Source: a virus
IMG/VR virus record: IMGVR_UViG_3300037087_000272
Coordinates: 1 to 41,526 of that record
DNA length: 41,526 nucleotides
Strand: one strand, 5' to 3'
The notes below the pieces were generated by a model. It saw only the letters and a list, made by a program, of their open reading frames with translations. It had not been told where the DNA came from and searched no databases. The number at the start of each line of letters is the position of its first letter. Position 1 is the first letter of the stretch. Below are positions 1-41,526 of the stretch, piece after piece. A program made the position numbers and the translations under genes.

Positions 1-166
1 GTCCCCGGGGTGATATTGTTGTTCTGGGCATACCAGCCACGAGCAACCGCGCTGGATTTGGTGATCACATTGCGGGTAAGGTTTCGGACTTCGACGTTAG
101 CGGAGTGAGTGTAGGTTAGAGCTGCTTCAGCCCCACCCGCAGTCGTACTGAGAACATATGAGGTAG
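1..166. repeat. Left copy of 166-bp terminal direct repeat (circular join)
   Basis: The 166 bases at the left edge match 41361-41526 except for one position: C at 40 and T at 41400. This is what an unclosed assembly of a circular or circularly permuted genome looks like. The reading frame of the tail gene continues through it, so the repeat is an overlap and not a second locus. The unique circle would be about 41,360 bp. Confidence 0.9.
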
Positions 167-1211
167 CCGAGTTCTTCGTTTTGATAAACCTTGTCTCGCA
201 CTCATTGTAGTTTGTAGCACTGTTCGAGGCGGCCCCGATGACAATCTCTTCTCCGACGGCCCAATCAACCGACGAGGCCATAATGAACGGGTCGGCGGCT
301 GTCCCAACACCCGATGTATACAGACCTCGATAGTTTGTGGTTGGCGTTCCATAGGAGACTGATCCAACTTCCGTGAATGTCAGTACAAACGGGTAACTCG
401 TGCTTACAGACCCAATGACGATCCCATAATCGCCGCCTGCGGTTGCTTCATCAAGAATGAGCGTGTCGACATATGCAATCGGGTATGGACTGGCGACTGA
501 CCCCCTCTGCCAGACGCCGCCATCACTGATCGAGATATTGCCCTTGATGGTGGTCGTCACTGATGCGGCAACGTCCGACACCCAACTACCATACGAACCA
601 ACATTCAGAGCATTATTGGTTGACCTGGCCACGGCAACTTCGGTCGATGCGCCAGACCCGAATGTTACTGTACCGTCACGGGTAACGGTATAGCGGGTGG
701 CATTATTGGCTCCCAGCACATAGAGGTTGTCGGTCGATGCAATTGCACCGGTCAAGTCCTGGATCCAGCTTGCCCACGGCAGCGTGTTTCCACTGTCGGT
801 GACAGTGATAGGGTATGAGCTAAACGTTCCAGTGTAACCAACCCGAATCCGGTAATACCCTGCGGTTGTTGTGGTGAATTGGTAAGGAGCAGCAAATCGA
901 AACATGTTGTAGCCCAGGAAACTAAAGGGTGTCACGACACTGACCACCACCTTATCTGCCCATGAGGCTCCGTTGTACTCTTGTAGGGCCACGTCGATCG
1001 TGGCGCCACCAGAACTTATTCCCGGGGATGTAATGAAAAGGATTGCCCCGGTGCACTTGTTGGTAGTGTTGGGAGCGGTAAACACGGCGGAGTATTTGCT
1101 GGAATTTATCGTGGTCAGTCCAGACGCATGCATTGCCGCGCAGGCTGTCACGGTGTCGAAGCCGGTAGTCGAGGTCAGCGTGGTGTCACCGTTATTGACT
1201 CGGATCGCCAT
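1..1211 (-). CDS. Tail fibre / receptor-binding-like protein, N-terminal part (continues across the join to 39692)
   Basis: The minus-strand frame opens at ATG 1211 (MAIRVNNGDTTLTS...) and runs without a stop to the left edge. It is in frame with the open frame that re-enters at the right edge and stops at 39692, so together they encode about 959 residues. The N-terminal 380 residues are Gly/Ser/Thr-rich, beta-type sequence. They contain stretches such as TTAGYYRIRVGYTG and TLPWASWIQDLTGAI, which resemble virion fibre or adsorption-apparatus proteins. The gene starts 1 nt after the TGA or TAA region of the preceding 114-residue gene, in the tail operon. A role in the tail tip or receptor binding is inferred from position and composition. 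I do not recognise a specific family. Confidence 0.8.
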   Translation of the reverse strand, partial: MAIRVNNGDTTLTSTTGFDTVTACAAMHASGLTTINSSKYSAVFTAPNTTNKCTGAILFITSPGISSGGATIDVALQEYNGASWADKVVVSVVTPFSFLGYNMFRFAAPYQFTTTTAGYYRIRVGYTGTFSSYPITVTDSGNTLPWASWIQDLTGAIASTDNLYVLGANNATRYTVTRDGTVTFGSGASTEVAVARSTNNALNVGSYGSWVSDVAASVTTTIKGNISISDGGVWQRGSVASPYPIAYVDTLILDEATAGGDYGIVIGSVSTSYPFVLTFTEVGSVSYGTPTTNYRGLYTSGVGTAADPFIMASSVDWAVGEEIVIGAASNSATNYNECETRFIKTKNSATSYVLSTTAGGAEAALTYTHSANVEVRNLTRNVITKSSAVARGWYAQNNNITPG

Positions 1212-1212
1212 G

Positions 1213-1557
1213 CTACACCAGCCTCGCTAAGGTCGCTTGCAAGGTGCTGATCAGTGCTGTAATTCGGGTGATCTCCGAATAATCAGCGTTCCCCTGTCGA
1301 ACGGTAAACATTGTATTGATCAATCCAACGATGCGAGTGTTCTTGGCAGGCGTCCACTTTCCAGCGATTGCTACCATCAGGTCTGCTACATCTGTAGCGT
1401 CCTGGGTTGGACTGGGATAACTGGCCAGTGTCGTCTGCAGGGTAGCGATCTGGCTCTTGATATCCTCTTTGTTGAACGTGGCTACAATCTGGTTGGTGGC
1501 ATCGTCCGTCTCGACCCACCACTTTGATCCTGGTAGTTTCGTCAGGGTAGTTGTCAT
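1213..1557 (-). CDS. Small tail-operon protein, function unknown
   Basis: This 114-residue protein (MTTTLTKLPGSKWWVE...) sits between two fibre-like genes. Its start overlaps the end of the preceding gene (stop at 1557) and its stop lies 1 nt before the next ATG, so it is translationally coupled to both. The sequence is largely helical: a middle segment (about residues 30-45) and the C-terminal LISTLQATLARLV carry spaced hydrophobics suggesting short amphipathic or coiled helices. There is no signal peptide or membrane span. It may be a fibre chaperone or small baseplate part, but that is only inferred from the neighbours. Confidence 0.7.
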   Translation of the reverse strand: MTTTLTKLPGSKWWVETDDATNQIVATFNKEDIKSQIATLQTTLASYPSPTQDATDVADLMVAIAGKWTPAKNTRIVGLINTMFTVRQGNADYSEITRITALISTLQATLARLV

Positions 1558-3353
1558 TAGAATGCCTCGTCATATCTGCCGTAGGTCAGGCTGGCCCGTG
1601 CGGTCCAGGCTGCGGAGTAAGTAGCATACCCGCCGTTGTTGGTTATGCTGGCGTGTCCAATAATCGTCGGATTGCTGCTTTGATCAATCTTTTGTAACCA
1701 CCAGGTGCCATCTGCCTTACTCATGCCCACGTAGGTGGTTGTTCCGCTTGTATCCGTATGGTTGATTTGAGCCACTTGCAAATCCTCCAGGGTGTGGGTA
1801 TGGCTTATTGGTGCAAAATCTGTGCTGTCGAGGCCGTCGAGTGTGTCAGCATTACCGATTGATAGGTCTGCTGGATGCAGCCAGTGAGGCTCGCCGCCAT
1901 CAACCACCAGCAGATCGCCCTCGTCTCCGATCGGTAGCCTGGCTGAGCTGTTTACCGTGTAGGTTGTTGACAGGAAGCCTGAATTCGTCCAGACTTCAGT
2001 TATTTGACCTGCAGGTGGGTACATCCCCGTATGCCATGTGAACCACTGTACAACAACGTAGACACCTGTCGTCGGGGTGGCATCCAGGAAAGTCCCCGTC
2101 ACATCGAAGTCATCACCGGTCTGACTGTTCCCACTGGGCGTGAAGCCGCCCGATGCAAGAACTTCCCCTGCGCCGTCGTCGCGCTGGATCTGCCAGTAGT
2201 AGTACCACTGATCGCCCCAAGCACTGTAGTAGCGGCTCAGGCGGGTTGTGAAGTCGATCGTGATAGGAGTCCCGGCTACAAAGCCGGGGGATTCAGCAAC
2301 AATTGGATAAACCCAACTCTGCTGACCGCCTGTCCCCCACGTGTACCATCCTAATTCGATCGGAGGTGTTCCCTCCAGGTTTTTCCGGTTGACATACGAC
2401 CCAACTGGTCGATACAGCATATCCCCGCCGACGATCAACCTGGCCCGCTCGAAATACCCATCCAGAGAGTCAGCACCCCCTTCATGGCTGCTTGCATGTG
2501 GGAGTGGATTCTGTCCATCGACAAGCAGCCCAGATAACCCGTTTACGCTGATCTCATCTCCACCCCCATCTTCGTGGGACGGGTGATGTGCCTTCGGGGC
2601 TATTAGAGCACCCCAGTTCCCCGGGAATCTTAGGTCAATTATGTCAGCCCCATCCCTCCCAATATAAAACATCTTCTGGAAGGTATAAAGTCTTATGAGA
2701 GCCAGACATGCAACTGATCCAGCGGGGATCTCTGGGAAATCTTCCGTGATTGATAAAGACTCAGTTTCAATACTCTTATGGTTACCAGGCCCCGTCAATA
2801 AAACAGTCCCGGATGAGTTGACATAAACCAAAATGAAATATTGGTCATCCTCCTCCATCTCAGCAACATTGAAGGAAAGGTCGATCTTCTGAGGAGGAAC
2901 ATAGATTGCTACACCATCGTTGAAACAAATCCCATCGTGGATCACGATCCCAAGTGGGACATCTGGATCACCCCAGACTCTGAGATTCAAAATCTGGTTA
3001 GAGAATATCTCCATCATGTCTTCATTCGGAAATTGATGGTGGATCCCATGAGGAGGTACAGGACTGACGTTCCCTTCTCCCCAGTTCTGCAGCCCAACTC
3101 TGGCCCCGATGATCTGGGTCCGCTCTGGCTGGTAAGGATCATATCCAAGCCACACCAGTGCTTCATCCTGGGCACTCATACGGTAATTCAAGACCTGGAA
3201 AACCATACCTTCCACCCGAACATGGACCATATTCGGCTGACCAGTTTCTACATTTCCTAGCCCATCTCCCATGACTGCTGGGACCGCGTGCAAAGTCCCC
3301 TGTTTCCCAGCAAACTTGGTATCGAACAATCGGCGGAGGGATATTATGGACAT
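1557..3353 (-). CDS. Tail fibre-like structural protein
   Basis: About 598 residues when started at ATG 3353 (MSIISLRRLFDTKF...). The frame is open further upstream, but those codons overlap the preceding gene and lack a ribosome site. The chosen start overlaps the upstream stop (3346-3344) by 10 bp. Two copies of the HxSHxxGGxD fibre motif are visible in the middle (HHPSHEDGGGDEI and HASSHEGGADSL), followed by a DTLDGLDSTDFAPISHTHT segment. Such His/Gly/Asp motifs recur in phage tail fibre shafts. The N-terminal third may be a globular attachment domain. It is likely an adsorption or baseplate-associated protein. The upstream part of the gene (about 2600-3350) looks richer in A+T than the genome average. 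Confidence 0.8.
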   Translation of the reverse strand: MSIISLRRLFDTKFAGKQGTLHAVPAVMGDGLGNVETGQPNMVHVRVEGMVFQVLNYRMSAQDEALVWLGYDPYQPERTQIIGARVGLQNWGEGNVSPVPPHGIHHQFPNEDMMEIFSNQILNLRVWGDPDVPLGIVIHDGICFNDGVAIYVPPQKIDLSFNVAEMEEDDQYFILVYVNSSGTVLLTGPGNHKSIETESLSITEDFPEIPAGSVACLALIRLYTFQKMFYIGRDGADIIDLRFPGNWGALIAPKAHHPSHEDGGGDEISVNGLSGLLVDGQNPLPHASSHEGGADSLDGYFERARLIVGGDMLYRPVGSYVNRKNLEGTPPIELGWYTWGTGGQQSWVYPIVAESPGFVAGTPITIDFTTRLSRYYSAWGDQWYYYWQIQRDDGAGEVLASGGFTPSGNSQTGDDFDVTGTFLDATPTTGVYVVVQWFTWHTGMYPPAGQITEVWTNSGFLSTTYTVNSSARLPIGDEGDLLVVDGGEPHWLHPADLSIGNADTLDGLDSTDFAPISHTHTLEDLQVAQINHTDTSGTTTYVGMSKADGTWWLQKIDQSSNPTIIGHASITNNGGYATYSAAWTARASLTYGRYDEAF

Positions 3354-6313
3354 AGATTCCAAAGAAGTACGTTGTCTAGGATGATTCTCCAACGAGAAAT
3401 TGGATTTAGGATGATCTGGCCCCACTGCCAGACATTCCCATGGCCTTGTCCTGTATCCCCACCTCTAGATTCAGTCCCAATATTCACACCGGGAAATCCA
3501 GTACCGATCGAACCGGCCGAAGAAAAGAGGCCCTGAAAGGTTAGAGGTTTGGCCAATAAAGATTCAGCAATCCCTTCGCTGGTTGCTGGGTAAAATCTCG
3601 AAGCAAGTGCAGGTCCGCCTATAGCGTTACCAGGTCTATTCCAGATATACGTTAGATCTATATAGACAATATCCGAATCCCAATACCGTGGAAAAAACTT
3701 TATGTCTCCTTCGAAGTATTGTCCAGTCCAGATCTCACCACCCGCTGGGATAACCTGGAAGGAAAGGTCGCTTTTATCAATATTCGAAAGAAACCATTTC
3801 CATTCCTTCCACCAGATGTAAATCCCTCCGGTCATCAGCATACCCCAACCCCAGGGCCCAATCTCTAACGGAGTGTCGTGTCCCAAAAATCCATAGGAAA
3901 TCTCAACGTGATCTACGTTGAAAGTCCCGGGTATGGTGAGCTTATACCAGTCAATCCTGGTTGAAGCTGGTACTGGAAACTTACCTGTTCTCACGAATTT
4001 TTTGTTTGAACCAAGAGCATCATGGACCCCAGTGCTAATAAGGGTACTTAATCCGGTGGTTGGACTGTAAGCATAGGCTTCTATTACATAAAAGTCATCT
4101 GCATCTGTGTCTTCGAACAAATTAGTAGAAAGGTTGCGTTCCTGGAATCTACCGTTTATCTGATAAGAGGTTTTATTAACGTGGTCGTTTGAACGAATTG
4201 TCCCATTAAGCCTGTTCCAAATGTAATAATCATACTGCTCTAAAATGCCGCCATAAAATAAAGTCCAGGGGCCATTGGCAGGGGCATCCAGATCCGCAGC
4301 ACAATTCGGGGTAGGGATCTTCTCCGGTTCCTGGGGAGGGTTAGGTTGCGGGTTAGAATAAGTCGTCCCATGGTAAGGTGGCAGGAGACTCACAGGAGCG
4401 AACGTAAATGGCTTGAAAGGGGGAAGGTTATTCGCTGGTAATGCCGGTGGGATAATAGTTACCCCAGGAGGTCCGCTTACTTCTGCTTCACACTCCAGTA
4501 TCGGGGTGACAGAACCAGTTTGATCATCCCAGGTGTAATTGATCTTCCTGACAATAAGTTTTACATGATCCCATGTGACTCCCAGGGGAGTATCTGATGG
4601 TTCTAAGCTGATGGTTATGTATTGGTTAGGAGCCACATCGATGAGCTGATTATTAGCGACCAACGGGATTATCACACTGGAGAAAGGGTTATTCTCTTTA
4701 GCAAGCAGCAGTCCAGAAAATTCATTACACTGTTCCTGGGATGAGACAACAAAATTACTCTTACTTTGAGATGTCCCATATTGCTTCAGAGCATTCCCAG
4801 GGGCTGTCGCTAACATGGTGTCAAATGTATTCCCGTTGTAATAAAACCCGCCCATTTGATACCAACCAATCGGAGAATGATCCAATTTCTTGATCTGGAT
4901 TTGTTCCATCCAATCTGTCTTGGTGATGTGCATCACAATGAGAACATCTCCCCGCTGCGGCATACCTTCAGGAGCGGTTACAGGTAAGAGTTGTGGATCA
5001 ATTTCGACGAAGAGTCTGCCATACCGGTCAGTGATAGGTGCAGCTCCTATCTGTTCCGAGAAACCCGTGATTTGATCGAATAATGGGCCTAGATTCCCAG
5101 CACAAGAGAAGGCTCGTTTCTCATCACCTGATGGATAAATATCTGTACTTCGTGTGATCGTACTCCGGTATAAAGCCCAGACCCACAGTGCCTTATCTAC
5201 TGTTAGGTTATCGATATGCATCCAATCTACTTCAAGGACATCTTGCCCCGGGAGTGTAGCATGGGTATCCATCAGGACAAAAGGCCAGGCGGTAGCTGCT
5301 TTCATCCAGAAAGTATTCCCCTGGACTGAAAATGTAATTTTCTTGAGTTCTGAATCAAAACTAATCGACCCACTCTCAACCCGACCTAAGGTGAAGATAT
5401 TCCCAGCATAATCTCCGAGTGGGTTGATGTCTGCCACTGAATTACCGTAGTGGTTCTCAGAAAGCAGCACAACAGACATCCTATCTTTCAACAGGGAAAT
5501 ATCTTCTATGTTATACCAATCAATCTGAAACGAAACCCCTTCAGCTTGCGAGGTGTTTAGATTCTGGAGTGAGAATCCAGTAATTCTTGGGTCATCAACA
5601 GCATCATAAACCCTGATATAACGGTAACCTGTCGAGGTCTTCCCATTAGCCGTGACCCCACAACGAATACGATACAATCCTGTCTGATTGAAGATAACAG
5701 TGAACCCACCCCTTTCATCATCGATTGTGTCAACAACAGAAGGTCCAGAACAATCCCAGCTCCATGAGTCAACCCCAGAACCATCTGGTACCCACGACTG
5801 ATAAGCTCTCGTCGTAACCGAAAGTGTCTCCCCTACAAGCTCGACAACTCGGATATATGGCCCCATCACAGGAACCGGAGCCATACTGGTAAATTGGTCT
5901 GTGTAGGCAACATCGCTCTCGATCTTATAAACTCCGCCCAGGAAGCTGAGCTTCTTTGCCCAGTACTCGAAATCATCGATAACGGTCAGGCACAGCCCTC
6001 CTACCCAGGAGATGTCGGAAGCCTCGCCAATTGTGATTTTCGAGCCATCGATCGACCGAACCCGCACGAATCCAATATCTGAAGCCCCGGCGGTTGTGCC
6101 GACCAGGCAGGTCATATCCTCGAGGACATCCCCTGTGCTTCCAACCCCGTTGAGATAATTCACCTCGACGACTGGGTCCACTCCCGCCGTTACAGAATCT
6201 ACGACAGCAGTGAAAATCGTGGTGGGGACGTGCAAGTATATAGAAAATTTTTCCCACTGTCCATCACTCCTGAAAAAACCCAGCTCCTCTGAAGTAGCGG
6301 CCCGCGCCATCAT
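3344..6313 (-). CDS. Large tail-tip / baseplate protein with PKD-like domain
   Basis: A 989-residue protein. The start at 6313 (MMARAATSEELGFF...) overlaps the stop of the upstream distal-tail gene by 4 bp. Around residues 150-245 there is a beta-sandwich resembling a PKD/Ig domain (SWSWDCSGPSVVDT then GLYRIRCGVTANGKT). The middle, near residues 600-640, resembles the substrate-loop region of phage tail-associated proteins, with a Pro-rich linker (LPANNLPPFKPF) after it. The C-terminal third is aromatic-rich and could be carbohydrate- or wall-binding. Position right after the distal tail protein fits a tail-associated adhesion or tip protein. Most of the gene looks markedly AT-richer than its neighbours, suggesting horizontal exchange of the host-range module. 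Confidence 0.75.
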   Translation of the reverse strand: MMARAATSEELGFFRSDGQWEKFSIYLHVPTTIFTAVVDSVTAGVDPVVEVNYLNGVGSTGDVLEDMTCLVGTTAGASDIGFVRVRSIDGSKITIGEASDISWVGGLCLTVIDDFEYWAKKLSFLGGVYKIESDVAYTDQFTSMAPVPVMGPYIRVVELVGETLSVTTRAYQSWVPDGSGVDSWSWDCSGPSVVDTIDDERGGFTVIFNQTGLYRIRCGVTANGKTSTGYRYIRVYDAVDDPRITGFSLQNLNTSQAEGVSFQIDWYNIEDISLLKDRMSVVLLSENHYGNSVADINPLGDYAGNIFTLGRVESGSISFDSELKKITFSVQGNTFWMKAATAWPFVLMDTHATLPGQDVLEVDWMHIDNLTVDKALWVWALYRSTITRSTDIYPSGDEKRAFSCAGNLGPLFDQITGFSEQIGAAPITDRYGRLFVEIDPQLLPVTAPEGMPQRGDVLIVMHITKTDWMEQIQIKKLDHSPIGWYQMGGFYYNGNTFDTMLATAPGNALKQYGTSQSKSNFVVSSQEQCNEFSGLLLAKENNPFSSVIIPLVANNQLIDVAPNQYITISLEPSDTPLGVTWDHVKLIVRKINYTWDDQTGSVTPILECEAEVSGPPGVTIIPPALPANNLPPFKPFTFAPVSLLPPYHGTTYSNPQPNPPQEPEKIPTPNCAADLDAPANGPWTLFYGGILEQYDYYIWNRLNGTIRSNDHVNKTSYQINGRFQERNLSTNLFEDTDADDFYVIEAYAYSPTTGLSTLISTGVHDALGSNKKFVRTGKFPVPASTRIDWYKLTIPGTFNVDHVEISYGFLGHDTPLEIGPWGWGMLMTGGIYIWWKEWKWFLSNIDKSDLSFQVIPAGGEIWTGQYFEGDIKFFPRYWDSDIVYIDLTYIWNRPGNAIGGPALASRFYPATSEGIAESLLAKPLTFQGLFSSAGSIGTGFPGVNIGTESRGGDTGQGHGNVWQWGQIILNPISRWRIILDNVLLWNLCP

Positions 6314-6918
6314 GCTTGCAGCTCCAATCTCTGGAACTTGAACTCGATATCCATTCTGCGCAAAAAGTCCCGGTCTTCTTCCGGCCAGATCATCACCGCC
6401 TTATAAGCCATGAAGGCATCCCCCACGTTTTGCCGAGTCACAATATAAACTTCAGCCGAAGCCCCAGCGCAGAACGTCCGGAGCTGCTCGATCTCGGCCG
6501 GTTTCAGATCCTTCCAGAACCAGGTGATGGTTTTCCACCCCAGCCCCCGGATCGACCCATCCCCCAGGGCTACCGGCTTGGACCAGGGATGGTAGGTCGA
6601 TTTTGGATAGGGCACCGGCTGGGTTAGCTTCATCAAATCGGTCAATCCCACCAGGCTCGTCCCGATCATGAAGGTGACGTATCCGTTGAAATCCTTCCCG
6701 GTCAAGGCCGCATCCACCACTTCCACCGCCAGCGTCGCTGGGCTGAAGCTCGCCCCTGCTTTGGTTGGGGTCAGGGTGTAGCTTCCCGCCGGCACGGCTG
6801 AGATGGTGTAGGTTCCGTCGCTCGCCGTGATCGCGCTCCGGGTGCCGTCCGAAACGCTCGCCCCCGCCAATCCCAGCCCGCCGGCTGTGATGGTCCCCGA
6901 AACGGTGTAGGTGGTCAT
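6310..6918 (-). CDS. Distal-tail-like protein with N-terminal carboxypeptidase-regulatory-like beta domain
   Basis: A 202-residue protein. Residues 1-75 (VSGTITAGGLGLAGASVS ... DGTYTISAVPAGSYTLTPT) have the pattern of a carboxypeptidase-regulatory/prealbumin-like beta-sandwich, often appended to phage virion proteins for surface binding. Residues 80-202 (MIGTSLVGLTDLMKLT ... MDIEFKFQRLEL) are a separate structural domain. Its location directly after the tape measure gene suggests a distal tail protein. It overlaps the tape measure stop by 4 bp (ATGA) and overlaps the next gene by 4 bp, so expression is tightly coupled. The beta domain is seen in the sequence pattern; the distal-tail role is inferred from gene order. 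Confidence 0.7.
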   Translation of the reverse strand: MTTYTVSGTITAGGLGLAGASVSDGTRSAITASDGTYTISAVPAGSYTLTPTKAGASFSPATLAVEVVDAALTGKDFNGYVTFMIGTSLVGLTDLMKLTQPVPYPKSTYHPWSKPVALGDGSIRGLGWKTITWFWKDLKPAEIEQLRTFCAGASAEVYIVTRQNVGDAFMAYKAVMIWPEEDRDFLRRMDIEFKFQRLELQA

Positions 6919-8912
6919 CCGAACACCTCACTGAATAGATTCTCGTTGTCCTGGCGGATGGCTCGTCGGTCTTCAGGGCTCAGTCGGCTGTCGAAGCGCC
7001 GGTGATCGTTGATCGTGATGTTCGCAGCTCCGCCCCCGCCTGAAAGCATCGCCAGCACGTTGTCCTGGTTTAACCGGCCGCGCATCATCTTTTCCGCTGC
7101 CCGGGTCGAGCTGGGCGACAGTACGAATTCGTCGTGCATCATGTACAGACCGGGCGAGGTATAACCCCCCATATCCTTGGATGGCACGCCGGACGATGGC
7201 AGCGCCAGCCCCTTGAAGTAATCCTGTAATCTCGCCGCTCCATCGACCAGAACCTGCATATCGCCGATCATGTAGCTCGAAAAATCCGAAAACAGTTTTG
7301 CGGCTTTTTCGGTGCCATCGTTCATAGTGTTGAGCGCATCAGACACGGCCTGGCGCCTGGCCCGTTCCTGATCGTTCCAATCCTGCTCCATATCGCTGAG
7401 CTGGATCTTGCGCTGCACCGCTTCCCGGTCTCGCCGGATCTGGAAGTCTTGCTCCTGGTCTCCCAGCTCGATCTGGAAGCTCTGCAGCCGGAACGCCCGC
7501 TGCACCTGGTAATCCTGCGCCTGGTCCGCCTGGCTGCGGGTGAAATCCTCGATCGATCTCTGCCGGCTGAGGTCGTAATCTTCCTGGTCACGGTTCTGCT
7601 GCACCTTGAACTGCCGGGTAGCCTGCATATAGCTGAAGGCATCCCCGCTCCGGGCGATGTCCCACAGTTGGAATTGGAAGTCTTCCGTCGCCCGCTGGCG
7701 CTGCTTTTGGAAGTCTTGCTCGCTCCGCACCATCTGGATCCCGAAATCCCGCGCTGCGATGAACCGCTGCTGGCCATATTCATAGGCGCTCATGGCCTCC
7801 TGGCGGTCGAAGTCCCGTTGGGTTCGGCTGCGCTGGAGGTTGTAGTCCGCCACCTCGTAGCTCTGCTGCAGGTCGAAGTCCCGCTGGCTCTGGCCGAGCT
7901 GGATCAGGTGCGCCCTCAGCGCCTGCTCTTCCTGCCGGTAATACTGGTTATAGGCAATGATTGTATCGGATGTAAAACCCTTAAGCGGATCGGATGCCAC
8001 AGATGAGCCACCAGCGTTCGCCATATTTTGTTTTGTATAATCCAATTGCTGTTGCAATAAAGGATATTTTTCGAGTTCGTCTTTAGTAGCGTTTTTGGCA
8101 TAAGCCTGAATCGCCGGTCCGTATTGGGATCCAAAACTTTCACCCAGGCCATGGGTTTGACTAGCAGCATCTTTTTCCTTTTGTGGCATATTAGTGAGTG
8201 TATCTTGCGCACGTTTTTGCGCATCATTGAAAGTTGATTGCAAAGCAATCGTAGCACCAGCCAGCAGGCCAAATGCGACAACTACCTGCGGAATAGCCAC
8301 GGCAAAACTTCCTAAAGCAATCTCACTGCCAGCTACGGCGGCTGCTCCAGTTGATGACGCAGCTCCTGCACCCGCTCCAAGTAATCCTCCAATTCCGCCA
8401 ATCAATTTAGATGCTCCGGCGCCGACCGTGGCAATACCTCCAACGAGAAGACTACCCCCGACAAATTTCAGGACAGTATCAACAGCCTGCGGGTTTTTCT
8501 CGGCAAAGGAGGCGATATTTTCAACAATTTTCGCCGCCTGTTCCAAATATGGAATGGCATCCTGGACAATCACCCGACCTATTCGGGTAGTTGATTCCTC
8601 AATACTCTGATTGGCCAATATCCAACGTTTAGAAGCCGTCTCCGTGGTACCGACCTGGCCGACATAGGATTGAGCGGCTTTCATCATGCCGGCAAACATA
8701 ACCCCGCTGGCAACAGTTATAACCGCGCTGATCTTCGCCAGCTCATTCATCCGGTCGTTCAAACCCTTGACGCGTGCACTGGCCTGATCCGCTCCCTGCC
8801 CGGTCTGCTTGGTTCCATCCTTCAGACTGTCCGCGGTCTTCTGGGCCTCTTTAGCGCCTGAAGGGTCATTCACGTATCGAATTCTTACCTGAAGCTCTTT
8901 TTCGTCAGACAT
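6915..8912 (-). CDS. Tail tape measure protein
   Basis: A 665-residue protein directly after the gpG/gpGT chaperones, the standard place for the tape measure, which sets tail length inside the tail tube. Residues 60-80 and 150-225 are hydrophobic, Gly/Ala-rich membrane-like segments. Residues 344-520 are an 11-residue repeat (xDFxxQ...) with an aromatic at each repeat (F346, Y357, F368, Y379, F390, F401, F412, then F435 to W512). The C-terminus (about 565-665) is non-repetitive. Start ATG 8912 overlaps the gpT stop by 8 bp, with GGAGTT about 12 nt upstream. By the usual rule of about 0.15 nm per residue this predicts a tail near 100 nm. Base composition changes sharply inside the gene (AT-rich about 7950-8690). 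Confidence 0.93.
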   Translation of the reverse strand: MSDEKELQVRIRYVNDPSGAKEAQKTADSLKDGTKQTGQGADQASARVKGLNDRMNELAKISAVITVASGVMFAGMMKAAQSYVGQVGTTETASKRWILANQSIEESTTRIGRVIVQDAIPYLEQAAKIVENIASFAEKNPQAVDTVLKFVGGSLLVGGIATVGAGASKLIGGIGGLLGAGAGAASSTGAAAVAGSEIALGSFAVAIPQVVVAFGLLAGATIALQSTFNDAQKRAQDTLTNMPQKEKDAASQTHGLGESFGSQYGPAIQAYAKNATKDELEKYPLLQQQLDYTKQNMANAGGSSVASDPLKGFTSDTIIAYNQYYRQEEQALRAHLIQLGQSQRDFDLQQSYEVADYNLQRSRTQRDFDRQEAMSAYEYGQQRFIAARDFGIQMVRSEQDFQKQRQRATEDFQFQLWDIARSGDAFSYMQATRQFKVQQNRDQEDYDLSRQRSIEDFTRSQADQAQDYQVQRAFRLQSFQIELGDQEQDFQIRRDREAVQRKIQLSDMEQDWNDQERARRQAVSDALNTMNDGTEKAAKLFSDFSSYMIGDMQVLVDGAARLQDYFKGLALPSSGVPSKDMGGYTSPGLYMMHDEFVLSPSSTRAAEKMMRGRLNQDNVLAMLSGGGGAANITINDHRRFDSRLSPEDRRAIRQDNENLFSEVFG
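7353..7883 (-). repeat. 33-bp-period degenerate repeat encoding hendecads in the tape measure
   Basis: Fourteen to fifteen units of 11 residues are read from residue 344 to 520, each carrying an acidic-aromatic pair followed by xxQ (RDFDLQQ, ADYNLQR, RDFDRQE, QDFQKQR, EDYDLSR). Spacing is exactly 11 except for one 23-residue step between F412 and F435, and the aromatic is lost in one unit (R501). The DNA repeats are diverged, so this is an old protein repeat and not a recent tandem duplication. Confidence 0.85.
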
Positions 8913-9545
8913 TGGGATTTTTTAACTCCTGGTATTTACCGGCAAGAATAAACAGGTTGTTCATCAGCAGCTCGGGCTGGTCCAGCAGCCCGCCAGGCGC
9001 CGGCAGAAATCTCCAGTCGGTGGCCTGCATCTGGGTGAAGACCTGGAAGGCCAGCTCCATATCTTCCGGCGTTCCTTCCAGCTCCTCTTCTTCAGGCGGG
9101 TCGCCCTCCACCACCTCTCCGCCTGCCGCGAAAACGTTCAGACGCCTGGCGAGCTGGGTTCTTTTTTTTGAGCCTCCGCGTTCTGCACCCGGTTCGCCGG
9201 GTTCCAGTGCGGGTTGAGCTGGTACACCGCCTGTTCCCAGGCGTAGATCAGCTCGTCCGGCATGGCCATCACCTGCTCCAACGTCGGTGGCCACTTGGAT
9301 AGATCCACCAGTTGCGCTTTCCCTTCGCCATCGTAAATGGCAATGGTCCCTTTCGCCTCAGTCACCGGCGCCACCAGGTCAGGGTACGTAATGCTGCGGA
9401 AGATCTTCACCGCCTCATTCTTCTCGTCCTTATTCTTTTCCGCTTCCTGGTAGGTTATGATCGATCGCTGCATCCCGATCAACCCGGTTGCCTGCACGAT
9501 CACCAGCTTCGCCTCTCCAAACTCAACAATCGCCGAAGGTCTCAT
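8905..9545 (-). CDS. Tail assembly chaperone gpGT-like fusion (by -1 frameshift)
   Basis: Two overlapping frames lie just upstream of the tape measure, exactly as in lambda G/T. The first frame (135 residues) stops at 9138. A second frame, -1 relative to it, is open from before the slip site to 8905. The first frame reads CAA AAA AAA GAA over a run of eight A (minus strand), containing an in-frame A AAA AAA slippery heptamer. A -1 slip there joins residues 1-128 of the first frame to 85 residues beginning RTQLARRLNVF, giving about 213 residues. The T-like part is acidic (DPPEEEELEGTPEDME) and ends YQELKNPNV. Known role of the family: coating the tape measure and recruiting tail tube subunits during assembly. 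Frameshifting itself is inferred. Confidence 0.8.
9138..9545 (-). CDS. Tail assembly chaperone gpG-like (unshifted product)
   Basis: A 135-residue protein (MRPSAIVEFGEAKLVIV...) located between the tail tube and tape measure genes. It holds the typical G-protein end signature in context: a helical tail (DELIYAWEQAVYQLNPHW) followed by the frameshift site at residues 126-128 (Q-K-K) and a short unshifted end EPSSPGV. In lambda-like systems this form is made in large excess over the fusion. The start at 9545 has only a weak GAGAG ribosome site, and a GC-rich hairpin repeat lies 35 bp upstream. Assignment rests on gene order and the slippery site, since these proteins diverge fast. Confidence 0.82.
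   Translation of the reverse strand: MRPSAIVEFGEAKLVIVQATGLIGMQRSIITYQEAEKNKDEKNEAVKIFRSITYPDLVAPVTEAKGTIAIYDGEGKAQLVDLSKWPPTLEQVMAMPDELIYAWEQAVYQLNPHWNPANRVQNAEAQKKEPSSPGV
9162..9170 (-). other. Programmed -1 frameshift slippery site (A-AAA-AAA)
   Basis: Eight consecutive T on the plus strand (9162-9169) give an A8 run in the mRNA. It is phased CAA AAA AAA GAA in the gpG frame, so both P- and A-site tRNAs can re-pair after a -1 slip. The -1 frame is open for 85 further codons to 8905. No other explanation for the conserved-looking -1 frame is apparent. Confidence 0.78.
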
Positions 9546-9580
9546 ATTCTCTCGCTTTTCTTTTCTCTCTTCCTCTTTCT

Positions 9581-9622
9581 CCCCCTCTCCATCTCATGGA
9601 GAGGGGGCAGGGGGGTGAGGTT
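9581..9622. repeat. GC-rich palindromic repeat, copy 1 (after tail tube stop)
   Basis: Arms 9581-9592 (CCCCCTCTCCAT) and 9596-9607 pair perfectly over a 3-nt loop. They are followed by CAGGGGGGTGAGGTT, which ends exactly on the TAA of the tail tube gene at 9621. In the minus-strand mRNA this hairpin lies between the tail tube and chaperone cistrons. It could act as an mRNA-stabilising or processing element. There is no U-tract on the minus strand, so a terminator is less likely. Confidence 0.75.
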
Positions 9623-10445
9623 AATACTCGTACACCGCCGTGATATTGGCGTCGATCGCCGGCGCCGGAGAAAAGGTAATCCCGGTGGTCAGCGAAATGG
9701 TTGGGGTAGCGATCACCCCGATGACGTAAACCTTGACCTTGGTGATTGAAAGCGGCACAGCCCCAACCGGCCAGGCATACACCGTGGCGGGATTGGAGTG
9801 AGCTGCCTTGAAGGCGATGATCTTGGGACGGCCCACGCTGTACGTCCGGATATATTGGCTGCTCAGGAAGCCCTCGACGATTGTCGTAAAAGCCGGCCCC
9901 CACAGGTGTTTGGCCACGGTCATCGGCATCACGCTGTAAACCCGGTCCGCCGGCTGGTCGTTGAAACCGGTTTCCCGTTGGAAGATATAGGCTTTCGGGA
10001 AAACAATCCCGTTCCAGCCGCCGGTACCGGCGCTGCCGGCATCCACGTCAGCGTCCGGAGCATGTTGGTACCCCAGCAGCCCTACCTGCGTTTCAAAGCC
10101 GCGCTTGTCGGTGCCTCCGCCGAACATGGCAATATCGCCAACGCTGAATTGCAGTTGGCCGGAAAGCAGTGCATCCACCACGTCGTTCAACTTTCCGGCA
10201 TGCAGCTCGGCGCTCATTCCTTCCAGTGGCGGCAGCATGTCCTTTGCCACAATCGAATCATCGCCGGTGTGGAAGATCTTCCGCGGTTCCGGGTCGGTGA
10301 CCGTCAGAACCTTGGCTCCCGATAATTTCACCCCTTCATAAGGCACTGTTTCGCTGGTTGCGGCCGGCAGGCCTGCCGCATCCAACGCAAACAAAACACA
10401 AGACCGAAACCCAGCGCCCGATCTCATTCCAGTTGGTGCGCTCAT
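9621..10445 (-). CDS. Major tail (tube) protein
   Basis: A 274-residue protein (MSAPTGMRSGAGFRS...) encoded upstream of the gpG/gpGT chaperones, which is the position of the tail tube subunit in siphoviruses. The body is beta-rich, with conserved-looking blocks such as VPYEGVKLSGAKVL, FSVGDIAMFGGGT and GGWNGIVFPKAYIF. The C-terminal 70 residues (YAWPVGAVPLSITKVKVYVIGVIATPTISLTTG) look like an added small beta domain. It has a good ribosome site (AGGAG, 9 nt before ATG). It is followed at once by a hairpin repeat. Tube identity is inferred from order and size; I see no family-specific motif. Confidence 0.8.
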   Translation of the reverse strand: MSAPTGMRSGAGFRSCVLFALDAAGLPAATSETVPYEGVKLSGAKVLTVTDPEPRKIFHTGDDSIVAKDMLPPLEGMSAELHAGKLNDVVDALLSGQLQFSVGDIAMFGGGTDKRGFETQVGLLGYQHAPDADVDAGSAGTGGWNGIVFPKAYIFQRETGFNDQPADRVYSVMPMTVAKHLWGPAFTTIVEGFLSSQYIRTYSVGRPKIIAFKAAHSNPATVYAWPVGAVPLSITKVKVYVIGVIATPTISLTTGITFSPAPAIDANITAVYEY

Positions 10446-10457
10446 AGTTTTTTACTC

Positions 10458-10910
10458 CTATTCAACATAATTGAACCCGATATGTTCCTGGACCTGCAGC
10501 TTGAACTCGATCCCGAGGTACTTTTGCTCCGAGTTGTCAAACGGGAAAGCGATCACGCCCGAGTCGCCGGTCACCAGTGCGATCTGCACCCCGGCCAGGT
10601 TTCCCAGCAGCGGGTGAGATGCAAAGTAATCCCGCACCCTCGTGAAGAACGGCTCACACAGCCGCTCTCCCTCTCCCGGGATCCCCAGCACCACCGGCAG
10701 CACGTACAGTCGCATGGTATAGATCCTTGCTTCCAGGTCCATCCCATCGCCCAGGTTTTGCCAGTCGTCGGTCGCTTGCCCGGTCAGGTTGATGAACGCC
10801 GGCAGCTCGGCCGTATTTAGGCTTTCAGGTACCTGAACGAAAGCATGTTTAACTCCGCTGATCAAGATCTGCATTGCTGCCAGTTTGGTTTTAACAGTTG
10901 CTACACTCAT
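10458..10910 (-). CDS. Tail completion / terminator-like protein (gpU-like position)
   Basis: A 150-residue protein encoded between the head-tail connector and the tail tube. That position is normally held by tail terminator or neck proteins (lambda gpU, HK97 gp10/gp11 equivalents). The sequence is an alpha/beta mix: an N-terminal helix (TVKTKLAAMQILISG), a central strand-rich part (EARIYTMRLYVLPVVLG) and FFTRVRDYFASHPLL. The C-terminus is strand-rich (YLGIEFKLQVQEHIGFNY), matching the alpha+beta fold of the terminator family in general. Start at 10910 lies 3 nt after the connector stop. No motif proves the role. Confidence 0.62.
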   Translation of the reverse strand: MSVATVKTKLAAMQILISGVKHAFVQVPESLNTAELPAFINLTGQATDDWQNLGDGMDLEARIYTMRLYVLPVVLGIPGEGERLCEPFFTRVRDYFASHPLLGNLAGVQIALVTGDSGVIAFPFDNSEQKYLGIEFKLQVQEHIGFNYVE

Positions 10911-10913
10911 AGC

Positions 10914-11516
10914 TCACCAGGGGACATTTCTCGTATAGCGTGCCAGGCCATCTTGTACCCGGATCGGCAGCGCCTTGATGTACTGCACCGTTCCCAGGTC
11001 GTTGATCCCGATCGTGTCGCTCATCCCGCTCTGGCTCTCCTTGTAGAACCGGATCGTCAGCAGGGTGGCCAGCTCTTGCAGATCGTCGGGAAGGTTGGCT
11101 GTGGCAGCCCCCAACCCTCCCGTGTAGCTGATTTGCACCATAGACCTACCACGCAGAAACGTCCCCCACACTTCCACTGCCTTTCCACCGCTGATCATGA
11201 GTGATTGAGTATCCAGGCTTTGCCAGCCCTGGGTTGGATCCATCCGAAAGGCTATGGCGCTGACCGCGGTGATGATCGGTTTGTGTGGCCAGGCCAGCAG
11301 GCGCCCATGGTTGTCGATCAACGGGTTGCGGTATCCGGACAGGATCTCGCCGCTGATTGCTTCGCTTTTGAAGTAATCAATTGCGTCTTCCCGCCCGGTC
11401 ACCAGCCGGTCGATGGCCCGGCTGGCCTGGGTGATCTTGCGGCTGATCAGCGCATCATCGGTGGTTTCAACGATGTGCGCGTCGGCCCTGACGTTTGCGA
11501 GCGTGGTGTAATCCAT
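10914..11516 (-). CDS. Head-tail connector / adaptor (HK97 gp6-like)
   Basis: A 200-residue protein just after the major capsid gene. The N-terminal helix bundle signature (DYTTLANVRADAHI ... ISRKITQASRAIDRLVTGRE) fits the gp6-like connector family, in which an LxxLKxxLR-type first helix precedes a second helix. The middle has the typical beta segment (PIITAVSAIAFRMDP ... VEVWGTFLRGRSMVQISYTGG). It ends with a helix carrying the D-L-Q-ELATLLTIRFYKE pattern. The known role is to form a ring between portal and tail. The assignment is consistent with both pattern and location. Confidence 0.78.
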   Translation of the reverse strand: MDYTTLANVRADAHIVETTDDALISRKITQASRAIDRLVTGREDAIDYFKSEAISGEILSGYRNPLIDNHGRLLAWPHKPIITAVSAIAFRMDPTQGWQSLDTQSLMISGGKAVEVWGTFLRGRSMVQISYTGGLGAATANLPDDLQELATLLTIRFYKESQSGMSDTIGINDLGTVQYIKALPIRVQDGLARYTRNVPW

Positions 11517-11544
11517 GGTTTACCAGTTTTCTCCTTTTCCTCCG

Positions 11545-11634
11545 CTCCCCCTCTCCATCCTATGTATCCCGATGTTCTGGTCGGGATGGAGAGGGGGCTC
11601 GGGGGTGAGGTTCCGAGGGGGCCGGGGGGTGAGG
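11545..11634. repeat. GC-rich palindromic repeat, copy 2 (after capsid stop)
   Basis: Arms CCCCCTCTCCATCC (11547-11560) and its complement GGATGGAGAGGGGG bracket a 24-nt insertion. Two tandem GGGTGAGGTT-type tails follow. The second tail ends on the TAA (11637-11635) of the major capsid gene, the same junction seen at copy 1. It lies between the capsid and connector cistrons. Confidence 0.72.
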
Positions 11635-13182
11635 TTAAACGTCCGCGATATTGTCGATGATGTCGATCGCCGGCGGGAAGTACAGGGCCAGCACGCCGTC
11701 GAAATAGACGCCGCTTTCGTACTTGCGGGTGCGCAGCGGCCATTCCATCTGGTAGTAATCCCGGCGCAGCTTCTTCTCGAAGATGTTGGGCACGTTGTTG
11801 ACTGGGTACGGCAGGCTCCAGGTCACGCCCATCATCGTGCCGGGTGGCATGTTGGGATGGATCGTGATCGGCACGTCCTGCTTGCCGGTCTGGGCGAACT
11901 TGTTCAGGATCGAGGCCACCCGCGCCCCGGCCACGATGTTGCCTTGGGCATCCACCGTGTTCTGCACCACCAGGTGCATGTTGGGGTAGGTCGTCCCCGT
12001 CCCCAGCACCTTCTTGGTGATGTTCTTGGCTTCCTGGCTGTTGACGAAGATCTCGTCGACACTCAGGCGGTAGTTATCCCAGCGGTCCTTGAACATGGCG
12101 TCGATCTCCACGATCCCGCCCGCTCCGTCGCCGGTCAGGCCGGTGCCAACTCCGGCAGTGCCGGCGGCCAGGTGCGCCACGTACGCGCCTGAACCGGATT
12201 TGTAAGCCTGGTAAAGCAGCCCATCGTAGGCATAGGCGTTCTTGGAGTAATCGGTCGCCCCGGTGGGCAGCGCGGCCCGGCTGGCGGTCACGTAGCTGGT
12301 AATGCTCACGCTGTTGATCGTGGTGATCTTCTGCAGCTTGCCGTTGTTGGTGCTGGTCCCCAGGAACCAAAGGTAAGCGATGGCGCCCGGGATCTGGGTG
12401 CACGTCGCGTGCACGCCCCAGGTGTCCGCAGGCGTCAGGGTGGTGATGTCGGCCTGGTTGGAGACCTTCGAAAGGCCCGCGCCATAGGTGAAGGCCGCCG
12501 AACCGTCCGCTGGGGTCACGCTCACCAGGTCCGGCACGGTTGCCAGGCTTGAGCCCAGGTACCCGTGATGGGTCACTGCGAACACGTTCATGTAGTAGTG
12601 GGCTGCGGCCGGGATGGTTCCGCCTGCCGCATCCGCTACCGGCACACCCAGTACGGGCACGTCCAGCAGGATCGAATCACCGTTGGCGCCCAGGTCGGAA
12701 ACCTCTTCCTCGATCATGGTCGCCCACAGCAGCCGCTGGCCGGTGGTGGCGCGCACGTTCTCGAAATTCTCCGCCGCCAGCTCGGCCTCGAAGGTCACCG
12801 AGTCTTCCAACCCGAACGACTTGTAGGAGGCGCTCTTGGGCGTGGCCGTGGTGGTCACCAGGCCGTTGCGGATGCCTTCCGGCACGAACCCGCGCAGCCC
12901 CAGCGCATTGATCGCCGTTACGCTGATCCAGTTGGTGGCCGTGCCGCCGCCGCCCGGAACCCGGGGGATGCGGTTGCGCAGTGGGGTCAAGACCGGGAAC
13001 AGGTTTTTGGCAGGCGACTGCAGGTCGTACCATACCAGGCCGGTGGCCTGGTTGATTCCGGCCTTGGAGACCTCTGCGATTACCCGCGGGTCACCTTGCC
13101 GGCGATTGCTCGCTGCCAGGGATTTCTTGAACTGGTCAAGCGCCTGCTGGCTGAGCTGAGACAGATCTGAAATTGTATTCAT
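11635..13182 (-). CDS. Major capsid protein, HK97-like fold with probable inserted beta domain
   Basis: About 515 residues from ATG 13182 (MNTISDLSQLSQQ), chosen because AAGGAGA lies 6 nt upstream. The frame is open to 13239, but those codons fall in a repeat. Order in the operon (protease/scaffold, then this, then connector) and the N-terminal pattern fit an HK97-fold capsid: a helical N-arm, an E-loop-like KSASYKSFGLEDSVTFE, then a spine-helix-like IEEEVSDLGANGDSILLD. Residues about 187-305 look like an insertion with FN3/Ig-like rhythm (AAHYYMNVFAVT and GAIAYLWFLGTS). The core resumes at VEIDAMFKDRWDNYRLSVDE and ends with YPVNNVPNIFEKKLRRDYYQ. The usual HK97 capsid is 280-400 residues; the excess is explained by the insert. 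Confidence 0.85.
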   Translation of the reverse strand: MNTISDLSQLSQQALDQFKKSLAASNRRQGDPRVIAEVSKAGINQATGLVWYDLQSPAKNLFPVLTPLRNRIPRVPGGGGTATNWISVTAINALGLRGFVPEGIRNGLVTTTATPKSASYKSFGLEDSVTFEAELAAENFENVRATTGQRLLWATMIEEEVSDLGANGDSILLDVPVLGVPVADAAGGTIPAAAHYYMNVFAVTHHGYLGSSLATVPDLVSVTPADGSAAFTYGAGLSKVSNQADITTLTPADTWGVHATCTQIPGAIAYLWFLGTSTNNGKLQKITTINSVSITSYVTASRAALPTGATDYSKNAYAYDGLLYQAYKSGSGAYVAHLAAGTAGVGTGLTGDGAGGIVEIDAMFKDRWDNYRLSVDEIFVNSQEAKNITKKVLGTGTTYPNMHLVVQNTVDAQGNIVAGARVASILNKFAQTGKQDVPITIHPNMPPGTMMGVTWSLPYPVNNVPNIFEKKLRRDYYQMEWPLRTRKYESGVYFDGVLALYFPPAIDIIDNIADV

Positions 13183-13212
13183 CGTTCTTCTCCTTAGAGA
13201 GTGTCTTCCCTT

Positions 13213-13270
13213 CCTCCTCTCCTCCCCTCTCCATTGCATGGAGGGGGGCCGGGGTGAGGTGGGGTGAGGT
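13213..13270. repeat. GC-rich palindromic repeat, copy 3 (between scaffold and capsid genes)
   Basis: A slightly degraded copy: CCCCTCTCCAT, TGC loop, ATGGAGGGG, followed by two GGGGTGAGGT tails. It lies in the 106-bp gap between the protease/scaffold stop (13289) and the capsid start (13182). It is in the same orientation as copies 1, 2 and 4. Confidence 0.7.
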
Positions 13271-13288
13271 CCTGCCAGTCAGCAGGTT

Positions 13289-14131
13289 TTACCGCTTACC
13301 AAACCCAATGTAATTGGGCTGAGCGTTCAAAATTTCCATCTGCGCAATCTTTTGGCTCAAGATTTGCCGGGTCTCGGCATCCGTGCTGGGGTCGTTCATC
13401 AGCCCCTTCAGGATCTCCACCGGCTGCCCGGCTACGTTGGCCCCTGCCGGCCCGCCCCATGGCAGCTCGCGCAATTTTGGCTTTTCCTTCAATCCCTCCA
13501 CCTGGTCGCTCAGGTCCTCGACCGCTGAGGCAATCCGCGCAATGTCGCCGCTGAACGCCTTGCTGATCTCCTGCAGGCGGCTGTCCAAAGCCGTCAGGTC
13601 CGCCTTGCTGATGGTGTCTGCCGGCTTCTCGGATTTTTCAATCTTAGCCGGCGCAGCGTAGGCTGCCAGCACCTTGCTGGCGATGGCGTCGCCCTTGGCA
13701 GCCAGGCTGGTGGCCAGCGCCTTGATCACCAGGTGCGGCGAGGTTGGATGAGAGGCGGCCTTTTTCATCTCCTCATCCTTTGCATCGCCTTCAGGGGGCT
13801 TCTCCTCTTCAGCGGGCTGCTCGCTGTTCAGCCCTTCCAGCGCTGCGGCCTTTTCTTCTTCAGTTGCGGGGGCTTCTGGAGCAGCCTCGCCATCGCCTTC
13901 CGCAGGCGGTTCCTCGCCCAGGGCAGCGTGCTCGCCCTCGGCCTCTTCGGCAGGTTCGGCGATGACTTCAACCTCAGCGCCGTTGGCCTGCATCGCCAGC
14001 GCAATTGCGTTGGTGTACATTCCCGCTTTCTCCAGATCGCCGGCGAGCTCGGCTTCATTCCGCAGCTCTTGAAGCATTTCAACGGCTTTCGTGGGATCGG
14101 CGGCCTTCTGGACCACAGTCTTTTTTGCCAT
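13289..14131 (-). CDS. Nested in-frame scaffold protein (internal start)
   Basis: ATG 14131, residue 197 of the protease gene, begins MAKKTVVQKAADPTK right at the end of the protease domain. The 10 bases before it are GGAAGGGAGC in context, placing AAGGGAG 5 nt before the ATG. This is a stronger site than that of the full-length gene. The 280-residue product would hold only the acidic linker and the coiled C-terminus. The arrangement matches lambda C/Nu3, where the scaffold is made from an internal start in the protease gene. Inferred from the start signal and domain boundary. Confidence 0.6.
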   Translation of the reverse strand: MAKKTVVQKAADPTKAVEMLQELRNEAELAGDLEKAGMYTNAIALAMQANGAEVEVIAEPAEEAEGEHAALGEEPPAEGDGEAAPEAPATEEEKAAALEGLNSEQPAEEEKPPEGDAKDEEMKKAASHPTSPHLVIKALATSLAAKGDAIASKVLAAYAAPAKIEKSEKPADTISKADLTALDSRLQEISKAFSGDIARIASAVEDLSDQVEGLKEKPKLRELPWGGPAGANVAGQPVEILKGLMNDPSTDAETRQILSQKIAQMEILNAQPNYIGFGKR

Positions 14132-14719
14132 ATTGGCTCCCTTCCACAACACAATTTTGGCGCCGGGGTTAGCCGGACGATCCACTAAACTGATCTCGTC
14201 GAAACTGATCGACTGGATCAAACGCACTACTTTATCGGCCATTTTTACGATCTTCAGCTTGAAAACGCTCGCCTTGATGCTGAAGCCTTTGTAAACGCCG
14301 GTAATCACTTTTTCCCAGGCCAGCGGGTCAACTACATGTGCGATCACGTGGAACGGGTTGGTGAGTTTTCGCCCGTTCGGCAGCTCTACCACACCGCGGA
14401 TTACTTCGGCCTTAACGATGGTTCCCACCGCCGAATCGTCCTGGTGCATTTCATGCAGGCTGGCCCATTCCATGTATTCGGGCAGCGCCTTTTCAATCGC
14501 AGCCGCTTCCACCAGGTCTCCCTCGTAAAAGACCTGTCCATCCGGATGCCGGCCATTGGCTTCGTCTGGGGGCCAAAAACCTCCCTGCAGGTCTACGTCC
14601 TCCGAGCTGGCGTATCCCTCCACCAGGTGCTGCTGGTCGTCGCGCTTCTCGATCGTTAAAAAGCTCGCATGATCGAATAGTGCGCTCTTCGAAGCCCAGG
14701 CCTTTTTCACGTCGCTCAT
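13289..14719 (-). CDS. Prohead protease (XkdF-like) fused to scaffold domain
   Basis: A 476-residue protein. The first ~195 residues have the layout of a phage prohead serine protease of the XkdF/U35 type: VEGYASSEDVDLQGG, then WASLHEMHQDDSAVGTIV (catalytic His candidate), then GVYKGFSIKASV (catalytic Ser candidate) and the closing SFDEISLVDRPANPGAKI. The rest is charged and coiled: an acidic Ala/Glu/Pro-rich region (about 250-320) and helical segments (DSRLQEISKAFSGDIARIASAVEDL), as in scaffolds. It is immediately upstream of the capsid gene. An internal ATG at 14131 with a good ribosome site probably makes the scaffold alone. Role: capsid assembly followed by cleavage of scaffold and capsid N-arms. 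Confidence 0.85.
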   Translation of the reverse strand: MSDVKKAWASKSALFDHASFLTIEKRDDQQHLVEGYASSEDVDLQGGFWPPDEANGRHPDGQVFYEGDLVEAAAIEKALPEYMEWASLHEMHQDDSAVGTIVKAEVIRGVVELPNGRKLTNPFHVIAHVVDPLAWEKVITGVYKGFSIKASVFKLKIVKMADKVVRLIQSISFDEISLVDRPANPGAKIVLWKGANMAKKTVVQKAADPTKAVEMLQELRNEAELAGDLEKAGMYTNAIALAMQANGAEVEVIAEPAEEAEGEHAALGEEPPAEGDGEAAPEAPATEEEKAAALEGLNSEQPAEEEKPPEGDAKDEEMKKAASHPTSPHLVIKALATSLAAKGDAIASKVLAAYAAPAKIEKSEKPADTISKADLTALDSRLQEISKAFSGDIARIASAVEDLSDQVEGLKEKPKLRELPWGGPAGANVAGQPVEILKGLMNDPSTDAETRQILSQKIAQMEILNAQPNYIGFGKR

Positions 14720-14720
14720 C

Positions 14721-15515
14721 TCAGGCCTCGTTGTATGACAGGATCAGGATGTCGATCTGCCCGGCGCCGCTGGTCTGGCCCTGCAGCCGCTTGACGGCCG
14801 TGGTCGTCTTCCACTTGCCATGCGGCGAGAAGTGGAACGGCACCCCGGCTTTCAGGTTGATCTTGCCGAAGTCGGCGTTGGTCGTTTCCTCGGTCAAAGT
14901 CAGCGTCATGTCGGCGGCCGCCGTGATCAACAGGTCGGTGATCACCGCTTTCAACCCGGCCGTAGGCGCAGCGATTAAGTTCGCCTTGGCCGCGGACATA
15001 TCTGCGCTGGACGTGGTGGCCATGATCGAGGTCCAGCTCGGTCCGCCATCCTGGACGGACGTGATTGCCGCCGGTGGGGTCAATGTGGCCAGTTGGGCGG
15101 CCGTCAGCACCACCGGCACGCTCGCAGCCGCCACGGCCTGCCCCAGGGCCGGGATCTTATCCACGTCGGCCTTGATTGCCGCCAGGTTGCCACCGCTCTC
15201 TTGGGCATACCCGGAAATGGCTGCGGGTGGGGTCAGCGTGCTGACTTGCGCTGCGGTTAACACCACCGGCATGGAGGCAGCAGCCAATGCCTGACCCTGG
15301 GCCGGAATCTTATCTACATCGGCTTTAATAAGCGCCAGGTTGCCGCCTTCCAGCGCCAGCAGCGACGTGTTGAGGTTGGCGCCTGCATTGGCGGTCATTT
15401 CGCCCACGGTAGCCGTTACGTGGCTGGGAAAGGAAAAAGTGCCATCCCCTTCATCGATCACCTTGACCGGTATGGGACCGGCCGGACCCTGAAAATAAAC
15501 GTAGGTATCTGCCAT
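14721..15515 (-). CDS. Virion-module protein with two 44-residue internal repeats
   Basis: A 264-residue protein with an excellent ribosome site (AGGAGG). Residues 57-100 and 108-151 are near-identical repeats built on GGNLAxIKADVDKIP and PVVLTAAQxxTLTPPAAI. Residues 1-45 form a small beta part (MADTYVYFQGPAGPIPVKVI), and the C-terminal 110 residues are a separate beta-type domain (ADMTLTLTEETTNADFGKINL ... FHFSPHGKWK). The repeat type is common in phage structural proteins and may form extended helices or a decoration shaft. It sits between the gp10-like gene and the protease, with a 1-nt gap to the latter. Possibly a head fibre or decoration protein; the function is not established. Confidence 0.7.
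   Translation of the reverse strand: MADTYVYFQGPAGPIPVKVIDEGDGTFSFPSHVTATVGEMTANAGANLNTSLLALEGGNLALIKADVDKIPAQGQALAAASMPVVLTAAQVSTLTPPAAISGYAQESGGNLAAIKADVDKIPALGQAVAAASVPVVLTAAQLATLTPPAAITSVQDGGPSWTSIMATTSSADMSAAKANLIAAPTAGLKAVITDLLITAAADMTLTLTEETTNADFGKINLKAGVPFHFSPHGKWKTTTAVKRLQGQTSGAGQIDILILSYNEA
15063..15347 (-). repeat. Two 132-bp direct repeats inside the virion-module gene
   Basis: 15216-15347 and 15063-15194 encode the two 44-residue repeats of the protein above, separated by an octapeptide-length spacer. The protein copies differ at only a few positions, and the DNA is more diverged at third positions. Confidence 0.75.
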
Positions 15516-15523
15516 CGCTCCTC

Positions 15524-16096
15524 CTAAAAATGAATCTGGTTCAACATCTCATTCCAGGCTGCCTGGATATCCGGGTCCGCCTGCTCCAACGCCGTATCGA
15601 TCCTCGGCCAGCCGATCTGGGCGAATACCGCCGCCTGGTCCACACCCTGCACTGCCGGGGCATAAGTCACGTCCGTGCCGACCACGCCCACGATTTCAGC
15701 GTTTCCTACCTGTACCTCGCTGGTCCAGCTCTTGCCGAGCTGCTGGCTGGTGGGGTTCAGTTTGAAAGCAAATACGCCCTGCGCCCGCTGCGCCTTCCTG
15801 GCCCGCACGATGCCCTGGGCTTTGCCGAACTTCGCTACTCCGCCAACCGGCTTGTGCTTGATCGGGTACCATTGGCCCCGGTTGCGCTCGTAGTAGCCCA
15901 TCGGGCGGCCTTTCCCGTCGACCCTGCCCGGCCGGTTGGCCGCCGTAGCTTCCGGATATTCCTTCAAAAACCCTTCCACCGCCAGGCAGCTCTTGGTCAT
16001 GGCCGTCACCGCCAGCGCCTGGTTCTGGTCGCCGGTCAAATCCGTCAGCGCCTTGGTCAGCTCGTCGTATCCGTCCAGTTCCAGCTCTTCGATCAT
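15524..16096 (-). CDS. HK97 gp10-like neck/virion protein
   Basis: 190 residues from ATG 16096 (MIEELELDGYDELTKAL), chosen because it overlaps the upstream stop by 4 bp (ATGA). The frame is open upstream, but those codons duplicate the head morphogenesis gene in another frame. The N-terminus has the GYDELTKALTDL-type helix typical of gp10-like proteins, then VEGFLKEYPEATAANRP. A basic Arg/Lys-Gly region follows (RKAQRAQGVFAFKLNPTSQQLGKSW), and then VGNAEIVGVVGTDVTYAPAVQG, a pattern shared by HK97 gp10/virion morphogenesis families. These proteins act at the head-tail neck. Its position before the capsid gene instead of after it is unusual. Confidence 0.65.
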   Translation of the reverse strand: MIEELELDGYDELTKALTDLTGDQNQALAVTAMTKSCLAVEGFLKEYPEATAANRPGRVDGKGRPMGYYERNRGQWYPIKHKPVGGVAKFGKAQGIVRARKAQRAQGVFAFKLNPTSQQLGKSWTSEVQVGNAEIVGVVGTDVTYAPAVQGVDQAAVFAQIGWPRIDTALEQADPDIQAAWNEMLNQIHF

Positions 16097-16740
16097 AGAG
16101 CCACCTCGCTGAACTTTTTCCCCAGCCATTCTCCCTGGCTGATAATCGTCCCGTGTAGCGCCTTGCACCCGATTACCTCGCCCCAGGGCGTGAGCAGCCG
16201 CCGCTGGCATACCACGTCGTCTCTTTCGGTCAGCCACACCACCACCCATTGGTTTTGCTTGCGCAGCCTGCGCACGGCCGTATCGCACCTGCAGTTCACG
16301 TGGGCCGGTGGATGGTACGCCATCCCCGGGATCCCGGCTGCCTGGTAAGCCAGGTCATTGCCTTGCGCGTAAGCCCTGGTCGTCTCGGTCACCGCCATCG
16401 CCCACGCCCGCGCTGGGTTGTCGTCCAGCACTGGCTTCAGCAGCTCCACCAGGTCGCCCATGCTCTGCCCCGGGGTTTCCATCCAGCTCGCCAGCTTCTC
16501 ACCGACCACGCCCTGGGTGTTGCTCTCGAACTGCGCCAGCAGCTCGTCCGTGTAGCGCCTGGCCCAGCTCGCCGCCTGCTGGTGCACCAGGCTGTTGTCG
16601 AAGACTATCCCCAGTTTCGCCAGCTTCTTCTCTGCCTGCCCGATTCCAACCGCTGCCAGTCCTTGCATACGCGGAGCCACGAACTTCACCAGGAAGTCGT
16701 GCTCTTGCTGCCAGAAATCAGGCGGGAGTGGATTGGGCAT
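16093..16740 (-). CDS. Head morphogenesis protein (Mu F / SPP1 gp7-like)
   Basis: 215 residues from ATG 16740 (MPNPLPPDFWQQEHD), which forms TAATG with the stop of the preceding gene. The C-terminal half carries the minor-head-protein signature: ARAWAMAVTETTRAYAQGNDLAYQAAGIPG then HVNCRCDTAVRRL, including the CxC pair typical of this family. The N-terminal half is helical. Family members associate with the portal and a few copies enter the head. A 178-bp stretch (16318-16495, residues 82-141) is exactly duplicated inside the DUF5131 gene at 25.8 kb. The protein is shorter than typical family members (usually 250 or more), lacking the long N-terminus. Confidence 0.85.
   Translation of the reverse strand: MPNPLPPDFWQQEHDFLVKFVAPRMQGLAAVGIGQAEKKLAKLGIVFDNSLVHQQAASWARRYTDELLAQFESNTQGVVGEKLASWMETPGQSMGDLVELLKPVLDDNPARAWAMAVTETTRAYAQGNDLAYQAAGIPGMAYHPPAHVNCRCDTAVRRLRKQNQWVVVWLTERDDVVCQRRLLTPWGEVIGCKALHGTIISQGEWLGKKFSEVAL
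16318..16495. repeat. 178-bp exact dispersed repeat, copy A (in head morphogenesis gene)
   Basis: Bases 16318-16495 equal 25788-25965 with no mismatch, in the same orientation and the same reading frame. This copy sits in the conserved core of its gene, so it is the likely donor. Confidence 0.97.
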
Positions 16741-17045
16741 TAGGCCTTCTCGATCCAATGCCAGGTGTATGGCTGCGCATCTTCCGAGTAAGTCACAGAA
16801 GTGCAGCGCATCAATAAAGTTTCATTGTTACGCGGGTCAAAATTCATTTCCGAGATGGATGGCTTTACATCATTCAGCCCATCCACAAAGACAGTCAGGT
16901 TGCACAGGCCATTGTCAGGTGCTTTCATAATTGGCTCAGGGCCTTCTGAATCCGGAACGCGCCACACCTTGACCACGATCGCCGGGCGATGTTCGTGGTT
17001 TGGCATCACGAAATGAACTATTCGACCTTCAGTTAAATGTTTCAC
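16740..17045 (-). CDS. Hypothetical protein of the head module
   Basis: 101 residues if started at GTG 17045 (MKHLTEGRIVHFVM), because AAGGAGGAG lies directly upstream at 17057-17049. A TTG start at 17060 would put the ribosome site inside the gene. The sequence has a small barrel-like beginning (GRIVHFVMPN ... RPAIVVKVWRV), reminiscent of short phage/prophage 'HF...HxPAxVxKxW' proteins. It also has SVTYSEDAQPYTWHWIEKA at the end. Its stop forms TAATG with the head morphogenesis start. The function is unknown. It is a small soluble protein without membrane or zinc motifs. Confidence 0.7.
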   Translation of the reverse strand: MKHLTEGRIVHFVMPNHEHRPAIVVKVWRVPDSEGPEPIMKAPDNGLCNLTVFVDGLNDVKPSISEMNFDPRNNETLLMRCTSVTYSEDAQPYTWHWIEKA

Positions 17046-17153
17046 GCTCTCCTCCTTCAATCCTTCAGGTTATGCCAGCCGTCGCTTAAGAAAACCCGGT
17101 GGCAGGGAATAAAATGCCGGTGGAACAATTTCCAAATAAAGTGTTTGATGCTT

Positions 17154-17276
17154 TTAATCATGCTTCATCGCCTCCACAATCCTCTTTCTCAATCCTTCGA
17201 AGTAGCTCAGCAGCTCCCGCTGGAACTCCCGTTCCACCTGGCTACGGGTAGTTTTGCCAGGGAGTGCCTTTGCCAC
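17154..17276 (-). CDS. Possible 40-residue ORF after the portal gene
   Basis: A GTG at 17276 opens a 40-residue frame (AKALPGKTTRSQVEREFQ ... RIVEAMKHD) that overlaps the end of the portal gene by 35 bp and ends at 17154. The peptide looks like a charged amphipathic helix, more protein-like than random shadow sequence. However, there is no clear ribosome site, and the frame is also open upstream in nonsense-like sequence. It could be a truncated remnant of a longer head protein. The remaining gap to 17046 holds nothing recognisable. Confidence 0.3.
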   Translation of the reverse strand: MAKALPGKTTRSQVEREFQRELLSYFEGLRKRIVEAMKHD

Positions 17277-18633
17277 GAAAAAACTTTGCCACGCCAGGCT
17301 CCCCACCTGGCACACTGTATTCATCCTGGGGAGCCGCCGAGGGCCGGTGGCCTGGCGGGATCCCGTCCCGCTCCTGGATGTACCCGGTGTCGTACACCCC
17401 GGATGCCAGGTAGATCTGGTCCACTTGTGCCTTCTGCAGGAAATCCTCATCCGGATCCAGACCAAGCCACTTGAACCGCAGCCAGGGCTTGCGCATGTTG
17501 TGCTGGATGATCCTGGTCAAGATCTTGGACGTGTACTGGGTCACCGGTTGGATCATCGAGCGTTGGTGCACGTCTGCCATGGCGCCTGCGTACCCGGTTC
17601 CGCCCAATCCCTGCCCGCTGGTCAGCCCGAATTCCTGCGGCGCATTGCCGAAGGCCCAGCACGCCAGCTTCATCAGCCACTCGTCCTGGTTGGTCGTATC
17701 CACGTTATCCCGCTTGAACTCGTACACCGGCAGGTTGCTCCCGGTCCCGATCGTTGGGATCCAGTGCATCCGCCGCTGCTGGGTGGTGTCTCCCGCCACC
17801 AGGCTGTCCCAATACTGCTGCCAGGTGTCGATCTGTGGCTGGGTCCACGTCGCCGGTGCTCCAACCAGCGCTTCCGGCACGTTGCCCTCGGTGTAATACC
17901 CCAGGTGATAGGTATCCCGCCGCAACGCCAGGTTGACCGCCAGCATGAAGAACTCGATCGGGCTGGTGCCGTAGGGACTGTTGACGCTGGCATTCATCGG
18001 CCGGTAGATCAGCTCGTCCGTTGTCCAGCTCCCGGCGGGCATGCCGTACAGCACTTGCATGTACCCCGGCGCCGGTGGCGCTGCGATCTTGCCCCGGTAA
18101 TCCAGCACCGGCCGGATTCTGGCCCCATCGATCAGATCCAGCGAGGTCAGCTTGCCCCTCGCCATTTCGGGGTATATGGTCAGCGCATCCGTCACCAGCA
18201 CCTCTTCCAGGAAGGCATTCATCCAGGAATCGAAGTCCATCTGCCCATCCGGATGTTCCAGCAGCGTTACTATCTCGGCAATATCCTTGCCGTAATCGTT
18301 CTTGTCGTTCTTCCCGCTCGGGATCACCTCGTACTCCAGGCTCCGCACCTCGCGCTTGATCAGCTCGATGTTGAGCCGCACTTCCTTGCATGCCAGCGCC
18401 AGGTTGCGCAGCAGTTGGAAGTCCGCCAGGCCGTACCCATAGCGCGGGATGATCACCAGGTTGATCCCCGGTCGGTATTCGAACACCCGCGGCCGGTCCA
18501 GCGGGTTGACCGGCATCACCGGCACGCCCGGGCCGAACATCGTGTTCCGCTGTGCGAGTACGTTTAACGGCGTGGGCTTGCCCCAGTTGCTCACCTGGTA
18601 CTGCCCATCCGGCAAAGTGCTCAAATCGGTCAT
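17242..18633 (-). CDS. Portal protein
   Basis: 463 residues from ATG 18633 (MTDLSTLPDGQYQ), preceded by AAAGGA. An ATG at 18657 in frame is possible but lies inside the terminase gene without a ribosome site. Gene order (terminase, portal, head morphogenesis) and the pattern support the call: SLEYEVIPSGKNDKND, the helix-turn of MDFDSWMNAFLEEVLVTDALTIYPEM, RPVLDYRGKIAAPPAPGYMQ, NSPYGTSPIEFFMLAVNLALRR and YYTEGNVPEALVGAP. These are typical of dodecameric SPP1-like phage portals. The C-terminus is Pro/Gly-rich. The protein forms the vertex ring for DNA entry and binds the terminase. Confidence 0.92.
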   Translation of the reverse strand: MTDLSTLPDGQYQVSNWGKPTPLNVLAQRNTMFGPGVPVMPVNPLDRPRVFEYRPGINLVIIPRYGYGLADFQLLRNLALACKEVRLNIELIKREVRSLEYEVIPSGKNDKNDYGKDIAEIVTLLEHPDGQMDFDSWMNAFLEEVLVTDALTIYPEMARGKLTSLDLIDGARIRPVLDYRGKIAAPPAPGYMQVLYGMPAGSWTTDELIYRPMNASVNSPYGTSPIEFFMLAVNLALRRDTYHLGYYTEGNVPEALVGAPATWTQPQIDTWQQYWDSLVAGDTTQQRRMHWIPTIGTGSNLPVYEFKRDNVDTTNQDEWLMKLACWAFGNAPQEFGLTSGQGLGGTGYAGAMADVHQRSMIQPVTQYTSKILTRIIQHNMRKPWLRFKWLGLDPDEDFLQKAQVDQIYLASGVYDTGYIQERDGIPPGHRPSAAPQDEYSVPGGEPGVAKFFRGKGTPWQNYP

Positions 18634-18646
18634 AATTCCTTTATCT

Positions 18647-20287
18647 TCAAGCGCCATTGGCCACCATCTCCTCTACCGGCAAGTCTTGCCCTACTGCTTC
18701 TTGGGCTGCTTTTCGGGCCTTCATTTCTTCCAGTTTCTTCTTGGCCCATTCGATCCATCCGGCCCCGCCTGCCAGCATCTCCAGGCCGCCGCTTGCCGTG
18801 TCCACCTGGTCGTCGTGTTGGCCGGTCGGGAAATCCAGCATCTCCATCAAAAAGACCTGGTTCCAGGGTCCTCTTACCAGGCGTACTTTTCCGTTTTTGG
18901 CTCGGGTCTGCAGCGGCCTGGCCCGCCGCACTTTGTCTTCATCCGGCGTGATCGGCAGCATGCTCACCGCCGCCAGGTCCTTGTCCTTCAATAAATCCTT
19001 GAGCACCAGCGCCTGGAATGCCACCGTCTCGATGCCCCAGCGCGTGCCCAGCTCATCCGGAGAGACCATGGTCGCCTTCAGGCGCCCTTCGAAGCGGTCC
19101 CAGCCCTTTTCCCGGATCATGTCTCGCAGGTACAGCGTTCCATCCTCGCCCAGCGCTTCCGCCACCGAGGCGTTCCAGTCCGCGCTATTTTTTTCAGAGA
19201 TGGCCACGTCCACGTAGCGCACCCAGTCCAATCCTTCAGGCGCCCGCTCGACGATCGGGAAATCGTCTGCGTTGAAGAACACGCCCTCGCTGGGTCTGGG
19301 CTGCTGTTCGTACAGGCTCCACCAGTCTCCGGATTCACCGGTCGATTCCAGCGTGCTGCGGATCTGGTCCAGGAGCGACGCCGGGAACTCTTCCGGCCAT
19401 AAAGGTGTCTTGCTGCCCGGCTCCCGCCCCAGTGGGTCGCTGAACGGCTTGTACAGCCCCTGCAGCATCGCCTTCCACTGCTCGTCCAGGTTGATGGCGT
19501 ATTCCTTGGCTTCGAGCGGCAGGGCTGGCAGGCTGATGACCTTCCACTGCCTGGCCTTGGGGTCCGTGATCATGCTTTTCAGCATTTCGCCGATTAAGTC
19601 CTCGCGGTGCCATCTGGTGTGAATAATTACAATCGCCGTGCCCCGGCGTACGCGGGACAGCACTGAGGAGGTCATCCACTTCAATACCTTCTTGCGTTCG
19701 GCCGGGTTTTCGGCCTGTTCCCGCAGCTTGAACGGGTCGTCGACCACGATCAAATGCCCGCGCTTGCCGGTCGTGCCGCCGCCCACAGAAGTTGCGATCA
19801 GGCCGCCGCGGTGGGGTTCCGCCAGGTTCCAGGCTGCCTTGGCCTGGCTGTCCGCTGCGATCTGCACCGGCTCTTCCACCACCGATTGCTCGCCGAACAG
19901 CGCTGCAAACTTCTCGCCGGTGATGATCTGCAAGACCTGGCGGCTGCTCTCGGTGCTCAGGTCGGCGCCGTATGCCGTCAGGATCACTTTTGAATCGGGG
20001 CGTTTTCCCAGCAGCCAGGCCGGGAAGAGCTGGGAAACGATGGTCGTTTTGCCGTGCTGCGGTGGCATTTCGATGATCAGGCTGCCGCAGCCTTCCTGGC
20101 CGCTCGTCTCAATGAACTGGTAGACCTCTTCCAGCGCATTGCAAAGCAGCTCGTGCACCGGCCTGGGCAGCCACCAGTCGTACACGTAGGTGCCGAAATT
20201 CAACAGGTGGCGCCGAGCCATCTCTCGAGCAGCTCGCTCTGCAAATGCCAGGTCTGGCGTAATGGTCGGCGCTGTATTATTACTCAT
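18647..20287 (-). CDS. terL: Terminase large subunit
   Basis: A 546-residue ATPase-nuclease that packages DNA. The N-terminal ATPase has a Walker A variant PPQHGKTT (residues 75-82), Walker B LIVVDDP (179-185, D183/D184) and a coupling motif region VIIHTRWHREDLIGEM, where HTRWHxxDL is characteristic of this terminase group. The C-terminal RNase H-like nuclease begins at RYVDVAISEK and closes with HDDQVDTASG, giving the expected acidic residues. The start at 20287 overlaps the small subunit stop by 8 bp with only a weak ribosome site, implying coupling. The length is usual for the family. The last 40 residues are a charged helical tail. Confidence 0.96.
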   Translation of the reverse strand: MSNNTAPTITPDLAFAERAAREMARRHLLNFGTYVYDWWLPRPVHELLCNALEEVYQFIETSGQEGCGSLIIEMPPQHGKTTIVSQLFPAWLLGKRPDSKVILTAYGADLSTESSRQVLQIITGEKFAALFGEQSVVEEPVQIAADSQAKAAWNLAEPHRGGLIATSVGGGTTGKRGHLIVVDDPFKLREQAENPAERKKVLKWMTSSVLSRVRRGTAIVIIHTRWHREDLIGEMLKSMITDPKARQWKVISLPALPLEAKEYAINLDEQWKAMLQGLYKPFSDPLGREPGSKTPLWPEEFPASLLDQIRSTLESTGESGDWWSLYEQQPRPSEGVFFNADDFPIVERAPEGLDWVRYVDVAISEKNSADWNASVAEALGEDGTLYLRDMIREKGWDRFEGRLKATMVSPDELGTRWGIETVAFQALVLKDLLKDKDLAAVSMLPITPDEDKVRRARPLQTRAKNGKVRLVRGPWNQVFLMEMLDFPTGQHDDQVDTASGGLEMLAGGAGWIEWAKKKLEEMKARKAAQEAVGQDLPVEEMVANGA

Positions 20288-20963
20288 CCTGTTTTTCTTC
20301 GGCCTCTTGGTCTTTGCGCTTCTTGGCCATGGCCATCTGCAGCTCGGCGTCGCTGTAGCCGCTCAGATCTTCTGGCTTTGGCTTGGTGAGCTGCACTTCG
20401 CTGTGCGGCACGTAATCCCCCAGCATCTCAAAGGCCAGCTTGCGGTCCGGGTTGCTCCGGTGGTCGCTGTTCGATGCGCTCTCGATCAGCGCCTGGTAAA
20501 AATCGGCCCGGTGCTCCAGCAGCGGCGCCGCCTGCATCAAAGCCACCACCTCGTCGATGCCCGAATTTTTCTTCCGCCAGGTAAAGATCACCCTGGCCCC
20601 GGTCAGCCCCAGCACCTCGATTGCCAGCTTTTCCAGCGTTTCCGGCCACCGTCTTTTGCGTGGCGCCGACGCCCAGGCAATGTACGCCGCCACCCGCCAC
20701 GGCCAGCCGTTATTCCGCAGCAGCGAATAATCCTGCGTCCAATCCGCCGTAACGCGTTGAGCGGCATCTTTCTGCCCCTCTTTCTTGGACTGATTTGCCT
20801 GTGTCTGTGATTCCAAAACCTGCCGCGCCAGCTCTTTGCGCATAAAAACTTCAGCCGGGTTGGGGATTTCGGGGTGCGCATCCTCTGGCCGCACCGCTTC
20901 CGGCACGTCCAATCCCAGCGTCATCTGTTCGAGCTGCTCAGGTTTTAGCCAATCGATTTTCAT
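20280..20963 (-). CDS. Terminase small subunit (probable)
   Basis: A 227-residue protein directly upstream of and overlapping terL. The central part (WRVAAYIAWASAPRKRRWPETLEKLAIEVLG ... ARVIFTWRKKN) looks like an HTH DNA-binding segment. It is followed by a helical oligomerisation-like region with repeated aliphatic residues (VVALMQAAPLLEHRADFYQALIESA, then RKLAFEMLGDY), a pattern seen in small terminases of the phBC6A51 type. The C-terminus is highly charged. It has a good ribosome site (GAGGGAAGG). Role: recognition of the packaging site and handing DNA to terL. The call rests on location plus architecture. Confidence 0.75.
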   Translation of the reverse strand: MKIDWLKPEQLEQMTLGLDVPEAVRPEDAHPEIPNPAEVFMRKELARQVLESQTQANQSKKEGQKDAAQRVTADWTQDYSLLRNNGWPWRVAAYIAWASAPRKRRWPETLEKLAIEVLGLTGARVIFTWRKKNSGIDEVVALMQAAPLLEHRADFYQALIESASNSDHRSNPDRKLAFEMLGDYVPHSEVQLTKPKPEDLSGYSDAELQMAMAKKRKDQEAEEKQDE

Positions 20964-21247
20964 TGCCCTTCCCTCTTCTGGTTCCGGTTCATATTCCTGG
21001 CCGCCGCCACGATCGCCTCAACCCTGGCCCGCACGTTTTCATCGTGGCAACTCAGCTCCTTTGCCACGTTGCCCAGCGCCTCCACCACCGCCTGGTTGCG
21101 TTTCTCATACTCTGCGTCTCGTTTGTCGAGCGCATCCAGGTACCTGGTCTGCATCTCGTTGGCATTCTTTTGCATTTGGAGCGAATACCAGATAAAGATG
21201 GCAACTACCGGTAATTGCAATAAGAAGGACGGCCAGTCTGCTGACAT
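20960..21247 (-). CDS. Small membrane-anchored coiled-coil protein (possible holin/spanin-like)
   Basis: A 95-residue protein with one membrane span at residues 6-23 (PSFLLQLPVVAIFIWYSLQM) followed by a charged coiled coil (NEMQTRYLDALDKRDAEYEKRN) and a basic tail. The topology (short N-out, one TM, long helical tail) resembles bacterial and phage antiholins or i-spanin-like proteins. It overlaps the small terminase start by 4 bp and lies 3 nt after a polytopic holin-like gene. The pair probably forms the lysis-control unit, although the endolysin is far away at 38.8 kb. The assignment is inference from topology. Confidence 0.7.
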   Translation of the reverse strand: MSADWPSFLLQLPVVAIFIWYSLQMQKNANEMQTRYLDALDKRDAEYEKRNQAVVEALGNVAKELSCHDENVRARVEAIVAAARNMNRNQKREGQ

Positions 21248-21250
21248 GCC

Positions 21251-21754
21251 TTATCCGGCCTTTGGCGCTTTAGTCGTTGCGTCTGTGGTCACTTTGGCCT
21301 TTGCCACCACCACGCTGGCCACCGGCGGGGAGTATTGGTAGGTCGTCGAGTTGGTCCACAGCGCCGTTCCCCAGGATATAACCAGCAAGATCAATCCGGT
21401 GCTGTCCGGCGTCACAATCGCCACCACCTTGGTAAACGACAGCACGCCGATGATCACCGCCAGCCCCGTCACTGCCCCCAACATCCCCAAAGATTTGAAC
21501 GTTGGATCTTTCGCAGCCCACTTCTCCCGCCATACCGGCACGTAACTGGCGATCAAAGATAGCGCAGCAGCCGCCACATTTAAAAGCGCAGCCGGTTGCA
21601 GCAAAGTCTTCAGCAGCTCGCTCAACTGCTCCGGCGTTACAGCCCCTGGCGGGTTTTCGCTTTGCGCCCCCACTCTCACCGCCATCACCGCCAAAACAAC
21701 CAGCACGATCCCGAGGATCATCACCAACCTTCCGAGGAAATCTCTTGCCTTCAT
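21251..21754 (-). CDS. Holin-like integral membrane protein
   Basis: A 167-residue protein with an N-terminal hydrophobic segment (LVMILGIVLVVLAVMAVRV, residues 10-28, signal-anchor or signal peptide ending VGA-Q). Three further spans lie near residues 53-72 (AALLNVAAAALSLIASYV), 89-108 (LGMLGAVTGLAVIIGVL) and 118-134 (STGLILLVISWGTAL). A Thr/Ser/Lys tail follows. It has a strong AGGAGG ribosome site. The size and number of spans fit class I phage holins. Upstream lies a palindrome-rich intergenic region that may control it. Alternative: a virion-associated membrane protein. Confidence 0.65.
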   Translation of the reverse strand: MKARDFLGRLVMILGIVLVVLAVMAVRVGAQSENPPGAVTPEQLSELLKTLLQPAALLNVAAAALSLIASYVPVWREKWAAKDPTFKSLGMLGAVTGLAVIIGVLSFTKVVAIVTPDSTGLILLVISWGTALWTNSTTYQYSPPVASVVVAKAKVTTDATTKAPKAG

Positions 21755-21812
21755 CTCATCCTCCTGCCCCGAGGTCTTTTTCGGGGTGCCCTGCCTTTTG
21801 AGCTTAAACGTA

Positions 21813-21846
21813 GAGCGCCGGTTTCCTATATAGGAAACCGGCGCTC
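21813..21846. repeat. Perfect 34-bp palindrome upstream of holin-like gene
   Basis: The 17-nt half-site GAGCGCCGGTTTCCTAT is followed directly by its exact complement. The dyad centre is TATATA. It could be a protein-binding operator or a very stable cruciform/hairpin. There is no run of U after it in either direction, which argues against a simple intrinsic terminator. Confidence 0.9.
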
Positions 21847-22051
21847 ACTCGGTTGATTGGCCCGGGCGTCATCTCCCAGGCCTGCTTTCTTCACGACCGG
21901 CCTTATCGCCCTTTGGGTCGCCGGTCAAAAAAATAATTATCGTTACTAAAAACTGATTAACCGTAAAACCGTAACGTTTTACAAATCTGATTATGACTCT
22001 GATTGAATCCCGCGTCAAGCCCCAGTTTTCCCCCTCATAATTCCCTTCCCC

Positions 22052-22089
22052 GTGGTTATTTTGATCCACTTGTGGATCAAAATAACCAC
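22052..22089. repeat. Perfect 18-bp-arm inverted repeat
   Basis: GTGGTTATTTTGATCCAC (22052-22069) is separated by TT from its exact complement (22072-22089). On the minus strand the transcript would enter through a short U-run, then form the hairpin. That is the wrong order for an intrinsic terminator, so an operator or RNA structural element is more likely. Confidence 0.9.
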
Positions 22090-22103
22090 AATTAAAAAAA
22101 ACT

Positions 22104-22145
22104 CCCCCTCTCCACACGGTGGAGAGGGGGTAAGGGAGTGAGGTT
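22104..22145. repeat. GC-rich palindromic repeat, copy 4
   Basis: CCCCCTCTCCAC (22104-22115) and its complement (22119-22130) have a 3-nt loop, followed by GGGAGTGAGGTT. It lies next to the stop of the 112-residue gene (22147), again in the position just after a stop codon. Confidence 0.75.
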
Positions 22146-22146
22146 C

Positions 22147-22485
22147 TTACTCCGTCCCATACAGCGTGGCCAGCTCCTCGGTCGCCTTCTTCAGCTTCCC
22201 TTCCAGCTCCTCGCACCTGGCCCGCCACCCCAGCGCCTCTCCTCGCAGCTCCTCTTTTTGATCTCGCATTGTCTTCAAAATCCATGCTGCCAGAATCGGC
22301 TCATCGCCTGGAGGCGGAGATCCTGCCGGTTGGTAGCTCTGGAGCACTCCCATCACCCGCGCAAGTTGCTCTTCCTTTACTGCGAACAACATCTCGATGT
22401 GATCGGAGATCTGCATGGCCCTCTCCGAAGTTTGAGCGCTCCAAATTTCACGGACATAATATTTCAAGTCATTCTTTTCTGTCAT
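22147..22485 (-). CDS. Hypothetical coiled-coil protein
   Basis: A 112-residue protein (MTEKNDLKYYVREIWSAQ...) with a good ribosome site (GGAAGG). The N-terminal half is helical (RAMQISDHIEMLFAVKEEQLARVMGVLQSY). A Pro-rich turn (AGSPPPGDEP) leads to a second charged helix (ARCEELEGKLKKATEELATLYG) with heptad spacing. It is the last gene of the accessory cassette before the lysis region. There is no recognisable family. The form suggests a small oligomeric adaptor. Confidence 0.65.
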   Translation of the reverse strand: MTEKNDLKYYVREIWSAQTSERAMQISDHIEMLFAVKEEQLARVMGVLQSYQPAGSPPPGDEPILAAWILKTMRDQKEELRGEALGWRARCEELEGKLKKATEELATLYGTE

Positions 22486-22515
22486 TTATTCGCCTTCCTT
22501 CCTCTCTATCTTCCG

Positions 22516-22570
22516 ACCTGACAGGTTTACACTTGAACCTGTCAGGTTTGCTTTTCAAAACCTGACAGGT
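22516..22570 (-). promoter_or_regulatory. Three-copy ACCTGACAGGT element able to form alternative hairpins
   Basis: Copies at 22516-22528, 22536-22549 and 22557-22570 are alternately direct and inverted (ACCTGACAGGTTT, AACCTGTCAGGTTT, AAAACCTGACAGGT). The middle copy can pair with either neighbour (12-13 bp stems, 7-nt loops) but not both. The third copy overlaps the last codons of the 83-residue gene. The layout is that of an attenuator or an RNA switch between that gene and the 112-residue gene downstream. Alternatively it is a cluster of dyad operators. Confidence 0.55.
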
Positions 22571-22806
22571 CTTCTTTTCGCCTTCCTCGGGTACCAGTAG
22601 ATCGGGTGCACCTTCGCCCCTTCCGGAGCGCTTTCGACCACCACCGCCTTCAGGTGCCACCGGCCCACGTGCATCCCCTTCGTTTGCCGTCGCACCCCCA
22701 CCAGCAGGTAACATCTCCCACCCGGCGTCTCCAGCACATCCCCTTCCTGGATGCTCCTGGGCGAATCGTAATATAGCCCCACCACTGCCCCCGTCGGTGC
22801 TTTCAT
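22555..22806 (-). CDS. Hypothetical small beta-type protein
   Basis: An 83-residue protein (MKAPTGAVVGLYYDSP...). EGDVLETPGGRCYLLVGVRRQTKG and HVGRWHLKAVVVES suggest a compact small beta-barrel, as in phage 'SH3-like' host-interaction proteins. The end is basic (WYPRKAKRRPVRF) and could contact nucleic acid. The start overlaps the stop of the nucleotidyltransferase-like gene by 4 bp. Its last codons are part of a hairpin element. Function unknown. Confidence 0.65.
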   Translation of the reverse strand: MKAPTGAVVGLYYDSPRSIQEGDVLETPGGRCYLLVGVRRQTKGMHVGRWHLKAVVVESAPEGAKVHPIYWYPRKAKRRPVRF

Positions 22807-23387
22807 TTGAGCTCATCCGCACACAGAATCAGAGCATGCCGGACCTCTTTGGGATACTTCGCATTGGCATCCGTGTTCCTCTGAATCTGGAAGTCGATTG
22901 GCAGCCCTGTCACCTGTTTACCCAAGATCGAAAACGCTAGGCACATCGCCGACCATCGACGGTTCAGTATCTCCGGCCGCCCTATTTTTCCGAGCTGACG
23001 TTCATATTCCGCATCTTCGAGGATTAATCGCACGTCCACATCCCGCCACTGCTTGCCCATGGCCGCTGACCCCACCAGGTACGGCCATGCCCCAAAAGCC
23101 TCGTAAACTATTTTTCCAAATTGGTTTAACAAAATCCAGGCGGGCATGCCAACTCCAATAAATTTGTTTTTTGCTTCACCAATTTTTCTCTCACTTTCCA
23201 GGAATAACTTCATCATCCGCATCATTTCCCCTTGCCCTGTCCTGCGTGGCGCCCAGGAAAATATCCTCTCACCCTTCTCCATGTATTTAATCGCCCACAC
23301 CTGCCAGGGCAGTGGCTTCAAGTCCGGGTCCTGCTCCTTCCACCAGTCCAGGAACCCAACGCTGATTAGCATTTTATGTTTGCTCAT
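22803..23387 (-). CDS. Nucleotidyltransferase-like protein
   Basis: A 194-residue protein with a good ribosome site (GGAGGTGAAGG). The C-terminal half shows the nucleotidyltransferase pattern VGSAAMGKQWRDVDVRLIL (GS...DxD), then RRWSAMCLAFSILGKQVTGLPIDFQIQ, as found in phage-encoded minimal NTase-fold proteins. The first 60 residues differ: PLPWQVWAIKYMEKGERIFSW then APRRTGQGE, which echoes a helicase/terminase Q-motif plus P-loop but with the essential GK changed to GQ. It may be a fused remnant. Substrate unknown; an antidefence or DNA/RNA modification role is possible. The start overlaps the upstream gene by 14 bp. Confidence 0.65.
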   Translation of the reverse strand: MSKHKMLISVGFLDWWKEQDPDLKPLPWQVWAIKYMEKGERIFSWAPRRTGQGEMMRMMKLFLESERKIGEAKNKFIGVGMPAWILLNQFGKIVYEAFGAWPYLVGSAAMGKQWRDVDVRLILEDAEYERQLGKIGRPEILNRRWSAMCLAFSILGKQVTGLPIDFQIQRNTDANAKYPKEVRHALILCADELK

Positions 23388-23715
23388 CCTTCACCTCCAA
23401 CTTCTCCCACTCCGAAATCGCCTTCTCCAAACCGCACGTGCAGCCCCCCACCTCCACCCAGTCCATCAAACACTCTCCAGAGTGCCCCAGGAACCTCCGC
23501 AAGCCCTTTCCCGCCCTCATCAGGTCCTCCGCTAAGGCCTCCGCCCGCCGCGCGCGCCCTTGCACCTCTTGCAACCCCTTATGAGTAATATTGGCCCTCC
23601 GCCAAACATCCACCTCCCCCGCTCCGCTTCCCTTCGCGCAGAACCCCTGCAGGGTCAGGGAAGGGGCTGGTCGTAGATCCTGGATGCTTTTCCAGGGGGG
23701 ATAGGTCCTCATCAT
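23374..23715 (-). CDS. Hypothetical protein with helical body and a C-x-C motif
   Basis: A 113-residue frame starting MMRTYPPWKSIQDLRP. From about residue 38 onward it reads as a plausible helical protein (ANITHKGLQEVQGRARRAEALAEDLMRAGKGLRRFLG). It ends in CLMDWVEVGGCTCGLEKAISEWEKL. The first 37 residues are low-quality, and an alternative start with a better ribosome site exists in another frame at 23737. The gene may have a frameshift near its start or a later true start. The function is unknown. Confidence 0.5.
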   Translation of the reverse strand: MMRTYPPWKSIQDLRPAPSLTLQGFCAKGSGAGEVDVWRRANITHKGLQEVQGRARRAEALAEDLMRAGKGLRRFLGHSGECLMDWVEVGGCTCGLEKAISEWEKLEVKDEQT

Positions 23716-23737
23716 TCACATACTCCAATTCAGGCAT
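23579..23737 (-). CDS. Possible 52-residue ORF overlapping the 113-residue gene
   Basis: ATG 23737 (MPELEYVNDEDLSPLEKHPG) follows GGAGG by 5 nt and begins just before the stop of the upstream zinc-ribbon gene, which gives it a good initiation context. It then runs 52 codons and stops at 23579 inside the other frame. Either it is a short independent gene or the natural N-terminus of the 113-residue gene separated by a frameshift. Confidence 0.35.
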   Translation of the reverse strand: MPELEYVNDEDLSPLEKHPGSTTSPFPDPAGVLREGKRSGGGGCLAEGQYYS

Positions 23738-23903
23738 CTGAACCTCCTTCTTCCTCGTCTTCTAAAACGCCATCTTCCCACCCGCTGCCGTCGTCCTCCT
23801 CCTCCTCAACTCCTAAGCAGTGGGTGCACTCGACCACGTCCTCGAACCACGTGTCTTCCCCATCGCAGGCGCAGGCCTGCCCGCACTCCGGACACTCATG
23901 CAT
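23730..23903 (-). CDS. Small zinc-ribbon-like acidic protein
   Basis: A 57-residue frame (MHECPECGQACACDGEDTWF...) with an excellent ribosome site GGAGGTGA 5 nt before ATG 23903. Four cysteines in two knuckles (CPECG and CTHC, plus CAC) suggest a rubredoxin-like zinc ribbon. The last 25 residues are almost all acidic. It overlaps the exonuclease stop by 8 bp, so it is in the same coupled chain. Small zinc proteins next to exonuclease genes may be partners; no function can be assigned. Confidence 0.6.
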   Translation of the reverse strand: MHECPECGQACACDGEDTWFEDVVECTHCLGVEEEEDDGSGWEDGVLEDEEEGGSDA

Positions 23904-24918
23904 GGCTCACCTCCAATGTGTCAGTTGATAAATAATTGCTGGCCGCCATTTTCTTGATTAACTCCAGCGTCGCCAGGCAATCCCCGATCGCCGAATGATC
24001 CCCTCCAGGAAGCCGCTGCCACTTGTAATTCCCGTGGTAATCGTTCCATTCCCCAACGAAGGACGCATAATTACTCATTGCGCAGGCTAACCGCCTGGCG
24101 ACAATTCCGCTCGTCCCTTTACTGGATTGAGCGATCATCCGGATGTCAAAAGATACGTTATAAATCACCAGTATTTTGTTCCGCACCAGGTCCATCAACT
24201 TTCCGTCAATTTCGGCAAAACGTGGCGCGTCGACCACCATTTCATTGGTGATCCCGTGGATCCGGATGGCATCTTCCGGGATGCTGATCGATGGCTTAAC
24301 CAGCGTGTCCATCAATACCCGCCCTTCCATATCGATCAGACTGACTTGCACAATCTCAGCATCGTAATCCAGCCCGGTGGTTTCGGTGTCAAGGATAACC
24401 ACCTGATCCTTTTCCTCGAACAATGCCCTGGCCCAATCGATGGCGGCGTTTCGGTCCCTGGCGAACATCTTATCCATTGCTTTCTGACGCCGCTCCTCCT
24501 TGGCCCGCTCTCGTTCCTCCACCGCCTGAATCGCACCCGGCAGACAGTCCTTGCAAGCGTGGTACTCCTCATCCCACCTTTCCCGATAAACTTCTTTTTT
24601 GCACCAGGCACATTTCCGCAGCCTGGCCTTGCGCCGTTGTTCCCTTTCGGCCTTCAAAATTTCCTCTGAAACCGGAACGGCCTGCGCCAGGTCAAAAAGT
24701 TCGTACTCACCTTTCCCGCCCTGGACCACCCCGCACTTAGGACCGCCCGGCATCAACTTTCTCTTGCGCAGTTGGCCCTCTGTTCGCAGATTCTCCGGAG
24801 CCGTCAACCATTCATACCGCCGCACCCCTGGGCAGTCGGAAGATGGTCTGCTTTTCCAATGCCATCCGCAAACCGTACATTCAAATCCGCTGTCTATTTT
24901 GATAATTTCGTGTTTCAT
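23896..24918 (-). CDS. DnaQ-like DEDDh 3'-5' exonuclease with N-terminal zinc-finger region
   Basis: A 340-residue protein. The C-terminal exonuclease (about 170-330) carries ExoI VILDTETTGLD (D177, E179), ExoII VIYNVSFDIRMI (D258) and ExoIII GGDHSAIGDC (H308, D313), all DEDDh catalytic residues. The N-terminal 165 residues have two cysteine clusters: C14/C17 (CTVCGWHW) with C29, and C103-x2-C106 with C122-x2-C125 (CAWC...CKDC), the latter a clear zinc knuckle. The start overlaps the DUF5131 stop by 4 bp, with GGAGGTGAA upstream. Likely proofreading or nucleic-acid processing in phage replication or anti-defence. The zinc region is not typical of stand-alone DnaQ. Confidence 0.88.
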   Translation of the reverse strand: MKHEIIKIDSGFECTVCGWHWKSRPSSDCPGVRRYEWLTAPENLRTEGQLRKRKLMPGGPKCGVVQGGKGEYELFDLAQAVPVSEEILKAEREQRRKARLRKCAWCKKEVYRERWDEEYHACKDCLPGAIQAVEERERAKEERRQKAMDKMFARDRNAAIDWARALFEEKDQVVILDTETTGLDYDAEIVQVSLIDMEGRVLMDTLVKPSISIPEDAIRIHGITNEMVVDAPRFAEIDGKLMDLVRNKILVIYNVSFDIRMIAQSSKGTSGIVARRLACAMSNYASFVGEWNDYHGNYKWQRLPGGDHSAIGDCLATLELIKKMAASNYLSTDTLEVSHA

Positions 24919-26075
24919 TTCACCTCCGGGTACTCATCCCATAATTTCCCATCCAGCATCCGCCCGGCCGCCTTCTTGCCAACTCGATATGCAAAGCTAT
25001 GATCCTCAAATTCGTGATGGGTTAACCATAAGTGCGGGTAATGATTTAGCATTTTTTCCGCTTCTTGATTGATCGTTTCCCATGGCACATCTGGATCTTT
25101 CCATACCTGGCTGTCCGGGATCCACTCCCCCCACTGCTTGAACAGAAATGGAACTTTCGCCTTTGCGCAATGGTCTCGCAGCCACCCGGCCCAATTGGGG
25201 TGCATCGGCCTGGCCCCCGGACCGCTCTCACCCCCGCAGATTACCCAATCCAACCTCTTGCATCCACCTTGATAATCAGCCCACCCAGTTTTCGTGTGCC
25301 ACCCACGGAGCACATCCCAGGCCCAATTCTCGTTAATATTAATGTTCGTCAGATCCACCGGCCCCAGCATCGGCTCGCAGCTCACGAAGTGGACGACCGC
25401 CGGAGTATCCAGCAGCGCCGGTATTCGTTCCTCTGCCGCCTTCTGGCCCTCCACGCTTGTTCCCACCCACACATTCGGCAGTGGCCACCGGTTGAGGATC
25501 CCAACCGTCCGGCTGGGCAGCATCCACATTCCCAAGTTAATGTGTTCGACCTGGTCGAAATATGCCTTCATCCTTTCAGGTCGCTTTGTAAGTACCAGGT
25601 AAGTGTGCCGAGGGGTATCTGCCATTACTCCAAACATCTTATCGATGAAGCTCACCGGCACGTCCGGGTGGAACAAATCGCTCATCGAGCACACGAACAC
25701 CCGCTGCGGCGTCTTCCACTTCCCCGGCTCCCACAGCTTATCCTCGTGCAGTGTCACCTTAAACTGGTTCGGCTTCTCCGGGTACCCCGCCATCCCCGGG
25801 ATCCCGGCTGCCTGGTAAGCCAGGTCATTGCCTTGCGCGTAAGCCCTGGTCGTCTCGGTCACCGCCATCGCCCACGCCCGCGCTGGGTTGTCGTCCAGCA
25901 CTGGCTTCAGCAGCTCCACCAGGTCGCCCATGCTCTGCCCCGGGGTTTCCATCCAGCTCGCCAGCCTGGTGGCCATCCGCTCCGCGTAGCAGTGCGTGCA
26001 CCCGGCGCTCACCTTCGTGCACCCAGTGATCGGGTTCCACACCTGGTCCGCCCAAGAAATCTTAGTCTTTGCCAT
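24915..26075 (-). CDS. DUF5131 (phage Gp37/Gp68) family protein with an inserted 59-residue segment
   Basis: A 386-residue protein. The family signature is intact: ISWADQVWNPITGCTKVSAG then CTHCYAERMATRL (Cys cluster resembling the radical-SAM-like 4Fe-4S site), KWKTPQRVFVCSMSDLFHPD, TYLVLTKRPERM, FVSCEPMLGPVD, WVICGGESGPGARPM and FLFKQWGEW. Between ATRLA and GYPEKPNQFKVTLHE lies a 59-residue block identical to the head morphogenesis protein at 16.3 kb. It is in frame and replaces the usual short linker. Family members are usually about 230-330 residues; the insert largely accounts for the excess. Role uncertain in the literature (a metal-binding phage/bacterial protein). Whether this version folds is unclear. 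Confidence 0.85.
   Translation of the reverse strand: MAKTKISWADQVWNPITGCTKVSAGCTHCYAERMATRLASWMETPGQSMGDLVELLKPVLDDNPARAWAMAVTETTRAYAQGNDLAYQAAGIPGMAGYPEKPNQFKVTLHEDKLWEPGKWKTPQRVFVCSMSDLFHPDVPVSFIDKMFGVMADTPRHTYLVLTKRPERMKAYFDQVEHINLGMWMLPSRTVGILNRWPLPNVWVGTSVEGQKAAEERIPALLDTPAVVHFVSCEPMLGPVDLTNININENWAWDVLRGWHTKTGWADYQGGCKRLDWVICGGESGPGARPMHPNWAGWLRDHCAKAKVPFLFKQWGEWIPDSQVWKDPDVPWETINQEAEKMLNHYPHLWLTHHEFEDHSFAYRVGKKAAGRMLDGKLWDEYPEVK
25788..25965. repeat. 178-bp exact dispersed repeat, copy B (inside DUF5131 gene)
   Basis: Identical to 16318-16495, offset 9470 bp. The flanks on both sides belong to the DUF5131 family, so this is an insertion or replacement and not a chimeric join. Both outer left flanks contain GGTAC just before the identity starts, a short microhomology. 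Confidence 0.97.
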
Positions 26076-26664
26076 CGCTCACCTCTCTTATAGTTTTCTC
26101 AGATCCCGGCGTGGCCATATCGACCGCCACATCCGCGTCCCCCATGCCACTTTCGAAGTTCCCGGTCTTGATCTCGATCATATTCTTGATCCACAGCATC
26201 CCCTTCTCGCTCAGTTTAAATGGGGCGCCCAGCCGGTCCTCGCCGTCGACCATTTCCTGCGCCAGCAGCTCCAGCAGCGGCCGGTGGCCGTATGTCATCA
26301 CCAGGTGCCCCTGTGCCTGCTCTGGATGCTTGTAAAGGCTGAACATCATCTTCAGGTGCACCGAGACAATCCAATCGGCCCCATTCTTCCGCAGCCAGTA
26401 TGCCGCCTGTGCCGTGTTGATCTCATTCAGCACTACGCCGTCTGCTGGCCCCTTTGGCCGCACTCCCAGCATCACGATCTCCGCCCGGCTCAGCACCTGG
26501 CGTCCATAATCCGTGATCTGCATCTCCGGATCGATCATCTCCTTCATACAATCATGCATCGCCAGGTTCATTCGGTTCAACGTCCCGGCCGCAGCCTCTT
26601 TCAACCGCTGATACCACGACCAGGTCAGATCGCAGTACTCCATCAAATCGTTCCAGTTTTCCAT
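26062..26664 (-). CDS. Hypothetical helical protein
   Basis: A 200-residue protein (MENWNDLMEYCDLTWSW...) with a strong AAGGAG ribosome site. Secondary structure appears mostly alpha-helical, with amphipathic stretches (LNRMNLAMHDCMKEMI, AAYWLRKNGADWIVSVHLKMMFSLY). A winged-helix-like segment LLELLAQEMVDGEDRLGAPFKLSEKGMLWIKNMI resembles phage DNA-binding or antirepressor tails. It overlaps the DUF5131 start by 14 bp. No family is recognised. Confidence 0.65.
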   Translation of the reverse strand: MENWNDLMEYCDLTWSWYQRLKEAAAGTLNRMNLAMHDCMKEMIDPEMQITDYGRQVLSRAEIVMLGVRPKGPADGVVLNEINTAQAAYWLRKNGADWIVSVHLKMMFSLYKHPEQAQGHLVMTYGHRPLLELLAQEMVDGEDRLGAPFKLSEKGMLWIKNMIEIKTGNFESGMGDADVAVDMATPGSEKTIREVSDGKD

Positions 26665-26675
26665 ATCCGATCTCC

Positions 26676-26948
26676 TTATCTCACATTCTGAGCCAGCTTG
26701 ATTAACCGCTTAATCGTCGAACGGTCCGGGAACCAGCTTCTCACGCACCCGCACACGCTGCACCGCACATCTGCTGCCCATTCCACCACCGCCATCACAT
26801 CCACTTCCTGTGGATCTCCAGCAGCCGTCTCACTATCCATTGCCAGCCGGTAGAGTAACAGGTGCTGCATCTTGTTTCCGCTTCCGTTCTGCATTATTTG
26901 CCCGAGGACATGACCGTTCCCGCACCTCCAGGCCTTCACTTCTTGCAT
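26676..26948 (-). CDS. Small zinc-finger-like protein
   Basis: A 90-residue protein (MQEVKAWRCGNGHVLGQ...). CGNGHVLG at the N-terminus and CSVCGCVRSW at the C-terminal end supply a C-x2-GH / C-x2-C pair compatible with one zinc site. The linker LLLYRLAMD is a recurrent pattern in small phage proteins of this type. Excellent ribosome site GGAGGATCC. It overlaps the next gene start by 13 bp. The function is unknown; DNA- or RNA-binding is plausible. Confidence 0.65.
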   Translation of the reverse strand: MQEVKAWRCGNGHVLGQIMQNGSGNKMQHLLLYRLAMDSETAAGDPQEVDVMAVVEWAADVRCSVCGCVRSWFPDRSTIKRLIKLAQNVR

Positions 26949-27133
26949 GGATCCTCCATTGCCTTCCTCATATAATTCCTGCTCGTAATCACCTGGTACC
27001 CATCCTCAAATTCCACAAGGGCCGAATTTCTCCCGCCCCTGATCAGCACCCGGCATCGCTGCCCGAACCGCTCAGGCAGCCGGGTCCGCACCCGCCAGAT
27101 CAGGTTATAACGATGAAGCCCTTCGGCACCCAT
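26936..27133 (-). CDS. Hypothetical small protein with barrel-like motif
   Basis: A 65-residue protein. GQRCRVLIRGGRNSALVEFEDGYQVITSRNYMRK has the rhythm of a short beta-barrel (G-R-C-x-VL-x-RG-x-NS-x-LVEFEDG), a pattern I associate with small conserved phage proteins. The start is preceded by GGAGGAG and lies inside the upstream gene by 34 bp. Basic overall, no Cys pair. Function unknown. Confidence 0.6.
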   Translation of the reverse strand: MGAEGLHRYNLIWRVRTRLPERFGQRCRVLIRGGRNSALVEFEDGYQVITSRNYMRKAMEDPCKK

Positions 27134-27702
27134 AGCTCCTCCGTCAGTATTAACTTGACAGGATGGCCGTCCCCTTCCACCTCGAAGGAATCACCGCTGG
27201 CCATCTTCCACCCCTCCAATATCTTTTCAACCAGGCATCGGGTTGGCGGCCTTCCGAACGCCATCTCATACGTCATCGACCCCCAATCCGCCGCCTCCCG
27301 GATGGATGCCGTCTTCGACGTGTCGTACCAGCTCTTCCCGATCCACCACATCACCCCGGGTAGCGCCTGGCCATCAATATATTTAAAACTCACGATCTCC
27401 CGCGCCGACCAGTAAAGATACAAATGGTGCACCCCCAGCTCCGGCTCGGCATTTCGGTACGCCGCCACCGTGTCCCTGCAGGCCACCGGCGCCAGCTCGA
27501 ACCATTTTTCCAGGTTCACCGGTCCCCCCATCCGCATAATGTGCAGCGTCCGCAGCCCATACCGGGAAAGCGAATTCTCGATCAAAATCTCATCAGTTCC
27601 CACAGTAGTCCCTTCCCCCGTAGCGCCCGCCTGCGTGTCACCACGTGTCACAAGGGCCGACCCTGCTATTTTCTCTTGCAGCACCACTGCGTTTTCACCC
27701 AT
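27100..27702 (-). CDS. Hypothetical protein
   Basis: 200 residues from ATG 27702 (MGENAVVLQEKIAGSALV), preferred over an in-frame GTG at 27738 because AAAAGG lies 8 nt upstream. It contains several aromatic blocks (HHLYLYWSAREIVSFKYIDGQALPGVMWWIGKSWYDT) and a compact EMAFGRPPTRCLVEKILEGWKM. The first 40 residues are Gly/Thr-rich and likely disordered. No known family. Its end overlaps the next gene. Confidence 0.6.
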   Translation of the reverse strand: MGENAVVLQEKIAGSALVTRGDTQAGATGEGTTVGTDEILIENSLSRYGLRTLHIMRMGGPVNLEKWFELAPVACRDTVAAYRNAEPELGVHHLYLYWSAREIVSFKYIDGQALPGVMWWIGKSWYDTSKTASIREAADWGSMTYEMAFGRPPTRCLVEKILEGWKMASGDSFEVEGDGHPVKLILTEELWVPKGFIVIT

Positions 27703-27756
27703 ATTTTTTGCCTTTTCTGCCCCTTTCCATAGGGGCACCGCATAACAAAAAATTAA

Positions 27757-28101
27757 TCAATTTTCCCGCAACAGGTAGCGATAGCGTGGAGAATGATCAA
27801 TTCGCACTTTGTATGGAGCCAGGTCCAGCTCCCCATCCCGCTGGGCAGCCAGCAGCATTCGCAGCGCCAAACCCGCCACCTGGCTCGCCGTCGTCTGATT
27901 CGCCACTGCCAGCTCCTGGATATCCACAATCACCTCTGGATCCAGATCGTAAAAGGCCCTCCGTCCCTTCCTGGAAGCCTGGCGTTCTTTCTTCTTTGCT
28001 AGCCGCACCTTTTCCTTTGGGCTTCTGAAGCTATCCTCCAGGAAGATCAAAGCATCCTTCACTTCACCATCGAACTTCACCGGCTCTATTCTCTTCTTCA
28101 T
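27757..28101 (-). CDS. Ribbon-helix-helix-like DNA-binding protein (probable)
   Basis: 114 residues from ATG 28101 (MKKRIEPVKFDGEV), whose GGAGGAAGG is ideal and which overlaps the upstream stop by 4 bp (ATGA). The middle is very basic (KEKVRLAKKKERQASRKGRRAF). Residues from about 53 (YDLDPEVIVDIQELAVANQTTASQVAGLALRMLLA) match a strand-helix-turn-helix of the Arc/MetJ ribbon-helix-helix type. A transcriptional or replication accessory regulator is likely. The fold is inferred from pattern only. Confidence 0.6.
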   Translation of the reverse strand: MKKRIEPVKFDGEVKDALIFLEDSFRSPKEKVRLAKKKERQASRKGRRAFYDLDPEVIVDIQELAVANQTTASQVAGLALRMLLAAQRDGELDLAPYKVRIDHSPRYRYLLREN

Positions 28102-28685
28102 CCTTCCTCCAGTCCCAGGGCATGCAGGCACTTTGCCTTGTCGACCCACCGCGCCGGGTACGGTCCCGCTGCCGGAGCTGCCCATCCGTTGAAAATGCAG
28201 AACCCCGTGAACCGCTCCGCCCAATCCCGCTCGGCGCTCCCCTCGCTGTAATTCCGCACCGCCCCCAGGTGTTCCGCATCCCCCCGCTCGATCAGCTCTT
28301 CTATGAAAGACAGCGGCGCTGCGCTCCCCACCGGCAGCCTCACCGTGTAGATCGGCCCCGCATCCCCGGCGATGATCTCGATTGTGCTGATATATTTATC
28401 CAGCGCTGCAATCTGCTCCGGCCGCATCTGCCTGATCTTCTCCAGCACCGCCACCCGCTCCGTGATGGCCATCGCCTGGCGCTGCTCTTTCAGCCTGGCG
28501 TTTGCTTTAAACTGGATCGTATCCACCGCCGTGATCAGCGCCCACAGCAGCAAGAAGATCCCCATCACCGCCAGCATCACCTTCAGCCACTCTGGCCAGT
28601 CATCCTGCCGCCAGCTCAGCGCCAAACACAAAATCGCCACCAGCCCCAGCACGATCGGCGTGCTCAGCCTCGGATAATCGATCAT
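28098..28685 (-). CDS. Two-TM membrane protein with charged cytoplasmic region
   Basis: A 195-residue protein with two adjacent membrane spans at residues 11-24 (IVLGLVAILCLALSW) and 35-53 (VMLAVMGIFLLLWALITAV). They are joined by an acidic loop (RQDDWPEWLK) and followed by a long charged coil (ANARLKEQRQAMAITERVAVLEKIRQMRPEQ). The C-terminal domain is soluble. It overlaps a 20-residue ORF upstream and the ribbon-helix-helix gene downstream by 4 bp each. It may be a superinfection-exclusion or envelope-associated early protein; that is speculative. Confidence 0.65.
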   Translation of the reverse strand: MIDYPRLSTPIVLGLVAILCLALSWRQDDWPEWLKVMLAVMGIFLLLWALITAVDTIQFKANARLKEQRQAMAITERVAVLEKIRQMRPEQIAALDKYISTIEIIAGDAGPIYTVRLPVGSAAPLSFIEELIERGDAEHLGAVRNYSEGSAERDWAERFTGFCIFNGWAAPAAGPYPARWVDKAKCLHALGLEEG

Positions 28686-28744
28686 CCCCCACCCCCCTCC
28701 CCCACCGAGATCCCCTTCTCAGCCAACCACGCACGCTTTTTCAT
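28682..28744 (-). CDS. Possible 20-residue coupled micro-ORF
   Basis: ATG 28744 overlaps the methylase stop as ATGA. The 20-codon frame (MKKRAWLAEKGISVGEGGGG) ends in TGA that overlaps the next ATG as ATGA, so it fits exactly between two coupled genes. RAWLAEKGISV looks like the start of an SAP/Lsr2-type DNA-binding helix that has been cut short. It may be a leader that couples translation, or a decayed gene. Confidence 0.4.
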   Translation of the reverse strand: MKKRAWLAEKGISVGEGGGG

Positions 28745-29574
28745 GACTCTTCCTCCATAAATAATCTCTGGCCACGTCTGCCGGCAACCTTCGGCGAGAT
28801 CCACAGCACCTCAATCGTCTTGCTCTGGAAGTCGGTCGGCACCGTCTTCTGTAACTTCGTCCAACCCTCAAACAGTCCGTCATACATCGCGGACGGCTTC
28901 CCGCTCACAATCGCCATCCCCTTGATATTTTGCAGGACCTCCCCGAGGCGCACGTGATACGCATCGTCCAGCTCGCACGTGTACGCCTTTTTACCCCAAC
29001 GCAGGGACCGGGTTCCCATCAGGTATGGAGGGTCTATATAGAAGAGGGTTGTTTCGCGGTCAAACCGCTGGATGACCCGAATAGCATCATCCTGATCGAT
29101 CTGTACGCCCTTTAGTCGTTTAACAATTTCTGACAGATGGTCGGTCTGGTTCCAATCTGCCAGCGTTGTTCTACCCCGGTTATTATTCACCTGGTATCTC
29201 CACCCGGTCCGCCACTGTGTCCGCCCCCCCCCATGGCTTTGCCAACACCGCACGTACAGCCGGCGCGCCCTTTCCAGGTCACTGAGGCCTTCCGGTTCAT
29301 CGAACGAAAGAATCTGTTCTGCCCGGGCGTAAGGCGTCAGCTCGATGACCCTGATTAGCTCATCCGCGTGCTCCCTGAGCTGCCTGAAGAAGTTGACCAC
29401 TTCCCCATCCAGGTCGTTGTAAACCTCGAACAGGCTGGGCGCCTTCCGCAGCAGCACCCCCATCGCCCCTCCGAACGGCTCCACATAGCACATGTGCTCC
29501 GGGAACTGGTTGATGATCCACGGCGCCAGGCGGAACTTCCCGCCAAAATACCTCAGCGCTGGCCTGGTCACCAC
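28741..29574 (-). CDS. DNA adenine methylase (D12 class)
   Basis: 277 residues from GTG 29574, which forms TAGTG with the upstream stop (the frame is open further but not needed). It shows all features of Dam/D12-class N6-adenine methyltransferases: N-terminal RPALRYFGGKF, SAM-binding YVEPFGGAMGVLL, a target-recognition middle and catalytic DPPY (residues 181-184). FGGK plus DPPY is diagnostic. In phages such enzymes protect DNA against host restriction or modulate gene expression. No restriction endonuclease is nearby, so it is an orphan methylase. The recognition site cannot be read from the sequence. Confidence 0.93.
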   Translation of the reverse strand: MVTRPALRYFGGKFRLAPWIINQFPEHMCYVEPFGGAMGVLLRKAPSLFEVYNDLDGEVVNFFRQLREHADELIRVIELTPYARAEQILSFDEPEGLSDLERARRLYVRCWQSHGGGRTQWRTGWRYQVNNNRGRTTLADWNQTDHLSEIVKRLKGVQIDQDDAIRVIQRFDRETTLFYIDPPYLMGTRSLRWGKKAYTCELDDAYHVRLGEVLQNIKGMAIVSGKPSAMYDGLFEGWTKLQKTVPTDFQSKTIEVLWISPKVAGRRGQRLFMEEES

Positions 29575-29711
29575 TAGTGCCCCACTCCCAGCAAACCCAT
29601 CACCGCCCGCACCACCACCGCCCCGGCCCCGCACAGCACCGACCCCCACAGGATGGCCACCAGCGCCACCACCCGCTTTCTCGTCTCTTCCACCACTTCA
29701 TTCTTTTCCAT
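29574..29711 (-). CDS. Small single-TM protein, 45 residues
   Basis: ATG 29711 follows GGAGGTAGGA. The 45-residue product has a charged N-terminus (MEKNEVVEETRKR) and one long hydrophobic span (VVALVAILWGSVLCGAGAVV). Its TAG overlaps the GTG of the methylase (TAGTG), so the two are coupled. Small membrane proteins of this kind are common in phage early regions. Function unknown. Confidence 0.55.
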   Translation of the reverse strand: MEKNEVVEETRKRVVALVAILWGSVLCGAGAVVVRAVMGLLGVGH

Positions 29712-29723
29712 TCCTACCTCCGC

Positions 29724-29753
29724 CTCCCCCTTCCACTGATATGGAAGGGGGAG
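29724..29753. repeat. Palindromic repeat, copy 5 (variant)
   Basis: CTCCCCCTTCCA (29724-29735) and its exact complement (29742-29753) have a 6-nt loop. It is related to copies 1-4 but lacks the GGGTGAGG tail. It lies between the 93-residue gene and the small TM gene. Confidence 0.7.
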
Positions 29754-29773
29754 TATGTAATCTAGAATTTTGC

Positions 29774-30055
29774 TCAGCTTAGATTGATGGTGATCTCTGT
29801 CACCTCGTCAACACCCTCGCCGGTGGAAACACTTAGCCAGCCCCCGGCCGCAATCACATACCAGCAATATTTCCGGCCGGTAGCGGGATTCGTGCTCCAG
29901 AACTGCAGGTCTCCACTGGGACCGACCTCGATCCATTCGGCGGCGACTTCTTCGGGATTTACATCTTCTTCTCGGACCGTGGGCAACTCGATGAGCCAAC
30001 TGCGCACAATGACTTTGATAACTCTCGTTTCTTGGCTGTTAGAAATAGTGTTCAT
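29774..30055 (-). CDS. Hypothetical protein first downstream of the iteron region
   Basis: A 93-residue protein (MNTISNSQETRVIKVIVRSW...) with a ribosome site AAAAAGGA 8 nt upstream. Beta-rich, with LIELPTVREEDV and two aromatic segments (DLQFWSTNPATGRKYCWYVIA) and a Gly-Val-rich end. The pattern could be a small all-beta fold. It is the first gene transcribed after the iteron/inverted-repeat region, so it may be regulated from there. No family recognised. Confidence 0.65.
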   Translation of the reverse strand: MNTISNSQETRVIKVIVRSWLIELPTVREEDVNPEEVAAEWIEVGPSGDLQFWSTNPATGRKYCWYVIAAGGWLSVSTGEGVDEVTEITINLS

Positions 30056-30508
30056 AATTCGATTCCTTTTTATTCTTCAAAATAACCAATGTTCATGGAA
30101 GTTCATGAAGTTCATAGAAATGCATATTCAATCCATTGAAAATCAAATTCAATCCATCTCTCTCCTTTCCGCCAGCAGGGCAAAATAGTGACGTTGTCAC
30201 CTGTATGTTCATAAATATTCATAATATTCATTTAAGAAATATGAATAAATGAATGAAAATCCTGTAATTCCCTCGCTTTGCAGCGAAATTACGCCATTTT
30301 GACCAAAAAACAGCCTTTTTTCTGCCCATGAACTTTATGAACTTCATGAACTTTGAATCCCCCAAAAGGGGGGTATTGCATATGTAATGTCGTGATGAAT
30401 CCAGAAAATCGCCCTTTTCTGCCCCAAACGACAAAACATATTGCGTACCCCCTCTTTTGGCACTTTGAAGTTCATGAAGTTCATGAAGTTCATTCAGCCC
30501 GGTTTTCA
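30056..30508. other. Iteron-rich intergenic region, candidate replication origin
   Basis: This 450-bp gap between the primase/helicase and the accessory genes holds three clusters of a 9-bp iteron (GAAGTTCAT): 30091-30115 (about 2.5 copies), 30328-30354 (3 copies, inverted) and 30467-30493 (3 perfect tandem copies). It also has an AT-rich stretch at 30201-30245 with repeated TATTCAT, a GTGAC-GTT-GTCAC dyad (30188-30200) and two copies of ATTCAATCCAT. A 93-codon minus frame runs through it but is made largely of iteron translation (HELHEL, FMKFIKFM). Iterons plus an AT-rich unwinding zone beside a replication gene are a typical origin layout. Confidence 0.6.
30328..30493. repeat. Long imperfect inverted repeat with 58-nt arms
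   Basis: Arms 30328-30385 and 30436-30493 pair imperfectly over 58 nt, with a 50-nt spacer. Each arm contains, from outside in, three iterons, then a CCAAAAGGGGG-type block, then a TTGCATATGT / GCAATATGT block. The left arm also has an inner CCCCC-AAAA-GGGGG mini-hairpin. The transcript or single-stranded DNA could fold into one large cruciform. Confidence 0.8.
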
Positions 30509-33500
30509 TCAGATCAAACTCCCTTGTTGGGGTGTCACAGGCGCCTCTTTTGGGTCTGCTGTCTCGGCTTTCGGGCCAAATTGCTCAGGTTTTACCCCGT
30601 ATTTAATGGACAGGCCGTGCATCCTGGGCAGGTCCCAGTACACGTAATATCCTTCGGTAAATCGATGTTGGCACATCTGCATTTGCAGTTCCTCGCGCAG
30701 GATATCGCCTACCTTTTTGGGCTTCACCGCCCGCCTGTTCTTTTTCTCTTCATCATCGTTCGCCGAGTCCCCGTTCATCTCGTCGATCAGGTTGTTCAAG
30801 ATCTCGCCGATCTTCCCGACCTTCATCATTTCCTTTCCCTCCGGGTCGATCTTCATCGTTGCATGCAGGTCCGGATAATTCCAGATCTTCCACATTGCTT
30901 CCAACACCCTGGCGCCCAGGCTCATGCTCATGGTCAGGATGTCGTCTGCGTAATACTCTCTCAATGTTTCCCGAATATCCTCTTGCTGTTGTGGGTCGTC
31001 CTTTGCGATTGCCAGCATGGGCCCGGCCACCTGGTTGAGCCGTGGGCTGATGGTCAGATCGTAAAATTCCTGCGGGATCGTGATCCCCTTTTGCCAGGTC
31101 TCCATCCTCCACCGCATCAGCATGTTGCAGATGAGCTGCGCCTGCGCCCGATGTTCATCCTCGATTTGCAGCGGGATATGTTTTTCGGAAAGCTCGGTCT
31201 GCGTTCGGCTGGTCAGCTTGATCGTCAGGGACCGGGTCCCCACCGCGTCGTCCTTAAAATCCTTGCGCATAGCGATTAGCTTGGGGCAGTAAGTTTGGAA
31301 GCTGCGCTCTTCGAAATCCCGCTCTCCGTTCGGACCGATCACTTCCACCGTCCGGAAGATTGGGTTATTGGCCATTGCCCCCGAGTTGTAGAATTTGATC
31401 ATCTCCGCCGCGGTGTCGCTGTCCGCCAGGTCCGCCTCGTCGATCTTGACCGTCCCCTTGTACCGCTCCACTGCCCGGAACAAACTGCTCACCGAAGCTG
31501 CGCCGCTTGCGCTCATCGTCCGGTAGCACAGCAGCCCCACCCGGTTGATAAATTCGCTCTTACCCGCTCCAGCCCCGCCCATCGCCCGCAGATAAATGAC
31601 CGTCCGAAAACAGTCATATAGCCATGTACCTAAGATCCAGTAGGCGATCAGGCGGCTCATCCTGGGGCTGGGCATGATGTAAATCCGGTTCAGGAACAGT
31701 TCGATGTACCCCGTCAGCTCTGCGATGGTTTTCTTATCCCCTACCGCCGAAGGAAAGGTAATTCCGGAGATGGCCATTGTATGAGTGGGTGGGTACGGCA
31801 GGTAGCGCCTGCCGTTGATGTCGATGCTCTCCCCGCTCCCGATTACCCCGTCCGGGTCCCTCCAGGCCAGCCACGCCTGGTCCGTGCCCACGTCGTACAG
31901 GTATTCCACCAGCCACTCGTCGATGTATCCTCCCCAGGTATAGACCGGCTCGCCTTGCAGTTTTTCTTTTTGCTCGTTGGCAGCGATCGTCTTCAGCAGG
32001 TTGGTCATCTCCCGCACGGTCGTTCCCAGCGCCTTGCACAGCTCCGTGCGGTACTGGCTCATCTCTACGTCGTTCAACCTGGCAATCACGCTCAGCGCAA
32101 ACCGCTGGCTCTTATCCCGGCTGACCCCCTTCTTTTTCCCTGCCCACCCCGCGATCGCCATCACCAGCGGCTCGGCGCAGTCCAGCACCTCGCTCTGTAG
32201 CCGTTCGGCTGGGGCCTTGCGGTTTGGGTCCTCCTCCGCTGCAGGCTCTTCTTCCTCGTACTGTTTTCCGCCCAGGCCGTCCGCATCTCCCCCCGCACCC
32301 CCCTCATCCGGAGGAGTAGCAGCAGCAGGCGCATCTTTTTCGGTGGCCATAGCCCTCTGCACCAGGCCTGCCAGGTAATCGTTGGCGTCCTTAACTTTGA
32401 AAGTTTTCTCGGTGGGCTTTTCGTCGCCAATCCCAGGGCACAATATCGTGAACGTCCTGCAGCCCCGGTCCGCCTGCCAGCGCACTACCCGCCCCATCGG
32501 CCCCACCAGATTGACCATCGGCCAATCTTCATCCTTGCCCAGCAGCGCCTTGTGCGCCGGGTCGTCCGCATCGGTCCCGAGGTAGATCGTTCGTTCGTAT
32601 TCTGCGCCGCTTTGTTTATATTTCCGCAGCCCGGCCAGCTCCTGGGCATTCTCCTCGGTTATCTTTTCACCAGGCAGCCCCAGCATGGCCACCGCAGCCA
32701 CCTTGAGCTGCGCCAGCGCCACCGCATCCCCCGGGCCCTCCACGATCACGAGCTCGTGACATCCCTGAGAGAACATGTAGTTGTAGTACAGCCGCTTGGG
32801 TCCCACCAGCGCCCGCGGCATCTCGTAGGCCTTGCGCTCCTTGCCGTCCCGGTCGATCTCGCTCCCCAATATATTGCGCGAGCTGAAGCCGGTCACCCGT
32901 CCCCGCTTGAAATGCGGAAACACCAGGCGTTTCGCCCCCAGCAGCCCCGAGATGTAACCCGGCTGCCCATCCTTGCCGAACCAGTTGGCGTTGGGCTCGA
33001 TGTCCCATTTATGCGCCCACCGGCTCACGTCTCCCTTGAACCCGCAGATCGCCACCACCTCCGGGCTTTCCAGGTCGTGCCCAACCATAGCCAGCGCCTC
33101 AGCCATCTCCTCTTTGGCGGCCTGTCCTCTCCCCGTAAACCCCAGCCCAGCGTCCTTGATGGTCTGCTCGCTGAAATACCGCGGCTTGCCCCCCGGAGTA
33201 GGGCCAGCAGTAGCATAGGCCCACGCTTCAGGATCTTCATGCAGCCACTTCGCCATGATCTGCACCGCAATTCCCCAGGCATCCTCCTTGCTGCGCGCTG
33301 CCTTCGCTGCCTGGCTGTTCTCTGGCGTATACTGTGGCACCTCCATGCCTGCCCGCTGCGCCAGGTATTCCAACGCCCGCATGAAGTCCCAGCCCGGGTT
33401 GCGATTGATAAGCCACGAGAACACGTCCCCGCCCTCCTTGTTGTGGCTGAACCAGGTGTACACTCCCCGCTCCACATTAACCGCCAGGCTGGGGTGATCG

Positions 33501-33622
33501 ATCCCTGTGATCTCTCGGCCCGGCCTGCGGTTTAGCCGGCAGTCGTTTGTCTCCTCGATTACATCCGCAATCGGGTTTTTGTCTTTAACTTCTTCGATGA
33601 ATGCCTTGAAATCAATCGCCAT
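30509..33622 (-). CDS. Primase-helicase with Toprim and superfamily-3/D5-like ATPase
   Basis: A 1037-residue replication protein, larger than most phage primases. Residues 1-95 resemble a CHC2 primase N-terminus (HPSLAVNVERGVYTWFSHNK then GGDVFSWLI), but the usual zinc cysteines are absent. Toprim catalytic motifs follow: VIVEGPGDA (E295) and GTDADD (D351, D353). After an acidic linker (about 425-475) comes the ATPase: Walker A GGAGAGKS (682-689) and Walker B TVKIDEADL (D728, E729). The sensor region and a basic C-terminus (RRAVKPKKVGDILRE) follow. Ribosome site AAGGA. It likely makes primers and unwinds DNA at the adjacent iteron region. Confidence 0.9.
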   Translation of the reverse strand: MAIDFKAFIEEVKDKNPIADVIEETNDCRLNRRPGREITGIDHPSLAVNVERGVYTWFSHNKEGGDVFSWLINRNPGWDFMRALEYLAQRAGMEVPQYTPENSQAAKAARSKEDAWGIAVQIMAKWLHEDPEAWAYATAGPTPGGKPRYFSEQTIKDAGLGFTGRGQAAKEEMAEALAMVGHDLESPEVVAICGFKGDVSRWAHKWDIEPNANWFGKDGQPGYISGLLGAKRLVFPHFKRGRVTGFSSRNILGSEIDRDGKERKAYEMPRALVGPKRLYYNYMFSQGCHELVIVEGPGDAVALAQLKVAAVAMLGLPGEKITEENAQELAGLRKYKQSGAEYERTIYLGTDADDPAHKALLGKDEDWPMVNLVGPMGRVVRWQADRGCRTFTILCPGIGDEKPTEKTFKVKDANDYLAGLVQRAMATEKDAPAAATPPDEGGAGGDADGLGGKQYEEEEPAAEEDPNRKAPAERLQSEVLDCAEPLVMAIAGWAGKKKGVSRDKSQRFALSVIARLNDVEMSQYRTELCKALGTTVREMTNLLKTIAANEQKEKLQGEPVYTWGGYIDEWLVEYLYDVGTDQAWLAWRDPDGVIGSGESIDINGRRYLPYPPTHTMAISGITFPSAVGDKKTIAELTGYIELFLNRIYIMPSPRMSRLIAYWILGTWLYDCFRTVIYLRAMGGAGAGKSEFINRVGLLCYRTMSASGAASVSSLFRAVERYKGTVKIDEADLADSDTAAEMIKFYNSGAMANNPIFRTVEVIGPNGERDFEERSFQTYCPKLIAMRKDFKDDAVGTRSLTIKLTSRTQTELSEKHIPLQIEDEHRAQAQLICNMLMRWRMETWQKGITIPQEFYDLTISPRLNQVAGPMLAIAKDDPQQQEDIRETLREYYADDILTMSMSLGARVLEAMWKIWNYPDLHATMKIDPEGKEMMKVGKIGEILNNLIDEMNGDSANDDEEKKNRRAVKPKKVGDILREELQMQMCQHRFTEGYYVYWDLPRMHGLSIKYGVKPEQFGPKAETADPKEAPVTPQQGSLI

Positions 33623-33759
33623 GGTTAATCCTTAATTCCAAAAATAAAACCTGAATCTTGGTGCATTTCTCGACAATCAAAGGCCGTCGAATACGATCCC
33701 AAACCCTAAAATGAGAGTTTTAGCCCTTCCCCCCCACCATGCCTTCCAGGCCCATGAAC

Positions 33760-34197
33760 TTATACGGACTGTAATTGGAGGGATAACCGCTCGGAAACAG
33801 CTTGAAAGCGAACCGTTCCAACCGATCTGCTTTGTATAACGATCCTTATGTCGACCGGAAATCTTGGGGCCATCGCCCGCCAACCTCGAATTCCTGGCAC
33901 ACCACCGGCAGACATAGGCCAGCATGATAAAAAGGTGAACTTTTTGAATTTTTTATCCTGCTGCATTTTCCGGTCAGAAGGACGGCACAGACCACGCTGG
34001 ACACGCCGAATGAGGCGCTCCATGCTGCGCAGATCTGCGACTGCCGGCAGTAACAGATCGGCCTGGCGGCTGGTCTTGACCGCCTGATCGAGCCGTTCCT
34101 GCACCAGGCAGAGGAGCACCAGTACGTTGCCCAGGCATGCAAGGTTGCCCTCCACTTCTTCCCTGATCTCTTCGATATCATCCCTCACCCTCGGCAT
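33760..34197 (-). CDS. Hypothetical protein, early region
   Basis: 145 residues from ATG 34197 (MPRVRDDIEEIREEVEGN), with GGGGAGG 7 nt upstream. It overlaps the end of the preceding membrane protein by 20 bp. The first ~75 residues form a clear helical/coiled unit (LACLGNVLVLLCLVQERLDQAVKTSRQ ... ADLRSMERLIRRVQRG). The last 70 (KFKKFTFLSCWPMSAGGVPG...) look like low-quality sequence and may be an extension past the original end. Function unknown. The 137-bp gap to the primase start holds only a small CTAAAA/TTTTAG hairpin (about 33703-33722). Confidence 0.5.
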   Translation of the reverse strand: MPRVRDDIEEIREEVEGNLACLGNVLVLLCLVQERLDQAVKTSRQADLLLPAVADLRSMERLIRRVQRGLCRPSDRKMQQDKKFKKFTFLSCWPMSAGGVPGIRGWRAMAPRFPVDIRIVIQSRSVGTVRFQAVSERLSLQLQSV

Positions 34198-34537
34198 CTT
34201 TATCCTCCCCAACCTGTGGCCGTAGATGTTGCGCTTCGAATTGGGCTGCCGATAACTGGATCTTCATCCCCAGCAGGCTATCCACAAGGTACCCAACCAT
34301 AGTCCCCAGGCCTGCACCTGCAGCCGCTGCCCACAATGTTGCGATCGCTTCGCAGCTACCCACCGCCGGCTCAATCGCCATAAAGATGGTCGCCGGCACA
34401 AGGATCGCCAGCGTCCCCAACGCGTAGGCTGCTGGACGTGGCAGTTCCTTTTTCAATACCTCCTTCCAAGGGAACCAGTGTTGGACCATCGTGATCAGCA
34501 TGGCCACCAGAGCAGTAAGTACAATCCCGATCCACAT
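34178..34537 (-). CDS. Three-TM membrane protein
   Basis: 119 residues from ATG 34537 (MWIGIVLTALVAMLITMV), chosen for its GGAGG 6 nt upstream over earlier in-frame codons. It has three hydrophobic spans, near residues 2-18, 39-58 (ALGTLAILVPATIFMAI) and 68-90 (IATLWAAAAGAGLGTMVGYLV), and then an acidic tail (VGEDKDAEGEG). It could be a second holin-like or superinfection-immunity protein in the early region. Topology is seen; function is inferred weakly. Confidence 0.6.
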   Translation of the reverse strand: MWIGIVLTALVAMLITMVQHWFPWKEVLKKELPRPAAYALGTLAILVPATIFMAIEPAVGSCEAIATLWAAAAGAGLGTMVGYLVDSLLGMKIQLSAAQFEAQHLRPQVGEDKDAEGEG

Positions 34538-34662
34538 AAGCATCCTCCAATAGTTTGATGAATAAAGCGAAAGACCGCGACCAGGCGAACGCCCGATCTT
34601 TTGGGCAGGCAATGAATTCGACGGTGAGTTCTGCCCTATATTTCACTCAGTAGAGATAATGA

Positions 34663-34690
34663 GAGGGATGAGCAAAACCGCCCATCCCTC
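34663..34690 (-). terminator. Hairpin after the 226-residue early gene
   Basis: GAGGGATG (34663-34670) and CATCCCTC (34683-34690) form an 8-bp stem with a 12-nt loop, 8 bp after the stop at 34698. No strong U-run follows on the minus strand, so termination may be weak or factor-dependent. Confidence 0.45.
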
Positions 34691-34697
34691 GCTTTAA

Positions 34698-35378
34698 TTA
34701 CAGAACCGGTCCAGCTTCCAGTATGCGCTGCTCTTCGTAAACTTCGGCGGCAATGTCCTTCACGAATTGATACAACTCAGCCACCAGCGACTTGCCCAGG
34801 GGCGCCGGCTCATCCTGGTACACTGGCTCCGGCGCAGCGCTCTTGCTGGCCGTGTTCCGCAGATCCGATTCGAGCTGCATTTCGGCAACAGACCCATGAT
34901 CCATTGCCACGTCGATGGCTTGGATTAAATCGTCCGTTGCATTCGCTTCCAGGATGCGCCAATAAACGTACCAACCAGATTCTTCACCATCCTTCACCTC
35001 AGGCGCCAGGGGAGTGAATGCATATTCCTTGCGCAGTACCCACACAGCCTCGCCCGCCGGAAACGTGCGCGCAACCAATTGCATGTAGACTTGCCAGGTC
35101 TCCGTCTCGATCAAAATAACTGCTGCGTGGTCCACGATCGTGCCCTCATAACCCCGGATGGCTGCGAAGTGAGAAAACTTCACCGAAGCATGCAGCGACA
35201 GCGGCAAGTACGAGCGGGCCTCGAGCAGGATCTTCTCCTGCTTCTCCAATTCAATCGCCCGATCAGCCTCTGCCCTCATGATCGCATTCGCCTGCGCGCT
35301 CAGCCTGTGCTCGAGCGCCCTGTTCTCCAATTCCTCGAGGCTCAAATGCAACAATTCCATTTCATTCCCGTTTATCAT
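34698..35378 (-). CDS. Hypothetical early protein with coiled N-terminus
   Basis: 226 residues from ATG 35378 (MINGNEMELLHLSLEELEN), with AAAGGGAG 8 nt upstream, right after the stop of the 67-residue gene. Residues 8-60 are a long charged coiled coil (ENRALEHRLSAQANAIMRAEADRAIELEKQE). The centre is alpha/beta (AAVILIETETWQVYMQLVART), and the C-terminus is again helical. It may be a single-strand-binding, recombination-associated or regulatory protein. I recognise no family. Confidence 0.6.
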   Translation of the reverse strand: MINGNEMELLHLSLEELENRALEHRLSAQANAIMRAEADRAIELEKQEKILLEARSYLPLSLHASVKFSHFAAIRGYEGTIVDHAAVILIETETWQVYMQLVARTFPAGEAVWVLRKEYAFTPLAPEVKDGEESGWYVYWRILEANATDDLIQAIDVAMDHGSVAEMQLESDLRNTASKSAAPEPVYQDEPAPLGKSLVAELYQFVKDIAAEVYEEQRILEAGPVL

Positions 35379-35380
35379 TC

Positions 35381-35584
35381 TCAGCTCCCTTTCACAATTG
35401 CCGTCAAAAATACCTTTTCTTTGTCCGCATCCGGATAGGTGCACGGATACGGCGTTGAATGCTCGATGATCTCGAGACCTTCAGCCTCCAGCAGCTCGGC
35501 GATCTTCGTCGCGAGGTCCTGGCTCACTCCACGCGTCGCCAGCACGCGGATCCTCACAACTCTCGGACTGGTTCCTTCGCTCAT
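35381..35584 (-). CDS. Small hypothetical protein coupled to the integrase
   Basis: A 67-residue protein (MSEGTSPRVVRIRVLATRG...). A good ribosome site (GGGAGG) lies inside the integrase end, and the start overlaps its stop as ATGA. The pattern VVRIRVLATRGVSQDLATKIAELLEAEGLEIIEHSTPY reads as a small beta-alpha-beta unit. A role beside the integrase, for example as an excision partner, is possible, but no HTH or basic wing is visible. Confidence 0.55.
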   Translation of the reverse strand: MSEGTSPRVVRIRVLATRGVSQDLATKIAELLEAEGLEIIEHSTPYPCTYPDADKEKVFLTAIVKGS

Positions 35585-36543
35585 TTGCCTCCCTTCCCTT
35601 TCATCTTTCCCAGCGCCACGCCTTCAACTGCCTCTTCCAGATCTTCCCACCCTGGGAGTGTGTACCGCTGCGTCGTGCTGATCTTTGCGTGCCCCAGGAT
35701 CTTGCGCACCACCGTGATCGGCGTCCCCGCATCCACCATCCGCTTGGCGCACGTGTGGCGCAGTCGGTGCGGCGTCAGGCCATCGACCTTGGCCGATTCT
35801 CCGATCGCTGCGACCCGTTCCTGGATGGCGCCTACAGTCAGCCGCTGCCAGATATCGTTGACAAACAGGTATTCAGATCCCACCGGCCGCACCTTCAGCC
35901 ACTGGCTGATCGCCCGCCTGGCTTCCACGTTCAGCGGCACCCGGCGGTACTTCTGACCCTTGCCCAACCGCACCACCACTACGCCCGATCGCTCGCCGAT
36001 CTCCACGTCGCTGATCAGCAGATCCACCAGCTCGCCTACCCGCAGCCCCGCATAGACCATCACACTCACTGCCGCCGCGTCTCGCAAAGCCCGATAGCGC
36101 CGCAGCATGGTATTTGCCCCGATCGTATCCAGCTCGAGCTGCCGCATCAGCCGCCCAAACTCGGCCTTGGTCAGCCAGTGGGGCGCCTCGTCTTCTGCGT
36201 CTGCTGTTGCAATGAATTCCATCGGGTCGTGCACGATCTGCCCACTCTTCTGGAAGCAACCCATGAACACCTTCATGCTGGCATGCCGCCGGTTCCACGT
36301 CGCCGGCTTGTAATGCTTCACCTCCAGGCACCAGGTGCGGTATGCCCGCAGGTCCCACGAGTTGAGCAGCTCCGGGCTGAATGCCTGGCCGTTCGCTTCC
36401 TGGAACCAGGCCGCAAAGCCTGCAAGGTCAACCAGGTAGTTTTTGATCGTCAGCGCGCTCTTGCCTCGTTGGGTCAGTACGTTCTCAAACTCCCCCATCC
36501 AATCCGTGGCTGCCGCCACATTCACTGCTGTCTGTTGTTTCAT
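35581..36543 (-). CDS. Tyrosine recombinase / integrase (Xer-like)
   Basis: 320 residues from ATG 36543 (MKQQTAVNVAAATDW), chosen because AAGGAG lies 6 nt upstream; the ATG at 36549 abuts it. The N-terminus is a SAM-like core-binding domain (VLTQRGKSALTIKNYLVDLAGFAAW). The catalytic domain has R168 (AGLRVGEL), a K region (GKGQKYRRVPL), HxxR (PHRLRHTCAKRMVDAG), GH (KILGHAKISTTQRYT) and nucleophile Y294, so all active-site residues are present. Known chemistry: Holliday-junction-forming recombination. It could integrate the phage or resolve genome multimers. A serine recombinase also occurs in this genome. Confidence 0.92.
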   Translation of the reverse strand: MKQQTAVNVAAATDWMGEFENVLTQRGKSALTIKNYLVDLAGFAAWFQEANGQAFSPELLNSWDLRAYRTWCLEVKHYKPATWNRRHASMKVFMGCFQKSGQIVHDPMEFIATADAEDEAPHWLTKAEFGRLMRQLELDTIGANTMLRRYRALRDAAAVSVMVYAGLRVGELVDLLISDVEIGERSGVVVVRLGKGQKYRRVPLNVEARRAISQWLKVRPVGSEYLFVNDIWQRLTVGAIQERVAAIGESAKVDGLTPHRLRHTCAKRMVDAGTPITVVRKILGHAKISTTQRYTLPGWEDLEEAVEGVALGKMKGKGGK

Positions 36544-36580
36544 ATCCATCTCCTTATCTGTTTTTGAAGTACCGATTGCC

Positions 36581-36691
36581 CTACCAGGGCTGCCAGAACA
36601 TGACCATCAAAATGAACGCTAGAATGATCACGCCCAGGGCGAACAAAACTGACAAAACCATCACTGCAACCTCATCGACCTTTTTCATCAT
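36581..36691 (-). CDS. 36-residue membrane micro-protein
   Basis: Either of two adjacent ATGs (36691 or 36688) after GGAGGGA gives a peptide (MMKKVDEVAVMVLSVLF...) that ends at TAG 36583. Residues 8-32 are a single hydrophobic span ending in FWQPW. Charged N-terminus, one TM and aromatic end are typical of real small membrane proteins. It lies between the XRE regulator and the integrase. Function unknown. Confidence 0.5.
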   Translation of the reverse strand: MMKKVDEVAVMVLSVLFALGVIILAFILMVMFWQPW

Positions 36692-36722
36692 TCCCTCCAT
36701 CAAGAATCCCTGAAATGAATAG

Positions 36723-36746
36723 CTCCGTGCTACCCTCAGCACGGAG
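36723..36746 (-). terminator. Hairpin overlapping the XRE-gene stop
   Basis: CTCCGTGCT (36723-36731) pairs with AGCACGGAG (36738-36746) over a 6-nt loop containing the TGA of the regulator. A 9-bp GC-rich stem but no U-run, so possibly an attenuator between the regulator and downstream genes. Confidence 0.5.
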
Positions 36747-36960
36747 GTTGAACACATGACACTACCTCATTTGCCACATCACTCCCGAAGCCCACCAGGA
36801 TCCGGCCCAGCGTCTCTTCAGTTACCTCTGTTTTTCCCCTAAGCAAATTAAAAGAATGCTGATAGCTGTACCCCGTCTTCCGAGCGAATTCTGCCGGAGT
36901 AATTCCTTCTCTCTCAGCCCAATCCTGCAAAGTCTTTTTCCACCCGTTTTCAGATGCCAT
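36736..36960 (-). CDS. XRE-family transcriptional regulator
   Basis: A 74-residue protein with a textbook lambda-repressor-like HTH: LQDWAEREGITPAEFARKTG then YSYQHSFNLLRGKTEVTEETLGRIL. It is a single DNA-binding domain with no oligomerisation or peptidase domain, as in Cro-like or excisionase-like regulators. It has an AGGGA ribosome site. It lies divergent to the serine recombinase, at the head of the minus-strand early operon. Its own promoter overlaps a dyad (36991-37011) likely to be its operator. Role: lysogeny/early control. The short size suggests Cro rather than a full CI. Confidence 0.82.
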   Translation of the reverse strand: MASENGWKKTLQDWAEREGITPAEFARKTGYSYQHSFNLLRGKTEVTEETLGRILVGFGSDVANEVVSCVQPPC

Positions 36961-36990
36961 ATTTTCCCTGCCGTTATTTGAATTTTACAA

Positions 36991-37011
36991 AATGGTGATT
37001 ATGTAACCATT
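36991..37011. promoter_or_regulatory. Operator-like dyad over the early promoter
   Basis: AATGGT and ACCATT half-sites bracket a 9-nt centre (AATGGT at 36991-36996, ACCATT at 37006-37011). The dyad overlaps the -10 element and the start region of the promoter, which is ideal for repression by the adjacent XRE protein. Confidence 0.55.
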
Positions 37012-37036
37012 ATAAGCCGGTTTATATAAATGTCAA
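37009..37036 (-). promoter_or_regulatory. Near-consensus sigma-70-type promoter for the early operon
   Basis: On the minus strand, TTGACA (37036-37031) and TATAAT (37014-37009) are both perfect matches to the consensus hexamers, separated by 16 bp. Transcription would start around 37002 and run into the XRE regulator, about 40 bp before its ATG. The core is nested in AT-rich sequence. Confidence 0.8.
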
Positions 37037-37134
37037 ATTAAATTAAATGATCGACCCTGGATCCAATCCAACTCCTCGACAGATTATTCGATGGCTTCTT
37101 GTTCCGGAACTATTGGTCAATAAATCGGGTCGGT

Positions 37135-38799
37135 ATGCTCTCCATTTCCCCCTTTCAACACGGTGCCCAGGTCGTCGCCTACCTGCGTGACTCAGGCGGC
37201 GACGATCAGGACCTCTCGGTCCCTCAGCAAGAGGCTTCCATCGCCGCCTGGTGCGTCGACCATGGCCTGATCCTGACCCGCATTTTCAAAGACTTGGCCC
37301 GCCCGGGCTCTTCGGTCATTTCCCGTGATGGCTTCAACGAAATGATGCACTACCTGCGCGCAGCTCAGCAGCCCGAGGCTGGCCTGCTCATCTGGAATTA
37401 TCAGCGCTTCTCCCGCTCGCTCGACGACTCTCAGTTCTACCGGGCCGACATTCGCCGCCATGGTTACCTCTTCTTTTCTCTCAACGATGAAATCCCCGAA
37501 GGCCCCATTGGCAAACTCTTCGAAGCCATCATTGATTGGAAGAACGAACAGTTCCTTCTCGACCTCTCGGTCGATATCAAGCGCGGCCTGCGGGCTTTGG
37601 TTGAAAAATACCATGTAATTCCAGGCGTTCCGCCCCGTGGCTACAAACGTGAGCCACTACAGCTCGGCTCCCGACGGGATGGTTCTCCCCACACCGTCCA
37701 CCGTTGGGTCCCCGATCCTGAGACCTGGGATCGTTGCTGCCAGGCCTTCGAGATGCGCGCCCGCAACGCCTCCTATGCTCAAATCCAGGGCGCCACGCAT
37801 CTCTTTGGCAGCCTCAATTCTTACAAGGATTTTTTCACCAACGCCATCTATCACGGCGAGCTGCATTATGCCGACCTGGTCATCCCGGACGCCTTCGAAC
37901 CCCTGGTCGACGAAAACACCTGGCAGGCCGTCCAAAAGGTCAACGGACAGAATTCCCGCAACGCTCCCTTACGCCAGGACCCAACCAATCCCCGCCGGCG
38001 AGCCAGCCATTTCCTGCTCAGCGGCCTTGTCCGCTGCGCCCGCTGCGGTGGCCTGCTGAATGGCCATATCATCAAGGTCCACAAGAAACCCGGCCACGAT
38101 TATTATGCCTGCTCCACCCGCCAGCGCAAACATACCTGCGATGCCCAGCAGATCCCCCGCGCCGTCCTGGAGAAAGCCGTCGTCGACCACCTGGTTGATT
38201 TTCTCAATCACCCCGAAGTCATTCTCGCCCACCAGGCCCAGCAGGCCCAAGATGCCGAGCAGGAAGCGGCCGTTCTGGCAGCCGAACGCGCCGACCTCAA
38301 CCGTCGCCTGGCCAACGTGCGCCGGCGTATTAATAATGTCAACGAAGTCCTTGCCGATCAGGGTACCGATGCCCCACGTTCCACTATCGCCAAACTCGCC
38401 GCTCTGGAAGCCGAAGAAACTGAGATCCAGACCGATCTCGCCAAAATAAAACATGATCTACCTCCGGCCACTCATTACACTCTTCACCAGCTCCACACCC
38501 TCGCCAATCGTATCCAGCGCCTCTATACCCTCCCCGATCCGGAGCCCTTACGCCAGGTATTCCTCGGCATCATCGCCACTCTCACCGTTGAACGGGATGG
38601 TTCCACCATTCGCGGGCTCCTGCAGTTCTACCTCCCCCCCGAGCCCGAATCAAAAGAGGGCGAAGACCCTTCCGGATCTTCGCCCTCTTCAGCTCGTAAG
38701 CTAGATTTTATGCCTACGAAAAGGTGCCCCTGTCCACCTTCACCCCGTAGGCATAAATTTACAATTTCCTTCAATATTCCAATAAAATCAAATTCTTGA
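37135..38799 (+). CDS. Large serine recombinase
   Basis: The only plus-strand gene, 554 residues from ATG 37135 (MLSISPFQHGAQVVA); a TTG at 37099 in frame is possible. The catalytic domain starts VVAYLRDSGGDDQDLSVPQQ, with the nucleophile S20 in the YxRxS context, and continues with LIWNYQRFSRS (R91, R94 region). The recombinase domain follows (VPPRGYKRE ... FFTNAIYHGEL). A zinc ribbon has C301, C304, C326 and C335 (CARCGG ... YYACSTRQRKHTC). A long coiled coil (about 365-440) is typical of large serine integrases. It likely catalyses integration and, with a directionality factor, excision. The last 50 residues read through two hairpin-forming sequences and look non-conserved. Confidence 0.9.
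   Translation: MLSISPFQHGAQVVAYLRDSGGDDQDLSVPQQEASIAAWCVDHGLILTRIFKDLARPGSSVISRDGFNEMMHYLRAAQQPEAGLLIWNYQRFSRSLDDSQFYRADIRRHGYLFFSLNDEIPEGPIGKLFEAIIDWKNEQFLLDLSVDIKRGLRALVEKYHVIPGVPPRGYKREPLQLGSRRDGSPHTVHRWVPDPETWDRCCQAFEMRARNASYAQIQGATHLFGSLNSYKDFFTNAIYHGELHYADLVIPDAFEPLVDENTWQAVQKVNGQNSRNAPLRQDPTNPRRRASHFLLSGLVRCARCGGLLNGHIIKVHKKPGHDYYACSTRQRKHTCDAQQIPRAVLEKAVVDHLVDFLNHPEVILAHQAQQAQDAEQEAAVLAAERADLNRRLANVRRRINNVNEVLADQGTDAPRSTIAKLAALEAEETEIQTDLAKIKHDLPPATHYTLHQLHTLANRIQRLYTLPDPEPLRQVFLGIIATLTVERDGSTIRGLLQFYLPPEPESKEGEDPSGSSPSSARKLDFMPTKRCPCPPSPRRHKFTISFNIPIKSNS
38654..38689 (+). terminator. 13-bp hairpin in the 3' end of the recombinase gene
   Basis: AAGAGGGCGAAGA (38654-38666) pairs perfectly with TCTTCGCCCTCTT (38677-38689), with a 10-nt loop. 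It resembles an intrinsic terminator stem, but it lies inside the coding frame. Genes converge here (the GH25 endolysin ends at 38817 on the other strand), so a bidirectional terminator would make sense. Confidence 0.55.
38707..38757. other. 51-bp nested inverted repeat: terminator or candidate attP
   Basis: Outer arms TTTATGCCTACG (38707-38718) and CGTAGGCATAAA (38746-38757) and inner arms AAGGTG (38721-38726) and CACCTT (38735-38740) are nested around the centre CCCCTGTC. The size and symmetry fit a serine-integrase attP of about 50 bp, and attP is often next to the integrase gene. Equally, it may be the convergent terminator of the recombinase and endolysin genes. No second copy is expected in the phage. 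Confidence 0.45.
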
Positions 38800-38816
38800 C
38801 CGAGATTTCACGAATG

Positions 38817-39692
38817 TCATGCCAGCCCCGCCTTCTTTTCCAGCGCAGCTATTCTTATATCCAGGCTTTCCAGGCTGAGCGGAGGCTTTACCACCGGCGC
38901 TGCTCCGATCCACGTATTGAACTCTGCCTCGCTCTTGAGCCAGTAGTTCATGTCGAGGCTGCCCGGGTTGGGGAATCCTGTTAACTGCACCCCCAATGGC
39001 GCGGTGCTCGTCCACTGCCACAGAATTGTCTGCTCCATCGTGAAGCCGGTGCACAAATACATCCATGGCGCGGTGTAGCTGGCACAGTGTAGCTTGTACT
39101 TGCTTAGCCAGCTCATATCCATCGCCGGTGTGCCGTCGAAGCTTGTCCCGGCCAGCCAGACCGCCCAGCCCTGATACCACTCTCCGCTGTACCAGAATGG
39201 CGCAAACCCCAGGGATTGCGCGTGGGCATCCAGCACGTTTTTCCACAGCAGCATCAATTGTTTAGCCTTCTTGCACCAGGCAGGGTACTCCGAGACAAGA
39301 AGTATCCTGGTCGGTGGCCTACAGGATTCAGCATCAGTGTCCTCGATATCCACCATGGCCTGTTTGGGGGTGTATCCCCAATTAGCGATCGCTGTTTTTA
39401 GTCGTCTGGCCTGATCGGCTGGTGGAACTTCATCGTGCCAGAACGAGTATGGGATGACTGGCAGGCCGACATTGAGGAAGCCCACGGCTTGCTCTTGACC
39501 GATCTTTGCGTCGTAGCCCGGCCAGTCACCCTCGGCGGCCTTGATGATCACTGCTCGAACGCTTGGGTTGGCGGCTTTCACCAGGGCGTAATTGATTCCT
39601 ATCCGCTGGTTCTGTGCTGTGTAGTTCTGGAAGTCACTAATATCCGGAACCTGAATGGGGTAACTTGGTTGCATCAATACGGGTATGCTCAT
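38817..39692 (-). CDS. GH25-type lysozyme (endolysin)
   Basis: 291 residues from ATG 39692 (MSIPVLMQPSYPIQV), which forms TAATG with the stop of the tail fibre gene. Longer upstream frame is inside that gene. GH25 features: VPDISDFQNYTAQ (D17) near the N-terminus, VKAANPSVRAVIIKAAEG, VIPYSFWHDEVPPADQ, catalytic MVDIED (D115, E117) and LGFAPFWYSGEWYQGW. The C-terminal 50 residues (ending IRIAALEKKAGLA) include a coiled helix, perhaps for oligomerisation or host-wall targeting. Role: muramidase cleavage of the host cell wall at lysis. It lies at the end of the tail operon, away from the holins. Confidence 0.85.
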   Translation of the reverse strand: MSIPVLMQPSYPIQVPDISDFQNYTAQNQRIGINYALVKAANPSVRAVIIKAAEGDWPGYDAKIGQEQAVGFLNVGLPVIPYSFWHDEVPPADQARRLKTAIANWGYTPKQAMVDIEDTDAESCRPPTRILLVSEYPAWCKKAKQLMLLWKNVLDAHAQSLGFAPFWYSGEWYQGWAVWLAGTSFDGTPAMDMSWLSKYKLHCASYTAPWMYLCTGFTMEQTILWQWTSTAPLGVQLTGFPNPGSLDMNYWLKSEAEFNTWIGAAPVVKPPLSLESLDIRIAALEKKAGLA

Positions 39693-41526
39693 TAGATTAT
39701 CTTTCCCGGGATTGGTCCGATTAACAAGGATGCGTTGTGGAGCTGCTTCAGCCACTCCCCCATACTACCGGCTCCCCAACTGGTAGCTGTAAGTGCTTCG
39801 AAGACAGCCCTTGCTACGTCGAAGAATGGGATGATCGCATAGGTCGAGCTGCTGTCCGGGTTGGTCGTCCAGGCCCGGTTGATGGCCAACGTTTTGCTTG
39901 ATCCGGTGTAGTCGGTGATTCTCCTGGCCTGGCCGGTCCCTGTTCCCGATGTGATCACTACGTAGTTTTCGTTGTAGTAGTCGTCGACTGCCGAAGCGCT
40001 GCTGTCCAGCACAAGGGTTGATCCGGTGGCAGAGGCTACGGTGCTCTGTCTAACCAGCATCGCTTTGATCCTCTCCCCCATCGACCCTGCTCCGTAGTCG
40101 GTGCTCGAAGCTGCATTCCACACGTCCTGAGCTGACAGGGCCGTCGAAATCTGTTCAGGAATTGGCATCCCACCGGCCCAATATTTTAGGGTGTTCGTCT
40201 CTCCGACATATCCCGACGGATATGCAAAGCTCCGGTCAGCCCAGTAGACGTAGGCGTTACTTCCTGCCGCATCTGTCTGCATCGAGAGAGTGACAGTGCA
40301 GGATGGGTACGAGGTGGCGGGATCGAATACCAGATAGAGTTTCTGCCAGCCGGTCGTCTGTGTGGCGATTGCTGATGCCGGGCAGAAGGTCGTCCCGTTA
40401 TCGTAGTTGACTGTTAGTCTTGGCATGGTGCTTACTCCCGCCCAAAAAGCGGCATTGTTGATCTTGCACCACACCGATATCTGAACAGTCTTATCAGGAT
40501 TAGCCTGGACGTTGCCGACGAACTGATCCCATGCCCAGGAAGCTGCTCCATAGGCGTACCCTGGATTCTCCATCCTGACACAGAACTCCCCGGAGTTGCG
40601 AACTGTTGTATCTGTCAATCCTGCTCCGGTAGCGTAATAGACACCATAGTTATCGTACCAACGGTGTGCTCCAGCGACAGCACCGAAGTCCTTGAAACGA
40701 ATTCGAGTACCATCAGCTCCACTGACGTGAGGCTCATACCCAGTTGACCATAGAAGAGGTGAGCCAAATGAGCAGCTATCGAGTAGGAAGTCCGGAGATA
40801 ATCCAGCCGTCAGGCTCAGATCGCCAGAGTTGTTGTACCCCTTTGTGCCGAATAGCACCCCGGTAAACGTTGCAAGAGGGCCAGTACCATTGATGACCAG
40901 TCCCTTTCTGCTACAGTGGATTTCGCCAGTCACCGTTCCCCCGTATCCGGGCCCAAGAAGAAGACCGCCAAGTCCGCTACCCGCAGCTCGATTGCACCCA
41001 TACGCTCTATAGTTCAGAAGATTCACCTTCGAGCCGGTGATATAGGCGCCATTACCATACATGCCGAATGCCGCCAGATCTTGAATAGTCGTGTTTGGGG
41101 CATTGACGAATATTGGGTAGGTTGGATCGACAGTCGCTCCGGAACTATACAGAGTCAACCCGGTGAAGGTTTTCACTGTTCTATTATTCACCATGTACCA
41201 GCATGTTGTTGGTGTCGAGCCGGTTTGCCCTCCCGTGATGCCAACGTTATAATCGAACACGGTCGTCTGCGTGAAAGCAGTTTGCGTGCAGGGCCGCAAT
41301 CCCTCTTTATTGGCAATATTTGAGCCAGTGTTCTCGTGTCTTACCCACTGGATGGTTGTCGTCCCCGGGGTGATATTGTTGTTCTGGGCATACCAGCCAT
41401 GAGCAACCGCGCTGGATTTGGTGATCACATTGCGGGTAAGGTTTCGGACTTCGACGTTAGCGGAGTGAGTGTAGGTTAGAGCTGCTTCAGCCCCACCCGC
41501 AGTCGTACTGAGAACATATGAGGTAG
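39692..41526 (-). CDS. Tail fibre / receptor-binding-like protein, C-terminal part (continues from 1..1211 across the join)
   Basis: The frame is open to the right edge and joins in frame, through the 166-bp overlap, to the frame that starts at ATG 1211; the combined product is about 959 residues. A GTG at 41428 is only an internal codon. After the overlap a beta-helix-like region is visible (GLTLYSSGATVDPT ... FGMYGNGAYITGSKVNLLNY ... GLVINGTGPLATFTGVLFG). A jelly-roll/CBM-like segment follows (VQISVWCKINNAAFW ... WQKLYLVFDPATSY). A C-terminal module is typical of phage fibre tips (YNENYVVITSGTGTGQARRITDYTG). It is likely a host-surface polysaccharide-binding fibre. The stop overlaps the GH25 start (TAATG). 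Confidence 0.82.
   Translation of the reverse strand, partial: TSYVLSTTAGGAEAALTYTHSANVEVRNLTRNVITKSSAVAHGWYAQNNNITPGTTTIQWVRHENTGSNIANKEGLRPCTQTAFTQTTVFDYNVGITGGQTGSTPTTCWYMVNNRTVKTFTGLTLYSSGATVDPTYPIFVNAPNTTIQDLAAFGMYGNGAYITGSKVNLLNYRAYGCNRAAGSGLGGLLLGPGYGGTVTGEIHCSRKGLVINGTGPLATFTGVLFGTKGYNNSGDLSLTAGLSPDFLLDSCSFGSPLLWSTGYEPHVSGADGTRIRFKDFGAVAGAHRWYDNYGVYYATGAGLTDTTVRNSGEFCVRMENPGYAYGAASWAWDQFVGNVQANPDKTVQISVWCKINNAAFWAGVSTMPRLTVNYDNGTTFCPASAIATQTTGWQKLYLVFDPATSYPSCTVTLSMQTDAAGSNAYVYWADRSFAYPSGYVGETNTLKYWAGGMPIPEQISTALSAQDVWNAASSTDYGAGSMGERIKAMLVRQSTVASATGSTLVLDSSASAVDDYYNENYVVITSGTGTGQARRITDYTGSSKTLAINRAWTTNPDSSSTYAIIPFFDVARAVFEALTATSWGAGSMGEWLKQLHNASLLIGPIPGKII
41361..41526. repeat. Right copy of 166-bp terminal direct repeat
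   Basis: Identical to 1-166 except T at 41400 against C at 40. In the tail fibre frame this changes one codon from CGT (Arg, left copy) to CAT (His, right copy), in the sequence AVA(R/H)GWYAQ. Confidence 0.9.

Follow-up and report, generated by a model that had tools for sequence, protein, structure and literature searches.

The 453-bp intergenic region at positions 30056-30508 of a tailed phage genome is probably the replication origin of the phage, bound by the phage's own primase-helicase. This reading of the sequence was supported by the position of the region, by its anatomy and by the recurrence of its layout behind distant primase-helicase genes. The stretch analysed, hereafter the window, was the whole of the virus record IMGVR_UViG_3300037087_000272 in IMG/VR (positions 1-41,526; 41,526 bases).

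Genome context and anatomy of the region

The two ends of the window formed a 166-bp direct repeat with one mismatch (1-166 and 41361-41526), and the window is therefore probably a near-complete circular or permuted genome of ~41.4 kb (about 41.36 kb). Its gene content was that of a tailed phage, with a terminase large subunit, a portal, a head protease and a weak tape-measure match, together with an exonuclease, tyrosine and serine recombinases and an endolysin. The tyrosine recombinase and the large serine recombinase (35581-36549 and 37099-38799) were found on opposite strands, within 3.3 kb. A protein encoded at 24915-26075 was DUF5131/Gp37-Gp68-like and shared ~40% identity with many proteins from phages of Mycobacterium and Gordonia. 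An exact 178-bp direct repeat was present at 16318-16495 and 25788-25965, 9,470 bp apart. One virus contig (L009; 9,546 bp, its ends repeating over 76 bp) matched 16369-25914 at 100%, carried the terminase and portal genes and closed inside the 178-bp repeat. It is either a deletion circle produced by recombination between the two copies or an assembly loop. Given this internal repeat, the window contig may be imperfectly assembled.

The region lies between the primase-helicase gene and a small downstream gene (Table 1). The site had been described as directly following the primase-helicase gene, and indeed only 15 bp separate cluster C from the stop codon (30509, minus strand). A second 93-aa ORF, at 30228-30509, overlaps the iterons; it had no family match and was taken as non-coding.

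Table 1. Features of the putative origin and its flanking genes, with positions in the window
Feature	Position	Strand	Basis
Next downstream gene, 93 aa, without known family	29774..30055	-	ORF list, family searches
Iteron cluster A: two exact copies and degenerate TGTTCATG	30089..30115	+	Word count, Tandem Repeats Finder
GTGACgttGTCAC dyad (GTGAC-GTT-GTCAC), at the edge of the AT-rich zone	30188..30200	.	Sequence and site scan
AT-rich zone with TATTCAT repeats, 78-85% AT, separating clusters A and B; candidate site of melting	30196..30255	.	Composition, repeat scan
Long hairpin/cruciform potential: 66-nt arms and inner hairpin 30402-30421	30326..30495	.	Repeat search, folding
Iteron cluster B: three copies (1 exact, 2 with one mismatch), inverted relative to A and C	30328..30354	-	Word count, Tandem Repeats Finder
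Iteron cluster C: three exact GAAGTTCAT, ending 15 bp short of the primase-helicase stop codon	30467..30493	+	Word count, Tandem Repeats Finder
Primase-helicase, 1037 aa: N-terminal CHC2 zinc ribbon and TOPRIM (DnaG type), AAA+ helicase domain at residues ~610-870 (DUF3631-like)	30509..33622	-	Pfam, TIGR01391, homologs, alignment, fold matches

The 9-bp iteron GAAGTTCAT had six exact copies in the 41.5-kb window, all within 30098-30493, against a mean of 0.18 and a maximum of 2 expected by shuffling. Eight copies were found when one mismatch was allowed, and a ninth, AATGTTCAT at 30088, has two mismatches, in keeping with the original prediction of eight or nine copies in three clusters. Tandem Repeats Finder recovered the three 9-bp arrays and, within the AT-rich zone, a fourth of looser structure. 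That zone of TATTCAT repeats and the GTGAC dyad, both noted earlier as neighbours of the inverted repeat, were found as well. A G-run (30368-30373) adjoins the iterons.

Clusters B and C form the outer part of an inverted repeat with 66-nt arms (30328-30393 and 30428-30493) that are 77% complementary and separated by a 34-nt gap, which itself prolongs the stem. The imperfect repeat predicted at this place, with 58-nt arms and a 50-nt spacer, was thus present, but it is larger than had been thought. The ~170 nt at 30326-30495, which begin 13 bp past the primase-helicase stop codon, folded as a single hairpin, with z -11.0 as DNA and z -12.0 as minus-strand RNA (MFE -87.5 kcal/mol); 0 of 200 shuffles were as stable. 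Relative to GC content, no other part of the window folded as strongly (5 SD). The unit TGAA(G/C)TTCA is close to a perfect palindrome, and for this reason pairing between the iteron blocks is not independent evidence of a stem. The inner part, however, also folded without the iterons (z -6.9 for 30355-30466 and -8.4 for 30360-30460), as the pairing of the inner blocks had been claimed to do, and the long stem is therefore real. No Rfam family was found for the region. Next in rank for fold strength relative to GC content was a stretch adjoining two other palindromes, located between small genes: a perfect one of 34 bp (21813-21846) and a near-perfect one of 38 bp (22052-22089).

The primase-helicase and the layout behind distant relatives

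The N-terminus of the primase-helicase matched PF01807 (CHC2, residues 7-97; 1.9e-5), PF01751 (TOPRIM, residues 290-357; 0.0014) and TIGR01391 (dnaG; 1.2e-12). No archaeo-eukaryotic prim/pol domain was present in the protein; its N-terminus is of the DnaG type, with CHC2 and TOPRIM. Residues ~570-910 matched two bacterial loci (L143, 4e-40; L144, 6e-39), and in an alignment with DUF3631 proteins the Walker and arginine positions corresponded. The sequence had no match in the PDB. A model of residues 560-1037 had a mean pLDDT of 68.6, most of the C-terminal 140 residues being poor (low-confidence helices and strands). The modelled helicase resembled MCM (Z about 16), papilloma E1, SV40 T antigen, the primase-polymerase of phage NrS-1 and the primase-helicase of SaPI5 (7ola; E 2e-4). 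From the domain, alignment and fold matches together we conclude that the enzyme joins an AAA+ replicative helicase to a DnaG-type primase in one protein.

No close relatives of either the primase-helicase or the region were detected, and for the protein IMG/VR gave none. Among annotated phages the sole match to the protein was in Virus Rctr41k (22.8% over 226 residues), plasmids gave just weak partial matches, and contigs sharing the DUF5131/Gp37-like neighbour gene had no related primase-helicase. Recurrence of the layout was examined in 26 primase-helicase genes collected by protein similarity or family search. For each gene, the most frequent 6-mer with its reverse complement was counted in the 500 bp around the stop codon and compared with dinucleotide shuffles. 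The two preceding and the one following 500-bp stretches (n=76) and the ends of 160 long phage genes served as controls.

A 6-mer excess at the 3′ end was found in 12 of the 26 genes at p<=0.01 and in 18 at p<=0.05 (11/25 and 17/25 without L111, the only member originally picked by its iteron pattern), some of the genes being related (L111/L112; L116/L119) and hence not all independent. The neighbouring stretches reached these thresholds in 0/76 and 5/76 cases, and the other phage gene ends in 2/160 and 8/160, which is chance level. Folds with z<-3 were likewise found at 12 of the 26 gene ends, against 3/26, 0/26 and 1/24 in the three control stretches (4/76 in total). By the same scripts the window gave p 0.013 for the word measure and z -8.6 for the fold measure. 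No word excess was seen in about a third of the 26 homologs, among them L144, which is one of the two closest.

The repeated word varied with the gene. It was GTTCATGAA in L111, GTTCACAAC in L114, CGTCAGT in L116, TGTTCC in L132, GTAGCGG in L133 and GGGGACGT in L143, which is the other of the two closest helicase relatives. Across the DUF3631 genes and L143, 3′ arrays were built from TGTTCC, GTAGCGG, GGTTACG, TCCGTGAC, GTGACA and GGGGACGT. L107 is a Ferrovum mobile element that a scan for the triple-word pattern picked out among four genome contigs. In L107/L111 the helicase gene ends in a triple TTCATGAA, the same as in the window phage, located in its final codons. In L107 the array forms these codons (...NEVHEVHEVHAEEI) and an inverted array follows ~190 bp further. 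Two relatives of L107 (82% and 46% identical) have inverted arrays at the same place with altered words, GTTCACCAA and GTTCACAAC, and more distant ones use CGTCAGT. Taken together, the counts are a statistical sign that 3′ iterons may be common behind DUF3631-type and L107-type helicase genes.

The tail of the DUF3631 helicase of L183 reads TSVTIVTMVTPVTLAP, which looks as though DNA iterons in the final codons had left their mark in the protein; the 6-mer test missed it. Prim-Pol genes were left out of the test set, their flanks having been measured from the N-terminal domain, often short of the gene end. Tandem triplets were detected in 1 of the 10 loci with Prim-Pol genes found by family, where flanks had this same limit. 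GTTCA repeats with GGGGGG blocks were observed a few hundred bases past a Prim-Pol/PriCT-1/AAA_25 gene in L098 (9960-10120) and L104 (2680-2840).

Several other matches to the triple word were set aside. Four virus contigs with TTCATGAA (L004-L007) belong to another phage group, carry the word near the terminase gene and had no match to the window helicase; the word alone thus does not identify the system. Their arrays of TTCATGAA/GTTCAT and TGAAC-rich repeats around an (ATT)n-rich stretch (L004:700-1200, L005:6030-6460, L006:8950-9500 and L007:2360-2850) lie in a long stretch of non-coding DNA and look like a different origin region. Most matches with double copies of the word were located inside coding sequence and look like chance. 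Two matches from one Sedimentisphaerales genome (L108 and L109) look like dispersed chromosomal repeats, and L110 looks like an ordinary intergenic site.

Origin function and alternative explanations

At such an origin the primase-helicase would assemble on the GAAGTTCAT iterons, by analogy probably through its C-terminal domain, and, with clusters facing in opposite directions, two helicase hexamers could be placed. Melting would, again by analogy, begin in the AT-rich zone flanked by clusters A and B. The enzyme would then unwind the DNA, after which its TOPRIM domain would prime synthesis. The hairpin of clusters B and C could extrude in supercoiled DNA and might help loading or expose single strands. 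A more far-reaching proposal makes the hairpin an active part, rather than a mere consequence of inverted iterons: as a cruciform in supercoiled DNA, its iteron-bearing arms would offer the AAA+ primase-helicase two opposed loading sites, so that the phage origin would be read by sequence and DNA shape jointly, a principle that would be common to many primase-helicase genes with inverted 3′ iterons. We put this forward tentatively and consider it rather doubtful.

The GC-skew profile, which had been suggested as a check on the origin, was uninformative. Cumulative skew fell almost unbroken across the window, as would be expected with nearly all of the long genes on one strand, and no turn was seen at 30 kb.

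The region could instead be regulatory, its iterons serving as operators to which a phage regulator, or the primase-helicase as autorepressor, would bind, and its hairpin acting in the part of the transcript between the primase-helicase and the next gene, for example by limiting readthrough or protecting a 3′ end. Both flanking genes are encoded on the minus strand, so that transcription would pass through the hairpin, and it is as RNA that its z of -12 would count here; cluster A, in addition, lies ~33 bp ahead of the start codon of the 29774-30055 ORF. However, the site scan found no minus-strand terminator-like site and no sigma-70-like promoter, and the iterons do not occur in the rest of the window. 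The recurrence of differing iteron words specifically behind primase-helicase genes also fits origins better, and we regard the regulatory explanation as unlikely. Rep proteins often autoregulate through origin iterons, and the regulatory and origin readings are not exclusive. That the region is a small mobile inverted-repeat (MITE-like) element, or a repeat expansion, placed behind the gene by chance is suggested by the 66-nt imperfect inverted repeats and by the tendency of tandem arrays to expand by slippage. Yet it is present as a single copy in the window, no target duplication flanks its ends when the sequence is read by eye, and the third cluster and the AT-rich zone are outside the repeat. 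The triple word has different surroundings in the other virus contigs, no identical elements were found at unrelated loci, and homologous genes have other words at this same position. Such an origin by insertion or expansion is extremely improbable.

A rolling-circle origin, double-strand or single-strand, with the hairpin as nick or priming site, also has to be weighed, as it was proposed by Joshua et al. for the similar stem-loop of pRN1 (PMC3869888). It was disputed for pRN1 by Berkner et al. (PMC4234260), however, and no relaxase/HUH or Rep_trans nickase was found among the larger ORFs scanned in the window, the small ORFs being partly covered. The adjacent gene, moreover, encodes a primase-helicase, which fits theta-type initiation. 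A rolling-circle origin is very unlikely.

Known systems and implications

The alpha protein of satellite phage P4 is the element's own primase-helicase and recognises short iterons; ori and crr of P4 are separate sites and not one region behind the gene. The likeness to the window lies in the element's own primase-helicase and the short iterons, and P4 is set beside the window by description only. P4 alpha and its cognate site are mentioned in PMC6092414. In Gram-negative PICI, the 3′ end of rep is directly followed by two sets of iterons with an AT-rich region between them, and rep-ori replicates plasmids autonomously (PMC6092414). The SaPI Rep recognises iterons directly downstream of its own gene via its C-terminal domain (PMC7581432). 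The window shares with these systems (SaPI1, SaPIbov1, EcCICFT073; pri-rep-ori) the iterons directly 3′ of the initiator gene, as in cluster C, the two iteron sets around an AT-rich region, here clusters A and B, and an AAA+ initiator helicase with a fused or adjacent primase. These systems are satellites, whereas the window carries the virion genes of a tailed phage (terminase large subunit, portal, head protease, tape measure); their primase is archaeo-eukaryotic rather than of the CHC2/TOPRIM type. The window differs also in having a third cluster and in carrying two of its clusters within the 170-nt hairpin.

At the putative SCCmec origin, Cch2 binds via its C-terminal domain three short iterons (5 nt, AAGTG) located directly downstream of its gene. 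Cch2 requires these iterons for unwinding, and inverted repeats are dispensable for binding (PMC7581432). Direct repeats just downstream of the helicase gene are common to Cch2 and the window, but the word is another one and the Cch2 helicase belongs to the D5_N/Primase_Cterm family. Replication of pRN1 depends on a ~100-nt stem-loop located shortly after the primase-helicase gene, and phage BIP-1 has been noted to carry a similar structure (PMC4234260, PMC3869888); the counterpart in the window is the 170-nt hairpin. No iterons have been described in the pRN1 stem-loop, whereas in the window the iterons form the stem, and the pRN1 initiator again has an archaeo-eukaryotic primase.

The original prediction of a candidate new-type origin was thus supported as to the origin, through position, anatomy and recurrence, but not as to the type, since layouts of this kind are known from phage satellites and a few plasmids, those of PICI/SaPI and pRN1 having been published. 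The region is probably a hairpin-rich variant in a full tailed phage, with a wider helicase set than reported, and not a new origin type. It differs in the complete tailed phage, the DnaG-type primase, the iterons that build a 170-nt hairpin and the further cluster beyond the AT-rich zone, to which the statistical sign of 3′ iterons behind DUF3631-type and L107-type helicase genes is added. Among open-licence papers, none was found that describes the wider 3′-iteron pattern.

Our results suggest that the layout extends to a full tailed phage and to helicases of the DUF3631 type in Pseudomonadota. The origins of most uncultured phages are unknown, hence the value of prediction from sequence. 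Should it prove general that iterons sit at the 3′ end of the primase-helicase gene or just beyond it, origins and initiator words would be predictable in this way across many mobile elements. With each gene's own word lying beside the protein that should read it, such loci would provide ready protein-DNA pairs for learning the recognition code.
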